From contig JAISFR010000039.1 in the NCBI GenBank assembly GCA_031263565.1, positions 1 through 53,934 of the forward strand: a DNA stretch of 53,934 bases. The letters run 5' to 3'. Shown here piece after piece: positions 1-53,934 of the stretch. The translations under genes and the position numbers were made by a program. The stretch is from Candidatus Adiutrix sp. (GTDB lineage Bacteria > Desulfobacterota > Desulfarculia > Adiutricales > Adiutricaceae). The notes beneath the pieces are model-generated. The model worked only from the letters and a program-made list of their open reading frames with translations. It was not told where the DNA came from and did no database searches. How positions within the stretch are numbered: the first letter of the stretch is position 1; each line of letters begins with the position of its first letter.

Positions 1-4
1 GGCT

Positions 5-442
5 TTGAAAGATCCATATAAGGCCGGAATGTTTCACGGCAACCCGTATTATGCGAAATCCGACATCCAGGGACGCTTGGTGGCGATTCTCGACGGCCAG
101 TTGGAGAGCCGGGGCCTGGAACTCATCACCCAGATCTCCAGGTGCGTGCTGAAAAATGAAATTCACGAACTCATCGCCAGCGACGAGCCCGGTCTGGGCG
201 CCGGTTCCAAAGTCGAAAAAGTGGCCTATCTGGGCTTCCTTGAAATCAATCAGGCCGGCGTGCTGATCATCGGCGACGAGGTACTCTGGGCCGGGCGGGT
301 CATCGGCACCGTGGCCGGCTTTGACGAAACCCATACGCCCAACCACCTCAACATCGTCGTCAGCACCAGGGAGCGGCTGTCGGGGGCCGACCTGAAGCTG
401 AATTTAGGTGATTCGATCACTTTCAGGCAGGCTCAAAGCTGA
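5..442 (+). CDS. Small conserved-looking protein of the B12/PLP operon, probably 5'-truncated
   Basis: I do not recognise a characterised function. The frame is open to the left window edge; the first usable start is a TTG at 5, so the true start may lie outside and the listed 145 residues may be partial. The second half is the most ordered: a Gly-rich strand-rich stretch reading GDEVLWAGRVIGTVAGF, followed by DETHTPNHLNIVV, which looks like a small beta-barrel with a His-containing loop (THTPNH). No signal peptide or membrane segment. It ends 40 bases before the RidA-like gene on the same strand and is very likely co-transcribed with the PLP and cobalamin enzymes downstream. An accessory or ligand-binding role in that pathway is inference only. 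Confidence 0.6.
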   Translation: MKDPYKAGMFHGNPYYAKSDIQGRLVAILDGQLESRGLELITQISRCVLKNEIHELIASDEPGLGAGSKVEKVAYLGFLEINQAGVLIIGDEVLWAGRVIGTVAGFDETHTPNHLNIVVSTRERLSGADLKLNLGDSITFRQAQS

Positions 443-482
443 CCAGGCTCTAAAACAATTTTATCGTAAGGAGAACAATTCC

Positions 483-938
483 ATGTATGAGGCCAAACTC
501 AAAGAAATGGGCATAGACCTGCCGGAAGCCGCGAAGCCTTTGGCGGCTTACATCCCGGCCGTCAAAGTCGGCGACTGCGTCTACAGCTCAGGGCAGATTC
601 CCCTGGTGGGGGGCGAGCTGAAATTCAAAGGCAAGGTCGGCGCGGAAATCAGCGAGGCCCAGGCTTATGAGGCGGCCAGAGTCTGCGCCGTCAACTGCCT
701 CAGCGCCATCAAAGGGGTGATCGGCAGCCTTGATCAAATCGCCCAGGTCGTCAAAGTCACCGGCTTTGTCAACAGCGCCCCCGGCTTTAACGCCCAGCCG
801 AAGGTCGTCAACGGCGCCTCCGAATTTTTGGGCGAAGTTTTCGGTGAAGCCGGCAGGCATGCCCGCTCCGCGGTGGGCGTCAGTGAGCTGCCCGTGGACG
901 CGGCGGTGGAAGTGGAAATGATCGTCAAGCTGAAATAA
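483..938 (+). CDS. RidA/YjgF/UK114-family protein (enamine/imine deaminase-like)
   Basis: The 151-residue product matches the slightly longer branch of the RidA family: an N-terminal helix with LKEMGIDLPEAAKPLAAY, then YSSGQIPL, a central region with VVKVTGFVNS, and the C-terminal block GRHARSAVGVSELPVDAAVE with the family Arg (in ARSAVGV) and a Glu in VEVEMI. RidA proteins hydrolyse reactive enamine/imine intermediates released by PLP enzymes, in the cytoplasm, usually as trimers. The start at 483 is chosen because AAGGAG lies about nine bases upstream; an in-frame upstream extension has no such site. Its place directly before a PLP enzyme gene fits a role in clearing or converting that enzyme's product. 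The substrate cannot be told from sequence. Confidence 0.88.
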   Translation: MYEAKLKEMGIDLPEAAKPLAAYIPAVKVGDCVYSSGQIPLVGGELKFKGKVGAEISEAQAYEAARVCAVNCLSAIKGVIGSLDQIAQVVKVTGFVNSAPGFNAQPKVVNGASEFLGEVFGEAGRHARSAVGVSELPVDAAVEVEMIVKLK

Positions 939-1023
939 TTTTTTTACCCAGGGGCTGATCGGCACCGATGAGCGGCCGGCCGTTTTCATCGCCCCGGATT
1001 GGTTGTTTGAAAGGAGAACCGCC

Positions 1024-2484
1024 ATGTCCAAATTCAAGTACAAGTATCAGATGTACAAACATTTACAGGCCAATATCCCCAACATCTACGCCGACCTGCG
1101 CAAGGCCGCCGAAGGCATCGGCATCCCGGCGGAGAAAAAGGGCGCCCTGGGCCTGACCGGGGCCATCTCCGGCTGCCCGGCCCCCTTACGCAAAGACATC
1201 ATGGAAGCCAGCGAAAAGGGCGCCCTCCAGGTCATCCCTCTGGCCACCCTGGTCGAGCAGATCCGGGAACTGGTCAAAGACGTTTACGGCGACGGCTATG
1301 ACGCCGCCCCCGTGTCCACCTGCGAAGCCGGGCTCTGGCTGGCCTTTGACAGCCTGTTCTCGCCCCCGGCTATGGGCCGCGGCGACAACTACCGGGCCCG
1401 CTACATCGCCCCCTACGAAAAGCACATGCACCACCAGGCCGGCTACGGCCGGCCCTTCCCGGCCAAATACAAAGACTTCATCGCCGACCGGGGCTCCACC
1501 GCCGGCGAACTGGGCTTCTACGGCAAGCGCCAGAACAACCTCGACACCGTGATCGTGCCTCTGCCCGGGGCCAGGTATGACGTCCACGGCATCAAGAGTC
1601 ACCCGGTGCCCCTCCTGACCGGGGTTGATCCGGACGCCGCCTGCGCGGAGTTGAAGAAAGTCGCCGAACGTCACGCCCCCCTGCTGACCGGCTTCACCTC
1701 CCTGGGCTACGACAGCCCCGGCTACGGTTATTCAGTCAAGGACAGCGACGGTGTGCCCAAGCTGCAGAAGAACATCGCCAAAATCGCCCAGCAGTACAAC
1801 GTGCCCTACGTGGTGGACAACGCCTGGGGCCTGCCCTTCGTCGGTTTCGACCTGCCCGGATCCGGGGCCGACGCCGTGGTCTACAGCATGGACAAAGCCA
1901 CCGGAGCGGCCACCAGCGGCCTGGTCATCGGCAAGGAAGAGGTCATGGTTCCCCTCCGCCGGGCCATGGGCCTTCACGGCGACCGCTGGGGCACCGGCGC
2001 TTCCTACGGCAAGGCCGCTTACGTCTGCTTCGACCCGGGCAAGGAAGCCCTGCTGACCCAGATTCAGGCCTTGAAGGTGCTGCGCGACCAGCCCGAAATC
2101 CTGACCGGACCGGTCGACGACCTGCATGAAATCGTCAAGGACGAATTCTCCAAGCTGCCCAAGAGCCTCCAGGAGGGCCTCCTGATTTCCAAGTCCTACA
2201 ATTCCACGGCCGTGGAAGTCAACTACGAAGGGACCTGGAAAGACGGCCGGATGGGCATTCCCATATTCTCCATCGAGGACATGTATTCCGGCACCAACCT
2301 GTTCCAGAGCGGCCTGGCCCAGATGGGGGTCATCCCCACGGTGGCCTATGACGGCAACATCTACATGTCCACCGGCCTGGCCACCACGGACGAAAAGGGG
2401 ACGCTCCTGGAAAAGGAAAGCCGCTGGTGCGTCAGGTCGCTGGTGAAGCTGATCGAAATCGTCTGCGAATACGCCGGCCTTTGA
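1024..2484 (+). CDS. Fold-type-I PLP-dependent enzyme of unknown substrate
   Basis: The product is 486 residues. It has the two landmarks of fold-type-I PLP enzymes: Asp265 in YVVDNAWG, expected to bind the pyridine nitrogen, and Lys291 in SMDKATGAATSG, the likely Schiff-base lysine. The N-terminal part (ALGLTGAISGCPAP and TCEAGLWLAF) provides a Gly-rich phosphate-side loop. It looks most like the aminotransferase-V/Cys-Met-lyase-like superfamily, but I cannot place it in a named family; decarboxylase, lyase, racemase and aminotransferase activities are all open. The ATG at 1024 has AAAGGAGA upstream and is preferred over the in-frame TTG at 1003. It follows the RidA gene and precedes a cobalamin enzyme, so a shared amino acid substrate is inferred. 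Confidence 0.8.
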   Translation: MSKFKYKYQMYKHLQANIPNIYADLRKAAEGIGIPAEKKGALGLTGAISGCPAPLRKDIMEASEKGALQVIPLATLVEQIRELVKDVYGDGYDAAPVSTCEAGLWLAFDSLFSPPAMGRGDNYRARYIAPYEKHMHHQAGYGRPFPAKYKDFIADRGSTAGELGFYGKRQNNLDTVIVPLPGARYDVHGIKSHPVPLLTGVDPDAACAELKKVAERHAPLLTGFTSLGYDSPGYGYSVKDSDGVPKLQKNIAKIAQQYNVPYVVDNAWGLPFVGFDLPGSGADAVVYSMDKATGAATSGLVIGKEEVMVPLRRAMGLHGDRWGTGASYGKAAYVCFDPGKEALLTQIQALKVLRDQPEILTGPVDDLHEIVKDEFSKLPKSLQEGLLISKSYNSTAVEVNYEGTWKDGRMGIPIFSIEDMYSGTNLFQSGLAQMGVIPTVAYDGNIYMSTGLATTDEKGTLLEKESRWCVRSLVKLIEIVCEYAGL

Positions 2485-2506
2485 GGTCTACGGGCTTGAC
2501 TCCACC

Positions 2507-2535
2507 GCCCCGGCCTTGGCTGGCCAGGCCGGGGC
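2507..2535 (+). other. GC-rich hairpin between the PLP gene and the 82-residue gene
   Basis: Nine-base perfect arms (GCCCCGGCC at 2507-2515 and GGCCGGGGC at 2527-2535) enclose TTGGCTGGCCA, which can add three more pairs. There is no T-run afterwards, so it is not a standard intrinsic terminator. It could protect the upstream messenger or partly separate expression of the two halves of the operon. Confidence 0.5.
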
Positions 2536-2594
2536 CGGACCTCACAGCCCTGAAGGATTTCCCGCCCGGCTTTATTTCATTATAGGGGAGGTGG

Positions 2595-2843
2595 ATGATG
2601 ACCGTGCCGGACGTGTTCGCCTACGTGCTCGACGCCCTGGACATAGAGACCCTCCTGGTCTGCACCAGCGAGGAGGAGGGCAAGCGAATCGCCCTGGAGC
2701 TGGCCAAGAAACTGGGCTTCAAGGACGTGGACATTGTTTTCATCAGGTTTCAGGGCTCCGGCGCGAGAGTCCGCCTCCGGGCGTACCTCAACCGGCCCGG
2801 CGACCAGTACGCCTGGCTCGATCTGGAAGACGCCGGGAGGTAA
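2595..2843 (+). CDS. 82-residue protein preceding the cobalamin enzyme; candidate small subunit
   Basis: No family is recognised. The start is supported by GGGGAGG about three to six bases before two consecutive ATG codons (2595 and 2598); the second may be used. The product begins with a helix (VPDVFAYVLDALDIETLLV), continues with a charged helix (EEEGKRIALELAKKLGF) and ends in strands (VDIVFIRF, ARVRLRAYL), suggesting a compact alpha/beta fold. Its stop is only seven bases before the next start. Small companion subunits are known for some B12 aminomutases (OraS of ornithine 4,5-aminomutase, about 120 residues), but I see no sequence match to OraS; the comparison rests on position only. Confidence 0.75.
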   Translation: MMTVPDVFAYVLDALDIETLLVCTSEEEGKRIALELAKKLGFKDVDIVFIRFQGSGARVRLRAYLNRPGDQYAWLDLEDAGR

Positions 2844-2850
2844 AGAACCG

Positions 2851-4671
2851 ATGCCGCCAAAAAAAGTCTTGCTGGCCCCGTTGGACCCGGTGCATGACAT
2901 CGCCCTGAAAATTATCAATCGCGGCCTGAGGGACGCCGGCTATGAAACGGTCATCCTGCCGCCGGACCTGCCGCCGGAGGAAATTATCCAGGCCATTATC
3001 GACGAAGGGGCCGAGACGGTTTTGATCAGCCGGACCTTAGGCTACGGCGTGGCCGAAGTCCTGGCCAGGTTCATTGACCTGACGGACGCGGCCGGCATTC
3101 GGGACCGGGTCAGGGTCGCGGTGGGCGGCATGGCCGTCCACCCGGAACTGGCCCAGGAACTGGGCTTTGACGCCGGCTTCGGCCCCGGCTCCACCGTTGA
3201 GGAAACCATCGCTTTCGTCGACGGCCGGGAATACGTCAAAAAATTCAACTTCGAACGCAAGCGTGAAGACGACCTGAGCGCCGGCTACAGCTATGAGGTC
3301 CGGCACAACCGCATCCGCGAACTGTTAGGCCGGATCACACCCCTGATTCTGGGCTGGGCCGAGGGCCTGACTTCGCCCGGAGTTCAAAGAGCGGCCGTGC
3401 GCGAAGAACTGTGGGACGTCAAGAAGTGGCGCGATCACGAGGAGCCCGAAGAATTTTTCGCCGAATACCCCAAATACTGCGAAGAGTCGGTGCGCAACTT
3501 TTATGAAAAGGGCCTCCTGCACCCCAAGACCCGCCTTTTCAGCCAAAAGGACGTGGAAAAACTCAAGGCCTATGTCCGGCGGTCCCGCCGGGACCTGCAA
3601 ACGCCCCATCTCCAGCACAAGCTGATTAAGCCGGTCATTTTCAACCAATACGGCACCGGCTGCCCCTATATGGACATCGCCCACATCAAGGCCAGCGAGG
3701 CCTACGGGGCCGACGGCGTGATTCACTTCGACCCCTCCTGGGGGGCCAGGACCGAGGGGCTTTACGACGGCTTCCTGACCCACCAGGAAGACGGCACGGT
3801 CATCACCCCGGCCAACCTCAACCGCATTTACCGGGCCCTGGAGTACGGCACCCTGTGGCAGGTGCGGGCCCACCGCGGGCTGAACAGCCCGGAAACCGTG
3901 GTCCTGGCCGGTAAAATCGGCGCCAACCTGACCAAGATCAACATCTGCTACGGTTCCCTGGGCGCGGGCACCGACCCGGCCCGCCTGACCGTGGACGCCA
4001 TTGCCGCCATCAAATACGCCGTCCAGTACCAGATGCCCTTTGACGTGGTCACCAATGAGGAACTCTGCGGCGTTCCGGCCCACAAGGCCCTGGCCGGCAT
4101 GCTCATCGTGGCCCACCTGGGGGCGGCCCTGGGGGGGCGGCCCATACTTCAGCCGCTGTTCTGTTTTTCGCCGGAAGTCATGATCGGCGGCCAGATGGAC
4201 GACAACTACGTTGATTTCAACGTGGCCAAAATTATGGCCCTGCGGGCCATCATGGACGCCCCCATCTGGCCCGGGGCCCCCATCGGCTTCCTGACCCAGA
4301 CCGAAGACCGGGTCCAGTCCAGCGCCTCCACCGCCTTCCACGCCAGCCTGGCGGCCATGCTGGAAGTGGACGCCATCTCCATCGCCTCCGCCGACGAAGC
4401 CTATTCCGGCGGGCCCATCACCGTGGCCTCGCGGATCGACACCCTGCGGGCGGTCAGCGAAGGCTTCCGCTTCTTTGGACATTCCCGGATGCAGGTCAGC
4501 GCCCAAGCCACAGAATGGGCTGAAAAAATGATCGAAGGCCTTGAAAGGGTCCTCCAAGCGGTCGCGGCCCGGGGCGACTTCGTTCAGGCTTTATATGACG
4601 GTCTCCTCGGCAGCCGGGAAGAGGGGGCCTATCCGGGCCGGGCGGGAGTCAATACGGTCGTCAAAAAATGA
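2851..4671 (+). CDS. Cobalamin-dependent mutase-like protein, fused B12 domain plus TIM barrel (glutamate-mutase-like)
   Basis: 606 residues. Residues 1-125 resemble the sigma/B12-binding subunit of glutamate mutase: His15 in DPVHDIA, a SRTLGYG loop at 60-66, VGG at 91-93 and GFDAGFGPGSTVEETI at 106-120. Residues about 190-560 resemble the epsilon-type TIM barrel, with WQVRAHRG near 336, ANLTKINICYGSLGAGTD near 355 and a Gly/Ala-rich VAHLGAALGG stretch. The combined length is close to GlmS plus GlmE (about 620), so a natural sigma-epsilon fusion is the best model. The motif Asp of DxHxxG is displaced (Asp12 is three, not two, residues before His15) and its Gly is Ala18. Substrate is unknown; carbon-skeleton mutase or aminomutase are both possible. 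Its stop overlaps the next start (ATGA). The start at 2851 follows seven bases after the 82-residue gene. Confidence 0.8.
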   Translation: MPPKKVLLAPLDPVHDIALKIINRGLRDAGYETVILPPDLPPEEIIQAIIDEGAETVLISRTLGYGVAEVLARFIDLTDAAGIRDRVRVAVGGMAVHPELAQELGFDAGFGPGSTVEETIAFVDGREYVKKFNFERKREDDLSAGYSYEVRHNRIRELLGRITPLILGWAEGLTSPGVQRAAVREELWDVKKWRDHEEPEEFFAEYPKYCEESVRNFYEKGLLHPKTRLFSQKDVEKLKAYVRRSRRDLQTPHLQHKLIKPVIFNQYGTGCPYMDIAHIKASEAYGADGVIHFDPSWGARTEGLYDGFLTHQEDGTVITPANLNRIYRALEYGTLWQVRAHRGLNSPETVVLAGKIGANLTKINICYGSLGAGTDPARLTVDAIAAIKYAVQYQMPFDVVTNEELCGVPAHKALAGMLIVAHLGAALGGRPILQPLFCFSPEVMIGGQMDDNYVDFNVAKIMALRAIMDAPIWPGAPIGFLTQTEDRVQSSASTAFHASLAAMLEVDAISIASADEAYSGGPITVASRIDTLRAVSEGFRFFGHSRMQVSAQATEWAEKMIEGLERVLQAVAARGDFVQALYDGLLGSREEGAYPGRAGVNTVVKK

Positions 4672-5729
4672 CCAACTTCATTATCGGGATTGCCGGCACG
4701 GCCAAGAATACCGGTAAAACCACGGCTCTGGCCGCTCTACTCAGCGAAATCAGGCCAGAGCCCGGCCCGACGACGGCCCTGACCAGCATCGGCTACGACG
4801 GCGAGCATTTCGACAACCTCACCGGTCTGCCCAAACCACGCATCTCAGTCGTCCAGGGCGAGATTCTGGCCGTAGCCGAACGCTGTCTTCATTCCGGCGA
4901 CGCGGCCCTGGAAGTGCTTCAAAAAACGGACCTCCCCAGCCCTTTGGGCAAAATCGTCATCGGCCGGGTGACCCGGCCGGGCCAAATTGTTCTGGCCGGC
5001 CCCAACAAGCGCCGCGACCTGGCCGCCATCATCGACCGATTCACCGAACTGGGCGCAGGGCTGACCATTGTCGACGGCGCCCTGAGCCGGATAGCCCCCC
5101 TGGCGGCCGCCCAGGCCCTTTTGCTTTGCACCGGCGCGGCCCGCCACCGCGATCTGAATCTTTTAGCCGCCGAAACCAAACTGGTGGTTGAAATTTTGAA
5201 AACGCCGGCTTTGAAAGAACGGGGACTGGCGGCCCGCTTGACTTCCGTTCTCAACCGGGCCGGCTTCGATCAGTTTATGGCCGCTGTCCGCAAGTCCGAA
5301 ACCATTCACCTCGACGGCATCTTCAGTGAATTGTACTACTCCGAATTTCTGGAACAAGCCGGGGATCTGGCCGGCCGGCGCCTGATTTTCGCCGACTCTG
5401 TCAAACTGCTGCTGTCCGGCGACGCGGGCGCCACCCGCCGCCTGATCGACGGCCTGAAAGCCAAGGGGATGCGGGTCGGGGTGGGCGCAGGCCCGAATCT
5501 GGCGGCGGTTGCGGTGAACCCCTATTACCCCAAATACCGTTACGATCTGAAAGAATACGAAGCCGCTTACGTGGACCAGGATGAACTGCTGGCCCGCCTG
5601 TCCGCCGGCCTGACCGTCCCGGTCTTCGATGTGGTCCGGCAGGGGGGGCGAGGCCTGTATGAGGCGCTTCTGGGTGAACATAATATTACTAAAGGGCCGG
5701 ACTGGTTTTCAAGATGGGGTAGTTTGTGA
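4668..5729 (+). CDS. P-loop NTPase, candidate reactivating factor of the cobalamin enzyme
   Basis: 353 residues with a clear Walker A, GTAKNTGKTT, at residues 10-19, and a Walker-B-like strand LTIVDGA near residue 132. No NKxD GTPase motif is evident, so an ATPase is more likely than a G3E/MeaB-type GTPase. The gene overlaps the mutase stop by four bases (ATGA), implying translational coupling. B12 radical enzymes commonly need an ATP- or GTP-driven reactivase (MutL/GlmL, MeaB, KamB/KamC, diol dehydratase reactivase); this position and the KNTGKT P-loop remind me of the KamB ATPase of lysine 5,6-aminomutase reactivase, but I cannot verify the homology. It is not the ASKHA-type MutL. The C-terminal third (NPYYPKYRYDLKEYEAAYVD) has no recognised motif. 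Confidence 0.72.
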   Translation: MTNFIIGIAGTAKNTGKTTALAALLSEIRPEPGPTTALTSIGYDGEHFDNLTGLPKPRISVVQGEILAVAERCLHSGDAALEVLQKTDLPSPLGKIVIGRVTRPGQIVLAGPNKRRDLAAIIDRFTELGAGLTIVDGALSRIAPLAAAQALLLCTGAARHRDLNLLAAETKLVVEILKTPALKERGLAARLTSVLNRAGFDQFMAAVRKSETIHLDGIFSELYYSEFLEQAGDLAGRRLIFADSVKLLLSGDAGATRRLIDGLKAKGMRVGVGAGPNLAAVAVNPYYPKYRYDLKEYEAAYVDQDELLARLSAGLTVPVFDVVRQGGRGLYEALLGEHNITKGPDWFSRWGSL

Positions 5730-5839
5730 TATATTTATGCCTGAACTTCAATGGCCAGAGGCACAAAAAAAACGGAAACATCTTTCGCCGGTGGCGGTTC
5801 AGAGACGGTCATGCGATGGAATAATCCAGGAGTTGAGCA

Positions 5840-6142
5840 ATGGAAAATAAATATCAAGTTTTGAATTATGGTACTGATCCAGGTGAAATCAGATACACAA
5901 AATGTCTGGAGGCCAAATTGCTCACCTTGGGACTAGGCTGCCACACCCGAGCGGAATTCAACAATCTTTTCGTCAACAGCGACTTTCAGCGTCAGAAAGA
6001 GCTTACTAGGATGGTCCCGCTTAAGCCGGCTTCAGCGGTTTCCAAAGTCCGCATACTTGGCAAAGAAGAGTTTCTTCGCCAAAAATTTGATGATTCGTAT
6101 GTTGCGGAGGTTCTTGGTTCTGATTGGATTGACCGGGTGTAA
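5840..6142 (+). CDS. Hypothetical protein, 100 residues
   Basis: Not recognised. AGGAG lies about seven bases before the ATG. The product is soluble, with two cysteines (in YTKCLEAK and GLGCHTR) and a basic central region. Base composition and codon use are visibly more AT-rich than in the operon before it and in larB after it. The gene is followed eight bases later by another unrecognised gene on the same strand, and the two look like a small acquired module. No toxin or DNA-binding motif can be named. Confidence 0.55.
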   Translation: MENKYQVLNYGTDPGEIRYTKCLEAKLLTLGLGCHTRAEFNNLFVNSDFQRQKELTRMVPLKPASAVSKVRILGKEEFLRQKFDDSYVAEVLGSDWIDRV

Positions 6143-6150
6143 GTAATCCC

Positions 6151-6858
6151 ATGCTTGAAACCGCCCCACGCCATAGTCTCGCTTTAGCAGAGTTGTTGGA
6201 CCGTATAGAGATTGACGTTCAACTACAAGACGCCTTGGGCAACAGCGAAATCGTCCGGCAAATAATAGATAATGCCGCCGGTATTTGTCAAAACCTGGCC
6301 GATATACGGCGTAACGGTAACCTTGAAAACATGGTCCGTGCCGAAGCAGCCTTACTTAGCCAGCATGTTGACTTAATGCGGGGGCGAACCCCAATCTGGC
6401 AGGAAGAATCTAACAGCCTGAATAAAGCCCAAAGAGAGATGGCCGAAGGCTGGCGCTGCTTGGATAACCTGATGCACGATATCGGCAAATACAATCAGGC
6501 TCAAGAGATTTACAATGTTAAAGCCAGAGATGGCTATCCCCAGGATGCGTTTAGAACTTATTGTGGGGGCCAGCACACTCGGCTCAGTAACTCGCTAAAA
6601 TCACCCTACAGCGACGAATTCAGAATGATCTTAAAGGCCAGGGATGACAATGTCCTGGCTATGCAGAAAAAATACATCGAACACCAGCGCGAAAAGCTCC
6701 CTGAGCCGGCCCAAACGGTAGGAACCGAGCTTGCAAAGTATCAGATCACAAGAGTCGGCGCAATAGCGGAATTAAAAAGACAACGCGAAATGGGGATCGA
6801 CCCAAAGTCCCAAGACCAGGCCAAAAGGAAAAAAAGTGATCGCGGGATAGATTTATGA
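6151..6858 (+). CDS. Hypothetical, mostly helical protein, 235 residues
   Basis: Not recognised. The sequence is rich in charged and amide residues and is predicted by eye to be almost wholly alpha-helical, with a strongly basic tail (KRKKSDRG). Cysteines occur at QNLADIRR-adjacent and TYCGGQH positions without a metal-site pattern. It starts eight bases after the preceding gene; there is no strong ribosome-binding site, so translation may depend on that gene. Lower GC than the surroundings points to horizontal gain. A structural, partner or immunity role for its neighbour is speculation. Confidence 0.55.
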   Translation: MLETAPRHSLALAELLDRIEIDVQLQDALGNSEIVRQIIDNAAGICQNLADIRRNGNLENMVRAEAALLSQHVDLMRGRTPIWQEESNSLNKAQREMAEGWRCLDNLMHDIGKYNQAQEIYNVKARDGYPQDAFRTYCGGQHTRLSNSLKSPYSDEFRMILKARDDNVLAMQKKYIEHQREKLPEPAQTVGTELAKYQITRVGAIAELKRQREMGIDPKSQDQAKRKKSDRGIDL

Positions 6859-7079
6859 GCCAGACCCAATGAAGCCTATTAGTTGGATGGTTTGGTTTAC
6901 ATAATATTACTTATCGGACAAATTTTAACCCCCAGAAACAGGCCCCCGCGGCTGATCCCGTTATTTAGATGACCAGTCAAGCCCTTAAACTTTTATCCCG
7001 GCTTGTAAGCCCCCGGGGCTTGTGGTAATATTGCCCTCCGAGTTGTCGACCCTTCTTGAAACTCAGGAGAAGCAATATA

Positions 7080-7754
7080 ATGCCGCCGGAAATCGGAATA
7101 TTTTTCGACCACGCCCGCCCGGACCGGATTGGTCTGCCGGAGGCCGTCTTTTGCCAGGGCAAACATATTTCCGTGCTGGAAAGACTGCTGCGGGAATTCA
7201 ATTCCTCCCGGCCGGTCCTCTTTACCAGGCTGGAGCCGGATCTGTTCGCCCAACTGCCGCCCGAACTGCAAAACAGCGTTAATTACCACCCGGTCTCCCG
7301 CACCGCCTTCAGCCGGACCCTGCCGCTCCGGCCGGGCCTCAAAGTGGCCGTGGTTTCGGCCGGTTCGGCCGACGCCTTCGTCACCTGGGAGGCGGCCCGG
7401 ACCTTGGAATACCTGGGCTTTGAGCACAGCGTCTATGAAGACCACGGCGTGGCCGGTCTCTGGCGTCTGGCCTCCCGTCTGGAGGAGATTGACAGCCATC
7501 AGGTGGTCATTGTGGTGGCCGGCCTGGACGCCGCCCTGGCCTCGGTCCTGGGCGGCCTGACCCCTAAGCCGGTCCTGGCCGTGCCCACTTCCGTGGGTTA
7601 CGGTCAGGCCCAGGGCGGTCTGACCGCCCTGAACAGTATGCTGGTCAGTTGTGCTCCGGGCCTGTCGGTCTTCAATATCGACAACGGCTACGGCGCGGCC
7701 TGCGCGGCGGCCCGGGTCTTGAACCTGATATCGAGCCTCGGCCCCCGACCTTAG
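7080..7754 (+). CDS. larB: LarB-type pyridinium-3,5-biscarboxylate synthase (nickel-pincer cofactor biosynthesis)
   Basis: 224 residues, a little shorter than usual (about 245). The C-terminal half is diagnostic: VVIVVAGLDAALASVLGGL, AVPTSVGYGQAQGGLTALNSML and CAPGLSVFNIDNGYGAA, the AIR-carboxylase-like core of LarB. LarB carboxylates and hydrolyses nicotinic acid adenine dinucleotide, the first step toward the nickel-pincer cofactor of lactate racemase and related racemases. The ATG at 7080 follows AGGAGA; an in-frame TTG at 7056 overlaps that site and is rejected. A weak promoter-like TTGTAA(17)TAATAT sits at 7003-7031. larC and larE are not nearby. The 3' end overlaps the convergent rlmE stop by four bases. 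Confidence 0.88.
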   Translation: MPPEIGIFFDHARPDRIGLPEAVFCQGKHISVLERLLREFNSSRPVLFTRLEPDLFAQLPPELQNSVNYHPVSRTAFSRTLPLRPGLKVAVVSAGSADAFVTWEAARTLEYLGFEHSVYEDHGVAGLWRLASRLEEIDSHQVVIVVAGLDAALASVLGGLTPKPVLAVPTSVGYGQAQGGLTALNSMLVSCAPGLSVFNIDNGYGAACAAARVLNLISSLGPRP

Positions 7755-8353
7755 ATTATTCGCCGAAATTTTTGACCCAGAACAAATATTTCCGGACTTT
7801 GGCCGCGAGTGGCCCGGGGTTTCAGGCGGGTGATTTTTTCGAAGCGGGGCTTGAGAGCCCGGATAAAGTCGTCGCCGTCCGGACTCTGGAAAATTTTGAA
7901 AAGAAAATGCCCGCCGGCTTTCAGCCATTTTTCGGCCTGGAGCCAGGCCATGCGGCACAATTCCAGGCTGCGGGCCTGGTCCACCTCCCGGCGGCCCATG
8001 GTCTGGGGGGCCATATCGGAAAGCACCAGGTCAAAAGACCCCTCCTCTTCAAGCCAATCCAGGTTTTCAGCCAGCAGATCGGCCCGGCCAAGCCGGACCT
8101 GGGGCGGGAAAGCCGTTTCCGGGGGATGGAGGTCCAGGCCCAGCACCCGGCCGCCAGGGCCAACCTTGGCGGCGGCGTACAGGGTCCAACTGCCCGGGGC
8201 GCAGCCCAGATCCAGCACTCGCTGCTCCGGCTTCAACAGCTTATATTTGGCGTCGATCTCTTCCAGTTTGTAGACCGAACGGGCCGGGTAACCCTCCTGG
8301 CGGGCCTTGCGGCTGTAGTGATCGTCGACGCGTTTTTTATCTTTTATCGTCAT
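7751..8353 (-). CDS. rlmE: 23S rRNA (uridine-2'-O)-methyltransferase RlmE (FtsJ/RrmJ)
   Basis: SAM-dependent 2'-O-methyltransferase for U2552 of 23S rRNA. The product from this start is 200 residues, near the family size of 209. Motifs seen: KRVDDHYSRKARQEGYPARSVYKL at the N terminus with the first catalytic Lys in SVYKL, the SAM loop VLDLGCAPGSWT, the catalytic Asp in LSDMAP, the second Lys in LFKIFQ and the Glu in SPEIFVL, giving the K-D-K-E tetrad. The ATG at 8353 has AGAGGA seven bases upstream; an upstream in-frame ATG at 8428 would add a Lys-rich tail and has a poor site. Convergent and overlapping with larB. Confidence 0.93.
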   Translation of the reverse strand: MTIKDKKRVDDHYSRKARQEGYPARSVYKLEEIDAKYKLLKPEQRVLDLGCAPGSWTLYAAAKVGPGGRVLGLDLHPPETAFPPQVRLGRADLLAENLDWLEEEGSFDLVLSDMAPQTMGRREVDQARSLELCRMAWLQAEKWLKAGGHFLFKIFQSPDGDDFIRALKPRFEKITRLKPRATRGQSPEIFVLGQKFRRII

Positions 8354-8430
8354 GCCCGCGTCCTCTTTCAGATTATGCCCATCATTTTTTGATAAAGCAA
8401 CAGCGCCGGGCCGTTTTTTTTTGGCCATAA

Positions 8431-8476
8431 CCCTGAAAGCCGGAAGCCGGGCGAACCCGGCTTCCGGCTTTCAGGG
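8431..8476. repeat. Perfect 21-bp inverted repeat with CGAA/TTCG tetraloop, fhs-rlmE junction
   Basis: Arms at 8431-8451 and 8456-8476 are exact reverse complements separated by CGAA; on the minus strand the loop is TTCG, which makes a very stable hairpin. It lies 27 bases after the fhs stop and 77 bases before the chosen rlmE start. No T-run follows on the minus strand, so it may act as a 3'-end stabiliser or a bidirectional block rather than a textbook terminator. Confidence 0.75.
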
Positions 8477-8503
8477 GACCGGCGGGCAAGGCCGGAAGTT
8501 TTT

Positions 8504-10282
8504 TTAGAAAAGGCCCTTGACCTTGCCGGTTTCAGTGTCGACATCGACGCGGCGGTAGGCCGGGTCGGAGGCCGTTCCGGGCATGAGGGTGATGGCCCCG
8601 GCCACCGGGACCACAAAGCCCGCGCCGGCATAGACCAGGCAGTCGCGGACGAAGAGGCGCCAGCCCTTGGGCACGCCCTTGACGTTGGGGTCGGCCGAAA
8701 GCGACAGATGGGTCTTGACCATGCAGAGCCCCAGCTTGGAGATGGCCGGATCTTTGGCGTAGACGGCCAGCTTCTTGTCGGCATCCGGACCGTAGTCCAC
8801 GCCGTCGGCGCCATAGACTTCCTTGGCGATGATTTCAATGCGCTCTTTCAGCGGCTGGTCGAGGCCGTAGAGGAACTTGAAATCCAGCTTGTCGTCGCAG
8901 GCGTCCTTGACCGCGTTGGCCAGTTCAATGGCCCCTTCGCCGCCCTTCAGCCAGTGGTCGCTGACCGCCACGCGGGCCCCGGCGGCTTCACAGGCCTTGC
9001 GGATGGTCTCGATTTCCTCCTTGGTGTCGGTGACGAAGGAGTTGATGCAGACCACCGGGCTGATGCCGGCCTTCTTGACCGTGGCCACGTGATGCAGAAG
9101 GTTGGCGCAGCCTTTTTCCACCTGGCCGACGTTGGCCACTTTGTATTCCTCGGGCAGGGGCTTGCCGGGCACCGGGATGGGAGCCCCGCCGTGGCACTTC
9201 AGGGCCCGGACGGTGGCCACGATGACCGCGGTGTTGGGAATCAGGCCGGAGAAACGGCACTTGAGGTTCCAGAACTTTTCAAAGCCGATGTCGGCGGCAA
9301 AGCCCGACTCGGTGACGTGGTAGTCGGCCAGCTTCAGGGCCAGACGGTCGGCGACTATGGAGCTCTGGCCGATGGCGATGTTGGCGAAGGGGCCGGCGTG
9401 GACGAAGCAGGGCTGGCCTTCCAGGGTCTGCATCAGGTTGGGATTCAGAGCCTCGACCATCCAGGCGGTCATGGCCCCGGCCACATCCAGATCGCTGGTG
9501 GTGACCGGATTGCCCTTCTTGTCATAGGCCAGAACCATTTTGCCGATGCGTTCGCGCAGATCTTTCAGATCCGAGGCCACGGCCAGAATGGCCATGATTT
9601 CCGAGCTGACGGCAATGCCGAACTTGGACTGCATCAGATAGCCGTCCATCTTGCCGCCCAGGCCGATCATGATGTTGCGCAGACACTGGGCCGCAAAGTC
9701 GATGATGAAGCCGTATTCGACCCGGTTGGGGTCCACGTCCAGGCGCTTCAGGCTGCGCTTGGCCAGGGCGGCGTCGTCATAGTTGAGTTCGTGCTGCATA
9801 CGGGAGTTTAAGGCCACCATCCCCAGGTTGTGGGAGTTCATGATGGCGTTGATGTCGCCGGTCAGGCCCAGGGAAAAGGGGGTCAGGGGCAGGCACTGGC
9901 TCATGCCGCCGCCGGCCGCCGAGCCCTTGATGTTCATGGTCGGGCCGCCGGAAGGCTGGCGAATGGCCGCCGTGACGTTGAGGCCCAGTTTGCCCATGCC
10001 CTGAACCAGGCCCATGGTGGTGGTGGACTTGCCTTCACCCAAGGGGGTGGGGGTGATGGCCGTGACGTCGATGTATTTGCCGTCGGGCTTGCCCGCGAGG
10101 CGTTTTAAGGCCCGGGCATAGTCGATCTTGGCCACGTAATGTCCGTAAGGCAGGATCTCCTCATCCTCCAGGCCGATTTTCATGGCCAGTTCTCTGATCT
10201 TGATCAGGTGTTTTTCGGCGGCTTCGGCGATCTCGTAGTCCTTGGCCCCTTTCGCGGTATAATCTTGCCAATTCAAACCCAT
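8504..10282 (-). CDS. fhs: Formate--tetrahydrofolate ligase
   Basis: 592 residues. Catalyses ATP-dependent formylation of tetrahydrofolate; in anaerobes it feeds the methyl branch of the Wood-Ljungdahl pathway or, run backward, gains ATP from formyl-THF in amino acid or purine fermentation. The ATP-binding loop [11 protein letters not shown] is at residues 77-87, followed by [20 protein letters not shown], which is the family signature, and the nearly full-length match leaves little doubt. The ATG at 10282 has ACGGAGG upstream. A sigma70-like promoter lies about 170 bases upstream (10449-10477), leaving a long leader with two small hairpins. Monocistronic by the palindrome downstream. Confidence 0.97.
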
Positions 10283-10308
10283 GATAATGCCTCCGTATGC
10301 ATAATAAA

Positions 10309-10394
10309 CACAACCGGCGGTTGTGGTAAGGGTGAGGGAGTAAGCCGGCGAAGATGGCTTCTTATTACATTAAAGCACAAAGGTATGACACCTT
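10309..10394 (-). promoter_or_regulatory. Structured fhs leader (two hairpins)
   Basis: Between the fhs promoter and start codon are two short hairpins: CACAACC(GGC)GGTTGTG at 10309-10325, just upstream of the ribosome-binding site, and AAGGT(ATGAC)ACCTT at 10380-10394. The leader is about 160 nt. I compared it by eye with the THF riboswitch consensus and saw no match. A regulatory leader is possible but unproven. Confidence 0.3.
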
Positions 10395-10448
10395 AGCGTA
10401 TCGCCTGTAAAACAAACAACGAGAACTGGTTATGGTTGATGCTCTAAT

Positions 10449-10477
10449 TGTATATCACGGCCGCCCCTCAATGTCAA
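10449..10477 (-). promoter_or_regulatory. Sigma70-type promoter of fhs
   Basis: On the minus strand TTGACA (10472-10477) and TATACA (10449-10454) are separated by exactly 17 bases. Surroundings are AT-rich relative to the window. Oriented toward fhs; the start point would be near 10442. Confidence 0.7.
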
Positions 10478-10619
10478 GATTTTTTGCGACTACAACTTAG
10501 TATAATTATTCATTTTTTTAAGAGCGCTTTTTCAGGGGGAGCCGCAAATTTAAATTTGAAATAAAAAACAGCCGCTTCCTCCGGCGGGCCCCAATTCCGG
10601 GCCGGAGCGCCTTGGAAGA

Positions 10620-10647
10620 TTGACAGCGGCCCGGGATATGTTAAAAT
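10620..10647 (+). promoter_or_regulatory. Sigma70-type promoter of tsaE
   Basis: TTGACA at 10620-10625 and TAAAAT at 10642-10647, spacing 16. Oriented toward tsaE, whose ATG is at 10747, giving a leader of roughly 90 nt. The 464-base fhs-tsaE gap holds these two divergent promoters and no gene. Confidence 0.65.
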
Positions 10648-10746
10648 CTTTTTGGCCGGTGGAACCGGCTGTCATCCGGACTGCTGATCGCCCGGCGGCC
10701 TCTGGCTGAAAATCATCGGGAGCCTGGCGGTCGAGACTGTATAATT

Positions 10747-11232
10747 ATGGATTTTTCATCTGAAATTTTTTTGCCGGGGGCGGCCGACACCTGGCGGGCC
10801 GGCTTTGGCCTGGGGCGCCGACTGGGCGATTTTCTTGGCCAGGGGCGTCTCTCCCTGCCCTTCCTGATCACTCTTTCCGGGGATCTGGGCGCGGGCAAAA
10901 CCACTTTCTGCCAGGGTCTGGGCCAGGCCCTGGGCATAATCGAACCGGGAGAAATAGTCAGCCCCACCTTCACCCTGGCCAACGAATACCACGGGCTGGT
11001 GGACATTTTCCATCTCGACGTCTACCGTCTGGAAAGTGTTGAGCAGTTCCGCGAGGCGGGCCTGGAGGAATATCTCTATCGTCCCGGCCTGAGCCTGGTG
11101 GAGTGGCCGGAAAAGCTGCCGGAGGATTTCTGGCCCGACAAGCGTCTGGACCTGGCAATCAGCTTCCAGGACGGAGGGCGGCTGTTAAAGGCCCTGTCCC
11201 GCCCGGCCGCGATTTTCAATATATTTTCATAA
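10747..11232 (+). CDS. tsaE: tRNA threonylcarbamoyladenosine biosynthesis ATPase TsaE
   Basis: 161 residues, usual for the family. Walker A GDLGAGKTT at 45-53, then SPTFTLANEY, the HLDVYRLES strand with the conserved DxYR, EYLYRPGLSLVEWPEKL near 115-130. TsaE binds ATP and works with TsaB and TsaD to make t6A at position 37 of ANN-decoding tRNAs. tsaB and tsaD are not in the window. The gene stands alone, read toward the convergent AarF-family gene that ends 40 bases later. No ribosome-binding site of note precedes the ATG, but no better start exists. Confidence 0.93.
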   Translation: MDFSSEIFLPGAADTWRAGFGLGRRLGDFLGQGRLSLPFLITLSGDLGAGKTTFCQGLGQALGIIEPGEIVSPTFTLANEYHGLVDIFHLDVYRLESVEQFREAGLEEYLYRPGLSLVEWPEKLPEDFWPDKRLDLAISFQDGGRLLKALSRPAAIFNIFS

Positions 11233-11272
11233 GATGGCTGACGGCGGCCGTTGCTCCGGCGGCCTCGGGCGG

Positions 11273-12991
11273 CTAAAAACGTTTATTCCTGAGAAAATCG
11301 TAGAGCAGCCAGAAGCCGACCAGAGCCGCGCCCAGAAAGCCCACCAGGCCCAGCACCGGCAGCCCGTTCCACTTGGGCGGAATGTCGGCGTGGATGACCA
11401 CCGAGGACCCGATGACCAGGGAGGCCAGGACGATGGCAAACGAGAGGCGGTAGCTGGAGCGGTCCACGGTCTGCCTTAAACCCTCCAGGCCTTCGACAAT
11501 GAATTCGCTTTTGAGGCGCCCGCTGCGTAGCATGTTGTAAAAAGGCTTCAGGTCATTGGGCAGCATCTCCAGAAAATCTTTGAAATCCATCAGCTCTTCG
11601 CCGAAACGCCTGAACCAGTAGCGGGGGTTGTAGCGCCGGCGGTACTGGTTGATGATGAAAGGCCGGGCCACCTTGACCAGGTCAAAATCCGGATCCAGTT
11701 GAAGACCCAGACCCTCCAGTTGGGTCAGCGACTTGACCAGCAGCAGCAGGTCCGGCGGCAGGGAGAGCCGATACTGGGCGGCCACGTTCAACAAGTCGTT
11801 CAAAATCTTGCCGATGTTCAGCTCTTTCAGGGGGCGGCCCAGGTTGGCCTCCAGAAAGAGATCGACTTCCACTTCCAGCCGTTCCCGGTCCGGGGGGCTG
11901 TCGCCGTCGGCCTTGACCAGTTTCAGAAGGGCGCTGGTCACGTTGCGGGGCTTTTTGCGCACTGCGGCCAGGGTCAGATCCAGGAGAATGTCCCGGGTCT
12001 GGCGGCTCAGGCGGCCCACCAGGCCGAAATCTACGAGCGCCGCCCGGGGGCCGGGCTGCACCAGAAGGTTGCCGGGATGCGGGTCGCCGTGGAAATAGCC
12101 GAAAACCATGATCTGCTCAAAGACCACTTCGGCCCCGAAGCGGGCCAGAGACGGCAGGTCGTAGCCGGCGGCTTTCAGGGCCTGGCTATCGTTGAACTTG
12201 AGCCCGTCCACCTTTTCCATGACCAGGACCCGTTCGCTGCAGAGCGAGCGGTAAATGCGCGGCACCTTGACTTTGGGGTTGGAGGCGTAAAAACGGCCGA
12301 AACGTTCCAGATTGACGGCCTCCAGGGAAAAATCCAATTCGGCGGTCAGGCCCCGGCCGAATTCCTCGACCAGGGCTGCGGGCCGGGCGCTGGCCAGGGC
12401 CGGCAGGTGTTTTTCCACCAGTTCGGCCAGGGCCAGAAGAATCTCCAGGTCGGTGGACACCTGCTTGCGCAGACCCGGCCGCCTGACTTTGATGACCACT
12501 TCCCGCCCGTCGGCCAGTTTGGCTCCGTGCACCTGGCCCACCGAAGCCGCGGCCAGAGGCGTGGGATCCAGAAAACACAGATCGCCCGAGGTGACGATGG
12601 GTTCCACAATCCTTTCCACCTCCTCGAACGGCATGGGCTGCACCGAATTCTGGAGCCGTGAGAATTCCTTGATATAGGCTTCGGGCATCAGGTCGTCACG
12701 GGTGGAGAGATACTGCCCCCACTTGATGAAGACCACGCCCAGTTCCTCGATGACCAGGCGGACCAGTTCCGGCCGGCTGAGCTGCCGGTCCTGGACCTTC
12801 AGGCCCACCAGCCCCCGGACGTGGTCCAGAAGGTCGGTCAGCCCCAGACGGACCAGAAGGTCGTCAAAGCCGAATTTGACCAGCACGGCCCCCACTTCCG
12901 TGGCCCGGCCCATGTGCCGGTATAAACGATTCAACTTGCTGAGGCCGGCGATGGCCCCATTGGAATTGCCGTCCGCCTGTTTCATGGACAT
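11273..12991 (-). CDS. AarF/ABC1/UbiB-family kinase-like protein
   Basis: About 572 residues. Conserved landmarks: the KxGQ motif in VFIKWGQYLSTRDDLMP, the Ala-rich nucleotide loop AAASVGQVH, KVRRPG, the catalytic-loop equivalent HGDPHPGNLL and metal-binding VDFGLVGRL. Two hydrophobic helices close the C terminus (IVLASLVIGSSVVI and LPVLGLVGFLGAALVGFWLLYDFL), placing it at the membrane. UbiB homologues support quinone-lipid biosynthesis through an ATPase activity; whether that is the job here (menaquinone, or another lipid) is inference. Start is uncertain among TTG 12997, ATG 12991 and ATG 12985; none has a strong ribosome-binding site. Convergent with tsaE, divergent from the membrane protein at 13124. 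Confidence 0.88.
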   Translation of the reverse strand: MSMKQADGNSNGAIAGLSKLNRLYRHMGRATEVGAVLVKFGFDDLLVRLGLTDLLDHVRGLVGLKVQDRQLSRPELVRLVIEELGVVFIKWGQYLSTRDDLMPEAYIKEFSRLQNSVQPMPFEEVERIVEPIVTSGDLCFLDPTPLAAASVGQVHGAKLADGREVVIKVRRPGLRKQVSTDLEILLALAELVEKHLPALASARPAALVEEFGRGLTAELDFSLEAVNLERFGRFYASNPKVKVPRIYRSLCSERVLVMEKVDGLKFNDSQALKAAGYDLPSLARFGAEVVFEQIMVFGYFHGDPHPGNLLVQPGPRAALVDFGLVGRLSRQTRDILLDLTLAAVRKKPRNVTSALLKLVKADGDSPPDRERLEVEVDLFLEANLGRPLKELNIGKILNDLLNVAAQYRLSLPPDLLLLVKSLTQLEGLGLQLDPDFDLVKVARPFIINQYRRRYNPRYWFRRFGEELMDFKDFLEMLPNDLKPFYNMLRSGRLKSEFIVEGLEGLRQTVDRSSYRLSFAIVLASLVIGSSVVIHADIPPKWNGLPVLGLVGFLGAALVGFWLLYDFLRNKRF

Positions 12992-13123
12992 CCCCAAGGC
13001 TGCGGAAGCCTGATATTGTTTTTTCGATCGCTTTCGGCCCCGGCCCGGGGCGGGACTATTGAAGCCGAAGCCAGCTTATGGTAGCATGAAACGTATTGGC
13101 CTGCCACAAGGAGATTATAAAAT

Positions 13124-14725
13124 ATGCTGTTCAGGAAAAAATCCCCCCCCCGGGGACAGGACCAGGTTTTGGCGAAAACGGCGAGCGATGAGGATGACCC
13201 CCTAACTGGTCATGTTCAGGCGGCGGAATCCGCTTCTGAGGCCGCGCCGGCGGCTCCCGCTCCAAGTCCGGCGCCCCGGACGCCGGCCCCCGAAGCCGAA
13301 GCGACCGTTGCCGCGCAACCGGCGGCGCCGGTTTCGCAAGCTCTGCTGGACATCCGGGAGGCCGGCCTGACTCCCGAAGAAGCGGCCGAAGCCTCCAAGG
13401 CCCTGGCTGAGGAAAATCAGAGAAAAGAAGCCGCGCCCAAGGCCGCCAGGCCGGCCTCGAAAAACCATTCCAGCGGCCGGGAAGGGGCTGAAAAACTGGT
13501 GCTCATCGCCCGCTTCCGCTGGACCCTATTGCTGGTTCTGTCTCTGGCCTCGGTTTTGACCTGGGCCGGCGAGGCCGCCTATGCCCATCGGCCCTATCAG
13601 TGGTACGCCTGGGGCTGGCTGGCCCTGACCCTTTTGATCACCCTGCCCACCGGCCGTTTTCTGCGCCTGCCGACCCGCGGCGGCCTGGCCGCCTGGTGCT
13701 GGGCGGCCACCTTTTTCCTGGAAGCCCTCTACGGCCCGGAGGAGATGATTTTCCGCGGCATTCCCGCCGCCCTGCCCTGGGCCGGCCTGTTGGTCCTGAT
13801 ACTTTTCTGGCTGGGCGTGGCCATCTGGCGCAAGCTGGGCCGCTACAAGGTGGTGGATATCCTTTTGTCGGTCCTGGTGGTCTATGCCCTCCTGGGCCCG
13901 GTTCTGGCCCTGACCGGCAGCGTCACGGTCGGCGGCGCCCTGAATCTGAAATTCGCGGCCCTCAGCGGCAGTCCGGATCTACTCAGCCGCAATCTGCCCT
14001 GGTTTTTATGGCCCATGAGCGTTATGGTCGGCCTGATGCTGCCCCTGGCCGCCCTCTTCTCTCTGGGAGATCAACTGAGCGCCCTTAAGCGCAAGGGCGG
14101 CCGTCACGGCGGCAATTTTTTTCTGGCCCTGGCCTTTCTGACCCTGATCCCCTATGGCTTTTTGAGCTTTGACCGGGCGGTGGGCGAGAACCCCGAATGG
14201 GCCCGGGCCATCCGCTCCATCTGGCCGGAGGCCGCGGTCCACGCCCGGGAGAATATGATTCCGGTTCCGGCGGCCATGCGCCCGGCCGCTATGACGGAGA
14301 ATCCGGAAGACCGCGAGCCGGAAATCTCCCCGCCCCCGAGCCCGACCGTCCAAAGCCTTCCGGAAGCTTCCGTTCCGGTTTTGGCGGCCCCGGAAGAGGT
14401 TTTGCCGACCCCGGAAGAGGCCGGGCCCGCGCCGGCCGATAATGAGGCCCTGAAGCGCCGGGTCGACGAACTGGAAAAACGCCTCCAGGCGCTGGAAGAC
14501 CGGCTCTCGGAGGCCGCCCCGGCCGAAGCGTTGCCCCCGCCTCAGACCCTTGAGACCGAAGCCCGCTCCCCGGCCGCCCCGGAGCCTTCCCCGGAGGACG
14601 AGCTTGAAAGACGCCTGCGGGTTTTGGAGGAAGGGTTCCTGGAGGCGCCCGGGGCCAGGCCCGCGGAGCCTGTTGCGGAGGTCGGCCCGGCCGCGCCCCC
14701 GGCCCTGGACGACGGGGCGGAATAA
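13124..14725 (+). CDS. Multi-pass membrane protein with long Ala/Pro/Glu-rich tails
   Basis: 533 residues; function not recognised. Residues about 25-115 are a low-complexity, Ala/Pro/Glu-rich cytoplasmic-type segment; residues about 125-355 hold six or so hydrophobic segments (for example LLLVLSLASVLTW, LALTLLITLPTG, LPWAGLLVLILFWLGVAIW, VVDILLSVLVVYALLG, FFLALAFLTLIPYGFLSF); the rest is Pro/Glu-rich and contains a coiled coil around EALKRRVDELEKRLQALEDRLSEA and a near copy, DELERRLRVLEEGFLEA. AAGGAG precedes the ATG by about eight bases. It is isolated: divergent from the AarF-like gene and convergent with the permease. The coiled coils suggest oligomerisation or a partner protein. Confidence 0.75.
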   Translation: MLFRKKSPPRGQDQVLAKTASDEDDPLTGHVQAAESASEAAPAAPAPSPAPRTPAPEAEATVAAQPAAPVSQALLDIREAGLTPEEAAEASKALAEENQRKEAAPKAARPASKNHSSGREGAEKLVLIARFRWTLLLVLSLASVLTWAGEAAYAHRPYQWYAWGWLALTLLITLPTGRFLRLPTRGGLAAWCWAATFFLEALYGPEEMIFRGIPAALPWAGLLVLILFWLGVAIWRKLGRYKVVDILLSVLVVYALLGPVLALTGSVTVGGALNLKFAALSGSPDLLSRNLPWFLWPMSVMVGLMLPLAALFSLGDQLSALKRKGGRHGGNFFLALAFLTLIPYGFLSFDRAVGENPEWARAIRSIWPEAAVHARENMIPVPAAMRPAAMTENPEDREPEISPPPSPTVQSLPEASVPVLAAPEEVLPTPEEAGPAPADNEALKRRVDELEKRLQALEDRLSEAAPAEALPPPQTLETEARSPAAPEPSPEDELERRLRVLEEGFLEAPGARPAEPVAEVGPAAPPALDDGAE

Positions 14726-14765
14726 GGGCGCGGGAAATAAAGGCTGTTCTTCTTTGACCTGCAAA

Positions 14766-14796
14766 CCCCGACAGGCTCCTTGGGAGCCTGTCGGGG
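14766..14796. terminator. Bidirectional terminator-like hairpin between convergent genes
   Basis: Fourteen-base perfect arms (14766-14779 and 14783-14796) with a three-base loop, between the membrane protein stop (14725) and the permease stop (14825). AAAATTATTAT follows on the plus strand and TTT on the minus strand, so T-tracts are short. Placement between convergent genes supports termination in both directions. Confidence 0.65.
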
Positions 14797-14824
14797 AAAA
14801 TTATTATCTCTGGGCGCTACCGGC

Positions 14825-16237
14825 TTACATGTAAGCTTTTTTGAAGGCTTCGGGCACTTCCTTATAGCCGTTGGTCTTCACGTAGCCCACGACCAGGCCG
14901 ACGGCCAGCCAGCCGAAGCCCACCGCCTGGGTCAGCCAGTCGAAACCGGTCCAGACGTAAATCAGAATGCCCGCCCCGATGGCCGGGAACAGCAGATAGC
15001 GGACAAAAGCCAGACCGCCCCGCTGTTTTTCCAGGACAAAAAAGAACCAGAACACGGCGAAATTCAGCATGATAAAGGAAGTGATGGCCCCGAAGTTGAC
15101 CAGCCGGGCCAGGCCGTCGACCGTGAAGATCAGGGCGCAGGCCATGGACAGGGCGCCGATGAAGGTCACCCCGGCGTAAGGGGTCTGGTACTTGGGATGA
15201 ATCCTGGATAAAAATTTAGGCAACAGCGAATCCCGCGACATGGAGAACAGCACCCGGCTGCAGGCCGCTTGGGCGTTCAGGGTATTGGCTATGCCCACGG
15301 CCAGAATGTTGACCACCAGAAGAAGAACCCGGAAACCGTGGCCCAGGGCTTTTTCCATGACGTCAAAAAAAGCCGTCTCCGGATTCAGTTTTTCCCAGTT
15401 CGGCTCAATCAGGGAAGCCACATAGGTCTGGGCCAGAAAAACCGTTCCGATAATGGCCAGGGCGATGAGAATGGCCCAGCCGACATTCCTTTCCGGCTTA
15501 TGGGTTTCCTCGGCCAGGGTGCTGATGCCGTCAAAACCCAGATAATTCAGGGCCGCGATGCTGCAGGCCGTGGCAATGAAGGCGAAATTGATCCGGTCCG
15601 GCTGATAGAAGGGATCGATGGTCAGCCGGCCGGCCCCGCCGCCGTCGCCGAGCACATACATCAGGCCGCCGATGACAATGGCCAGCACAATGCCGATTTC
15701 CACGATGAAAAAGACAAAGTCGGTCTTGGCCGTGAACTCGATGCCGCGAATGTTGATGACCGTGTTGATCACGATAAAGAACAGAATCCAGCCCCAGATG
15801 GGGATGCCGGAATACAGTTCCTCACACCAGACGCCGACCAGAAGATACAAAAGGCCGGGCACAAAGACATAGTCCAGCAGAATCAGCCAGCCGGCGATGA
15901 AACCCACATGGGGATTTATGCCGTGCTGCACATATGAATAAACCGAGCCGGCAATGGGAAATCGGCGCGACATCCGGCAGTAGCTCAGGGCCGTAAAGAA
16001 CATGGCCGTAAAACCGACCAGATAGACGAACGGGGCCATGCCCCGGGAATCGGCGTTGACGAAGCCGTAGATGCTGTGAGGGGCGATGATGACCATGAAC
16101 AGAAGTCCGTAGACGGTCAGATCCCACAGGCTGAGCACCCGCTTGAGCTGAGGCTGGTAGCCAAACCGCTCCAAATGCCTGGCGTCCTGATTCAACTGGG
16201 CCTCGTCTGACAAATTGACATTTTCAGAATCAGTCAT
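14825..16237 (-). CDS. APC-family amino acid/polyamine permease (PuuP-like)
   Basis: 470 residues with about twelve hydrophobic helices. The stretch INPHVGFIAGWLILLDYVFVPG and the preceding RRFPIAGSVYSYVQ closely resemble the putrescine importer PuuP and related APC permeases, as do LGFDGISTLAEET and the RVLFSMSRD segment. Such proteins are proton-driven importers in the cytoplasmic membrane; the substrate (amino acid or polyamine) is not determined by sequence. AGGAGAG precedes the ATG. It follows an acetamidase/formamidase gene on the same strand with an 86-base gap that carries an 18-base repeat, so co-expression is possible. Uptake of an amino acid or amide for fermentation is a reasonable inference. 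Confidence 0.9.
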   Translation of the reverse strand: MTDSENVNLSDEAQLNQDARHLERFGYQPQLKRVLSLWDLTVYGLLFMVIIAPHSIYGFVNADSRGMAPFVYLVGFTAMFFTALSYCRMSRRFPIAGSVYSYVQHGINPHVGFIAGWLILLDYVFVPGLLYLLVGVWCEELYSGIPIWGWILFFIVINTVINIRGIEFTAKTDFVFFIVEIGIVLAIVIGGLMYVLGDGGGAGRLTIDPFYQPDRINFAFIATACSIAALNYLGFDGISTLAEETHKPERNVGWAILIALAIIGTVFLAQTYVASLIEPNWEKLNPETAFFDVMEKALGHGFRVLLLVVNILAVGIANTLNAQAACSRVLFSMSRDSLLPKFLSRIHPKYQTPYAGVTFIGALSMACALIFTVDGLARLVNFGAITSFIMLNFAVFWFFFVLEKQRGGLAFVRYLLFPAIGAGILIYVWTGFDWLTQAVGFGWLAVGLVVGYVKTNGYKEVPEAFKKAYM

Positions 16238-16267
16238 TTCTTTACTCTCCTGGTATCTTAGAGGCTG

Positions 16268-16285
16268 TATTGACAGAGCCTTAAT
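16268..16285 (+). repeat. 18-bp repeat, copy 1
   Basis: TATTGACAGAGCCTTAAT, identical and in the same orientation at 52947-52964. Both copies lie just 3' of a minus-strand catabolic gene (the acetamidase here). In this copy, flanking AGG and the internal CTGT/ACAG allow a small hairpin. Confidence 0.6.
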
Positions 16286-16323
16286 ACCGCTTAAATTCGT
16301 AATTCAGGACCTCAGTTGAGTTT

Positions 16324-17202
16324 TCAAATCAACGGTTTTCCCGGGATCTTGGGTATGCCGAGGCGCAGCACCAGGGGCACCGGGCAGGGCTGGCAGGCCT
16401 GGTTGATTTCCAGATCGCCCCAGAGGGAAAGGTAAAAATAAGCGTCGGTGACGTCCCAGCCATAAGCTTTGGAAATAAGTTCCTGCATCTGCCTGGAGGC
16501 CCAGGTCAAAGCCTTGGTATAGTCAAGGTCGGAAGCCATGACATACCACTTGTCAGCCGTTTCCAGAACCGGCCAGTCCAGCCTGGTCTTCTTGATCAGG
16601 CCCAGTACGGCGGTCACTTTACCGGCGATTTCCAGGCCCGTGCCGCACAGTTCGCCGTCACCCATGACCGCGTGCAAATCGCCCAATTGGAAAAGAGCCC
16701 CGGCGGTCCGCACCGGGAAATAGGCTTTGGCCCCGGCTTCCATCAGTTTTGAATCCAGGTTGCCGCCGTGAGAGCCCGGAAAGCCGCAAGGCACGGACCC
16801 CTTTTCCGGCGCCACCCCGATCACCCCGACCATGGGGCGAACGGGCATTTTCAGACCGTTGAATTCCGTATAGCCGCCCGACAATTTCAGAACTTTGGTC
16901 CGCACCGCCATCCGGTCAGCCAGAGGCCCGACCTCCGGCAGGGTGGTGACCACGCCGTGGCCGGCCACCTCAATGGACTTGATATCGGCGGTGAGAATGT
17001 CGCCAGGTTCGGCCCCGGTCAGATAAACCGGCCCGGAAGCCGGATTGGCCCGGTTGTAGTCAAAAGAGGTTATGAGCTGGTCCTCTTTCTGAATTTCATT
17101 GGAAAAACAGTCCAGGGTTTCAAAAGTCAGGGTCTCTCCGGGCTCGGCGTCCTTAACTGGCCGGTTTTTCGGATCAAAGGCGTAGACGCAGGAACTGATC
17201 AT
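16324..17202 (-). CDS. Acetamidase/formamidase family protein
   Basis: 292 residues, the family's usual length (about 300). Seen: TLDCFSNEI and SGPVYLTGAEPGDILTADIKSIEV near the N terminus, PVRPMVGVIGVAPE, CGFPGSHGGNLDSK and LGDLHAVMGDGELCGTGLE, which are the family's conserved blocks with the metal-binding His/Asp set. Members hydrolyse formamide or short-chain amides to ammonia and the acid. ATG 17202 is chosen because GGAG lies eight bases upstream; a longer in-frame start lacks this. Lies between a Sel1 protein and the PuuP-like permease on the same strand. The natural substrate is not known. Confidence 0.88.
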   Translation of the reverse strand: MISSCVYAFDPKNRPVKDAEPGETLTFETLDCFSNEIQKEDQLITSFDYNRANPASGPVYLTGAEPGDILTADIKSIEVAGHGVVTTLPEVGPLADRMAVRTKVLKLSGGYTEFNGLKMPVRPMVGVIGVAPEKGSVPCGFPGSHGGNLDSKLMEAGAKAYFPVRTAGALFQLGDLHAVMGDGELCGTGLEIAGKVTAVLGLIKKTRLDWPVLETADKWYVMASDLDYTKALTWASRQMQELISKAYGWDVTDAYFYLSLWGDLEINQACQPCPVPLVLRLGIPKIPGKPLI

Positions 17203-17277
17203 AAGGGCGACTCCTTTCAGTTTATTTACGGATTTTACGGCAGTCCGGCTAAAATTCAACAAATTTCGCGGGTGATT

Positions 17278-17925
17278 TCAGGCCTGATCGGGCTGCCGGG
17301 CCTCCTGCTGTTCATAATAGTCGTCCATCAGACGGCTCAAGGCCAGAAAAGCGGCTTCGCTTTCCAGGGTCTTCAGGTTCAGCCCCAGCCAGGTCTCGAA
17401 TTCCTCTTTTTCCAGTTGCGGCCGGCCGGGGCTGTCCCAGGGCTGGATGAAACGCTGCCGGTGGGCCCCGTAAGCCGAACGCCGCTCCTTTTCCTGCCGG
17501 GCCAGGCGGCTTTTGATTTCCGGGAAATGAAGGCTCAGTTCGTTTTTGAGCTGCTCTTTGAGCATCCGGACTTCGGCCAGGTTGCGGGCGCACTCCATAT
17601 CCAGCAGTTTGAAGGCCAGTTCCCAGTTCTTATCCACCCCCAAAGCACGCACATACATCAGGGCCAGGCTGTAGGCGGCCTGCCCGTCGTTGTGCCGGGC
17701 GGCCAGGGTCAGCCAGTGGCGGGCCTTTTCATAATCCGGAGCGGTCAGGCGCCCCTCCAGATAGCAGTTGCCCAGCACCCTCTGGGCCGGCACATAGCCG
17801 GCTTCGGCGGCTTTGTTGAAGTAATAGAGGGCCAGCAGAGGGTCGGCCACCCCGGAACTGGGCAGATAAAAACGCTTGCCCATTTCAAACATCATTTCCG
17901 GGGTTTCAGGACCGCTTTCCGACAT
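17278..17925 (-). CDS. Sel1-repeat protein
   Basis: 215 residues. Two to three Sel1-like (TPR-related) repeats span residues about 23-107: ALYYFNKAAEAGYVPAQRVLGNCYLEG, then EKARHWLTLAARHNDGQAAYSLALMYVRALG, then WELAFKLLDMECARN. The rest is a charged, helical tail without a motif. No signal peptide, so probably cytoplasmic. Sel1 repeats mediate protein contacts; no partner can be named. The start has only a weak ribosome-binding site. The gene sits between the phosphorylase and acetamidase genes on one strand, with gaps of 51 and 75 bases. Confidence 0.75.
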   Translation of the reverse strand: MSESGPETPEMMFEMGKRFYLPSSGVADPLLALYYFNKAAEAGYVPAQRVLGNCYLEGRLTAPDYEKARHWLTLAARHNDGQAAYSLALMYVRALGVDKNWELAFKLLDMECARNLAEVRMLKEQLKNELSLHFPEIKSRLARQEKERRSAYGAHRQRFIQPWDSPGRPQLEKEEFETWLGLNLKTLESEAAFLALSRLMDDYYEQQEARQPDQA

Positions 17926-17948
17926 TCGCCCATATTCCTAAGTACACA

Positions 17949-17974
17949 GTCAAGGTTTAAATCGTGTTATGAAA
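17949..17974 (+). repeat. Imperfect 26-bp intergenic repeat, copy 1
   Basis: Matches 47709-47734 at 22 of 26 positions, with the shared core GGTTTAAATCGTG. Here it lies between the phosphorylase stop and the Sel1 start. Meaning unknown. Confidence 0.4.
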
Positions 17975-17976
17975 CC

Positions 17977-18699
17977 CTAGCCTTCCCGGGGCAGGGAGGC
18001 GTAACATTCCAGAAGGCGGCTGATCACGGCCACGCTTTTGGCGCTCTGGGCGCGGATCATTTCATCGCTCAGGCCCGGAGCCCCCAGGCCGTTGGCGTAA
18101 TTGTCCACGGAACAGACCGCCCCGTATTCCAGCCCCAGTTCCTGGGCCAGGGAGGCTTCGTCGGCCAGGCCCATGCCCGCCAGATCGGCGAAATTGCTCA
18201 TGACCTTGATCTCGGCCTTGGTTTCCAGGCGAGGCCCGGGGCTTTGCCAGTAAATGCCGCCGTTTTCAAAGCGAATCCCGGCCTGCCAGGCGGCGTCGGC
18301 CAGGCGATGGCGCACCCGGCGGGAAAAAGCGGGGGTCAGGTGCCGCCGCTGCCCGCTGATCAGGGTATGGCGGGGCGGCGAAAAACTGATCCAGTCATCG
18401 GGGATGACCAGGGTCCCCGGGCCGAGCGAAGGCCGCAGGCTGCCCGAGGAATGAACCCCGACCACCTCCGTCAGGCCCAAAACCTGGAAAGCGGCCAGAT
18501 AGGCGCCGGTGTTGTACTGGTGAGGCAGAATATAGTCGCCATCGAAACCGCTGCGGCAGATGACCGCCCAGCGTCCGACGATCTTCAGACCGGCCCGGCC
18601 GTATTCGCCTTCCACCTCGCGGACGGGGGCGCTTTTAAAGTGGTCCTCGAGCTGGCAGACGTCGCTGACGATCAGGCCCAATTCCGGATTCATGGTCAT
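17977..18699 (-). CDS. MTA/purine nucleoside phosphorylase family protein
   Basis: 240 residues of the PNP/UDP family type II (MTAP-like). Seen: CRSGFDGDYILPHQYNTGAYLAA, VVGVHSSGSLRPSLGPGTLVIPDDWIS, the substrate-loop signature GPRLETKAEI and MSNFADLAGMGLADEASLAQELGLEYGAVCSVDNYANG. Such enzymes split methylthioadenosine or purine nucleosides with phosphate. The start overlaps the map stop (ATGA); the second ATG (18693) has a better spaced GGGGGA and may be the real one. Coupling with map is common-sense for housekeeping but not a conserved pair that I know. Purine versus MTA specificity cannot be decided here. Confidence 0.85.
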   Translation of the reverse strand: MTMNPELGLIVSDVCQLEDHFKSAPVREVEGEYGRAGLKIVGRWAVICRSGFDGDYILPHQYNTGAYLAAFQVLGLTEVVGVHSSGSLRPSLGPGTLVIPDDWISFSPPRHTLISGQRRHLTPAFSRRVRHRLADAAWQAGIRFENGGIYWQSPGPRLETKAEIKVMSNFADLAGMGLADEASLAQELGLEYGAVCSVDNYANGLGAPGLSDEMIRAQSAKSVAVISRLLECYASLPREG

Positions 18700-19466
18700 T
18701 CCCCCAGCGCCGAGGGCGGCTCGGACAAGGTCAGGATGTCATAGCCGTCCCGGGTCACGGCCACAGTGTGTTCAAACTGGGCCGACAGCCGGCCGTCGGT
18801 GGTCACCGAGGTCCACTGGTCACTGAGGGTCCTGACCATCCAGCCGCCCTCATTGATCATGGGCTCCACGGTGAAGACCATGCCGGTCTTCATCCGCAAA
18901 CCCCGGCCCCGCTGCCCGAAATGGGCCACGCTGGGATCCTCGTGAAATTCGCGGCCCACCCCGTGCCCCACGAAATCGCGGACCACGGAAAAGCCCAAGG
19001 GTTCGGCGAATTCCTGAATGGCCGCGCCGATGTCCCCCAGGCGGGCCCCGTTTCTGACCTGGGCAATGCCCAGGTACATGGATTTTTCCGCGGCCTCGGC
19101 CAGTTGCCGGGCCTTGGGGCTGACCCGGCCAACACAGAAAGTGCGGGTCGTGTCGCCGTGATAGCCGTTTAAGATGGTGGTCACGTCGATCTTGACCAGA
19201 TCGCCCTCCTCCACCAGCCGGGGCCCGGGAATGCCGTGAACCACCACTTCGTTGACGGAAATGCAGCTTGAAGCCGGATAACCCCGATAACCCAGGGTAG
19301 CCGGCACCGCGCCGTGGTCGCGAATAAAATCGTGAATCTGCCGGTCGATCTGCCCGGTGCTGATCCCCGGCTGGACGAGACTCGCGGCAAAGTCCAGGGT
19401 CCGGGCCGCCAGACGGCCGCTTAAGCGTATTTTTTCAATTTCTTCGGGGCTTTTTAAAATAATCAT
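18696..19466 (-). CDS. map: Type I methionine aminopeptidase
   Basis: 256 residues. Removes the initiator Met from nascent proteins. The metal ligands can be read in order: first His in VVHGIPG, Asp in KIDVTT and Asp in HGDTTRTF, His in GHGVGREFHEDP, Glu in FTVEPMI and Glu in FEHTVAV. Length and order fit MetAP type Ia without an N-terminal extension. It is the first gene of the map-phosphorylase-Sel1-amidase minus-strand group and overlaps the phosphorylase start by four bases. Confidence 0.95.
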   Translation of the reverse strand: MIILKSPEEIEKIRLSGRLAARTLDFAASLVQPGISTGQIDRQIHDFIRDHGAVPATLGYRGYPASSCISVNEVVVHGIPGPRLVEEGDLVKIDVTTILNGYHGDTTRTFCVGRVSPKARQLAEAAEKSMYLGIAQVRNGARLGDIGAAIQEFAEPLGFSVVRDFVGHGVGREFHEDPSVAHFGQRGRGLRMKTGMVFTVEPMINEGGWMVRTLSDQWTSVTTDGRLSAQFEHTVAVTRDGYDILTLSEPPSALGE

Positions 19467-19611
19467 GGGGTCTCCGGGCGGCGTTTCGATTCAGGCCGGT
19501 CGTCTGCTTGAATCTCTTTGTTTTAACGGATTTTCCGCCATATATCAAGCCATTTATCAAAACACCAAGATCCGGGCCTCATCCGGCCGCGGCCCGAAGA
19601 GCCCGGAGCCC

Positions 19612-21318
19612 TTATTCCTCAGGGGCCCGAAAATCCAGCAGCCGCCAATTGGGTTTCAGTTCTCCCCGGTATTCCGAGACCTCCAGGCCCAGGGCCACAT
19701 CCATCTCCCGGCTGATTTCAAAAAGACGGGGGGCCAGGTTGAAGCCCATAACCTGCTGCCGATTCAAACCTTCGCCCAAAAGCAGCTTCAAATGATGCTC
19801 GCCCCCTGAATCGGTCGGCCGGGCGTCGCTGACCCGGGCCCGGCGGACGACCAGCACCGGCGCGGGATGTTCCTGGCCGAAAGGTTCCAGAGCGGCCAGC
19901 GGCTGGGCCAGGGAATCGAGATCGCTCAAATCGGCGCTGAGGTCGATCCAAAGCTCGCTTTCATCCGAAAAACCGGGCTCTTCCCAGGCGGCCCGCTCCA
20001 GGCCGGCTCGGAATTCTCCCAGGCGGCCGCTTTCCAGGGTGAGGCCGGCGGCCTGGGCGTGCCCGCCGAAGGAAGTGAACAGATGCCGAAGACCATTCAG
20101 AGCCCGATAGAGATTGAAATTGCCGGCCGAACGCCCGCTGCCCACGGCCAGGGGGCCGTCGAGGTTGAAAAGCACGGTGGGTTTGCCGGTGTTTTCGGCC
20201 ACCCGGGAGGCGGCCAGGCCCAACAGGCCTTTGGGCCAGTCCCGACCGCCCAGAACCACCGTGCGGCTGCCGGGCGAAATTTCCGCCTCCAGCCGCTCCA
20301 GGGCCTCGGCGCAGAGCTTGTTCTGGCCCTGGTGGCGTTGACGGTTCAATTCCTCCAGGCGGGCGGCCAGACGTTCGGCCTGGCCGCCCTCTTCGGCCAG
20401 CAGGAGTTCCAGGGCCGGCTCGGCGCTGCCCAGACGCCCGGCGGCGTTCAGGCGGGGGGCCAGACGGAAACCCACATCCCGGGGGGTCACCCGCTGGCCG
20501 CCCAGCCGGGAAACCTTTTTAAGGGCTACCAGGCCCGGCTGGCGGCAGTCGGCCAGAAAATTCAGGCCGTGCCGGACCAGGATGCGGTTGGCTCCGGTCA
20601 GGGGGGCCAGGTCGGCGATCGTTCCGATGGCCACCAGGGGCAGATAGTCCATCAGGCCGGGCCCCTCCCCGGCCTTGATGAGTCCGTTTTCCAGATAGGC
20701 TTTTTTAGCCGCGGCCAGAAGGAAAAAGGCCACCCCCACCCCGGCCGGAGGGGCCGCCCGCCAGGGCTGGTCCCGATGGGGGTTGACCACGGCCAGGGCC
20801 GGCGGCAAGTCCGGCGGCAGTTGGTGATGATCGGTGATGATGACCTCAATCCCGGCGGCCCGGGCTTCGGCCACCGCCTCATGGCCGGAAACGCCGTTAT
20901 CCACGGTGACGATGAGCCGGGCGCCGCGGGCGGCCAGATCCCGGACCGCCCCGGGGTTCAGGCCGTAGCCGTCGGTCAGCCGGTTGGGCACCCAGGCCAG
21001 AACCCGGTGGCCCAGGGTCCGGAGGCCGCAGGTCAGAAGGGCGGCGGCCGTCAGGCCGTCGGCATCGTAATCTCCGCAGACAGCCACCAGTTCCCCGGAA
21101 CGGCGGGCCGCCATCAGGCGGGAGACGGCTTTATCCAGGTCGCTGAAAGAGGAAAGCGGCGGGAGGGTTTTGAAATCGGCCCGAATGAAGCGCAGAACCT
21201 CCGCCGCATCCCGAAAATCGCGGGCGGCCAGAAATTCGCCCATCTTGAGGGGCTGCTTGAGCTCCTCGGCCAGCTTTCCGGCCAGGGCCGGGTCGATATC
21301 CCGGAAACGCCAGAGCAT
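19612..21318 (-). CDS. recJ: Single-stranded-DNA-specific exonuclease RecJ
   Basis: 568 residues, full family length. DHH phosphoesterase core: CGDYDADGLTAAALL near residue 82 (motif with metal-binding Asp), VTVDNGVSGHEAV, and TDHHQLP near 162; the DHHA1 domain is marked by GGHAQAAGLTL. RecJ degrades ssDNA 5' to 3' in recombination and mismatch repair. It ends 146 bases upstream of map's start and begins eight bases after the hisC stop, so hisC and recJ probably share a transcript. No odd residue seen. Confidence 0.95.
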   Translation of the reverse strand: MLWRFRDIDPALAGKLAEELKQPLKMGEFLAARDFRDAAEVLRFIRADFKTLPPLSSFSDLDKAVSRLMAARRSGELVAVCGDYDADGLTAAALLTCGLRTLGHRVLAWVPNRLTDGYGLNPGAVRDLAARGARLIVTVDNGVSGHEAVAEARAAGIEVIITDHHQLPPDLPPALAVVNPHRDQPWRAAPPAGVGVAFFLLAAAKKAYLENGLIKAGEGPGLMDYLPLVAIGTIADLAPLTGANRILVRHGLNFLADCRQPGLVALKKVSRLGGQRVTPRDVGFRLAPRLNAAGRLGSAEPALELLLAEEGGQAERLAARLEELNRQRHQGQNKLCAEALERLEAEISPGSRTVVLGGRDWPKGLLGLAASRVAENTGKPTVLFNLDGPLAVGSGRSAGNFNLYRALNGLRHLFTSFGGHAQAAGLTLESGRLGEFRAGLERAAWEEPGFSDESELWIDLSADLSDLDSLAQPLAALEPFGQEHPAPVLVVRRARVSDARPTDSGGEHHLKLLLGEGLNRQQVMGFNLAPRLFEISREMDVALGLEVSEYRGELKPNWRLLDFRAPEE

Positions 21319-21326
21319 GCCGAACC

Positions 21327-22415
21327 TCAGAGAACCTTTCGAAGGGCCTGAATCAGGGCCCGGCTCTCTTCCGGAAGGCCCGCGTTGACCCGTAAATGGC
21401 GGTCAAGCCCGAAAGAGGTCAGGGACCGGGTGATGACCCCCTGGCGGAGCAGGGCCTGAAACAGATCGTCGGCCGAGCGGCCGCCCAAACCCAGCATCAG
21501 GTAGTTGGCTTCAGTGGGATACGGGGTTAAACCCAGGGCCCGGCTTTCCCGGCGGTAGTAATCCAGGCTGCTCCAGGTCATGGCCAGGGTTTTTTCCAAA
21601 AACTCTTCGTCGGCCAGAGCGGCCAGAGCCCCGGCCTGGGCCAGGAGATTGAGATTGAAGGGCTGGCGGACCCGGTTGACGGCCGAGGCCAGGGCCGGGG
21701 CCATCAGGGCGTAGCCTACCCGAAGACCGGCCAGCCCGTAAGCCTTGGACAGGGTGCGCATGACCACCAGGCGGCCGGGAGAGGCCAGGTCCGCCCGCCA
21801 GTCGGCCCGGACCTGGCGGGCAAATTCCACATAGGCCTCATCCAGCACCAGCACGGTCTGAGCCGGGAGCTTCCGGTAAAAGTCGCGCAGTTGCTCCGGG
21901 CTCAGCCAGGCGCCGGTGGGGTTCAGCGGATTGTCGAGGAAAAGCAGACGGGTCCGCTCGTCCGCCAGTTTCAGGATGGCGGCCAGGTCATGGCCATAAT
22001 CAGGGGTCAGGGCCGCCTCCCGGATTTCGGCGCCGGCGGCCTGGGCGTTTTTGGCGTAAAGGGTGAAGCTGGGGCGGGACATGACCGCGTTGAGGCCCGG
22101 GGCCAGCAGGCTGTGGCAAAGCAAGAGGATAAATTCCGAAGAGCCGTTGCCGATGACCAGACTGTCGGGGTCATAGCCGAATTTGGCGGCCAGGGCCTTT
22201 TTCAGAGCCCGGCTGTCGGCGTCGCCGTAGCGGTGGCTGCCTTCCAGGGCCTGTCGCATGGCGGCCACTGCCTTGGGTGAAGGACCCAGGCTGTTTTCGT
22301 TGGAGGCCAGTTTGATGATGCCCGTCAGCCCCAGTTCGGCCTCCACCTCCTCGATGAGGCGGCCGGGAACATAAGGCGACAGAGATTCGATGTGCGGTGG
22401 GATGATTTTAGGCAT
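21327..22415 (-). CDS. hisC: Histidinol-phosphate aminotransferase
   Basis: 362 residues; PLP fold-type-I. Seen: LASNENSLGPSPKA at the N terminus, NGSSEFILLL, DNPLNPTGAWLS, VLDEAYVEF with the PLP-ring Asp, the catalytic Lys in TLSKAYGLAGLRVGYAL and RVNAGLPEE near the end with the carboxylate-binding Arg. Catalyses transamination of imidazole acetol phosphate in histidine synthesis; relatives act on aromatic amino acids, so a broader role is possible. Not in a his operon: it lies between dnaA (133 bases upstream, AT-rich gap) and recJ. Confidence 0.93.
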   Translation of the reverse strand: MPKIIPPHIESLSPYVPGRLIEEVEAELGLTGIIKLASNENSLGPSPKAVAAMRQALEGSHRYGDADSRALKKALAAKFGYDPDSLVIGNGSSEFILLLCHSLLAPGLNAVMSRPSFTLYAKNAQAAGAEIREAALTPDYGHDLAAILKLADERTRLLFLDNPLNPTGAWLSPEQLRDFYRKLPAQTVLVLDEAYVEFARQVRADWRADLASPGRLVVMRTLSKAYGLAGLRVGYALMAPALASAVNRVRQPFNLNLLAQAGALAALADEEFLEKTLAMTWSSLDYYRRESRALGLTPYPTEANYLMLGLGGRSADDLFQALLRQGVITRSLTSFGLDRHLRVNAGLPEESRALIQALRKVL

Positions 22416-22548
22416 ACCGGACTTCGCAATTTGATAAAATTATGTTTATTTTACTGTAAATATGGCAATTTAATTTAATTTTCCTTAAATTAAGCGTCAG
22501 TTTGCAAATTTAAAATAAAATACTGATTTTGCCGTTTATATTGTCAGT
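22416..22548. other. AT-rich dnaA-hisC gap with inverted repeat
   Basis: Strongly AT-rich compared with the rest of the window. It contains TTAATTTAA (22470-22478) and its inverse TTAAATTAA (22485-22493), which may serve as a weak terminator for dnaA or as an easily melted site. No DnaA box is seen here. Confidence 0.4.
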
Positions 22549-23982
22549 CTAATTTTGACCGCTCAAAAGCTTCTGACTGAAGTATTCCACTTTGCCTTGC
22601 AGCCGGGGATCTTTTTTCAGGGCCTGTTCCATTTTGTTGATGGCGTAAATGGTGCTGGAATGGGTCCGGCCGAAAACCCTGCCGATCTCTTCCAGGGTCC
22701 GGCCGGTCAACTGCCGGGACAAATAGATGCCCAGAGCCCGGGCTTCATTGACCCGGCGGGATCGGTCCCTGGAACTGATCTGGGCGGCTTCCAGCTGAAA
22801 ATGCCGGCAGATGAGAGTGCGGATGGCAATCGGGCTCAGGCCGCCCCCTTCGGGCTGATCGTCCAGCAGGTAATGCAGGGCCTCCCGGGCCATGTCCAGA
22901 TCGACCTGGCGGCCCAGGAGCTGGCTTTTGGCCTTCAGACTGGCCAGGCAGCTCTCCAGGCGGCGGACGTCGGTGGTCACCCTTTCGGCCACATATTCCA
23001 GGACCGGACGGGAAGTTTTCAGGCCAATGCTTTTGGCTTTCTTGACCAGAATGTTCAGCCGGGTTTCGTATTCCGGCGGCCCGATGGGTGAAATCAGGGC
23101 CGTGGACAGACGTGATTTGAGCGAACGCCCCAGACGGGGAATGGATTTGGGCTCCTGGGGCGAGGTGAAAATAACTTTTTTGCCGCGTTCCATCAGGCAG
23201 TCCAAGGTGAAGCAGAGTTCGGCCTGAATTTTTTCCTTGCCGGACAGAAACTGGACTTCTTCCAGAACCAGCACATCGCAGCTCTGGCGGTATTTGGCCT
23301 TGAAATCCTCCATGCTGCCGTGGCGCAGGGCCCGGGTCATCTCATTGGTAAAATCTTCGGCGGTCAGATAATAGACCTGGCGGCGGGGACCGCCCTGAAG
23401 AAAGGCCCGCCCCAGGGCCAGGGAGAGATGACTTTTGCCCAGCCCGTGGTCGGAGGTGATGAAAAGGGAGTCGGAGCCCAGAGCCGCGCCGGCGGCCAGG
23501 GCCTTGGCCGCGGAAAAGGCGTAGAGATTGGATTCGCCGACCACAAAGTTGTCGAAGGTGAAACGGTCGCCGCCCAGACGCAGGGGCTGGGGGTTTTGAA
23601 GCGCCGCCAGGGACTGATGAGCCGGCCCGGAAGTCGGGAGGGCTTCGTCGGACAGCAGGGCTGGGGCTTGGCTGTCGGCCTGTTTCAGATCAATGACCAA
23701 TTCCAGGGGGGCGCTGGCCTCAAAACCGACCGCGGCCAGCGCGGCGGCCAGATCGCCGACGAAATGGGTTTTCACCCAGTTCAGAAAGAAAGGGTTAGGG
23801 CCGGCCAGGACCAGGCGGCCGCCTTCGGCGCTGTAAATCTTCAGAGGCTCGATCCAGGTTTTGTAATTGCCGGGCGACAAGCGGTCGGCCAGGGCCACCC
23901 GGGCCGCGGCCCAAATCTGCTCAGGGCTTCCGGCGTCATCCCCGGTGCCCGGCGTAGGGCTGTAAATTGATTCGTCAATCAT
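22549..23982 (-). CDS. dnaA: Chromosomal replication initiator DnaA (divergent)
   Basis: 477 residues. Four-domain layout: domain I with IWAAARVALADRLSPGNYKTWIEPL, a linker with DKQAD/ALPTSGPA-type low order, AAA+ domain III starting at FTFDNFVVGESNLYAFSAAKALA, and domain IV ending with RRVNEARALGIYLSRQLTGRTLEEIGRVFGRTHSSTIYAINKMEQ, the DnaA-box-binding signature. Walker A is GLGKSH near residue 181; Walker B is VLVLEEVQFL near 240 with Glu-Glu where most DnaA have Asp-Asp. The ATG at 23982 gives the standard N terminus; upstream in-frame codons are unlike DnaA. Binds oriC and starts replication. dnaN is not adjacent; neighbours are hisC and ftsK. Confidence 0.93.
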   Translation of the reverse strand: MIDESIYSPTPGTGDDAGSPEQIWAAARVALADRLSPGNYKTWIEPLKIYSAEGGRLVLAGPNPFFLNWVKTHFVGDLAAALAAVGFEASAPLELVIDLKQADSQAPALLSDEALPTSGPAHQSLAALQNPQPLRLGGDRFTFDNFVVGESNLYAFSAAKALAAGAALGSDSLFITSDHGLGKSHLSLALGRAFLQGGPRRQVYYLTAEDFTNEMTRALRHGSMEDFKAKYRQSCDVLVLEEVQFLSGKEKIQAELCFTLDCLMERGKKVIFTSPQEPKSIPRLGRSLKSRLSTALISPIGPPEYETRLNILVKKAKSIGLKTSRPVLEYVAERVTTDVRRLESCLASLKAKSQLLGRQVDLDMAREALHYLLDDQPEGGGLSPIAIRTLICRHFQLEAAQISSRDRSRRVNEARALGIYLSRQLTGRTLEEIGRVFGRTHSSTIYAINKMEQALKKDPRLQGKVEYFSQKLLSGQN

Positions 23983-24606
23983 AGATTTGAGCGCGAAAAA
24001 CCAGACCGCCAGCCGGCGGCTGATATTCAATCCCTTCAAATGATTAGAATAATTGGCTCGGTCGCAAATGGCTAACAGGGAAACTCTAAAAATTGTAATT
24101 TTTTCGGCTTGGCGAGAATCTCCCGGAAAATAAAAAATCCCCAGGGGACGATCTCCGGCCGGGGCCCGAATCCGGCTGAACCTTGAAAAGCGGCCGACCA
24201 CAAAATGTCGGGGGTCATCGGCAGGTCCCCCCCAAATAGATCGCCTGGGTAGTTGTGACTTTATCCAATCCGGCGCCCGGGGTCAACAAGGAAATTTTCT
24301 GAAGACGGCTTCTGGCTGCAGGCCCCACTTCACAGGAACTTCTTTCAGCAATAATAGGCTAATTTAATTATATATTTTTATAAAATCAGGGGCCGGCCGC
24401 CCTGGCCGGCCCGCCCGGGAGAGCCCTTTTTATCAGCCCGTCGAGAGCCGCTCCGGCAATTTATCAACATTTGTGATTTATTTTGTAAACATTAATACTG
24501 TTCGTTATACTCGCCTATTCTCCGAAAAACTCTTATTTTCATAAAATAAGCCCTGAACAGCTATAACTTGATTTAACAGGTCATAAGAAAGAACAAATAC
24601 GCCCGT
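23983..24606. other. 624-bp gene-free region upstream of dnaA, weak oriC candidate
   Basis: No gene is seen. It contains AT-rich stretches (around 24360-24386 and 24450-24560), one near-match to the DnaA box (TTATCAACA around 24462) and a poorer one (TTATCCAAT around 24261), a nine-base GC hairpin (24390-24398 with 24404-24412) and the ftsK terminator-like hairpin. The box density is too low to call an origin with confidence. Confidence 0.25.
24532..24550 (-). terminator. Terminator-like hairpin after ftsK
   Basis: Arms CTTATTTT and AAAATAAG with a three-base loop, about 57 bases beyond the ftsK stop; on the minus strand it is followed by AGTTTTT. The stem is AT-only, so it would be weak. 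Confidence 0.45.
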
Positions 24607-26862
24607 TTAGAAGATGGCCCGGGGCCGGGTGCCGTCCTGGGGGCCGATGACGCCTTCGCCTTCCATGTCTTCAATAATGCGGGCGGCCCGGTTGTAGCCG
24701 ATGCGCAGGTGCCGCTGGACGTGGGAGATGGTGGCTTTCTGGGTGCGGCGGACCAGTTCCACGGCCTCGTCGTATTTCTCGTCCCGCTCGCCGTCGCCCT
24801 CCCCGTCCGGCTCGGCTTCGGGCAGGGAAAGATCTTCGAGGTAGTCCGGCGGGCCCCAGTCCCGGATGTAGTCGGTCACGGTCTTGATCTCGTCGTCGGA
24901 GACATAGGCCCCGTGGAGCCGGCGGAGCTTGCCGACGCCCGGGGGCAGAAAGAGCATGTCCCCGGCCCCCAGCAGCTTTTCCGCGCCCATCTGGTCGAGG
25001 ATGGTGCGGGAGTCAATGCGCGAGGAGACCTGAAAGGAAATGCGGGTGGGCAGGTTGGCCTTGATGATGCCGGTCAGCACGTCCACCGAGGGGCGCTGGG
25101 TGGCCAAAATCAGGTGGATGCCGCAGGCCCGGGCCTTTTGGGCCAGGCGGGTGATATAGACCTCCACTTCCTTGGCGGCCACCATCATCAGGTCGGCCAA
25201 TTCGTCGATGATGATGACCAGAAAGGGCAGTTCCCTGGGCGCTTCTTCGGCCGGAGACTCAGGCCGGCCCAAGGGGGCGGGCTTCCAGGTTTTCAGTTCT
25301 TCCCTAATTTTGAAGTTGTAGTTTTCAATGTTGCGTACGCCTTTTTCCGCCAGAAGTTTGTAACGCAGATCCATTTCGGCCACCGCCCATTTGAGGCCCA
25401 AAGTGGCCTCGGAGGGATCGGAGAGCACCGGGTAGATCAGGTGCGGGATATCTTTGTAAAGGGCCAGTTCCACGCATTTGGGGTCGATCATCAGAAAGCG
25501 GACCTGATCGGGCCGGGCCTTGTATAGAATGGACATGATCATGGCCCCCAGAGCCACGCTCTTGCCGCTGCCGGTGGCCCCGGCGATCAGAAGGTGGGGC
25601 ATGCGGGCCAGATCGGCCACCACCGGCTCGCCCATGATGTCCACCCCCAGAACCAGACTTAAAATTGACGGGGAATTGCGAAAAGCCGGGCTTTCCACCA
25701 CTTCCTTGAAACTGACCAGACTGCGGCGGGGGTTGGGAATCTCCAGTCCGATGGCCGCCTTGCCCGGCAGGGGGGCCACCACCCGGATGGAGATGGCCCG
25801 CATGGCCATGGTCAGGTCGTCGGCCAGGCCGGAAACCTTGGAGATCTTGATGCCCGGAGCGGGCTGATATTCGTACATGGTGATGACCGGTCCGCCGGAG
25901 ACCTCCAGCACCCGGCCCTCCACCCCGAAGTCCCGCAGCTTGGATTCCAAAAGACGGGCATTTTCCATCAGCTCTTCCCGGCTGAGGCCTGAGGCGTGGC
26001 CGCTCTGTCCCGGCGGCGGGTCGTCCAGAAGATCGGTCTCCGGCAGTTGATAGGGACCGCCGGGCTTGCGGTCCGGGCGCCGGGGGTCGGGCGGGGGGTC
26101 GGCCTTTTTGGGTTCCGGCCGGGCCTTCTTGGGTTTTTCCACAATTCTGGGTTCCGGGGGCGGGATCAGAGCGGGTTCCTCTTCCAGCCCCAGGTTCCGG
26201 GGCTCTTCGCCCTCAAAATCGTCGGCCCCGGGCGTCTCTTCTTCCTTCGGGGCCGGCCTGGCGCGCCAGCCCCGGGCCAGGTCCAGGCAGCGGCCCCAGA
26301 GCGAATTTACGGCCATCAAGAGCCCGGCCAGCAGCATCAACGGCAGCGCCAGGACGGCGCCGCCGCGCCCCAGGAGGTTCTCGGCCCCCCGGGCCAGAAA
26401 AAGACCGAAACGCCCGCCGCTACCATAGTCCGGCCAGGGCCAGTCGGGCCAGATCAGAGCCAGGGCGGCCAGAAGAGCGAAAATGAAAAGGGCCCAACCG
26501 GCCAGACGCACCGCGCCGGCCTGGGTCAGGCCCATTTTCCGGAAAAAGATCCAGGCGGCGGCCAAAAGAGCCGGCACCGGCCAGAAGGCCAACTGGCCGA
26601 AAGACTGCACCAGGAAAGAGGAGGCGTAGGCGCCCGGGAGGCCCAGGCTGTTTTTGACTTCCCCCCCGGACCGGGCCGGCCCGAAAAGCGAAGGATCGCT
26701 CTGCTGGTGGGAAATCAGGCTGACCAGCAGCAGCACGGCCAAAAGGGCGGCCCCCACCCAGGGCCATTGGGGCGGCAACTGAAATTTTAAGGCGGCCGAC
26801 CGGCCCCCGCCCGCCCGGGATCTGTTGTGACCGCGCTTCTTGACCGCTTTTGCCCTGCCCAT
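24607..26862 (-). CDS. ftsK: FtsK/SpoIIIE DNA translocase
   Basis: 751 residues. Four hydrophobic N-terminal segments (residues about 28-185) anchor it at the septum, then a Pro/charged linker (about 200-280), then the RecA-like motor with Walker A GATGSGKSVAL near 430, FLMIDPKCVELALYKDIPHLIYPVL and VIIDELADLMM (Walker B), QRPSVDVLTGIIKANLPTRISF, and a C-terminal winged-helix gamma domain (YDEAVELVRRTQKATISHVQRHLRIGYNRAARII) that reads KOPS-like polarity sites. It clears chromosome DNA from the division septum and activates XerCD at dif. Starts three bases after the stop of the TPR/GGDEF-like gene, so they are co-transcribed. Confidence 0.96.
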   Translation of the reverse strand: MGRAKAVKKRGHNRSRAGGGRSAALKFQLPPQWPWVGAALLAVLLLVSLISHQQSDPSLFGPARSGGEVKNSLGLPGAYASSFLVQSFGQLAFWPVPALLAAAWIFFRKMGLTQAGAVRLAGWALFIFALLAALALIWPDWPWPDYGSGGRFGLFLARGAENLLGRGGAVLALPLMLLAGLLMAVNSLWGRCLDLARGWRARPAPKEEETPGADDFEGEEPRNLGLEEEPALIPPPEPRIVEKPKKARPEPKKADPPPDPRRPDRKPGGPYQLPETDLLDDPPPGQSGHASGLSREELMENARLLESKLRDFGVEGRVLEVSGGPVITMYEYQPAPGIKISKVSGLADDLTMAMRAISIRVVAPLPGKAAIGLEIPNPRRSLVSFKEVVESPAFRNSPSILSLVLGVDIMGEPVVADLARMPHLLIAGATGSGKSVALGAMIMSILYKARPDQVRFLMIDPKCVELALYKDIPHLIYPVLSDPSEATLGLKWAVAEMDLRYKLLAEKGVRNIENYNFKIREELKTWKPAPLGRPESPAEEAPRELPFLVIIIDELADLMMVAAKEVEVYITRLAQKARACGIHLILATQRPSVDVLTGIIKANLPTRISFQVSSRIDSRTILDQMGAEKLLGAGDMLFLPPGVGKLRRLHGAYVSDDEIKTVTDYIRDWGPPDYLEDLSLPEAEPDGEGDGERDEKYDEAVELVRRTQKATISHVQRHLRIGYNRAARIIEDMEGEGVIGPQDGTRPRAIF

Positions 26863-26865
26863 CTC

Positions 26866-29253
26866 TCAGCCGATCTTCTCCAGGGCCGGCCTGTAGGCCG
26901 GGTCCTGCTCCAGAGCGGCCTGAAAGTGAGCCAGGGCTTCGGTCCGGCGGCCGTTTTCCTCGGCCAGACGGCCCAGTTGATAATGTACTTCCGGGGCCCG
27001 GCTGCCGTATTCGATGGCCAGGCGCAAATGGTGCTCGGCGCCGTCGAAATCGCCCAGGGTAAAGAGCAGACGTCCGAGGCGCTGACGGTAGAGACTGTTG
27101 GTCGGGTCGATTTCCACACTGCGCTGGAAAAGGGACCTGGCCGGCTCCAGGTCATTGGCCAGGTCGACGAACAGGGCGCCCAGGGTCGACAGGGCGTAGG
27201 CGTCGTTGGGCGCGTTTTTTACCGCCTTTTTAAAGGCGTCCAGAGCGGCCGGCCGTTCATTGGTCAGCATCAGGGCCTCGCCCAGGAGGCGGAAGACCAC
27301 CGGCCGGGCCCCGGCCAGTTGGCCGGCCCGCTTCAAGGCCGGGAGGGCCCGGTCCAGGTGCCCCAGTTCCAGGGCGGTCTTGCCGAGATGAAAAAGAGTT
27401 TCAAAATTGTCCGGGGCCAGTTCGGCGGCCCGGGCCAGGGCTTTTTCGGCCTCGTCCAGGCGGCCGGCCAGGAGATGGGTATAGCCCAGGTTGTAGTGGG
27501 CCATCAGGTTTTCCGGGTCCAGCTCGATTATTTTTTCAAAAGTCTCCAGAGCTTCCTGGGAATTGCCCAGACGGCCGTGGCAGACCCCCAGGCTGTTGAG
27601 CAGATTCAGATGACCGGGCGAGACGGCCAGCCCGCGTTCATATTCGCGTAAGGCCCCGCTGAGATCACCGCCTTCAAAGAGGCGGTCCCCGCTGATATTC
27701 AGGGCCAGGGGCCCGAAAACAGCCACTTGCCCCTGACCTGAAAAAGCCGCTTCATTCAAGGCCTTGCGGCCGTCTTCCAGCATTTCTTCCGGCGAGGCGC
27801 CGCCGGGGCTGAAAACCAGGCCCAGGGAAATGGGGCCCGAGGCCCTCATTTCAGCGGCCAGCCGATGGGCGGCCGGCCCCAGTTCGGCCTGCCCGGCCCC
27901 GGGCCAGACCAGGGCCAGGGTGTCCGGCCGCCAGAGAGTCTTGATTTCCGTGGGCGGCAAGGCGGCGGCCGTTTTTTCAAGGGCAAAGGCCAGGAGCCTT
28001 TCGGCCTCTTCCCGCCCCAACATGGACTGGGTTTTCTCATAGCCGTCCAGGCGGGCCAAAAGCAGGGCCAGGGGCCGGGAACTAAAGTCGGTCAGACGCT
28101 GTAGAAATTGCGGCTTATCCGGCAAAGCGGCCAGAAAGGCCTGGTTCGGGGGGCGCAGATCGCCGGCGGCGGCTTCGGCCTCAAAATCCCGGCGGGAAAA
28201 GCTCAGACAATCGCCGGCCACCAGGCTGCGGGAGGATTTAAGGCCCGTGACCTGGGCCAGGGAATAGCTGTCAGCGGTCTCGAAGATGGTCACTTCGGCC
28301 TTGTATTCAGGTTTGTCGCTGGGGCGGGAGCGGGGGGAACTGACCAGAAAGACCTGCCCGGCGGCCGCGCCGGTGTCGCGGCCCAGGTTGAGGACCGCCC
28401 GGCCCTGCGGCAGAATTTGAACCACCTGGCCATAGCGCTCGATAAGATCCCCGAAAGCCGCGGCCACCGCTGAGGCCCGGCTCTGGCGGGCGTAGAAAAG
28501 CGCGGTGTCGGCCCGCTCCCAGAGAAGCTGGGCCTGAGACTGGAGCCGGGCCCGGTCGCCCTCTTCGCCCGAACCGGCCAGATCCCGGGGATAGCGGGCC
28601 CAGGCGGCCACCGGCCGGCTGGCGGGTTCGGCTTCCAGTTGGGCGTCCAGGGCACTTTCCATAATCAGGCGCAGTTCTTCCGGGCGGCTTTCGCAGAGAA
28701 AGGCCAGGCGCCGGGCGCTTAAGCGGGCCGGGCAGCGCGGGGCGAGATCCTCGCCGAGACGCTCGACAAAATCGGCCAGGGCCGGGCCGGGTTCGGCGGC
28801 TTCCCGAAGTTCGACCATGACCAGAAAAAGTTCCGCGGCCGAGGCGCCGTCCAGGCTAAGGGGGCGGCCGGCCGCCTGGCGGCGATGCCGCCGCAGATTC
28901 TTCAAGAGGCGCCGGGCGAAATAATCGCGGCTGTAGAGGCCGCTCTCCCGGTCGGTCAAAAGGGCCTTGCGCAGCCACATGCTCTCCAGGGCCTGGCGCA
29001 GCAGTTCGGCCAGATTTTCCGGCTCAGGTTCGGCCGGACTGATGATAAGGTAACCCAGTTCCCGGCCCCGGAAGATCAAGGGCAGAACCAGGCTCTGGTC
29101 CTCCGGCCCGCCCTCGGGGTCGGGCCAATCGGTCAGCGGCACCGGACGCAGGGAACGGCCGGGCAACAGGGCTTCCAGATTGCGGCAAAAATCAGGACCA
29201 AAGCGTTTCAAATCGGCCGGGGTCAGTCGCACGGCCTTTTTTTTTGTAAACAT
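26866..29253 (-). CDS. TPR protein with two degenerate GGDEF-like regions
   Basis: 795 residues, no transmembrane segment. Residues about 1-95 look like a small GAF/sensor-type domain; at about 100 the text TDRESGLYSRDYFARRLLKNLRRHR is the usual opening of a GGDEF domain, but the GGDEF loop is missing; a second similar region (about 375-500; PQFLQRLTDFSSRPLALLLARLDGYEKTQSMLG) has WRPDTLALVW at the loop position. Both are therefore unlikely to make cyclic-di-GMP. The last 270 residues hold about seven TPRs (for example NPENLMAHYNLGYTHLLAGRLDEAEKALARA-like units). It is directly upstream of ftsK, suggesting a scaffold or signalling role tied to division, which is inference. Confidence 0.8.
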   Translation of the reverse strand: MFTKKKAVRLTPADLKRFGPDFCRNLEALLPGRSLRPVPLTDWPDPEGGPEDQSLVLPLIFRGRELGYLIISPAEPEPENLAELLRQALESMWLRKALLTDRESGLYSRDYFARRLLKNLRRHRRQAAGRPLSLDGASAAELFLVMVELREAAEPGPALADFVERLGEDLAPRCPARLSARRLAFLCESRPEELRLIMESALDAQLEAEPASRPVAAWARYPRDLAGSGEEGDRARLQSQAQLLWERADTALFYARQSRASAVAAAFGDLIERYGQVVQILPQGRAVLNLGRDTGAAAGQVFLVSSPRSRPSDKPEYKAEVTIFETADSYSLAQVTGLKSSRSLVAGDCLSFSRRDFEAEAAAGDLRPPNQAFLAALPDKPQFLQRLTDFSSRPLALLLARLDGYEKTQSMLGREEAERLLAFALEKTAAALPPTEIKTLWRPDTLALVWPGAGQAELGPAAHRLAAEMRASGPISLGLVFSPGGASPEEMLEDGRKALNEAAFSGQGQVAVFGPLALNISGDRLFEGGDLSGALREYERGLAVSPGHLNLLNSLGVCHGRLGNSQEALETFEKIIELDPENLMAHYNLGYTHLLAGRLDEAEKALARAAELAPDNFETLFHLGKTALELGHLDRALPALKRAGQLAGARPVVFRLLGEALMLTNERPAALDAFKKAVKNAPNDAYALSTLGALFVDLANDLEPARSLFQRSVEIDPTNSLYRQRLGRLLFTLGDFDGAEHHLRLAIEYGSRAPEVHYQLGRLAEENGRRTEALAHFQAALEQDPAYRPALEKIG

Positions 29254-29290
29254 ATCCGCTAAATACCTTATTTATGTCTATCGTGAAACT

Positions 29291-29608
29291 TCAAACGCAG
29301 CCTTCAGGTTTGGGGAGGCCGGCCATTTTGCAGGCGCCTTTGCCCGGGCCGGAAGGGAAAAGGTCATATATGTATTTGAGCTTGAAACCGGTGACCTGAG
29401 AGAGAATCCGGACCATGGGGGCGATGCCGTTGTCCCGGTAATAGGCCCGGAGCATGTCGATGACCGCGTAATGATCCTCGGTCACTTCGTCGAGGTCTTC
29501 CAGTTCCCGGACATAATCGACCCACTCCGGACCCCACAGTTGGGGGTCTTCCAGAAAACCTTCTTCGGTGACCGGAAAAACGTGTCCTTGATACTCTACG
29601 CTGGGCAT
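29291..29608 (-). CDS. dsrC: DsrC-family sulfur carrier protein
   Basis: 105 residues. N-terminal EYQGHVFPVTEEGFLEDPQLW and central EVTEDHYAVIDMLRAYYRDNGIAPMVRIL are typical of DsrC/TusE. The flexible C-terminal arm carries both conserved cysteines, Cys93 (GKGACKMAGLP) and the penultimate Cys104 (GCV), with ten residues between, as in true DsrC that forms the DsrC trisulfide product of dissimilatory sulfite reductase. TusE has only the last cysteine. dsrAB are not in the window; stand-alone dsrC is common in sulfate reducers. The gene has its own excellent promoter and AGGAGGA before the ATG. Confidence 0.95.
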   Translation of the reverse strand: MPSVEYQGHVFPVTEEGFLEDPQLWGPEWVDYVRELEDLDEVTEDHYAVIDMLRAYYRDNGIAPMVRILSQVTGFKLKYIYDLFPSGPGKGACKMAGLPKPEGCV

Positions 29609-29647
29609 CAGCTGTCCTCCTCAGGGCCGCAAGTGTAATGACATATA

Positions 29648-29676
29648 ATTATAATAAATTATGCTACAAGCGTCAA
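29648..29676 (-). promoter_or_regulatory. Strong sigma70-type promoter of dsrC
   Basis: On the minus strand TTGACG (29671-29676), 17 bases, TATAAT (29648-29653), inside an AT-rich patch. Transcription would start near 29641, about 33 bases before the ATG. This is one of the best promoter matches in the window and fits high DsrC abundance. Confidence 0.8.
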
Positions 29677-29737
29677 GACTTCTGATCAGCCGGATCAGAG
29701 AAAAGCGGCTGGCCGAAATATCCGCCGCGCGCGCCAG

Positions 29738-30577
29738 TTAATAGGCCAGGTCCGACAAGTCACTGAGTTCGGCGTCGGGATTGAAAAGGTAGATACGCAG
29801 TTCCGGCCCCCGGCTGAGATTTTGATAAAGGCGCAGAAAGCCGGTGCGGGCCAGTTCCAAAAGGGCCAGAAAAGTCAGCGTCAATTCGGCCTGGCTGCGG
29901 CCGGCGGCGCAGAGATCCTCAAAGAGGCCGCTTTGGCGCTCTTTCAGACAGGTCTGGATTTCCACTATGCGCTGGGCGATGGTTTTATTTTCCACCACAA
30001 AATTGATGGTCTTCTTTTCGGCCTTTTTCTCGGCCAGACGCCGAAAGGCCTCGACCAGGTCAAAGAGCGAGGCCGGGGCCAGTTCGTCCGGCCCGCCCGC
30101 CCCGGCCTCTTCCAGGGGTCGCCCGCCCCGGACAAAGACATCGCTGCCCAAAAGCCGCCGGCGGCCGAGGGCCTCGGCCGCCCCCCGATAATCGCCCAGG
30201 CCCAGGCGCTCCAGCAGCGGGTCGATGATGGCCGACTTCAGTTCGTCGGCCGGATCGTTCTCCAGGTCGTCGCCGCCTTCCCTGGGAAGAAGCAGGCGGG
30301 ATTTTATCTGGGTGAGGGTCGCGGCCATGACCAGGAAGTCGGCCGCCAGTTCCACATTGAGGGCTTCCATCAAATCCAGATAGTCCAGATATTGGGCGGT
30401 AATCAGCGCCACCGGGATGTCGTCCAGATCGACTTCATTTTTTTTGATGAGATGCAAAAGAAGATCCAGCGGACCTTCATATATCTGAAGCTTGACCAGC
30501 AGCTCCGGCCTGATTTTCCTATCGGGGTTCAATGGCTTGAAATGTTTCGATTCCAAAGCGCCGTTTAACGCAATCAT
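29738..30577 (-). CDS. scpA: Segregation and condensation protein A
   Basis: 279 residues. N-terminal LLVKLQIYEGPLDLLLHLIKKNEVDLDDIPVALITAQYLDYL is the ScpA signature that binds the SMC neck; MAATLTQIKSRLLLPRE follows, and the C-terminal winged-helix region binds the SMC cap. It is the kleisin of the Smc-ScpAB condensin. The start overlaps the stop of a Phd-type antitoxin gene (ATGA), so translation appears coupled. scpB is not adjacent, which is unusual. No odd residue in the N-terminal helix. Confidence 0.93.
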   Translation of the reverse strand: MIALNGALESKHFKPLNPDRKIRPELLVKLQIYEGPLDLLLHLIKKNEVDLDDIPVALITAQYLDYLDLMEALNVELAADFLVMAATLTQIKSRLLLPREGGDDLENDPADELKSAIIDPLLERLGLGDYRGAAEALGRRRLLGSDVFVRGGRPLEEAGAGGPDELAPASLFDLVEAFRRLAEKKAEKKTINFVVENKTIAQRIVEIQTCLKERQSGLFEDLCAAGRSQAELTLTFLALLELARTGFLRLYQNLSRGPELRIYLFNPDAELSDLSDLAY

Positions 30578-30816
30578 CTTGCCAATTCTTCAAAAGTTCT
30601 GATGTGTTTCGCCAAAAGGCGCGAAGCCGCCGCCTCGACGCTCTCATTGTCAGCGGCCGCATCTTGACGGAACAGACCGTAATCCAGAAGGACATAGCGC
30701 GGCGCGTTGTTTTTCAGAATGATGGCCGTTCCCTTTTCGTCCACAAGGCGGGCCACCCTCGAAAAGTTCTGATTGGCTTCCGAAATAGAAACAAGGTTTT
30801 CAACGTTGATATACAT
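30574..30816 (-). CDS. Phd/YefM-type antitoxin-like protein, no toxin adjacent
   Basis: 80 residues. The N terminus YINVENLVSISEANQNFSRVARLVDEKGTAIILKNNAPRYVLLDY matches the Phd/YefM DNA-binding fold, with the usual ILKNNxPxxVLL strand. In phd-doc or yefM-yoeB operons a toxin follows immediately; here the next gene is scpA, overlapped by four bases. An orphan antitoxin retained as an autoregulator of scpA, or the remnant of a toxin-antitoxin pair, are both possible. The C-terminal helix (SVEAAASRLLAKHIRTFEEL) is where the toxin would bind. Confidence 0.85.
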   Translation of the reverse strand: MYINVENLVSISEANQNFSRVARLVDEKGTAIILKNNAPRYVLLDYGLFRQDAAADNESVEAAASRLLAKHIRTFEELAR

Positions 30817-30905
30817 TCCGAGACCTCCGCTGACAGCCTAGCACGGTTTTAGGATAAATACAACCTACCCGCAAAGAACTGTCAGCGGAAAGGATACGAA
30901 ACACT

Positions 30906-30963
30906 TTGCCTTTGCTGAACGAAAACCAACGTCGTTTGTATTTGGCAAACGAAGCAAAGGCAA
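30906..30963. repeat. Compound inverted repeat
   Basis: Outer arms TTGCCTTTGCT (30906-30916) and AGCAAAGGCAA (30953-30963); inner arms TCGTTTG (30932-30938) and CAAACGA (30946-30952). The two right arms are contiguous while the left arms are separated by 15 bases. It lies between the antitoxin and methyltransferase genes, which point away from each other. Could be a terminator-like structure, a protein-binding site or a remnant of a small mobile element. Confidence 0.6.
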
Positions 30964-31062
30964 TGGGGCAGTTTGAGCCTATAAACGAGCGGGCCAGATG
31001 GAATTAGGCTATTCCTCCCCGTTGTAAATTTTAATTATGCACAGATACTAAGCGGATCTTTT

Positions 31063-31091
31063 TTGACAAAACGCTCCATAAACTATAATAT
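31063..31091 (+). promoter_or_regulatory. Promoter of the methyltransferase/AsnB-like operon
   Basis: TTGACA at 31063-31068, then TATAATAT at 31084-31091. TATAAT is at a 15-base spacing and TAATAT at 17; the latter gives normal spacing. It is 36-60 bases before the first start codon at 31127. Confidence 0.65.
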
Positions 31092-31126
31092 TGTCCAAAA
31101 TCGGCCCCAAGGGAGATCGGCGAGCT

Positions 31127-31789
31127 ATGAAGCCCGACTGTCATGACTATTTCATCAAAGACGGCCGTCACCTCGGTCTTTACGAAGAGATGTATCTAAT
31201 CTGCCCCGACCCCTGGCGCATCGAGGAACTGGGGCCGCGCCTGGATATGCGGGCCGCCCTTCTGCTGCTGAACGGCCGGGAAAAGTCGGTCCGCCGTTTT
31301 CTGGATATAGGCGCCGGCCTGGGCCTCTTCACCAGCCTTCTGACCCAATGTTTGTGGCGGTCAAACCCGGAGGCCCGGGGCCTGGTCACCGACATCGCCC
31401 CCAGCGCCGTGGCCCGGGCCCAACAGCGCCTGGCCGATCCCCGCCTGGAATTCGCGGCCCTGGACATCCGCACCCTGGCCGACAAGCCCCGGTTCCCGCC
31501 CGAAAACTTCGATCTGCTGGTCCTGGCCCAGGTGCTTTGGGGCCTTCTGGAAGATCTGCCCCGCACCCTGGCCGCCCTGGCCGATCTGCTGCCGGCCGGC
31601 GGGCTGATGCTCATCTCCCAGCATTTTTTCCCGCCGGGGCGGCAGGCCTACGGCGCGGAAACCGTGGCCGGGCCCGAAGAGCTGATTTCCTTTTTGAAGC
31701 CGGCCGGGCTGGAAATACTGGAAACCATTGAATGCAACCGGGCCGTCAACCACCATTGGGCGGCCCTGGCCCATAAAAAAGCCTTATGA
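31127..31789 (+). CDS. Class I SAM-dependent methyltransferase
   Basis: 220 residues. Motif I is [16 protein letters not shown] (about 63-78), then [25 protein letters not shown] and [37 protein letters not shown], the standard Rossmann order for small-molecule methyltransferases. No family-specific pocket motif is recognised. First gene of a four-gene operon; its stop overlaps the next start (ATGA). The ATG at 31127 has only a weak GGCGAG before it, so an upstream TTG is not excluded, but it would lie on the promoter. Confidence 0.85.
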
Positions 31790-32730
31790 CGAACCCGCGG
31801 TCCACCTCCCCGGCCCAGGCCCCCGGGGCCCGCTGCCGCTGGTGCCTGGTCAGCGAACTGCGCCCCGCCCTAAATCTGGGCGGCAACAACGATCTGGGCC
31901 GACCCTTCGGCCTCAGCCGCTGCCAGGCCTGCGGCGCCTGGCAGGTCAGCCCTCCGCTGTCCCCGGATATTTTGCGCGACTATTTCACGGCCCCGGCCCG
32001 CTGGCTTCCGGCCCGGGATCCCGGGGGCCGGCTGACGGACCCCAGGGCGCGGCTGGAATCGCGGCGGGCGGAATACAAAAAATACGCGGCCGCCATGGCG
32101 CCCCACCTGGAAGCCGGCGACCGGGTGCTGGACGTGGGGGCCGGCGGCGGCCTGATGCTCTCTCTTCTGCCCGGCCACCTGCGGCGCGTAGCTTTGGAAC
32201 CCAACCCCGAGGCCGCTGACGCCGCCGCTGAACGGGGCCTGGACGTGCGCCGGGAATGGGCCGAAGACGTTGATTTTCCGCCGGGGCATTTAAGCGCCCT
32301 GATTTTCAACCAGAGCCTGGACCATCTGCCCGACCCCGGCTTTTTCCTGGCCCGGGCCGTGATCTGGCTCAGGCACGGCGGACTGATGCTGATCAGCGGC
32401 CTGATCAATCCCGACTGCCTGTGCGCCAGGGTCTACGGGCCCCGCTTCCGCCTCTGGCACCCCCTCCACCAGGTCTACCCCACCCCGGAAGCCACGGTCA
32501 GGGTGCTGGAAGCCTGGGGTTTAGAGATCCTGCACTGGTGGCAGCCCTATTTTGGAACCCCTTACGGCGGCTGGCTGAAGATGCTGACGGCTTTTCCCGA
32601 AATTATGGCCCAGTCGCTGAACCCGGGCCGGGACCGGCCGTCGCCGCCCTGGCCGGGCAACACTTTCAGCCTTCTGGCCCGGAGGACCTTGCAGAGCATT
32701 CCCCTGGAAAAAATGGCCCTGGCCTATTAA
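31786..32730 (+). CDS. SAM methyltransferase with N-terminal zinc-binding cysteines
   Basis: 314 residues. The N terminus has CRWC (residues about 13-16) and CQAC (about 46-49), followed by the Pro-rich join to the methyltransferase domain. This arrangement is that of sugar C-methyltransferase-type proteins with a small zinc-binding domain. Motif I is [17 protein letters not shown] (about 111-127), then [17 protein letters not shown] and a [31 protein letters not shown] block. The late methyltransferase features are intact. Substrate unknown. Overlaps the preceding gene by four bases; the next gene follows after 13 bases. In context it probably works with the AsnB-like enzyme. Confidence 0.82.
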
Positions 32731-32743
32731 AAAAGGAAAACTT

Positions 32744-34411
32744 ATGGAACACTACCGGGGCCTGGCGCTTTTCCGCGAAGCGCCGTCAGCCGACCTGATC
32801 TTTTTTCGCGGCCGCCTCTACGACCTGGCCCCGGGCCGGGACCAGGACCGGGAGCTGGCCCTTCTGGCCGCCCGGCCCGAGCTTCTGAACGAGCGGGAAG
32901 CCGACCTGGCCCTGGTGGCCTACAATGCCGGCCAGAAAAGCTGGCGCCTGATGCGGGATTTCGGGCCGACCCCGCTTTATTACGCCCCCCGTCCAGGGGG
33001 TTTCGCCTGGAGCTTCACTTATGCGGGCCTGCTTGACCTTCTGGACGAGATCCGGCCCGACGAGGCCACGCTGTTCGACTATACGGCCACCCACTACCGC
33101 TACCTCTTCCGCGACCCGGCCCGGACTTTTCATCAGGGGGTTTATCAGGTGCCGGCCGGCGCCTATGTGGATATCAGCGAGCGGGGCCTCAGTTCCCAAA
33201 GCTGGCTGAAGCTGGATCACGACCCGGAGCTTTTCGGCCTGGGCCCGGAAGAAGCCAGCGGGCGCCTGATGGAAATTCTGCGGCCCAGCGTGCGCCTGAG
33301 GGCCAGAGCCGCCCGGCGGCCGGCCTTCACCGTTTCCTCGGGCCTGGACAGCTCGACCGTGGCCGCCCTGGCCGCCGGGGAACTGGGCGGCCTGGACGTT
33401 TTTTCCGTCGGTTATCAGGGGGCCGGGGCCGAGGAATACGACGAGACGGACGGCGTGGCCGAACTGGTCCGGGGGCGGGACTGGCGCTGGACCCATCTGA
33501 GGCTGGAAAAACCCGACTTGGTGGCCGAAACCCGAAAATACATCGGCCTGAGCCGCTCGCCGGTGGTCACGGTCACCTGGCTGGCCTACTATTTGATGGG
33601 CCAGCAGCTTTCCGGCTTCAGCGAGATGTTCAACGGCCTGGGCGGGGACGAGAGCCTGGCCGGCGAATTCGGCCACTTTTTCTATTTTTTCGCCGACTTG
33701 AAAAAGGCCGGCGACCTGGACCGGCTGGCCGCGGAGGTCGAAGCCTGGAGCCGGCTGCACGATCACCCGGTTTTCAGGAAGAACCCGGAAACGCTGAAAA
33801 CATTCTGGGACCGGAATATTGATTTCCAGAGCGGGGAAATCAGGGTGGATCAAGTCCTCTACCAGGCCAACCGGCACTTTTTCAACCCCGACTGGTTCGC
33901 CGCCCACAGCCGGGAGACGCCGCCCATGCCCCGGCCCTACCCCAACTTCCTCTCCAACCGGCTCTGGCAGGAAATCAGCCACGAAACCACCCCCCCCACC
34001 CTCTGGGGGCTGCAACTGGCCAACCAGAACCTGGGGCTCAGGGGAGTCTCGCCCTTCCTCAGCCCCCGGCTCTTCAGGCTCTGCCTTTCGCTCCCCGGCG
34101 CGGTCAAATACGACCGGGGCCTGAGCAAGGCCCTGCTCCGCCGGGGCCTTAAGGGCCTTTTGCCGGAAAGCCTGCGCTTAAACCCGAGGAAGGTGGGCTT
34201 CAACGCCCCCATCCATCAATGGTTCAAAGATCCCAAAGTCGGCGGTCCGACCCGGCAGCTTCTGAGCGAGGGGCCGCTGGTCAAAAACGGCTGGCTGAGA
34301 GCCGGGGCGGCCGAAGAAATTTTCCGGGAACACGAATCTGGACAGGCCAACCACATGATGTTACTATGGGCCCTGTTGAACGCGTCTTTGTTTTTGGAGG
34401 CCCGAGCATGA
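32744..34411 (+). CDS. Asparagine-synthetase-like amidotransferase lacking the catalytic N-terminal Cys
   Basis: 555 residues. The C-terminal ATP-pyrophosphatase domain is clear: SSGLDSSTVAAL (about 197-208), VFSVGYQGAGAEEYDE, NGLGGDESLAG, and a Arg/Lys-rich stretch (KALLRRGLKGLLPESLRLNPRKVGF) near 470-490. The N-terminal region resembles the glutaminase domain in outline (GPTPLYYAPRPGGFAWSF) but the protein begins with Glu-His, not Cys, after Met, so glutamine hydrolysis is not expected. Such enzymes adenylate a carboxylate and form an amide with ammonia or an internal amine (as in lasso-peptide cyclases and beta-lactam synthetases). In the operon it follows two methyltransferases and overlaps the MOSC gene. 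AAAGGAAAA precedes the ATG. Confidence 0.85.
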   Translation: MEHYRGLALFREAPSADLIFFRGRLYDLAPGRDQDRELALLAARPELLNEREADLALVAYNAGQKSWRLMRDFGPTPLYYAPRPGGFAWSFTYAGLLDLLDEIRPDEATLFDYTATHYRYLFRDPARTFHQGVYQVPAGAYVDISERGLSSQSWLKLDHDPELFGLGPEEASGRLMEILRPSVRLRARAARRPAFTVSSGLDSSTVAALAAGELGGLDVFSVGYQGAGAEEYDETDGVAELVRGRDWRWTHLRLEKPDLVAETRKYIGLSRSPVVTVTWLAYYLMGQQLSGFSEMFNGLGGDESLAGEFGHFFYFFADLKKAGDLDRLAAEVEAWSRLHDHPVFRKNPETLKTFWDRNIDFQSGEIRVDQVLYQANRHFFNPDWFAAHSRETPPMPRPYPNFLSNRLWQEISHETTPPTLWGLQLANQNLGLRGVSPFLSPRLFRLCLSLPGAVKYDRGLSKALLRRGLKGLLPESLRLNPRKVGFNAPIHQWFKDPKVGGPTRQLLSEGPLVKNGWLRAGAAEEIFREHESGQANHMMLLWALLNASLFLEARA

Positions 34412-34842
34412 AAGTACTGGCTGTTTCCATCAGCGAGCGTCAGGGGACCAAAAAAGAGAACCAGGAGCAGATCGTGGTGCTGAAAGACCGGGGAGTGGCC
34501 AACGACGCCCACCTGGGCCTGGACCCCAAACGCCAGGTCAGCCTTCTGGCCCAGGAAAGCGTCGAAATCATGAAGAGACAGGGGCTGGACCTGCGGCCCG
34601 GAGATTTTGCCGAAAATATCACCACCGAGGGCCTGGAACTGCACACCCTGCCTCTGGGCGCCCGCTTGAAAATCGGGCCTGAAGCCGTGCTGGAGGTCTC
34701 CCAGATCGGCAAGACCTGCCACCACGGCTGCGCCATCAGGCAGAGCGCGGGTTCCTGCATCATGCCCAGCCACGGCATCTTCGGCCGGGTGCGGACCCCG
34801 GGGCGCATCCGGCCGGGCGATGAAATAGTGGTGGAGAAGTAG
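34408..34842 (+). CDS. MOSC-domain protein
   Basis: 144 residues, a single MOSC domain. Seen: GVANDAHLGLDPKRQVSLLAQES, RPGDFAENITTEGLEL, and the Cys-rich loop GKTCHHGCAIRQSAGSC with Cys104, Cys108 and Cys117; the last in the IMPSHGIFGRV context is the usual conserved MOSC cysteine. MOSC proteins carry sulfur or bind molybdopterin in Mo-cofactor enzymes. GGAGG lies eight bases upstream and the start overlaps the AsnB-like stop by four bases. Whether it belongs functionally with the three genes before it or just follows them is open. Convergent with the permease gene 11 bases later. Confidence 0.9.
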   Translation: MKVLAVSISERQGTKKENQEQIVVLKDRGVANDAHLGLDPKRQVSLLAQESVEIMKRQGLDLRPGDFAENITTEGLELHTLPLGARLKIGPEAVLEVSQIGKTCHHGCAIRQSAGSCIMPSHGIFGRVRTPGRIRPGDEIVVEK

Positions 34843-34852
34843 GCCGCCCGGT

Positions 34853-35701
34853 TCAGGACCGCCGCCGGCTGAAATAGGAAAGGACGAAAATGAAGACCGC
34901 CGCCAGGACCACGGTCGCCCCGGCGGCCGTATTTATTTCCGGCCGGGTGGAGAGATAGAGACCGGCCTGGCCGGAGAAGAGGGAGATGACCACCGCGACC
35001 CGGAACATGGCCGCGGCCGAAAGAGCCCAGTTGCGGCCGGCGGCGGCCGGGGCCACCAGAAGGGCCGTCACCAGCAGCACGCCCACCGACCAGACCGAAA
35101 CCGTGACCACCAGGGCCAGAAAGACACCGAAGGCGTAAGGCGCCAGGCGGCTTTTCAGCGGGTTGCGGCTGCGGGCCAGGACCGGGGACAGGGATTCCAG
35201 GGTCAGGTGGTTGAAAAAGAAGAGGAAGAAGAAGAACGACAGCAGAGCCAGGGCGGCCAGGGCCAGAATCTCGCCATCGCCCAGGGTCAGCACATCGCCC
35301 AGGAAAAAGCGGGACAGGCCCCTGGCCGTGCCCGGATTGCGGCTGACAATGACCAGGCCCAGGGCAATGGCCCCTGAAAAGACCAGGCCGATGACCGTAT
35401 CGGCGGCCAGGCGGCTGTGGCGGGAGAGATAGGTGACCAAAAGGCCGATCAAAACCCCGGTCAGGAGGATGGCCGGCTTTTCAGCCACATTCAGAAGAAG
35501 GGCCAGGGCCACCCCCAGAAAAACCGAGTGGCCCACCGCATCGGCGAAAAAGGCCAGACGCTGGTTGACCACCAGCACCCCGGCCCCGGCGCTGACCGGG
35601 GCCAGCAGCATCAGAGCCAGGGCCGCCCGGCGCAGGAAGAGCGGTTCATAGAAGGCGCCGAAAAAATTGAGAACCGGCGCCAGGACAGCCGAGGCCTCCA
35701 T
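34853..35701 (-). CDS. Metal ABC transporter permease (ABC-3/ZnuB family)
   Basis: 282 residues with about eight membrane helices. Seen: LVVNQRLAFFADAVGHSVFLGVALALL and DTVIGLVFSGAIALGLVI, the conserved blocks of ZnuB/MntB-type permeases for zinc, manganese or iron. The FLGDVLTLG signature of the family is present. Neither an ATP-binding subunit nor a periplasmic solute-binding protein is adjacent; the upstream gene on the strand is an NYN protein three bases away. The partners may be elsewhere. Metal specificity cannot be assigned. Confidence 0.9.
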   Translation of the reverse strand: MEASAVLAPVLNFFGAFYEPLFLRRAALALMLLAPVSAGAGVLVVNQRLAFFADAVGHSVFLGVALALLLNVAEKPAILLTGVLIGLLVTYLSRHSRLAADTVIGLVFSGAIALGLVIVSRNPGTARGLSRFFLGDVLTLGDGEILALAALALLSFFFFLFFFNHLTLESLSPVLARSRNPLKSRLAPYAFGVFLALVVTVSVWSVGVLLVTALLVAPAAAGRNWALSAAAMFRVAVVISLFSGQAGLYLSTRPEINTAAGATVVLAAVFIFVLSYFSRRRS

Positions 35702-35704
35702 CGG

Positions 35705-36283
35705 TCAATAATAATCCTCGCTGGCGCTGACAGGATCGCTATCGGCGTATTCAAAGGGCTCGAAAGAGAGAAAGAGGTCGCTCAAATCGAGCAGGCTGGA
35801 GGCCGAGGTCTTAAGTTCCGAGCTCAGGGTCTGGGGCACGGAAGCCACCTCGACCTTGATGCCCTCCCGCCGGATGGTCAGGGCCAGATGGGCGAAGTCG
35901 GCGTCCCCGGTGACCAGGACGACCGTATCAGGTCTGATTCTCAGGCTCAGGTCCATGGCGTCGATGGCCATGATGACGTCCACATTGGCTTTGTACCAGC
36001 CGTTGGCCCGTGGCTGGCCGCTCTTTTCATAAACCATGAAGCCCTGGCTCCTGAGCCAGTGGATGTAGTGCCGTTTGGCCTCGCGTTTTTCCATCCACTC
36101 CGGGGTGGCCGGCGGCAGGCCGACATAGATGACCATTTCCACCAACTCCCGGTCGGGGCCGACTCCGCTTTCCAGATAGTCCCGGAACCTCAGCCAGTCG
36201 AAATTGCGCTTGAAATTTTTGGACGCGGCCCTGGTGACATTGGCTTCATCGACAAAAACCAGAAGACGGGTTTTATTTTTCAT
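35705..36283 (-). CDS. NYN-domain (LabA/DUF88-like) protein
   Basis: 192 residues. PIN-like NYN signature: LLVFVDEANV with the first acidic residue, NVDVIMAIDAMDL in the middle, and VLVTGDADFAHLALTIRREGIKVEV near the end, giving the four acidic residues of a metal-dependent nuclease. RNA is the usual target in this family. The ATG at 36283 has GGAGAAGC upstream and is preferred over a longer in-frame start. The permease gene follows after three bases, so the pair is co-transcribed, though no functional link is known. The C-terminal tail is acidic. Confidence 0.85.
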   Translation of the reverse strand: MKNKTRLLVFVDEANVTRAASKNFKRNFDWLRFRDYLESGVGPDRELVEMVIYVGLPPATPEWMEKREAKRHYIHWLRSQGFMVYEKSGQPRANGWYKANVDVIMAIDAMDLSLRIRPDTVVLVTGDADFAHLALTIRREGIKVEVASVPQTLSSELKTSASSLLDLSDLFLSFEPFEYADSDPVSASEDYY

Positions 36284-36327
36284 TGCTTCTCCACAGGGCA
36301 ATAAACCCAAGCCATCGATCAAGGTGA

Positions 36328-36801
36328 TTATTTACGGCTTTCCCGAAGGGCCCGGGCCATTTCTCTTTTGGCGTCAGCCTCCTTCAGGGCCTGGCGTTTA
36401 TCGTGGGTTTTCTTCCCCCGGGCCAGGGCCAGCTCGGCTTTGGCCAGGCCGTCTTTAAAATAGAGTTTCAGGGGTATCAGGCTGTGGCCCCGTTCCTGAA
36501 CCAGCCCATAAAGGCGCTTGAGTTCCTGGCGGCGTAGAAGAAGCTTTCTCTTGCGCAAAGGGTCGTGATTGCCGAAATAGGCCCAGGGGTAAGGGCTGAT
36601 ATGGGCGTTGAGCAGCCAGGCCTCGCCGCCGACGACGCGGGCGTAGGCGTCGGTCAGATTAGCCTTGCCGAGCCTCAGGCTCTTCACTTCGGTGCCGGTC
36701 AGGACCAGCCCGGCCTCATAGCGGTCCATCAGTTCGTATTCGCGGCGGGCTTTCTTGTTCTGGCAGATTATTTTTACCGATTCTTTTTCTTTTTTGGACA
36801 T
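36328..36801 (-). CDS. smpB: SsrA-binding protein SmpB
   Basis: 157 residues. Seen: IICQNKKARREYELMDRYEAGLVLTGTEVKSLR at the N terminus, AYARVVGGEAWLLNAHISPY, HDPLRKRKLLLRR, and the C-terminal basic tail KKTHDKRQALKEADAKREMARALR. SmpB carries tmRNA to stalled ribosomes. The ATG at 36801 gives the normal length; upstream in-frame codons do not resemble SmpB. The ssrA gene, often nearby, is not recognisable in the 432-base gap upstream. The NYN gene follows after about 44 bases. Confidence 0.96.
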   Translation of the reverse strand: MSKKEKESVKIICQNKKARREYELMDRYEAGLVLTGTEVKSLRLGKANLTDAYARVVGGEAWLLNAHISPYPWAYFGNHDPLRKRKLLLRRQELKRLYGLVQERGHSLIPLKLYFKDGLAKAELALARGKKTHDKRQALKEADAKREMARALRESRK

Positions 36802-37012
36802 GAACGCGCTCGGCGATAAAGGCCGCAAGCGGCCTCACGGGTGGCTGTAATGAAAATTGAGTTCCCGGAATAACGAATCTATCTAATTTTATTATACATC
36901 ATCAGGCCATTTCAGGTCAAGGGGCTCCATGGATTCATAGATTCGAGACGCCGCGATTCTCAAAGTAGGCCTGACCGCCTGGCCGGAACTCGTGCGGACT
37001 GGACGATAAGCC

Positions 37013-37171
37013 GGCTCGGACAACGCAGGGTATGCAGCACGTATTAACGGCATTATCAAGGCAATTAGAGATAAAATGTCATCTGAAACATTACTTACGG
37101 GACAAAATGCGGCATCTGATCTATTCGTTGTCCAAAGCTCGCATACCGTACGTCAACGGGGAAAGTCGTGA
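37013..37171 (+). pseudogene. Possible gene remnant in the smpB upstream gap
   Basis: An open stretch without a plausible start reads AGYAARINGIIKAIRDKM and onward to QSSHTVRQRGKS before a stop at 37169-37171. It is bounded upstream by an in-frame stop, and GC is lower than nearby genes. It looks more like a coding remnant than a gene; no family is recognised. The rest of 36802-37233 holds nothing I can name. Confidence 0.2.
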
Positions 37172-37233
37172 CGGATCGAAAGATTGAAAAAGCGCCACGG
37201 AAAAAATCGGTCGGCTCAGGGCTTACCCGACGT

Positions 37234-38298
37234 TCAATCGGGTTTTTGGCCAGCCTGTTTCAGCCGCAGGCTGCTTCGCCGCCGGGCGATGAGATAGAGA
37301 AAACAGGCCGAACCGCCGAGGTAAAAGAGCGGCGCGCCCAAAGCCATGATCATCAGCCAGTGGTCGGCCAGGCCGCCGGGCAGCCGGCTGAAATTGACCA
37401 GGTTGCTGACCAGGCTGAAGAGGCAAAGGAGGATGATGACCAGGAAGACCGCCGGCAGGGCGCTGCGGCCCTGACGCAGTTCCCGGCCCAGGTTGCCCAA
37501 ACCGAAGGCGGCGGCCAGGGGCGGCAGAATGGACATGACCAGGTAGAAGCCCAGATGGGTGAAGACAAAAGCCAGAAGTCCCCCACCGCCGGAAGCGGCC
37601 AGGAAGCCGCGGCCCTGCCCGAAGAAAAGGCTCAGGACGCCGGTCAGGGAACTGAGCCCCTGATAGATCAAAAGAACGAAAAAGACGGCCGGCAGGGTAT
37701 AGCTGAAAGACGGCCGCAAGTCGGGGGCCGTTTTCTCTTCGGGCGGCAGATTGAGGACTTCCCTGACCTCCCGGTTCCGGGCCAGATAAAAAACCCAGGC
37801 CGAGCTCAAGGCCACCAGGGCCGCCCAGAAAAGGTTGGCCGCCAGGGCCAGGATGCGGGTCAGGGGCTCGGGGTCGTCGGGCAGCCAGTCCGGATAGTCC
37901 AGGCCATCGGCCGCCAGGGCGGCCAGGGTGGAAAAAAAGTCAGGGCCGGGCACGGCCAGGGCCAGGCCGGATATGAAAGCCGCGGCCAGGGAGACCCAGG
38001 CGCTGAAACGCAGGTAGGCCAAGGCCCGGGGCGAGCGCTGAATGGTCAGGGCCAGGCCCGGCACGGCCGGCGCCGCGAAAAGCAGCCAAAACGCCATTTG
38101 AGGCGCCAGGAGGAGGACCGCCAGTTCCGCGTCAAAATCCAGCTCTTTGAGAGCCAGGACGCTGAAATAGCCCAGAAAGAGGAAAAAGGCCAGCGCCGCC
38201 CCCAGATAGACCAGGTAGAGCCTCAAAAGACCCGGCAAGGGCCGGATTTCGTCATGACGCGGAGGGCTTGAAAGCCCGCGGGGGCCGAAGCCGTTCAT
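37234..38298 (-). CDS. Polytopic membrane protein, unknown function
   Basis: 354 residues with about nine hydrophobic segments (for example LYLVYLGAALAFFLFLGYFSVLAL, LAVLLLAPQMAFWLLFAAPAVPGLAL, YTLPAVFFVLLIYQGLSSLTG, LPAVFLVIILLCLFSLVSNLVNF). A hydrophilic loop after the fourth segment (NREVREVLNLPPEEKTAPDLRP) faces one side. I do not recognise the family. The ATG at 38298 has AAGGGG upstream and follows the dusB stop by ten bases, suggesting co-transcription with dusB. The C terminus is basic (RRRSSLRLKQ). Confidence 0.78.
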   Translation of the reverse strand: MNGFGPRGLSSPPRHDEIRPLPGLLRLYLVYLGAALAFFLFLGYFSVLALKELDFDAELAVLLLAPQMAFWLLFAAPAVPGLALTIQRSPRALAYLRFSAWVSLAAAFISGLALAVPGPDFFSTLAALAADGLDYPDWLPDDPEPLTRILALAANLFWAALVALSSAWVFYLARNREVREVLNLPPEEKTAPDLRPSFSYTLPAVFFVLLIYQGLSSLTGVLSLFFGQGRGFLAASGGGGLLAFVFTHLGFYLVMSILPPLAAAFGLGNLGRELRQGRSALPAVFLVIILLCLFSLVSNLVNFSRLPGGLADHWLMIMALGAPLFYLGGSACFLYLIARRRSSLRLKQAGQKPD

Positions 38299-38308
38299 GG
38301 AAACCCCT

Positions 38309-39400
38309 TCAGGAAAGCTCGGAAAATTCGCCTTTGGCGGGAGCCCCGCCCCAATCGTCGATCGGCGCGTCGCCGGCCTCTTCCCGGTGCCGGCGCACAC
38401 ATTGGGCCAGAAGATCCAGTTGGGTCTCCAGATCCTCTTCCCGGCACAGGCGGGCCCGAAATTCCGCCGCGCCCCTGAGCCCCTTAGTATACCACATCAG
38501 CACGGTTCTGAGCATAAAAGGCGCTTTGGGGCCCACCGAGCCATAGAGCAGACGGGCGTGCCGCTCGGCGGTTTCAAGCCTTTCCTCCAGGGTGACCGCC
38601 GGGATCTCCTCTCCGCGCCAGAGGGCCAGACACTGACGGAAGAGCCAGGGCCGCCCCTTGGCCCCCCGGCCGATCATGACCCCGGCCGCGCCGTAGCGGC
38701 GCAGTTTGTCCAAAGCCTCCCGGGGGCCGCGGATATCACCGGAACCGATGATCGGCACGGGCGATTTTTCAGCCAGGCGGGCCACCAGGCGCCAGTCGGC
38801 CTCCCCGGCAAAACCTTCGCTGGTCATTCGGGGATGGAGGGTAATGGCCGCCGCGCCCTCGTCGACGGCCAGAGGCAGCAGGTCGAAAACCGTCTCCCCC
38901 ACCCCCGGGGCGAAAGCCGGGCGGGTTTTGAGGGTGACGGGGACCGGGACGGCCCGGACCAGGGCCCGGATTATTTTCCGCACCGTGGGCAAATCCTTCA
39001 GCAGGGCCGAACCGTGACCACTGGAGATGACTTTGCGGGCCGGGCAGCCCAGGTTCAGGTCTATGAGGTCGGCCCCGTGGTCCACGGCGATCCTGGCGGC
39101 CTCGGCCATCTGATCCGGGTCCTTGCCGAAGAGCTGCACCCCGAAGGGCTTTTCCAGGGCCGGATCGCTCTCCAGAAGCTTCAGGGCGGCCCGGCCGCGA
39201 CAGGCCAGGGCCGCGGCGCTGACCATTTCACTGAAAGTCAGACCGGCCCCGGCCTCCTTGGCCAGGCGGCGAAAGGGGAAATTGCCCAGCCCGGCCAGGG
39301 GCGCCAGGATGAAGGGATTGTCGAGAACCAGCGAGGCGATCCGCAGGGCCGGGCCGGCCGCCGGACGGCCGCCCGGCCGCGGCGCGTCTATTTGAACCAT
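38309..39400 (-). CDS. dusB: tRNA-dihydrouridine synthase (DusB-like)
   Basis: 363 residues. FMN TIM-barrel enzyme that reduces uridines in tRNA D-loops. Seen: NPFILAPLAGLGNFPFRRLAKEAGAGLTFSEMVSA, VQLFGKDPDQM, DLNLGCPARKVISSGHGSALLKD with the catalytic Cys119, TLKTRPAF and PIIGSGDIRGPREA plus MIGRGAKGRPWLFRQ. Start codon ATG 39400 overlaps the GH31-like gene stop by 13 bases. Assignment to the DusB branch (as opposed to DusA/DusC) is by general look and common in this kind of genome. Confidence 0.93.
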   Translation of the reverse strand: MVQIDAPRPGGRPAAGPALRIASLVLDNPFILAPLAGLGNFPFRRLAKEAGAGLTFSEMVSAAALACRGRAALKLLESDPALEKPFGVQLFGKDPDQMAEAARIAVDHGADLIDLNLGCPARKVISSGHGSALLKDLPTVRKIIRALVRAVPVPVTLKTRPAFAPGVGETVFDLLPLAVDEGAAAITLHPRMTSEGFAGEADWRLVARLAEKSPVPIIGSGDIRGPREALDKLRRYGAAGVMIGRGAKGRPWLFRQCLALWRGEEIPAVTLEERLETAERHARLLYGSVGPKAPFMLRTVLMWYTKGLRGAAEFRARLCREEDLETQLDLLAQCVRRHREEAGDAPIDDWGGAPAKGEFSELS

Positions 39401-41790
39401 AAAACGTGATCCACAGTCAGATCCAGAGGCGGGGTCTTGAAACGGATGCGGTTGGCCCCGAAAGAAGCCCAGCCGGAATCGAGCTGGTCCAGTTCCCCGA
39501 CCCGGGCCACCCGGTTATGGGGCGTCTTGTCCAGGGTGGCTTCTCCGGGGGCTTTGGGACCGTAAATATCCAGCAGAAAGCGACGCTCGGCCGGGGCCCC
39601 GTCCCAGGAACCTTCGCGGGCTTTGATGGTCACCACGGTGGAGCCGTCGCTCTGGCTGACCGCGCTGATGTTGGTCAGGCTGAAATTTTTGGAAAGATAG
39701 GCCAGAGTCTCCCCGTCATCCTCATACCAGGTGAATTCGGAAGCTTCCCCGCCAATGAAAATTTTAAGGGCGGCCGCCTTCTCCGGGCCGGCGTCCTTGA
39801 GGCGGACCTCCTCAATGCCCGGGATAATGGCCCCCCCCAGGGCCAGGATGGGCGGGGTCAATTGACCTGAATCCTTCAGATCCAACTGCACCAGGCCACC
39901 CTCTTTCCGGTCGATGACCTCGCCGCTGCGCCAGTTATACCAGCGGCCCGGCGGCACGTAGACCTCGGCCCGTTCGGCGGAGCCGTCGAAATTGAGGCCC
40001 AGAAGCAGTTTTCCGCCCAGCATCATTTCGCCAGTCTGATTCCGGGCGTTCAGATCATCCTGGAAATAATAGACCAGGGGCGCCAGGAGCGGATCGCCCT
40101 GCTCGCTGGCTTTCCAGGCCAGGGAGTACAGATAGGGCCTCAGAGACTCTCTTACGGCCAGGTTGTAACGGGCCGCGGGCCGATAGAGCAGCGCCTCGGG
40201 CAAGATCAGGGGGTAATCGGTCAAGGCGTTTCTGGCCAGCCAGGCATCATAGACCTGACCGTATTCGTCGACGTCCCGGGCCGCCAGATTGCCGCTCAGA
40301 TCGGAACTGTAGTAATCGATGCCCGACAGGGCCAGGTTGGCCCGGGCCGCCAGCTGGACCCGGCCGCCGAACAGAAAGCCTTCGCCGTTGTAGAGAAAAC
40401 CCGACCGGCGGGCCAGGCCGGGCAGGCCCGAACGGGTCAGCAGCATCAGGCGAAGCCGGCTTCGAAGGCGCTGGTTACGGACCGAGGCGTTCAGGCCTTC
40501 CAGCCATTTCAGAGGGTAACTGTTGGCCCAGGCATAGTGGGAATGGGCGCGGCCGCCGGGGCCGCCGTCATACCAGGCCGCGGGGCTGACCCCGTCGAGA
40601 TCGCCATCGGTCAGGCGGAAAGAGCTCAGACCGGCGCCGACTCTCTCGGCCCGCAAGAGGCTGTGCCAGAAACTGGCGGCCGCAGGATTGGTAAAATCAA
40701 CCAGGCCGCCGGGCCGGTCATCGGCGCTGAGCACCACCAAAGGGCCGCCGGGGCCCTGCTGCCGGACCAGAAAGGAACGGCTGGCCATTTCCGGATAAAA
40801 ACCGGAATCCAGGGGCACGGAGGCCGACTCGTCGGTCATCAGGCGAAGATTGAAGAATTTGGCGAGATCCAGCCGGAGACCGAAATCCTCGCCGGCTTCG
40901 ACCAGAAGCCCGGCCAGCCCGGGCACGTTGTTTTTAAGGTTGTTCAGCTTCTCCCGCCAGTCGGTTTCGCCGTGTCCCCGCACCGCCGAGGCCCAGACGC
41001 CCAGAGCCTTGAGCGGCGGCAGGCTCGGGCGGCCCAGGAGCAGCATCAGGCGCTGCCTGAGGGCCGTCAGGTCCTCCCCGCTGATGACCAGAAAACGGAA
41101 ACTCAGGTCCGGCCCCAGGGGACCGGCCGGACCGACCGTCCAGGGCAGACCTTTGAGGCTCCACTGCAGCGGCAGGGTTTCGTCAACCATCAGGGCCGCA
41201 CAGTGGCGCCCCAGGCCCAGGCCGTAAAGCACCGGCGCCTGGACCTGGTCGGGCCGCCCGCCGAAAGTGCCGACCCGTCCGTTCCCGAAAGGGTTGGCCG
41301 GGCGGTTGTTCTCGCCCAGAAGGCTCAAGCTGGAGCCGTTGCGCAGATAATCGGCCCCCAGGCCGTAGAGATGGGTGAAATCGCCGGAAAAAGCCAGACC
41401 GCTCAACTGCCCGTCCGGGGCATAGGGGCTGATCTGCCACAGGCGGGCGCCGTCAGATCTGCTGATGGTGAGGGACGGGGGATTCCGCCCCAGCCTGACC
41501 GCCAGGGCCGCACTGGACCAGGAATCCCCGCCGCCCGAGGGGGCGCTCAAGCTGAGCTCGGGGCTGAGCATCATCGACAGCTCAAAGGGCCGCCCCTCTT
41601 CCACCGGATTGACTGAAAGCTCAAAAAGCCAGATTTCATCGCTGACCAGCCCCATCGACAGGGTCCAGGGGCCCAGGCGGGTCACGGTCCGGCCGTTCTG
41701 GGCCGAAGCCGGGGAGACGGAAAGGAGCAGAACGAGCAGAAAGGCCGCCAAAGCGGGCCGAGCGGTCAGTTCAAGGCCTGGGTTTCTCAT
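39388..41790 (-). CDS. Secreted GH31-like glycosidase-fold protein, catalytic residues doubtful
   Basis: 800 residues with a signal peptide (hydrophobic AAFLLVLLLSVSPASA, cleavage after residue 31). Family landmarks: VDFTNPAAASFWHSLL, FRLTDGDLDG (possible nucleophile Asp), TRSGLPGLARRSGFLY, ALSGIDYYSSDLSG, PYLYSLAWKASEQGDPLLAPLVYYF, and a C-terminal DUF5110-type beta domain (FTWYEDDGETLAYLSKNFSLTNISAV). The usual acid/base region (W.GD before the LSG strand) reads FGG here and is shorter, so activity on alpha-glucosides or xylosides is uncertain. Exported to the periplasm or beyond. Ends overlapping dusB; upstream waaA is 35 bases away. Confidence 0.78.
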   Translation of the reverse strand: MRNPGLELTARPALAAFLLVLLLSVSPASAQNGRTVTRLGPWTLSMGLVSDEIWLFELSVNPVEEGRPFELSMMLSPELSLSAPSGGGDSWSSAALAVRLGRNPPSLTISRSDGARLWQISPYAPDGQLSGLAFSGDFTHLYGLGADYLRNGSSLSLLGENNRPANPFGNGRVGTFGGRPDQVQAPVLYGLGLGRHCAALMVDETLPLQWSLKGLPWTVGPAGPLGPDLSFRFLVISGEDLTALRQRLMLLLGRPSLPPLKALGVWASAVRGHGETDWREKLNNLKNNVPGLAGLLVEAGEDFGLRLDLAKFFNLRLMTDESASVPLDSGFYPEMASRSFLVRQQGPGGPLVVLSADDRPGGLVDFTNPAAASFWHSLLRAERVGAGLSSFRLTDGDLDGVSPAAWYDGGPGGRAHSHYAWANSYPLKWLEGLNASVRNQRLRSRLRLMLLTRSGLPGLARRSGFLYNGEGFLFGGRVQLAARANLALSGIDYYSSDLSGNLAARDVDEYGQVYDAWLARNALTDYPLILPEALLYRPAARYNLAVRESLRPYLYSLAWKASEQGDPLLAPLVYYFQDDLNARNQTGEMMLGGKLLLGLNFDGSAERAEVYVPPGRWYNWRSGEVIDRKEGGLVQLDLKDSGQLTPPILALGGAIIPGIEEVRLKDAGPEKAAALKIFIGGEASEFTWYEDDGETLAYLSKNFSLTNISAVSQSDGSTVVTIKAREGSWDGAPAERRFLLDIYGPKAPGEATLDKTPHNRVARVGELDQLDSGWASFGANRIRFKTPPLDLTVDHVLWFK

Positions 41791-41825
41791 CTATCGCCCT
41801 CGTATGCCGTCAAGGTTATGAAGCA

Positions 41826-43121
41826 CTAGCTGCCGATGATATCAAAGACCGCTTCGGCCAGCGCCGGGGCGGCGGCCGGACGGCGGGCCAGACAGTCGCC
41901 GGCTTTTTGGGCCATAAGGCGGGCCGTCGCGGGCTCGGCCAGCAGGCCGGCCAAATCCTCGGCCAAAGTTTCCCTGGAAGTGGCCCGGGCGCCGCCGGCG
42001 GCCAGAAGCTCCGCGGCCTCCAGACGGAAACTGGGCCGGTAGGGACCAAAAAGGATCGGCGCGCCCACGGCGGCCGGCTCCAGGGGGTTGTGGCCCAGGA
42101 GTTCCGGCAGCAAAGTCCCCCCCACCAGCGCCAGGTCGGCCTGGGCATAGACGGCCGGCAATTGCCCCATGGAATCCAGAATCAAAATCGATCCGTTTTT
42201 AGCCAGGGGTTCCTCAGCCTCGCCGGTCAGCACCGGTTCCAGGCCCCGCGCCCTGACCTGGGCCCGGATTTCGCCGATTCTGGTCAGGTGACGGGGCGCC
42301 AGCAGGAGGCGGAGATCCGGAAATCTGTCCGCCAGCGCCGAAAAGGCCGAAAGCAGCCAGGCCTCTTCCCCGGGATGGGTGGAACCGGCCACGATCAGGG
42401 GCGAGCGGGGGCCGCCGCCCCAGATTTTCCGGGCCCATTCCAGTTTCAGGGCCGCGAATCGGGGGCTCCGGGCCTCGGTCAAAAGGGGGTCGAATTTGGG
42501 GTTGCCCAATACTTTCAAACGTTCCGGCGGCGCGCCCAGGGCGGCGAAAAGCTCCTTTTCCAGATCTCCGGCCGGGGCGATCAAGGCAAAGGAAGATAAA
42601 ATTTCGGCCATAAAGCCGCCCGCCAGGCGGTAACGTCTGAAAGAACGTTCGCTCAGGCGGCCGGCGGCCAGGATCAGGGCCACCTGATTCCGGCGGGCGG
42701 CCTGAACGAGGCCCGGCCACAGTTCGGTCTCCAAAATGATGAGGGCGTCAGGGTTCAGGCGGGCCAGGGCCCGACCGGGGGCACCCCAGAAATCCAGGGG
42801 CGGGGCCATGATCCGCACCCGGGGATCGGCCCGGAACATTTCCTCGGCCTGGGCCAGGCCCGCCGGGGTGCCCACGCTGAGATATATTTCGCTCCAAGGC
42901 CTGAGCGCCAGAACCGCCCTGATGATGGCCGCCGCCGAACGGGCTTCGCCCACCGAGGCGCCGTGAAACCAGAGCCGGGGCCGGTCCCAGGCCCGGGGCG
43001 GACTGAAGGACAGCCCCAGGCGGTCCCGCCAGCGGCCGCCGAAGCGGCCTTTGAGCGAAGCGGCCAGAACCGCCGGCGGGCCGATAATATTGGCCGCTAT
43101 GTTGTACAAGTGCCTGATCAC
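41826..43121 (-). CDS. waaA: 3-deoxy-D-manno-octulosonic acid transferase
   Basis: 431 residues. Adds Kdo to lipid A at the inner membrane. One N-terminal hydrophobic helix (LYNIAANIIGPPAVLAASL), the catalytic Glu59 in WFHGASVGEA, ETELWPGLVQAARR, VLGNPKFD, VAGSTHPGEEAWLLSAF and ALVGGTLLPELLGHNPLEPAAVG, the GT30 sequence. This shows the cell makes a Kdo-containing lipopolysaccharide. Number of Kdo residues added cannot be told. It follows a periplasmic TPR protein gene by 11 bases, so the two are probably co-transcribed. Confidence 0.95.
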   Translation of the reverse strand: MIRHLYNIAANIIGPPAVLAASLKGRFGGRWRDRLGLSFSPPRAWDRPRLWFHGASVGEARSAAAIIRAVLALRPWSEIYLSVGTPAGLAQAEEMFRADPRVRIMAPPLDFWGAPGRALARLNPDALIILETELWPGLVQAARRNQVALILAAGRLSERSFRRYRLAGGFMAEILSSFALIAPAGDLEKELFAALGAPPERLKVLGNPKFDPLLTEARSPRFAALKLEWARKIWGGGPRSPLIVAGSTHPGEEAWLLSAFSALADRFPDLRLLLAPRHLTRIGEIRAQVRARGLEPVLTGEAEEPLAKNGSILILDSMGQLPAVYAQADLALVGGTLLPELLGHNPLEPAAVGAPILFGPYRPSFRLEAAELLAAGGARATSRETLAEDLAGLLAEPATARLMAQKAGDCLARRPAAAPALAEAVFDIIGS

Positions 43122-43132
43122 GGTTGAACGGC

Positions 43133-44047
43133 TTATGGGTTTAATTTTCCGGCATCTTTGGCCTCGGGCAGACGGCCGGCCAGGCCCAGGGCCTCGGTCA
43201 GGCGGCTCAGGGCCTCCCGGTGTTTGGGGCTGCCGACGCTGAGAAAAGCGGCCCGATAATAACGCCAGGCATCCTCGGGCCGGCGCTGACGCTCGCTGTA
43301 AAGCCCTAAATTAAAAAGGGCCGGCGCGTATTTGGGGTTGAGTTCCAGAAGCTCCAGCCACAAGTCCCGGGCGCCGTCCCAGTCACCGGCCATGGCCAGC
43401 CGTCGGGCCTGACGGTCCAGGGCGTGCCCGCCGTTTTCCAGTTCCCTGGCCGGGGCGAAGCGCCCCAGATCGAGGGTCAGTTGATGAACCAGTTCGTCGG
43501 CCAGACGCGTTTTAAAGGCCCGGCGGCCCTGCTTTTCCGATCCCAGAGGCGCGGTGAGCCCTTTTTCCGCCAGATAGCCGCCCCGGGTCCGATCGATGTC
43601 CAGGGCTATCCGGCCGCTTTTCAAGAGTTCGCCGCCGGGAGCCAGGAGCCGCCAGTCAAAGACCAGGGCGCCGGTGAAGCGTTCCAGATCATAGGACTGA
43701 AGATCGACGGTCCCGGCCCGCTCTTCCGTCAGCCACAGGCGGCCCGTGAAAGGGTCGGGCCGGTAGACGGGATAGGGCCGACCCTCTTTGACCTCCAGGG
43801 GCACGGCCTCCCTTTCGCCGTGCGCCCGGCTGACCAGGCTGATCTGTCCGCTCAGGAGACCGCCGCCCGCCCCGCCCCCGGTCCGCCGGGCCAGGAGCCG
43901 GCTCAACTGCTCGGAGCCCGGGCCGGTCAGGCTCCCCAGCCCGATTCCGGGCGGCAGGCGGCAGTCGCCGTCAGCGGCCCGGGCCGGCCCGGCCAAAAGG
44001 AAAGAAGTCAGCAGCAGCAGGCAAGAGGGCCACAGGCGCTTAAGCAT
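43133..44047 (-). CDS. Exported TPR-containing protein
   Basis: 304 residues. Signal peptide (LWPSCLLLLTSFLLAGPARAA) then a beta-rich middle (residues about 60-150, with GRLWLTEERAGTVDLQSYDLERF) and two TPR units near the end (WDGARDLWLELLELNPKYAPALFNLGLYSERQRRPEDAWRYYRAAF). A single Cys soon after the leader is not in a lipobox, so it is probably periplasmic rather than a lipoprotein. ATG 44047 has GGGG upstream and overlaps the trmFO stop by eight bases. Function unrecognised; the waaA neighbour suggests an envelope role. Confidence 0.72.
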   Translation of the reverse strand: MLKRLWPSCLLLLTSFLLAGPARAADGDCRLPPGIGLGSLTGPGSEQLSRLLARRTGGGAGGGLLSGQISLVSRAHGEREAVPLEVKEGRPYPVYRPDPFTGRLWLTEERAGTVDLQSYDLERFTGALVFDWRLLAPGGELLKSGRIALDIDRTRGGYLAEKGLTAPLGSEKQGRRAFKTRLADELVHQLTLDLGRFAPARELENGGHALDRQARRLAMAGDWDGARDLWLELLELNPKYAPALFNLGLYSERQRRPEDAWRYYRAAFLSVGSPKHREALSRLTEALGLAGRLPEAKDAGKLNP

Positions 44048-45383
44048 GATGATATTCCCCTTCAATTTGATTGGCCTTCAGAAAAAAGCCGAAATCCATC
44101 CGGGCGGCGGCCAGCAGCCGCTCGGTCCGCCGGGCCTTGGGAGTATCGGGCGGCGGCGGACGGAAAAGACCGAAATTGACATTGGAAGGCCCGAAGTTCT
44201 TCCTGGCTTCGTCCGGACGCAGATGGCCCAACAGGGCGCCCAGGGCGGTGGAGTCCGGGGGCCGCAAGAGCGGCCGGGAGCCCAGCGTCCTGAGGGCGTT
44301 TTCAGCGGCCCAAAGGCCCTGGGCGGCCGATTCCACATAGCCTTCCACTCCGGAGAGCTGGCCGGCCACGAAAAACCGTTCCGCGCCCCGAATTCTTTGA
44401 TAGTCGTCCAGAACTCGGGGGGCGTCCAGATAGCTGTTGCGGTGGATGGCCCCGTAACGGGCGAATTCGGCCGACTCCAAACCGGGAATGAGGCGAAAAA
44501 CCCGATCCTGGGCCGGCCGGGTCAGCCGGGTTTGAAAACCGACCATATTCCACAAAGTGCCGGCCTGGTTCTCCCGGCGGAGCTGCACCACGGCATAAGG
44601 CCGTCGGCCGTCGGCCGGGTTTTCCAGGCCCACCGGCTTCATGGGGCCGAAAGTCAAGGTCCGGGGTCCCCGGCGGGCCATAACCTCGATGGGCAGACAG
44701 CCCTCGAAAAAGTTCCGGTCTTCGAAATCCCGGGCCGGCGCCTGGTCGGCCTCCAGAAGGGCCTGGAGAAAGAGATCGAAGTCGGCCTTGTTCAGCGGGC
44801 AGTTGAGGTAGTCCCCCTCCCCTTTTCCGTAACGGTTGGCCTGATAAATCCCGGACAGATCCAGGGAATCACGGCTGACGATGGGGGCCAGGGCATCGTA
44901 AAAATGGAGTTGCGGGGCTCCGGCCAGCCCGGCCAGCAAATCGGTCAGGGCTTCGGAAGCCAGCGGCCCCCCGGCCACCAGCACCGGGGCCGGGCCTTCC
45001 GGCCAGGCGGTCAGCTCCTCCCGGCGCAGTTCTATGAGCGGGTGGGCTTCGATCAGCCGGGTGACTTCCCGGCTGAAGAGTTCGCGATCCACGGCCAGGG
45101 CCCCGCCGGCCGGCACCCGGGTCTGCTCGGCCACCCGCATGATCAGGGAAGACAGGCGGCGCATTTCTTCCTTCAAAAGCCCCACGGCGTTTTCGGGCCG
45201 ATCGGCCCGAAAGGAATTGGAACAGACCAGTTCGGCCAGCCCGGGCCGCCTGTGGGCCGGGGAAAAACGGCCGGGCTTCATTTCCCAGAGGCGAACCCGG
45301 CGCCCGGCCTGAGCCGCCCGCCAGGCGGCCTCGCAGCCGGCCAGGCCGCCGCCGACCACCTCCAGTTCAGGGCCCGGGCTCAC
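44040..45383 (-). CDS. trmFO: Methylenetetrahydrofolate--tRNA-(uracil-5-)-methyltransferase TrmFO
   Basis: 447 residues. Makes ribothymidine at tRNA position 54 using methylene-THF and FAD. Seen: VVGGGLAGCEAAWRAA (FAD Rossmann), LVCSNSFRADRPENAVGLLKEEMRRLSSLIM, PAGGALAVDRELFS, YLNCPLNKADF, FEGCLPIEVMARRGPRTLTFGPMKPVGL with the catalytic Cys pair, and GYVESAAQGLWAA near the end. The start is a GTG at 45383 overlapping the upstream stop (GTGA), with AGGGGAG before it; longer readings have no TrmFO-like sequence. Typical of Gram-positives, deltaproteobacteria and others lacking TrmA. Confidence 0.94.
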   Translation of the reverse strand: MSPGPELEVVGGGLAGCEAAWRAAQAGRRVRLWEMKPGRFSPAHRRPGLAELVCSNSFRADRPENAVGLLKEEMRRLSSLIMRVAEQTRVPAGGALAVDRELFSREVTRLIEAHPLIELRREELTAWPEGPAPVLVAGGPLASEALTDLLAGLAGAPQLHFYDALAPIVSRDSLDLSGIYQANRYGKGEGDYLNCPLNKADFDLFLQALLEADQAPARDFEDRNFFEGCLPIEVMARRGPRTLTFGPMKPVGLENPADGRRPYAVVQLRRENQAGTLWNMVGFQTRLTRPAQDRVFRLIPGLESAEFARYGAIHRNSYLDAPRVLDDYQRIRGAERFFVAGQLSGVEGYVESAAQGLWAAENALRTLGSRPLLRPPDSTALGALLGHLRPDEARKNFGPSNVNFGLFRPPPPDTPKARRTERLLAAARMDFGFFLKANQIEGEYHHA

Positions 45384-46510
45384 TCGACTCCCCTGGCCTC
45401 CGGCAGCCAGGTCAAGCGGTAATCCCGGCGGCCCAGGCCGATGGATTCCGCGTATTCCAGTTGCCGGCGCCAATGGCAATCCGGGTAAAGCGCGGTCCAC
45501 TTGTCGGCGCCGGGAGCCAGGGCGCTCGCCGGGAGGGCCGTGCCCGGCAGCCCCGGCGCCTGATTGACCAGATCGGCCGAGGCCTGATCCAGAGCCACCG
45601 GATCGCGGCCGGCCAAAACGCCGATATCGGCCACAATGGGCGCGTCGGAATGGTTGACGCAGTCGCACAGGGGGCTCAAAGCGTTGATGAAGTTGAGGTA
45701 CATCACCCGGCCGCCCTTGTTTTTGACGGCCGCGCCGGCGTATTCGATCATCTTGGGCATGAAGCGGCCGGTGTCGCTGTCCCAGGGAATGGCGATGGCT
45801 TCTTCCGGGCAGACCGGAATGCAACTGGCGCAGCCCACGCACCGGTCGGGCCTGATGTGGGCTTTCCTGCCCTTCATCTCAATGGCCGAATGGGCGCACT
45901 GGGTCAGGCAGCGGCGGCAGCCGAGGCAGTTCTTGGCTTTGACTTTGGGGGCCAGGTCGGCATGCTGGGCCAGCTTGCCGCGCCGGGAGGCCGCCCCCAT
46001 GCCCAGGTTCTTCAGGGCGCCGCCAAAACCGGTCAACTCGTGGCCCTTGACGTGGCTGATGATCAGGGCGCCGTCGGCCGCGACGAAATCCGCCCCGATC
46101 CAGGCGGTCGCGACCCCCCCGCGATCGACTTCAATGCCGACTTCCCCGCCGCCTTTCAAACCGTCGCCGATGATCAGCGGGGCGCCGGTCACCTCATAAC
46201 CGAAGCCGTGCCTGAGGGCGGTTTCCAGATGATCCACCGCATTGGACCGGCCGCCGACATAGAGAGTGTTGGCGTCGGTCAGAAAGGGCTTGGCCGACAG
46301 ACTTTTCAATTCCTCGACCAGAGATCTCAGCAGGTGAGGACGAATGAAGCTGTGGTTGCCCCTTTCGCCGAAATGGACTTTTATGGCCCAAAGGGAACGC
46401 GGCTGAACCATCTTTTCCGGCTCCAGGCATTTCATCAGGCGCACCAGCTTCTGAGAAAAACTCTCCCGAAAGTGGGTCCGGAGACTTATGGCGTAAACAT
46501 CTGAAGGCAT
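45380..46510 (-). CDS. DUF362-type protein with two [4Fe-4S] clusters
   Basis: 376 residues. N-terminal DUF362 domain (VHFGERGNHSFIRPHLLRSLVEEL, then LIIGDGLKGGGEVGIEVDRGG and ISHVKGHELTGFGGALKNLGMG) encloses, near residues 190-232, two ferredoxin motifs, CLGCRRCLTQCAHSAIE and CVGCASCIPVCPEEAIA. Common in anaerobes and of unknown reaction, probably an electron carrier. ATG 46510 is chosen for AAGGAGA upstream. Its stop overlaps trmFO, so the pair is translationally coupled, though no functional link is known. Confidence 0.88.
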   Translation of the reverse strand: MPSDVYAISLRTHFRESFSQKLVRLMKCLEPEKMVQPRSLWAIKVHFGERGNHSFIRPHLLRSLVEELKSLSAKPFLTDANTLYVGGRSNAVDHLETALRHGFGYEVTGAPLIIGDGLKGGGEVGIEVDRGGVATAWIGADFVAADGALIISHVKGHELTGFGGALKNLGMGAASRRGKLAQHADLAPKVKAKNCLGCRRCLTQCAHSAIEMKGRKAHIRPDRCVGCASCIPVCPEEAIAIPWDSDTGRFMPKMIEYAGAAVKNKGGRVMYLNFINALSPLCDCVNHSDAPIVADIGVLAGRDPVALDQASADLVNQAPGLPGTALPASALAPGADKWTALYPDCHWRRQLEYAESIGLGRRDYRLTWLPEARGVE

Positions 46511-46615
46511 GACAATCTCCTTGGCGGTCGACATAAGCCTGGCCAGCCCTCCCCAAAATCAGACTGCCAGATAATCCGGGACGCGGAGCCCGAAAGGCTA
46601 AGCATAAAAAATTCC

Positions 46616-46645
46616 TTGACAAAACGGGGCGTTTTATCAAATAAT
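46616..46645 (+). promoter_or_regulatory. Promoter upstream of the HU/IHF gene, with palindrome in spacer
   Basis: TTGACA at 46616-46621 and AATAAT at 46640-46645, spacing 18. Overlapping the spacer is the palindrome AAAACG(GGG)CGTTTT (46621-46635), a possible operator. It is about 295 bases before the HU/IHF start, so the leader is long; the 46646-46940 stretch holds a tandem repeat and no gene. Confidence 0.5.
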
Positions 46646-46663
46646 CCTTATTAAAAGGCTTCA

Positions 46664-46691
46664 CCGTTCGGGCTCCCCCGTTCGGGCTCCC
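46664..46691 (+). repeat. 14-bp tandem duplication
   Basis: CCGTTCGGGCTCCC occurs twice in tandem (46664-46677 and 46678-46691), with the first six bases of a third unit overlapping the end. Located in the HU/IHF leader. Possibly slipped-strand duplication or a binding site. Confidence 0.6.
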
Positions 46692-46940
46692 CGTTCTGAA
46701 TGACCAGAACCAGGCCCGGGCTGAGTCCCGAGCTTTGGCGTAAGATTTGATTTTAATGTTTTTATCCGAGACAGTAAAGCCCAAAAATGCGTCTGGCCGA
46801 CCGACGGGGCGGTGAAGCGCATTATTCCAGGCGACTTGGCTACCGAACTGAAGCGCGCTTAAGAAAGCAACGGGATTTATTGTTTCCCGACATCCGCCCG
46901 GCGCCCCCGGCGGCCCAGGTTCCCTCTGGAGAAAACGGAC

Positions 46941-47255
46941 ATGGCGGTCACCAAAGAGAAAATAATTTCGGAAGTTTTTGACTCGACGGATCTCTCCCGC
47001 AAAGACGCCCGGCAGGCCGTGGAAAAGCTGATGGAGATACTCAAAAGAACCCTGGCCGAGGAAAAAGATGTCCTGATCAGCGGCTTCGGCAAATTTGTGG
47101 TCAAACGCAAACGGGCCCGCCGGGGCCGCAACCCCCAAACCAAAGAGTCTTTGGAACTGAGGGCCCGCCGGGTGGTGGTCTTTAAAAATTCCGGCATTCT
47201 CAGAAAAAAGATCAACGGCGAAGAGGTCGAAGAAGGCGCCGCCGACGAATTTTGA
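46941..47255 (+). CDS. HU/IHF-family DNA-bending protein
   Basis: 104 residues. Helical N terminus (KEKIISEVFDSTDLSRKDARQAVEKLMEIL), GFGKF at 48-52, RGRNPQT at 61-67 for the DNA-binding arm, and RARRVVVFKNSGILRKKI. The arm and the ITARRVV-like tail make it closest to IHF alpha-type members. Binds and bends DNA for nucleoid structure, recombination and promoter control. CTGGAGAAAACGG precedes the ATG. The acidic C-terminal extension (EEVEEGAADEF) is unusual. Possibly its own regulator via the upstream palindrome, which is only a guess. Confidence 0.92.
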   Translation: MAVTKEKIISEVFDSTDLSRKDARQAVEKLMEILKRTLAEEKDVLISGFGKFVVKRKRARRGRNPQTKESLELRARRVVVFKNSGILRKKINGEEVEEGAADEF

Positions 47256-47375
47256 GCCCGGCCCCTTTGGCTGTAAGCCTCAGCGTCGCCGCGTAATTGC
47301 GGATTATCGCTCAGGGGGCGAGGGGGCGGCGACCAGGCCTCTTGAAGATGGAAAGCTGTGTTCGAAAATTGCCGC

Positions 47376-47405
47376 TTGACCGGTCCTGGACTTTTGTTGT
47401 ATAGT
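47376..47405 (+). promoter_or_regulatory. Promoter of the small CxxC protein
   Basis: TTGACC (47376-47381), 18 bases, TATAGT (47400-47405). Transcript would start near 47412, so an ATG there would be almost leaderless and the ATG at 47466 is the likelier start. Confidence 0.65.
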
Positions 47406-47465
47406 AATTAAATGTATTTACAGCGGATTCCGAACTGCGGAACCGCCCCTGTCAGGCAGAGGCAT

Positions 47466-47702
47466 ATGGCTCTTCAGAAACCTCAGATAACATCCTGCAT
47501 CGACGGTAAAGCCCACGCCTGGATGATCGTGGCCGAAGACAGTTCCGGCGAAGGCGGCCGGCTGGAACATCGCTGGTGTAAAAAGTGCGGTTCCCTGACC
47601 CAGGTCGGCTTCGGGGCCGACGGCCAGCCCATAGTGGCCGTTGACGAAGACGGCACCCCCCATCTGGCCACCCCCAAAATTTTGGATGCCCTTATCAAGT
47701 AG
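47466..47702 (+). CDS. Small protein with CxxC, 78 residues
   Basis: Not recognised. Seen: SCIDGKAHAWMIVAEDSSGEGGRLEHRWCKKCGSLTQVGF, with a Cys-x-x-Cys (WCKKCG) plus a Cys and His upstream that could bind zinc, followed by VDEDGTPHLATPKIL. The start at 47466 is supported by AGAGGCAT just before it and by the promoter at 47376-47405. The compact size and CxxC suggest a zinc-ribbon-like fold. Single-gene transcript upstream of typA; function unknown. Confidence 0.65.
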   Translation: MALQKPQITSCIDGKAHAWMIVAEDSSGEGGRLEHRWCKKCGSLTQVGFGADGQPIVAVDEDGTPHLATPKILDALIK

Positions 47703-47708
47703 GGCCCG

Positions 47709-47734
47709 GTCAGGGTTTAAATCGTGAATTGAAA
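47709..47734 (+). repeat. Imperfect 26-bp intergenic repeat, copy 2
   Basis: Partner of 17949-17974 (22 of 26 identical, shared core GGTTTAAATCGTG). Here it follows the small CxxC gene stop by seven bases. Confidence 0.4.
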
Positions 47735-47867
47735 TGCTGATTGCTTAAGGGATTGTCAAGAAACAAGCTCTAAGTTGCCACGGCGACGCCAGGAACGGGC
47801 GCCGCCGTTGTTGATTGATCGACATTTCCGCCGGGCGACCACCAATGAACAGGATTGCCATTTATTT

Positions 47868-49673
47868 ATGAACCTCAAAAATATCAGGAATATAGCCATC
47901 ATTGCCCATGTCGATCACGGAAAAACCACCCTGGTCGACGCCATGCTCTGGCAGAGCGGCCTTTTCCGCGACAATCAGGAGGTCCGGGAACGGGTCATGG
48001 ACAGCCTGGACCTGGAACGGGAAAAAGGCATCACCATCATGGCCAAAAACACGGCCGTCAACTATCGGGACTTTAAAATCAATATTGTCGACACCCCCGG
48101 CCACGCCGATTTCGGCGGCGAGGTGGAGCGCACCCTGACCATGGTCGACGGGGTCCTGCTGCTGGTGGACGCTTCCGAGGGTCCCCTGCCCCAGACCCGG
48201 TTCGTCCTGGGCAAAGCCCTGGGCCGGGGCCTGCCGATCATCGCGGTCATCAACAAAATCGACCGGCCCGACCGCCGGCCGGCCGAAGTTCTGGACGAAC
48301 TCTATTCCCTGTTCATAGATCTGGACGCCGATGAAGAGCAGCTCGACTTTCCGGTGCTCTATAGCAACGCCAAAGCCGGCCTGGCCTTTGAGAGCCTGGA
48401 AGAGGCCGACCAGGCTGAAACAGGCTCTTTGGAGCCTCTTTTTTCGGCCATCATCAACCACCTGCCGGCCCCCGACGGATCGTCCGAGGCCCCGGCCCGC
48501 TTTCTGGTCACCAATCTGGACTGGTCGGACTATGTGGGCCGTCTGCTCATCGGACCGCTTCGCCAGGGCCGCCTGACGGCCGGGCAGGAGGTGGCCCTGA
48601 TGAAAGGCGGGCAGGTCGTCCGCCGGGCCCCGCTCAAAGTATTGTACAGCTACCAGGGTTTGAGCCGGGTGGAGGCCACGGAACTTTCCGCCGGGGATAT
48701 CGTGGCCCTGGCCGGGCTCGACGACGCCTTCATCGGCGACACCCTGGCCGACCCGGAAAATCCGGAAGCCCTGCCGACGGTAGTGGTTGACGAACCCACC
48801 CTGGCCATGGAATTTTCGGTCAACAGTTCACCCCTGGCCGGCCAGGACGGGCGCCTTCTGACTTCCCGCCAGATCAAGGACCGGCTGGATAAAGAAGCTC
48901 TCTACAATGTTTCCGTGCGGGTGGCCCAGGTTCCGGACCGGCCCGATTCCTATCAGGTCAGCGCCCGGGGAGAACTGCAATTGGCCGTGCTGGTGGAAAC
49001 CATGCGGCGGGAGGGCTTTGAACTGAGCCTGGGGCCGCCGCGTATCATCCTCCGCGAAGTGAACGGCAAAACGCACGAACCGCTGGAACTGGCGGTCATC
49101 GACGTGCCCGAGGAGGTCGTGGGGGTGGTCACCGAAAAGCTCAGCGCCCGGCGCGGCCAGGTCGTCAGGCTGACCAACCACGGCTCCGGGCGGGTGCGCC
49201 TGGAGCTGGAAGTGCCCTCCAGGGGGCTGATCGGCTATCGCAGCCAATTTTTGACCGACACCCGGGGGACCGGCCTTTTGAACACCCTGGTCATCGGCAG
49301 CACCCCTTATCTGGGGCCCATCAAAGGCCGGCCCAACGGCTCTCTGGTTTCCGACCGCTCGGGCGCGGCCGTGACCTATGCCCTTTACCATCTGGAGCCC
49401 CGGGGCACGATCTTCGCCAGCCCGGGCGACCCGGTCTACCCCGGGCTGATCATCGGCGAAAATTCCCGGGCGGAGGATCTCTACGTCAACCCCTGCAAAG
49501 AGAAAAAGCTGACCAACATCCGGGCCAGCGGCTCCGACGAGGCCCTGCGCCTGACCCCGCCCCGCCGTTTCTCCCTGGAAGAGGCCATCGAATACCTCCG
49601 CGAAGACGAAATCCTGGAAGTGACCCCCAAAGCCATCCGTCTGCGCAAGCGGCCGGATGAAAAAAAGAAATAA
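47868..49673 (+). CDS. typA: GTP-binding protein TypA/BipA
   Basis: 601 residues. GTPase domain: [15 protein letters not shown] (G1), [11 protein letters not shown] (G2), [16 protein letters not shown] (G3), NKIDRPD (G4), followed by EF-G-like domains and the BipA-specific C terminus ([52 protein letters not shown]). It is a ribosome-associated GTPase needed at low temperature and for ribosome assembly. The ATG at 47868 has no strong ribosome-binding site; no better start is seen. The 165-base gap before it holds one copy of the 26-base repeat. Confidence 0.97.
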
Positions 49674-49736
49674 AAATGTTTTCCGATGGGGCGGCCTGAG
49701 GCCCGCGAGTCAAAAAGCGTCGGCCTGGGAAGTTCC

Positions 49737-50027
49737 TTAAAATTCAACTTCGTAAATTACACTGATGGTCATCAACAGGGTCGTCAGCCCGTAGACCGCC
49801 AGGACGGCTTTCAGCGACAATCTTTCCGCGAGGGATTTGCTGAGCGCCTGCCGATTAATTCTGAGATGGCGGGCACAGGTCGCGATCAATAAAACTCCGC
49901 CAACTTCATGGATGAACTTGACCAGAAATGACTCACAATGGAAGAATAAAAAAAGGCCGCTGATGACTACCAGGCCACCCAGTATAATCAATTTTGAATT
50001 TATTTTTGACCGCGCTTCCGTCCTCAT
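49737..50027 (-). CDS. Small membrane protein, DUF4405-like, partner of TetR
   Basis: 96 residues with three hydrophobic helices (LIILGGLVVISGLFLFF, FIHEVGGVLLIATCARHL, AVYGLTTLLMTISVIY). The His in FIHEVGG and ARHLRINRQ recall the b-type cytochrome-like DUF4405 family, where two His may ligate heme. It starts 17 bases after the TetR stop on the same strand and is probably its target and co-transcribed partner. GC is somewhat lower than average. Weak ribosome-binding site (GGGAAAG). Confidence 0.65.
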   Translation of the reverse strand: MRTEARSKINSKLIILGGLVVISGLFLFFHCESFLVKFIHEVGGVLLIATCARHLRINRQALSKSLAERLSLKAVLAVYGLTTLLMTISVIYEVEF

Positions 50028-50043
50028 CGTTCTTTCCCTGTCC

Positions 50044-50718
50044 TTATTCTATGGGGGTTGTCAATAGCCCGTTAATCATGAACTCCATGGCCCAGTGACC
50101 GCGAGTCTCGCCCTCGCCGCTCAGGATGAGGCTCTGGCCAAGCCGGGCCATATTCGGATACGCTTTGGGGTCGAGCCCGTCAATGGCTTGTCTCATTCGC
50201 TCCCATGGATAGCCCTGTTCCCGCCTGGCGTCCTGTTCAGCGGAAACGGCCGAAGCATGAACCAAGATGGCGTCCAGAGCCCAGGCGGCGGTGCGCTGAT
50301 CAAGGCCGCCTTCAAGCAAGAGGCTGACGATGGTCTCCATCAGCCGGAAAGTGTTGGGTCCGGTGGAAACGGCGCTGACGGCCAGTTGCCCCAGGCCGGG
50401 CCGGGCTGTCAAGACCTTCATATAGGACCAGATTGTCGTTTTCAGCCTGGCCCGCCAGGAACTTTTGGACTTTGGCGGAATCTCCACCTCCCCAAGAGCC
50501 CGGTCAAGGATCAGGCTTTTAAGTTCCTCAAGGTTGGCCACATAAACATAGAGCGAAGCCGCCCCCGTATCCAGAGCTGCGGCTATCTTTCTAAGGCTCA
50601 GGCCGTCCAGACCGTCACGGGTCAGTATTTCCACGGCCTGGTCAACTATGGACTCGCGGCTGAGCGGTGCTTTGGCCGGTCGTGCCCGGCGGCTTTTAAT
50701 TTCTTTTTTCTCTGCCAT
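50044..50718 (-). CDS. TetR-family transcriptional regulator
   Basis: 224 residues. N-terminal helix-turn-helix at about 21-71: RESIVDQAVEILTRDGLDGLSLRKIAAALDTGAASLYVYVANLEELKSLIL. The C-terminal ligand domain (residues 75-220) is only weakly conserved. Two palindromes in and near its own promoter (50735-50753 and 50768-50798) are good candidates for its operators, so it is likely autorepressed. The membrane protein that follows is the only gene in reach. GGAGGCGAG precedes the ATG. Confidence 0.93.
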   Translation of the reverse strand: MAEKKEIKSRRARPAKAPLSRESIVDQAVEILTRDGLDGLSLRKIAAALDTGAASLYVYVANLEELKSLILDRALGEVEIPPKSKSSWRARLKTTIWSYMKVLTARPGLGQLAVSAVSTGPNTFRLMETIVSLLLEGGLDQRTAAWALDAILVHASAVSAEQDARREQGYPWERMRQAIDGLDPKAYPNMARLGQSLILSGEGETRGHWAMEFMINGLLTTPIE

Positions 50719-50734
50719 CTCGCCTCCAACTGAA

Positions 50735-50753
50735 CCTGAATTCAGTATTCAGG
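50735..50753 (-). promoter_or_regulatory. Palindrome near the tetR start point, candidate operator
   Basis: Perfect seven-base arms CCTGAAT and ATTCAGG around TCAGT. It lies just downstream of the -10 element of the tetR promoter, an ideal place for repression. Confidence 0.55.
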
Positions 50754-50756
50754 AAT

Positions 50757-50785
50757 AAGATAAACTAACGAACGATGTTTGTCAA
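50757..50785 (-). promoter_or_regulatory. Sigma70-type promoter of tetR
   Basis: On the minus strand TTGACA (50780-50785), 17 bases, TATCTT (50757-50762). Flanked by two inverted repeats. Confidence 0.7.
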
Positions 50786-50798
50786 GAACAGTGTTCGT
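50768..50798 (-). promoter_or_regulatory. ACGAAC/GTTCGT inverted repeat spanning the -35 element
   Basis: Six-base arms ACGAAC (50768-50773) and GTTCGT (50793-50798), 19 bases apart, covering the -35 element. A second possible TetR or other repressor site. Confidence 0.35.
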
Positions 50799-50986
50799 CA
50801 GGGAGTATGCCGTCGCCAAATGGGAAGACATCCCGAAAGAAATGGGCGGCCTTATAAAGGATATGATGCGATTACTTAAATAAAGGCCATCCTGTTTGAC
50901 AGTTCACCCCTGGTGAACCTATAATCAAGCCGGCTTGGCTCTTCCAGGGGAACGGGAGAAAAAAAGCCAGCCCGGAAGGCCGGACC

Positions 50987-51418
50987 ATGAAAATTTATAT
51001 CGCCTCCAGCGCCCGAAACCTGCACGGAGTGCAGCTTCTGCGCGACGCCCTGAACGAGCGGGGCCACCTGGTGCTGGACTGGACGGCCCTGGCCCCTCCG
51101 CTCCCCGACCACCTCTCCCCCGAGGAACGCCGGGCCGCCCTGGATTCGGATGAACGGGGCGAGATTTTTAAATTTTGCTCCCAAGCTTGCCAGGAAGCCG
51201 ATTTACTGATCTATCTGGGCCCGTCCGGCCAGGACGCCGCCTGCGAAGTGGGCCTGGCCCTGGCCGCCGGGGTGCCGGTTATCGGCCTGTCGGCCCCCAC
51301 GGAAAAACCAGGCCTGATTCTCAGCCGGGCCGTGGGCTTCTGGGCTGGCGACATCCGGGCCTGCCTGAAGCGGGTGGAGCAGTTGGCCGCCAAAGGGAAT
51401 CTCAGGGAAGCGCCGTGA
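50987..51418 (+). CDS. Nucleoside 2-deoxyribosyltransferase-like protein
   Basis: 143 residues with a Rossmann-like fold. The beginning KIYIASSARNLHGVQLLRDALNERGHLV and the later SQACQEADLLIYLGPSGQDAACEVGLALAAGVPVIGLSAP match the nucleoside 2-deoxyribosyltransferase-like/DUF4406 superfamily, with the D-E pattern. Such proteins act on nucleosides or related N-glycosides; true activity cannot be inferred. The gene overlaps the next start (GTGA), and an ATG at 50987 is preceded by GGCCGGACC rather than a good ribosome-binding site, so the start is plausible but not proven. Confidence 0.75.
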   Translation: MKIYIASSARNLHGVQLLRDALNERGHLVLDWTALAPPLPDHLSPEERRAALDSDERGEIFKFCSQACQEADLLIYLGPSGQDAACEVGLALAAGVPVIGLSAPTEKPGLILSRAVGFWAGDIRACLKRVEQLAAKGNLREAP

Positions 51419-51873
51419 GCAAAGAATACGATCCCCCCATGCACACCGCCGAACACGTTCTGAACCAGACCATGATCAGGCTCTTCGGCAGCGGCCGGAA
51501 TTTCAGCGCCCACCTGAACCGGGGCAAATCCAAATGCGATTACCATTATGGGCGGGACTTGAGCGAGGCCGAAGCCCGGCAATTGGAAGAGGAAGTCAAC
51601 CGCGTCCTGGCCCTGGACCTGCCGGTGACCGAGGACTTCGTCTCGCCGGCCGAAGCCGCCGGACTGGTCAACCTGGCCAAGCTGCCCCCGGAGGTCAAAG
51701 CCGACCCCGCGGGCCGCATCCGTCTGGTCAGAATCGGGGACTATGATCTGTGCCCCTGCATCGGCGCCCACGTCAGTTCCACCGCCCTGGCCTGGCCTTT
51801 CCGGCTGATCTCCCACTCGTTTACCGAGCCGAACCTGCTGCGCCTGCGCTTTAAATTGGGCCCCGGCCTCTGA
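51415..51873 (+). CDS. AlaX-like tRNA-editing-domain protein
   Basis: 152 residues. Seen: HTAEHVLNQ with HxxxH and DLCPCIGAHV with Cys and His, the zinc ligands of the AlaRS/ThrRS editing (second additional) domain. It is a stand-alone editing domain of the AlaX type, which deacylates mischarged tRNA, though specificity (Ser, Gly or Thr) cannot be told. It begins with GTG overlapping the stop of the preceding gene; the short AAAGGGAAT upstream serves as the ribosome-binding site. The conserved spacing of the ligands looks intact. Confidence 0.8.
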   Translation: MSKEYDPPMHTAEHVLNQTMIRLFGSGRNFSAHLNRGKSKCDYHYGRDLSEAEARQLEEEVNRVLALDLPVTEDFVSPAEAAGLVNLAKLPPEVKADPAGRIRLVRIGDYDLCPCIGAHVSSTALAWPFRLISHSFTEPNLLRLRFKLGPGL

Positions 51874-51933
51874 ATAATATAGCTATATTATCAGAATTCA
51901 AGTTGTGGAGCTATCACAGTGTATTTTGAGGTA

Positions 51934-52929
51934 TTATTTTTCTCGCCCAAAATCAGTCAGCCGGTATTTTTGAGTAGGGCTTTTAGGCGAATCAGGCTCG
52001 GTGCGCTCCACCCAGCCGCTTTTCAGAGCCGGGTCGAGGTAGTTCTTTCTGAAGGTGGGACGATGGGATAAGCCAAGGGCCGCCATAAGATCAGCGGCCC
52101 TCAAAGGGCCTTTGCGGAGAGCTTTAATGACGCTTCTTACTTGGTCGGTTACTTGATCGCTTACTTGGTCGGCATTCAGGGCGTTAAGAAGGGATTGCAG
52201 CATGAATTCAATAAAAATCGTGGCTTTCGCTTCTTTATCCGCCTGGGCCAAAGCCGCGTAATAGTCGCTTTGGTTTTCCTTTATGACGGTTTCTACCGGC
52301 AGATAGGCCAGAGGCGGCTTCCAGGCTTTGAGGATCACAGTTTGCCATAAACGCCCCATACGGCCGTTACCGTCGCTGAAGGGGTGAATGAACTCAAACT
52401 CGTAATGAAACAAGGAACTGGCCACCAGGGGATGCTCCTTGGTTTCGGCCAGCCAAGCCATCAGATCGCCCATCAGAAAAGGAATCCGCTTGGCCGGTGG
52501 AGCCATGTGTACCAGTTGCCCGCCTTTAAAAACCCCGACGCTGCCGGAGCGAAAATGGCCGGCGTCATCCATCAGCCCAGTCATCATCAGCTTGTGAGCG
52601 GCCAAAAGCTCGTCCGTCGAGGTGGGACTCCAGCCTTCCAAAGCTTCATAGGCGGCGAAAGCGTTTTTGACTTCCTGTATTTCCCTGGCGCTTCCGGCCA
52701 CCCGGCGGCCATTGAGAACCGCCGTGACTTCCGTCAAAGTTAGTGTGTTGTTCTCAATGGCCAACGAGGCCTGAATACTGCGCAGGAGGTTTTCACGGCG
52801 CAATTTTGGAGTAAGGCTTTTGTCGCCTAACGCGGTGAACCGCCCGACCGCCCCGGCAATTTCGGCCACTAAGGTCAGAATGCTTGGCGTTATTTCATAA
52901 GGTGGCCGGTAGCTGGCTTCTTTAGACAT
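51934..52929 (-). CDS. Fic-family protein (class II, with C-terminal winged helix)
   Basis: 331 residues. Inhibitory motif SLAIEN at 55-60, ahead of the Fic core, makes it class II (autoinhibited). Active-site loop HPFSDGNGRMGR at 182-193 keeps the catalytic His and both Arg residues. The end (SVIKALRKGPLRAADLMAALGLSHRPTFRKNYLDPALKSGWVERT) is a winged helix, so it probably binds DNA. Fic proteins transfer AMP to hydroxyl groups of target proteins. It stands alone on the minus strand, downstream of the AbgB-like gene; target unknown. Confidence 0.9.
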   Translation of the reverse strand: MSKEASYRPPYEITPSILTLVAEIAGAVGRFTALGDKSLTPKLRRENLLRSIQASLAIENNTLTLTEVTAVLNGRRVAGSAREIQEVKNAFAAYEALEGWSPTSTDELLAAHKLMMTGLMDDAGHFRSGSVGVFKGGQLVHMAPPAKRIPFLMGDLMAWLAETKEHPLVASSLFHYEFEFIHPFSDGNGRMGRLWQTVILKAWKPPLAYLPVETVIKENQSDYYAALAQADKEAKATIFIEFMLQSLLNALNADQVSDQVTDQVRSVIKALRKGPLRAADLMAALGLSHRPTFRKNYLDPALKSGWVERTEPDSPKSPTQKYRLTDFGREK

Positions 52930-52946
52930 GCGACGATTAAGTTATT

Positions 52947-52964
52947 TATTGACAGAGCCTTAAT
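52947..52964 (+). repeat. 18-bp repeat, copy 2
   Basis: Identical to 16268-16285 (TATTGACAGAGCCTTAAT), here between the AbgB-like stop and the fic start. Both copies lie immediately 3' of a minus-strand hydrolase gene. Confidence 0.6.
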
Positions 52965-52966
52965 TG

Positions 52967-53934
52967 CTACGGCTGACGGCTCAGGAGCCCGGCGATGGGT
53001 TCGTAAGGGCGGGCCTGGCGGCGGTCGTGGAATTCCTTTTTGGCTTCCTCGACCAGGGCCGGGTTCCTGGCCAGGTCGAAGACGGCCCCGGCCAGGGCCT
53101 TGGCCATGAGTTTGGAGCCCTTCAGGCCCAGGGGGCTGCCGGCGCAGGCCACCGCCTGCCAACTGTGGTGGGGCACGCCCACCGGCCAGGCGACGCCCCA
53201 GAGCGTGGAAGTGGGCATGATGTTGGCCACGTCCCCCACATCGCTGGAAGCCATGACGAAACCGCCCCGATCAAAGCAGGCCACCGGTTTTTTGGCCAGC
53301 ACCCGACAGTCGCCCTCCAAAACAAAAGGCTTGTTCCGGGCCGCCCGGACCTGGGCCTCGGGCAGCGTGGCCTGAATTTCCCGGGCAAAGGCCAGATCTT
53401 TTTCATCATAATCGGCCTCGCCCGCGAAGTTCAGGAGATTGTCCTCCAGCAGCCGGTCAAGGACCAGGTTGGGCAGGGTGTTGTAGCAGCCCCCGACGAG
53501 TTCGTAGGCCACTTCCGTTTCGGTCATCAGGGCCGCGCCTTTGGCCACTTTGACCAGACGGCCGAAAAGGGAGGCCAGTTCCATATCGTGAGGCGAACGG
53601 ACGTAATACCAGACCTCGGCCTCGGGCGGCACGATGTTGGGGGCCAGACCGCCGTTGGTGACCACATAGTGGAGGCGGTCCTGATCCATCATGTGTTCCC
53701 GGAGGTAGTTGGCGCCCACGTTCATCAGCTCCACCGCGTCCAGCGCGCTGCGGCCGGCCTCGGGCGAGGCCCCGGCGTGGGCGCTGCGGCCCTGGAAACG
53801 AAACTTGGCCGAAATCATGGCGGTCATGGTGCTTCCGGTGACGCAGCTGAAATCCGACGGGTGCCAGGCCAGGGCGACATCGGCGCCTTCAAAGTAGCCG
53901 TCCTGGGCCATGACCGATTTCCCGACCAACTGTT
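52967..53934 (-). CDS. AbgB-like M20-family amidohydrolase, 5' end cut by the window
   Basis: At least 320 residues, running off the right edge. Seen: AWHPSDFSCVTGSTMTAMISAKFRFQGRSAHAGASPEAGRSALDAVELMNVGANYLREHM, which is the dimerisation-domain insert of M20D peptidases, then TNGGLAPNIVPPEAEVWYYVRSP and DVGDVANIMPTSTLWGVAWPVGVPHHSWQAVACAG. These are close to the p-aminobenzoyl-glutamate hydrolase subunit AbgB. N-terminal metal ligands lie outside the window. Hydrolyses amide bonds of acylated amino acids; substrate open. Fic follows 40 bases later. Confidence 0.9.
   Translation of the reverse strand, partial: QLVGKSVMAQDGYFEGADVALAWHPSDFSCVTGSTMTAMISAKFRFQGRSAHAGASPEAGRSALDAVELMNVGANYLREHMMDQDRLHYVVTNGGLAPNIVPPEAEVWYYVRSPHDMELASLFGRLVKVAKGAALMTETEVAYELVGGCYNTLPNLVLDRLLEDNLLNFAGEADYDEKDLAFAREIQATLPEAQVRAARNKPFVLEGDCRVLAKKPVACFDRGGFVMASSDVGDVANIMPTSTLWGVAWPVGVPHHSWQAVACAGSPLGLKGSKLMAKALAGAVFDLARNPALVEEAKKEFHDRRQARPYEPIAGLLSRQP

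Follow-up and report, generated by a model that had tools for sequence, protein, structure and literature searches.

A conserved gene cassette in Candidatus Adiutrix pairs PLP-related proteins with a predicted circularly permuted relative of class III cobalamin-dependent aminomutases

Few adenosylcobalamin (AdoCbl)-dependent aminomutases are known. The closest described systems to the locus analysed here are D-lysine 5,6-aminomutase (KamDE, with KamB and KamC), D-ornithine 4,5-aminomutase (OraSE, with Ord and OrtAB) and glutamate mutase (GlmSE/MutSE, with MutL). The residues that contact PLP in the class III aminomutases have assigned roles (PMC3958899), and the motif surrounding Glu338 of OAM was identified via primers (PMC4413051). 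Here we examine a 53,934-nucleotide stretch from Candidatus Adiutrix sp. (contig JAISFR010000039.1; the window), at the start of which a preliminary description had recognised an unusual PLP and cobalamin cassette. Homology and gene neighbourhoods in other genomes indicate that this cassette is genuine and kept as a unit.

Five co-directional genes occupy positions 483-5729 on the plus strand. All five reading frames are open and lie as originally described, separated in the 5' to 3' direction by gaps of 85, 110 and 7 bp and then a 4-bp overlap. They respectively encode a RidA/YjgF-family protein, a fold-type-I PLP enzyme (P0003), an 82-residue protein (P0004), a mutase with B12-binding and TIM-barrel domains (P0005) and a P-loop protein (P0006). 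The five genes first listed are real, but the list omitted a sixth, which encodes a DUF6917 protein (positions 2-442, plus strand; Pfam PF21891, E=6.6e-48) and is cut at its 5' end by the contig edge, the window starting inside the gene. It also lacked the genes for a FAD oxidoreductase and a FCD regulator that belong to the cassette elsewhere.

Orthologues of the cassette genes are clustered in many other genomes. Of 398 genomes from one Bacillota phylum, 39 contain the mutase barrel and 40 the PLP enzyme, with 39 common to both (Fisher p=2e-53, in a test that ignores genome relatedness); in a further count the two were together in 14 of 14. This clustering and co-occurrence place the gene set far above chance. 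RidA, DUF6917, the FAD oxidoreductase and the FCD regulator are present at many cassette loci. Desulfovirgula thermocuniculi and Desulfotomaculum copahuensis are among the cultured carriers. Since some loci are without the FAD oxidoreductase and RidA, these two may be auxiliary. KamE and OraE both coexist with the cassette in some carrier genomes, so it is not simply a replacement for either. Within the source organism's own phylum the barrel was found in one of 395 genomes, that of the window, and this copy branches within the Bacillota tree; the cassette was therefore probably acquired horizontally.

The mutase (positions 2851-4671, plus strand; 606 aa) begins with a B12-binding Rossmann domain (2851-3243, plus strand; Pfam B12-binding, E=1.5e-16) containing His15 within a DPVHDxG motif, Ser60 and Gly92-Gly93. 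DPVHD is invariant among the orthologues and is followed by V or I and then G, or by IA in the window copy. The fold match of this domain covers residues 1-127, and its best matches are KamE and OraE (KamE beta-subunit profile, E=3.7e-13). It also matches the corrinoid proteins of methyltransferases, as would be expected if the protein were a corrinoid methyltransferase or a B12-dependent sensor with no isomerase activity. We consider that very improbable given the ranking of the B12-domain matches, the LAM-like barrel, the retained adenosyl-contact glutamate and the co-conserved KamB-like reactivase (both described below).

The C-terminal TIM barrel (3244-4671, plus strand) is related to the lysine 5,6-aminomutase alpha subunit (KamD) and to OraE. 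Its AF2 model matches 8t0v_A (Z=31.2 over 393 residues) and 1xrs_A (Z=30.9), and its profile aligns with KamD and OraE at E=1.7e-6 against 0.59 for the reversed control (controls 0.4-0.6), a remote relationship at 17% identity in a single-pair hhalign comparison. Scores against curated families are low (NF040743, 42 bits against a cut-off of 800; NF052385, 49.7 against 280), and a Pfam search did not match PF09043. The known domain order is TIM-dimer-B12, whereas here a separate dimerisation protein is followed by B12-TIM. From these comparisons the B12/TIM protein is identified as a divergent, circularly permuted relative of lysine 5,6-aminomutase, KamDE and OraE. An apparent fused dimer-B12-TIM chain at one locus (L132) was rejected as an out-of-frame extension of the reading frame.

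The missing dimerisation domain is supplied by P0004 (2595-2843, plus strand), whose gene lies immediately 5' of the mutase at nearly every mutase locus. Pfam OAM_dimer is matched by eight of 15 orthologues (best E=9.1e-5), the window copy falling under the cut-off, and hhalign against the KamE/OraE dimerisation domain gives E=4.4e-5, with reversed controls at 0.19. We therefore assign P0004 as a free-standing dimerisation domain of the KamE/OraE family. P0006 (4668-5729, plus strand; 353 aa) carries the P-loop GTAKNTGKTT, kept in 14 of 14 orthologues, and matches NF052386 KamB at E=1.1e-61. Its score of 208.7 bits lies just below the cut-off of 210, which an orthologue (L034) exceeds at 210.8, and the protein is accordingly annotated as a putative KamB-like reactivase. 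No KamC-sized gene recurs beside the cassette in the neighbourhoods of orthologous loci.

The class III PLP site is where the mutase departs from its relatives. Residue equivalences with KamD and OraE come from short gap-free stretches beside conserved motifs, where local offsets are possible. The Schiff-base lysine (Lys144beta/Lys629), 11 residues after the cobalamin histidine, is present in all reference sequences checked (four KamE and three OraE) and is replaced by Leu in 14 of 15 cassette mutases and by Val in the other. In all 15, the phosphate contact Arg184 is replaced by Asp294, the phosphate contacts Gly187-Gln188-Ser189 by Trp-Gly-Ala, the pyridine-contact Ser238 by Arg342 and a second arginine, Arg268, by Ala or Gly. 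On this alignment the mutase no longer has a class III PLP site. By contrast, the adenosyl-contact glutamate is kept, an invariant Glu516 aligning with Glu338 of OAM.

With its class III PLP contacts replaced, the mutase cannot be taken as an established classical PLP- and B12-dependent aminomutase. The enzyme could nevertheless bind PLP through other residues, for instance Ser296-Trp-Gly-Ala-Arg300, Arg342 and Tyr367, with K362 or K460 as the lysine. An aminomutase that still uses both PLP and AdoCbl on an amino acid or diamine would then have a rebuilt pocket, in which K362, K460 or no internal lysine is used, Arg342 faces the nitrogen of the pyridine ring, and the phosphate lies by the Ser296-Arg300 loop. 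The nearest fold is indeed that of 5,6-LAM, the equivalent of the PLP-stacking Tyr263 is an invariant Tyr367, and the dimerisation domain and reactivase are of the aminomutase kind. Set against the replacement of five separate LAM/OAM PLP contacts in every sequence, including that of Arg184 by Asp, and the absence of Lys at His+11, such an enzyme seems possible but rather doubtful.

The mutase also contains an invariant cluster of H292, R300, R339, H341, R342 and K362, which alignment places near the barrel mouth and in which R339-A-H341-R342 forms a contiguous motif. Such a cluster could act as a carboxylate claw in a carbon-skeleton mutase resembling glutamate mutase and acting on an acidic amino acid, a possibility in keeping with the structural match at Z=26 to glutamate mutase and with a mutase that no longer has the class III PLP contacts. 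We nonetheless think it unlikely, as the reactivase is KamB-like rather than MutL-like and the GlmE profile gives E=0.05 (reversed control 0.41) against 1.7e-6 for KamD/OraE. Pfam PF06368 was not matched either, and kinship of the barrel with GlmE is not significant by sequence.

The remaining genes encode the proposed partners. The PLP enzyme (1024-2484, plus strand; 486 aa) has weak Pfam and NCBIfam matches and reaches the cut-off of no known family in either; its assignment to fold type I comes from these matches, from the AF2 model (pLDDT 76.5; fold-I matches at Z of about 22) and from invariant columns, which include Asp265 and Lys291. A reaction could not be read from the fold, since transaminases, aldolases and desulfurases all match equally well, at Z of about 21-22. 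The RidA-like protein (483-938, plus strand; 151 aa; Pfam PF14588, E=1.1e-25, and PF01042, E=4.4e-17) is a probable imine/enamine deaminase. Its HAR-S/A-A-V-G-V motif is conserved among orthologues and includes an arginine that we take to be the equivalent of Arg105 in E. coli RidA. The DUF6917 gene adjoins the PLP gene in many loci and is found at most orthologous ones. DUF6917 resembles OrtA by eye, but homology was rejected: reversed controls do better than the hhalign E of 0.016, and in HMM comparison the scores are no higher than those of shuffled sequences.

The DUF6917-PLP gene pair is kept even where the mutase sits elsewhere, in two Fermentithermobacillaceae-like genomes (L145 and L147). 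There it lies by NagZ-, AnmK- and DppA-like reading frames, and in several Thermoanaerobacterales the cassette follows a D-Ala-D-Ala carboxypeptidase-like one (all names being our reading of the sequences). These neighbours raise the idea that the cassette serves turnover of D-amino acids or cell-wall amino acids, such as diaminopimelate or D-glutamate, and not fermentation, a proposal about substrate that is compatible with the other readings. They are, however, divergently transcribed or belong to a housekeeping gene order, which could make their proximity fortuitous, and other loci are without them; we regard cell-wall turnover as quite unlikely. Further substrate clues were sought in the surroundings. 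A transporter gene near many cassette copies matched no informative Pfam or NCBIfam family, and no riboswitch was found on the cassette. Lysine riboswitches occur only away from it (L133 and L137), where we assign them to the lysA-like gene close by; a single cobalamin riboswitch lies downstream (L143).

Sequence comparison thus establishes the gene content, co-conservation, homology, permutation and loss of class III PLP residues. We lean towards the view that the cassette encodes an AdoCbl-dependent radical isomerase of class III aminomutase descent, permuted and with a re-tooled active site, served by a reactivase and separate PLP partners. The isomerase would consist of the dimer-domain subunit P0004 and the B12-TIM subunit P0005, sharing the KamDE/OraE fold. 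Base-off/His-on cobalamin (His15), aided by Glu516, probably generates the adenosyl radical. The isomerase would rearrange a small anion, most probably an amino acid and perhaps an acidic one, while H292, R300, R339, H341, R342 and K362 hold it in place, probably with no use of the class III PLP aldimine, and P0006 may reactivate the isomerase in an ATP-dependent manner. Steps preceding or following the isomerase reaction would fall to the fold-I PLP enzyme together with DUF6917, the FAD oxidoreductase and RidA, and any imines or enamines released would then be hydrolysed to an oxo acid and ammonia. More tentatively, the permuted enzyme may work entirely without PLP in a new radical rearrangement, PLP chemistry having passed to the fold-I enzyme and DUF6917. 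If so, about one in ten of the Bacillota genomes sampled would hold an undescribed amino-acid pathway.

Searches of the open-access literature found neither the cassette nor DUF6917 described, and the substrate and chemistry of the mutase appear not to have been described previously. A widespread permuted branch with an erased PLP site but a preserved adenosyl-handling residue and reactivase would put the need for PLP in class III radical chemistry to the test. It would also expose an unassigned anaerobic amino-acid route spreading horizontally in Bacillota, one whose PLP, RidA, flavoenzyme and DUF6917 partners allow it to be tested as a whole.

As the preliminary description had noted, the gene set matches none of OraSE/OrtAB/Ord, KamDE/KamBC and GlmSE/MutL, although the mutase module proves related to KamDE/OraE and the NTPase is KamB-like; its proposal of a fermentation or rearrangement route for an amino acid or diamine is a hypothesis. 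P0003 shares an Asp-(25)-Lys PLP core with DgaE, SelA, SepCysS and the Cys-Met fold-I PLP enzymes, but it scores far under their cut-offs and, at about 490 aa, has a long N-terminal extension. Glutamate mutase, an AdoCbl TIM-barrel mutase without PLP as the cassette enzyme probably also is, has what we read as a similar-looking Arg/His motif, not significant by profile; its overall profile similarity is also not significant, and its reactivase and partner genes differ. OraE has the same three domains and the Glu338 equivalent, and a small protein and a PLP enzyme also accompany it. However, OraE is a single TIM-dimer-B12 chain with the PLP site kept, OrtB resembles threonine synthase and is thus a fold II PLP enzyme, unlike the fold-I P0003, and DUF6917 is not detectably OrtA. 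With KamDE, the cassette shares a homologous TIM barrel, B12 and dimerisation domains, a KamB-like reactivase and the positions of the adenosyl-contact Glu and PLP-stacking Tyr. It differs in being divided as dimer | B12-TIM rather than TIM | dimer-B12, in a mutase that has lost the PLP lysine along with four further contacts to PLP, and in its pathway genes: no KamC-like gene is seen in the cassette, which instead brings together DUF6917, RidA, a fold-I PLP enzyme and a FAD oxidoreductase.

The preliminary description placed five co-directional, closely spaced genes at the start of the window, and this arrangement is borne out in both position and strand: a RidA-like gene (P0002, 483-938), a fold-type-I PLP enzyme (P0003, 1024-2484), an 82-residue protein (P0004, 2595-2843), a B12-TIM mutase (P0005, 2851-4671) and a P-loop reactivase (P0006, 4668-5729). 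Base 1 of the window, which is the start of contig C21, lies inside a sixth cassette gene, DUF6917 (2-442). Homology searches of the five proteins returned RidA, fold-I PLP, dimerisation-type, lysine 5,6-aminomutase (LAM)-like B12-TIM and KamB-like assignments. P0002 falls in the RidA family in a Pfam search. P0003 is claimed by no curated family; its best NCBIfam scores (38.6 bits for DgaE-type and 26 bits for D-glucosaminate-6-phosphate ammonia lyase) are far below cut-off, and its predicted model matches equally across the whole fold-I world. For P0006 the NCBIfam model of KamB, the reactivase of LAM, gives E=1e-61 and 208.7 bits against a cut-off of 210; one orthologue, at locus L034, reaches 210.8 bits. 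The N-terminal B12 domain of P0005 is nearest to KamE (LAM beta) and OraE (ornithine 4,5-aminomutase, OAM); the 475 residues that follow it had no match among Pfam or NCBIfam models.

No description of this cassette was found in the open literature searched; the cassette is real and, as far as that literature shows, undescribed. The set had been called unusual, a view that holds, and a gene-neighbourhood survey found it conserved across Bacillota loci; the specific fermentation route suggested for it is hypothetical. Across 14 orthologue loci, some of which end at contig ends, P0004, P0005 and P0006 always stand together or nearly so (at L045 the reactivase follows the other two at a distance of 4.5 kb), an HTH-FCD regulator is likewise present at all 14, an FAD oxidoreductase, DUF6917 and RidA each occur at 10, and the PLP enzyme occurs at 11 but in all 14 of the genomes. 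Among 398 genomes drawn from the D. copahuensis phylum, 40 have strong matches to the PLP enzyme and 39 hold the C-terminal TIM barrel of P0005, with both in 39; the same neighbours recur in 19 more regions centred on the PLP gene. At L128 and L140 the PLP and FAD genes are present as a second copy that lacks a mutase, and two Fermentithermobacillaceae-like genomes have DUF6917 and the PLP gene paired at a site away from it. Given this co-occurrence, the recurring company and the separation of the pair in two genomes, the cassette forms a single functional unit, from which the DUF6917-PLP sub-unit can separate.

In several Bacillota (L128, L129, L130, L132, L136 and L138) the cassette, or its PLP and FAD part, adjoins ORFs resembling HdrABC, a hydrogenase/flavin oxidoreductase (Flx-like) and a CaCA antiporter, neighbours that may take up the electrons from the FAD oxidoreductase. 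Behind the reactivase in some Thermoanaerobacterales stands a 225-230 aa ProC/prephenate-dehydrogenase-like NAD(P) oxidoreductase (L038 5019-5714, L039 12560-13237, L126 17235-17924, L137 1478-2158), which could be a further pathway enzyme. The gene for the FAD oxidoreductase or the mutase also has as its neighbour, frequently in opposite orientation, one for a sulfide/dihydroorotate-dehydrogenase-like FAD/NAD protein of the PRK05802 type (L126 18026-19000; similar in 10 loci). ORFs resembling a cobalamin-type ABC transporter lie downstream of the cassette at L041, L044 and L143, preceded at L143 by a cobalamin riboswitch (11191-11401). Frames of 540-580 aa in genomes G484, G442 (contig C197) and G500 match the GlmE family weakly (E 1e-5 to 6e-4); they are not clearly GlmE, differ from the cassette mutase and may be another barrel.

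In the window's own genome, contig C110 (14,316 bp; locus L125) has near its end an FCD regulator (12445-13236), followed by the beginning of an FAD oxidoreductase (13783-14316, 62% identical), which is truncated there. C21 starts within DUF6917. The two may be neighbouring contigs; if they adjoin, the organism would hold the whole set. Upstream of the regulator, C110 carries a Pfam-confirmed lactate-racemase (LarA) homologue (11143-12417) and, within 1384-13236, ORFs resembling a TRAP-type transporter, a GntR-type regulator, a uroporphyrinogen-decarboxylase-like protein and a B12-domain protein. Right behind the cassette in the window are two ORFs of 100 and 235 aa (5840-6858), for which no homologue stood out in the general look at the Bacillota loci; adjoining minus-strand ORFs at 14825-17262 resemble an amino-acid permease and an acetamidase/formamidase. 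A search of 36 genomes of the same genus or family found no full-length mutase protein, and among 395 genomes of the phylum only the window's own has the barrel. When 32 mutases are placed in a tree, the window copy nests within a 15-row Bacillota clade (100/99 support), which makes this group its probable source. The GC content of the cassette region is about that of the rest of the window.

The residues that hold PLP in LAM and OAM are a lysine placed 11 positions past the histidine that binds cobalamin, Arg184, Gly187-Gln188-Ser189, Ser238 and Arg268; Tyr263 stacks on the PLP (PMC3958899). Gap-free counting from neighbouring conserved motifs places Leu or Val at the Schiff-base lysine position in all 15 sequences of the new family, with Asp for Arg184, Trp-Gly-Ala for Gly187-Gln188-Ser189, Arg for Ser238 and Ala or Gly for Arg268, also in all 15; the Tyr263 equivalent is kept. 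OAM Glu338, a contact to the adenosyl group (PMC4413051), is kept as Glu516 of P0005. Invariant in the pocket region are H292, R300, R339, H341, R342 and K362, the last of which appears to sit where OAM His182, holding the substrate carboxylate (PMC3958899), does. We read P0005 as a radical AdoCbl enzyme in which the PLP site has been erased and an anion-binding site stands in its stead; a rebuilt PLP site is the less likely alternative.

The steps of the mechanism we propose are drawn from the protein families, the sequence evidence covering homology, permutation, co-conservation and residue changes. Cobalamin would be bound base-off with His15 as ligand, Glu516 would aid Co-C cleavage, and the KamB-like ATPase would swap out damaged cofactor. 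The PLP enzyme would receive an isomerised or pre-processed amino acid, and the flavoenzyme and RidA would convert an amine or enamine to an oxo acid and ammonia. Leads on the substrate are weak: the basic character of the pocket points to an amino acid that is acidic or dicarboxylic, and a few neighbour genes suggest D-amino acids or diaminopimelate. Some carrier genomes also hold KamE and OraE, which argues tentatively against lysine and ornithine.

Structure comparison of the P0005 barrel (AlphaFold2 model from the alignment of 14 Bacillota orthologues, mean pLDDT 79.5) ranks LAM alpha first (Z 31.2, 393 residues), ahead of glutamate mutase (26.0) and OAM (25.0). A barrel profile built from these orthologues gave E=1.7e-6 against a KamD/OraE profile, made from sequences of carrier genomes and their class, E=0.05 against GlmE and about 0.4-0.6 with reversed profiles; in HMM scoring, real sequences came out above shuffled ones. 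The Pfam dimerisation domain of D-ornithine 4,5-aminomutase is touched by eight of 15 P0004 orthologues (best E=9.1e-5), and the P0004 profile matches the dimerisation region of KamE/OraE at E=4.4e-5 (reversed controls 0.19). Six-frame searches place P0004 directly upstream of the mutase at all 14 orthologue loci and 16 of 17 other mutase loci, L135 being the sole one where it was not found. This match and position put all three domains of the class III aminomutases (LAM and OAM) in the cassette. In those enzymes the order is TIM-dimer-B12, whereas the cassette has dimer / B12-TIM: the order is circularly permuted, and the break between genes falls at a new place. The mutase is a new form of the class III aminomutase kind, permuted in its domains and re-tooled.

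Follow-up and report, generated by a model that had tools for sequence, protein, structure and literature searches.

The MT1-MT2-ASN operon of Candidatus Adiutrix represents the latter half of five genes that together probably serve a nucleotide-sugar pathway

Introduction

The window analyzed here, a stretch of 53,934 nucleotides from Candidatus Adiutrix sp. (contig JAISFR010000039.1), contains four neighboring genes that encode two methyltransferases (MT1 and MT2), an asparagine-synthetase-type ligase (ASN) and a MOSC-domain protein. This combination raises the question of what kind of product the enzymes make together. A first-pass annotation saw a minimal biosynthetic or envelope-modifying unit in them and could recall no such operon. 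None was found in the open-access literature either: no paper was found on the gene set or on flagellin glycosylation with an asparagine synthase, and papers on Adiutricaceae, Adiutrix flagellin, Smac51 and TcaB9 His181 yielded nothing on the five genes described below.

Results

Organization of the locus

31063..31091, plus strand: promoter-like site, TTGACA / 17 nt / TAATAT, consensus match only
31127..31789, plus strand: MT1, class I SAM-dependent methyltransferase, 220 aa, distantly NodS-like (Pfam Methyltransf_12, 44.7 bits)
31786..32730, plus strand: MT2, methyltransferase with N-terminal CxxC...CxxC, 314 aa (Pfam methyltransferase domain)
32744..34411, plus strand: ASN, asparagine-synthetase-type ATP-pyrophosphatase ligase, 555 aa (PF00733, 136.5 bits, cut-off 21)
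34408..34842, plus strand: MOSC-domain protein, translationally coupled (PF03473)

The four genes proved to be as tightly packed between 31127 and 34842 as had been described. MT1 and MT2 overlap by ATGA, ASN starts 13 nt past MT2, and ASN and the MOSC gene share another ATGA overlap. The promoter-like site scores 10 out of 12 and also comprises an exact TATAAT at a spacing of 15 nt; three sites were counted in the region, compared to 0.7 expected in shuffles. Ending at 31091, it is a candidate for the single promoter that had been proposed ahead of the genes. That the operon includes the MOSC gene is correct for this DNA but not as a general rule. The MOSC protein aligns with the C-terminal portion of a MoaC/MOSC fusion model (171.6 bits, cut-off 457). 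Its gene adjoins ASN at four of the six loci from the genus and at no other locus that was checked for it. Due to this distribution a functional membership in the gene set was rejected, and the MOSC gene is most likely a passenger.

Properties of the three enzymes

The best solved relative of MT1 is NodS (3ofj, E 5.6e-9). The protein is no member of the NodS N-methyltransferase family, however, since it reached only 45.6 bits against a cut-off of 300 (NF041650), and both MT1 and MT2 remained under every equivalog cut-off. For MT2, the suggested zinc-binding-like N terminus of the sugar C-methyltransferase kind stands as a resemblance, judged by its cysteines and by a predicted structure. All four cysteines are kept in 30 of 30 aligned sequences (the first one in 29, one sequence beginning at a contig edge). 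In a structural comparison with the AlphaFold model (pLDDT 90.4), the top 13 rows were all NDP-sugar C-methyltransferases, TcaB9 (4e33) giving Z 22.2 and rmsd 2.8 over 236 aligned residues, while the best row outside this group gave Z 18.5 and rmsd 3.3 over 211. The model corresponds to the first two domains of these enzymes, i.e. to chain residues 8-269 (end 267-269) of 394-419. The matched C-methyltransferases act on 4-keto sugars.

ASN had been described as an AsnB homologue without the glutaminase cysteine, which is true but understates the loss, as the glutaminase half has also been deprived of its initial part. The truncated protein begins with MEHYRG and can be aligned with the asparagine synthase model only from residue 113 onward, and with human ASNS from residue 117. 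Against TIGR01536 (asparagine synthase, glutamine-hydrolysing), 92.2 bits were obtained, below the curated cut-off of 267.1; the ATP-pyrophosphatase synthase domain of that family is present, its N-terminal cysteine and glutamine-binding part is not. The ATP loop (S198, G200, D202, S203), the GGD motif (G300, G301, D302) and K462 are kept in 30 of 30 aligned relatives. At two distant loci (L058, L059), a longer version of ASN has MSG or MSP at the place where MCG is found in a paralogue encoded in the same cluster.

The five-gene set in the family

In 18 of 30 genomes of the Candidatus Adiutricaceae outside the genus of the window, MT1, MT2 and ASN are directly preceded by genes for an SDR and a DegT aminotransferase, the five genes being contiguous in the order SDR, DegT, MT1, MT2, ASN. 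In the genome of the window, SDR and DegT are located on another contig (G000:C132:23613-25870). MT1, MT2 and ASN are the latter part of a set of five genes that has been retained in nearly all of this family of termite-gut bacteria. A minimal, stand-alone unit, as proposed in the first-pass annotation, was rejected on account of SDR and DegT, which also belong to the set and immediately precede the trio in most members of the family. The broader idea of a biosynthetic or envelope-modifying unit is supported in kind, as enzymes of sugar-nucleotide metabolism travel with the trio.

All five genes were found in 28 of the 37 family genomes, and several of the absences among the other nine fall at contig ends. 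In these counts, three genomes (G020, G025, G036) were scored as present on partial matches at contig ends and one (G038) on an MT1 fragment; in G020 and G036 a contig end interrupts the run of five genes within ASN or SDR. The SDR count leaves out G045, G048, G051, G053 and G059 (f5; 34-41% identity, 152-223 bits), which were judged non-orthologous. Taken individually, MT1 has an orthologue in 33, MT2 in 35 and ASN, without stops, in 32 of the 37 genomes, the last count including two partial genes and three with a terminal TAA inside the match frame. A class-wide search for MT1 in 63 genomes revealed at least 18 carriers at E 1e-30, all in families f1, f3 or f6; this is a lower bound because family genomes in which MT1 matches in two pieces miss the threshold. 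Scanning a named genome collection gave 36 loci, 33 of them from Adiutricaceae and two relatives at the level of the order (36-71% identity) and the remaining three, from Oligoflexia, Phycisphaeraceae and Kiloniellaceae, at 24-27%. The gene order is conserved over a range of about 35-70% protein identity.

DegT is closest to ArnB-type sugar aminotransferases among solved structures (E 5.5e-56), and its best NCBIfam model is PseC (314.9 bits, cut-off 423.5; ArnB, 267.2 versus 631). The best solved relative of SDR is 6vo6 (E 1.5e-49), which we take to be Cj1427. Cj1427 is a GDP-heptose C4-dehydrogenase (PMC10680097). Both proteins score under every equivalog cut-off, like MT1 and MT2, and for this reason no substrate can be named.

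Dispersal and decay

Within the genus of the window, the five-gene set is broken up. On the Smac51 chromosome (G003, three contigs), MT1-MT2 are located at 2.31 Mb, SDR-DegT at 2.57 Mb and ASN at 2.79 Mb, and all five genes are kept. The pathway is decaying in the protist-dwelling relative Ca. Adiutrix intracellularis (G001). At the orthologous site, which is still flanked by the downstream neighbors known from the window, ASN is shattered and MT1 is a truncated remnant; SDR and DegT were not found in this genome. Its MT2 stays open, with four changes at otherwise invariant columns. Another genome of the family (G002, 81% complete) possesses MT1, MT2 and ASN, and SDR and DegT are absent.

Discussion

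The best explanation for this locus, and in our opinion a probable one, is that the operon of the window forms the second half of a nucleotide-sugar pathway leading to an unusual amino sugar that bears a C-methyl group and an amide and is destined for an exported glycan, perhaps one attached to flagellin. It draws on which genes occur, in what order and together with which others, on the lost glutamine site, on the predicted folds and on joint decay; from these we infer every chemical step, the step order, the substrate and the destination. SDR would oxidize C4 of an NDP-sugar to give a 4-keto sugar, and MT2 may then add a methyl group to the carbon adjoining the ketone. DegT would convert the 4-ketone to a 4-amino group, and MT1 might methylate a nitrogen or oxygen. 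Finally, ASN would activate a carboxylate with ATP and join it in an amide to an amine, for which no glutamine-derived ammonia is needed; the amine is most likely the sugar's own 4-amine, but this is a guess. Several observations point against the pathway: the lack of a sugar-nucleotide synthase or glycosyltransferase fixed in the five-gene set, the scores of SDR, DegT, MT1 and MT2 below the equivalog cut-offs, the open MT2 of Ca. Adiutrix intracellularis, the G002 genome without SDR and DegT, the lack of a third domain in MT2 and Leu299 in ASN.

Within this pathway reading, the sugar could be destined for an O-antigen, a capsule or another polysaccharide, the same chemistry then serving LPS or another undecaprenyl-linked glycan, a destination that we regard as possible though short of an even chance. 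A gene for UppP (a name assigned below its cut-offs) lies downstream in 18 fetched family loci and one for RfaE2 in 10, and the distant clusters L058-L060, L125 and L126 comprise a second DegT, an aldo/keto reductase, a second asparagine synthetase and radical SAM genes, a make-up seen in polysaccharide loci. On the other hand, the five genes have no fixed neighbor that encodes a glycosyltransferase, flippase or polymerase. In Ca. Adiutrix intracellularis, moreover, an arn-type operon (L086) is apparently intact while the five-gene set decays, so that envelope sugars as a whole are not being lost with it. No known O-antigen system to which the trio belongs, a case named in the first-pass annotation as a refutation, was found.

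Somewhat more tentatively, flagellin may be the target, with the modified viosamine of Pseudomonas syringae as the model case. That sugar of the P. syringae flagellin is an N-acylated, methylated 4-amino sugar, and VioA, VioM and VioB follow a similar logic (PMC3927599). Flagellar adjacency in three of six genomes of the genus hints at such a role, albeit with counter-examples. In the genome of the window, SDR-DegT are divergent from motA-motB-motB-fliL-fliM...fliR at a distance of 310 bp; in G006, a flagellin gene (L039 5805-8435; Flagellin_N, Flagellin_C) lies about 500 bp from MT1-MT2-ASN-MOSC in divergent orientation; and in G005, a flagellin gene and a Bac_transf sugar transferase precede SDR by about 5 kb and 3.4 kb, respectively. 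The two flagellin-less genomes among the 37 (G001, G002) both lack SDR and DegT, whereas only one of the 35 genomes with flagellin lacks both (Fisher p 0.0045, a value that ignores kinship), and FlhA of G001 is shattered too. However, the adjacency is confined to these three genomes of the genus, and elsewhere in the family no flagellin was present on the cluster contig among the matches listed. One genome (G026, 83% complete) has five flagellins and none of the five genes, and family f2 and many f5 genomes carry flagellin without the cluster. As FlhA of G002 is intact, its missing flagellin may be an assembly gap. It is rather unlikely, though conceivable, that we are looking at a new flagellin-glycan route in which an asparagine-synthetase-type ligase that has given up glutamine modifies a C-methylated NDP-sugar, by acylation or lactamisation of its 4-amino group, for the decoration of Adiutricaceae flagellins, pathway and flagellum having been lost together when Ca. 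Adiutrix intracellularis entered its flagellate host.

A soluble small molecule or peptide, with ASN acting as a macrolactam, beta-lactam or lasso-type cyclase, is improbable. The ASN fold and the missing nucleophile do resemble beta-lactam synthetase, but the fixed partners of ASN are nucleotide-sugar enzymes and its cyclase scores are far below the cut-offs. A lasso or RiPP system, the other case that the first-pass annotation had set against itself, was rejected: ASN matches the lasso cyclase model weakly (NF033535, 90 bits, cut-off 525), and no common peptide or shared small frame was seen between MT2 and ASN at nine inspected loci. That unrelated genes share a promoter by chance is hardly credible. 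The MOSC gene indeed looks like such a passenger, but the gene association is not accidental because its order is conserved across the family, and the retention of the genes after their dispersal in Smac51 also contradicts chance.

The five-gene set provides a natural experiment: its members are dispersed over one chromosome without any of them being lost, and they are decaying in a relative living inside a protist cell. Antibiotic and lasso-peptide chemistry includes amide-forming enzymes that have the asparagine synthetase fold but no longer act as glutaminases. If ASN is fixed in an amino-sugar pathway, this non-glutaminase chemistry would reach surface glycans.

Compared to known systems, MT2 appears to share the Cys4 N terminus and the methyltransferase core with TcaB9, KijD1 and MtmC (Z 20.0-22.2, rmsd 2.7-3.1, 227-240 residues, from the predicted model), but it lacks their C-terminal third domain and is only 15-20% identical to them. 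The fold of ASN matches three class B relatives of asparagine synthetase, namely TsnB9 (Z 27.7, rmsd 3.1, 459 aligned), beta-lactam synthetase (Z 22.6, rmsd 3.1, 396 aligned) and carbapenam synthetase (Z 21.2, rmsd 3.5, 415 aligned). ASN has the ATP-pyrophosphatase loop and the lysine position in common with all three and differs from them in having lost the first part of the glutaminase half; what separates it from asparagine synthetase is Leu299 in place of the Glu of the SGEGSDE motif. The capsular heptose pathway of Campylobacter jejuni is linked to the five-gene set by 6vo6, presumably Cj1427, as the closest solved structure to SDR. In that pathway an epimerase and a reductase come next (PMC10680097), while an aminotransferase follows here. 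The modified-viosamine island of P. syringae (vioA, vioM, vioB, vioT, vioR, vioS, acp) similarly combines a sugar 4-aminotransferase, a methyltransferase and an enzyme forming the 4-amino amide; it provides the acyl group by acyl-carrier-protein chemistry and has a dedicated transferase, VioT (PMC3927599). By contrast, the Adiutricaceae set includes no transferase and features an asparagine-synthetase-type ligase, a C-methyltransferase-like protein and a C4-dehydrogenase-like SDR.

Genomic organization and distribution of the gene set

In the window, four genes are arranged head to tail: ATGA overlaps join MT1 to MT2 and ASN to MOSC, and 13 nt separate MT2 from ASN. A promoter-like site (consensus pattern match) ends at 31091 upstream of MT1.

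31127-31789, + strand, MT1, class I methyltransferase (Pfam)
31786-32730, + strand, MT2, class I methyltransferase (Pfam)
32744-34411, + strand, ASN, Asn_synthase-domain protein (Pfam)
34408-34842, + strand, MOSC protein (Pfam)

An NCBIfam cut-off was reached by none of the four products. The source assembly comprises 2.97 Mb in 145 contigs, of which C21 is the window; the genus belongs to Ca. Adiutricaceae within Ca. Adiutricales (Desulfarculia). A small frame at 30574-30816 (- strand), overlapping the scpA start, has by eye the look of a Phd/YefM-type antitoxin; no toxin was recognised by eye beside it.

The first-pass annotation had likened MT1, MT2 and ASN to a minimal biosynthetic or envelope-modifying unit, which proved too narrow since an SDR and a DegT aminotransferase gene also belong to it. 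In the fetched loci, the order SDR - DegT - MT1 - MT2 - ASN is contiguous in 18 of the 30 genomes of the family Candidatus Adiutricaceae outside the genus (G007, G008, G010-G013, G016-G018, G020, G022-G024, G029, G030, G032, G033, G036), while the remaining 12 showed contig-end cuts, split sets (G015, G021 and others) or no set (G026). Across the 37 family genomes, ASN was detected in 32, MT1 in 33, MT2 in 35, SDR and DegT in 33 each and all five genes in 28; outside the family, a partial set occurs in just three of 23 other genomes of the class (G038, G040, G058). SDR adjoins DegT on another contig (C132) of the window's genome, and in Deltaproteobacteria bacterium Smac51 (CP026657), a member of the genus, the five genes lie at three places, 0.2-0.3 Mb apart, with none missing. 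Since the set is retained although its linkage is broken, the simplest reading of the five genes is a single pathway. SDR-DegT is followed in two genomes of the genus by another methyltransferase gene, the third (L083, 10363-11028; L084, 6574-7245), relatives of which sit between ASN genes in the loci L058-L060.

Decay in Candidatus Adiutrix intracellularis

PMC7608387 describes this species (G001, Adiu1) as a Trichonympha endosymbiont. Its set is the window's locus decaying in place, because ABC permease, NYN and SmpB genes flank it at the same positions. ASN matched in pieces only, of which the longest contains 17 stops. All that is left of MT1 is a short N-terminal stretch running into MT2, and SDR and DegT orthologues were not found in this genome. 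The MT2 frame is still open but carries four substitutions, including Asp179-His180 to Asn-Tyr, at positions that do not vary among the 28 further sequences of the comparison, from which one divergent sequence was excluded. The flagellum is lost as well; FlhA is broken (G001:C51:25472-26262, seven TAG and two TAA within the longer piece) and no flagellin was found in the genome. An arn-type operon (L086 on G001:C74, 1011-7693) is apparently intact, with open frames for DegT, a glycosyltransferase 2, a formyl-transferase/epimerase fusion, a deacetylase and a PMT-type transferase.

Relationships of the enzymes and proposed pathway

The best solved relative of SDR, aligned over nearly its whole length, is 6vo6 (E 1.5e-49), which we take to be Cj1427. 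According to PMC10680097, Cj1427 is a C4-dehydrogenase of GDP-heptose. DegT is closest to ArnB-type structures. The MT2 model (pLDDT 90.4) resembles the sugar C-methyltransferases TcaB9, MtmC and KijD1 (Z 20.0-22.2, rmsd 2.7-3.1, 227-240 aligned), followed by a row with Z 18.5 (rmsd 3.3, 211 aligned), and Foldseek also placed MtmC and KijD1 first. MT2 shares the Cys4 domain and the core with these enzymes but lacks their third domain; by profile comparison of sequences, TcaB9 was one among many methyltransferases matched. The likeness of MT1 to NodS is distant only.

The AlphaFold model of ASN (30 sequences, pLDDT 87.8) finds its nearest structural match in TsnB9 (Z 27.7, rmsd 3.1, 459 aligned). 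Next come beta-lactam synthetase (Z 22.6, rmsd 3.1, 396 aligned), asparagine synthetase (Z 21.8-22.3, rmsd 3.2-3.4, 397-399 aligned) as well as carbapenam synthetase (Z 21.2, rmsd 3.5, 415 aligned), rows at most 1 Z apart counting as tied. In an alignment of relatives, the ATP loop and lysine are retained. ASN lacks the initial portion of the glutaminase half, nucleophile included. The class-level relatives L058 and L059 encode a longer version whose N terminus reads MSG or MSP, alongside another Asn synthetase of the MCG type in each cluster. These tandem genes (L058, 241-2145 and 3763-5886; L059, 5033-7162 and 8807-10720) enclose a methyltransferase and an aldo/keto reductase gene. As the nucleophile is absent from both long versions and from the truncated family form, we infer that the amine would come from the substrate, not from glutamine.

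Drawn jointly from the likenesses of SDR, DegT, MT2 and MT1, the probable reading is an NDP-sugar pathway leading to a C-methylated, amide-bearing amino sugar for an exported glycan. SDR would generate a 4-keto sugar, MT2 may C-methylate it adjacent to the ketone, DegT would perform 4-amination, MT1 a second methylation, and ASN would form the amide.

Possible destination of the sugar

Flagellin, one special case of this reading, is a possible acceptor, though less likely than not. The set lies next to flagellar genes in three of the six genus genomes that carry it: SDR-DegT is divergent from mot-fli genes in the window's genome (310 bp), the trio operon from flagellin in G006 (about 500 bp), and in G005 flagellin lies 5 kb from SDR. 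Moreover, both family genomes without flagellin also lack SDR and DegT. On the other hand, G026 and some further flagellated genomes are devoid of the five-gene set, FlhA is intact in G002, and such adjacency did not occur in other genera among the matches listed. LPS or another polysaccharide, the second special case, is only slightly more likely than flagellin and equally tentative: UppP and RfaE2 downstream of the set in other genera would suit a lipid-linked glycan.

Flagellin N-terminal domains were also seen in open frames of ~1,650-1,720 aa, which is several-fold longer than a typical flagellin (G007:C159, G026:C125, G013:C95, G017:C83, G011:C170, G018:C157, G023:C98, G012:C178, G024:C447).

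Comparison with known pathways

The combination of these enzymes with a glutamine-independent ligase was not found in the open-access papers searched. The individual enzyme types are all known already, and we call the five-gene set a new version of nucleotide-sugar tailoring pathways.
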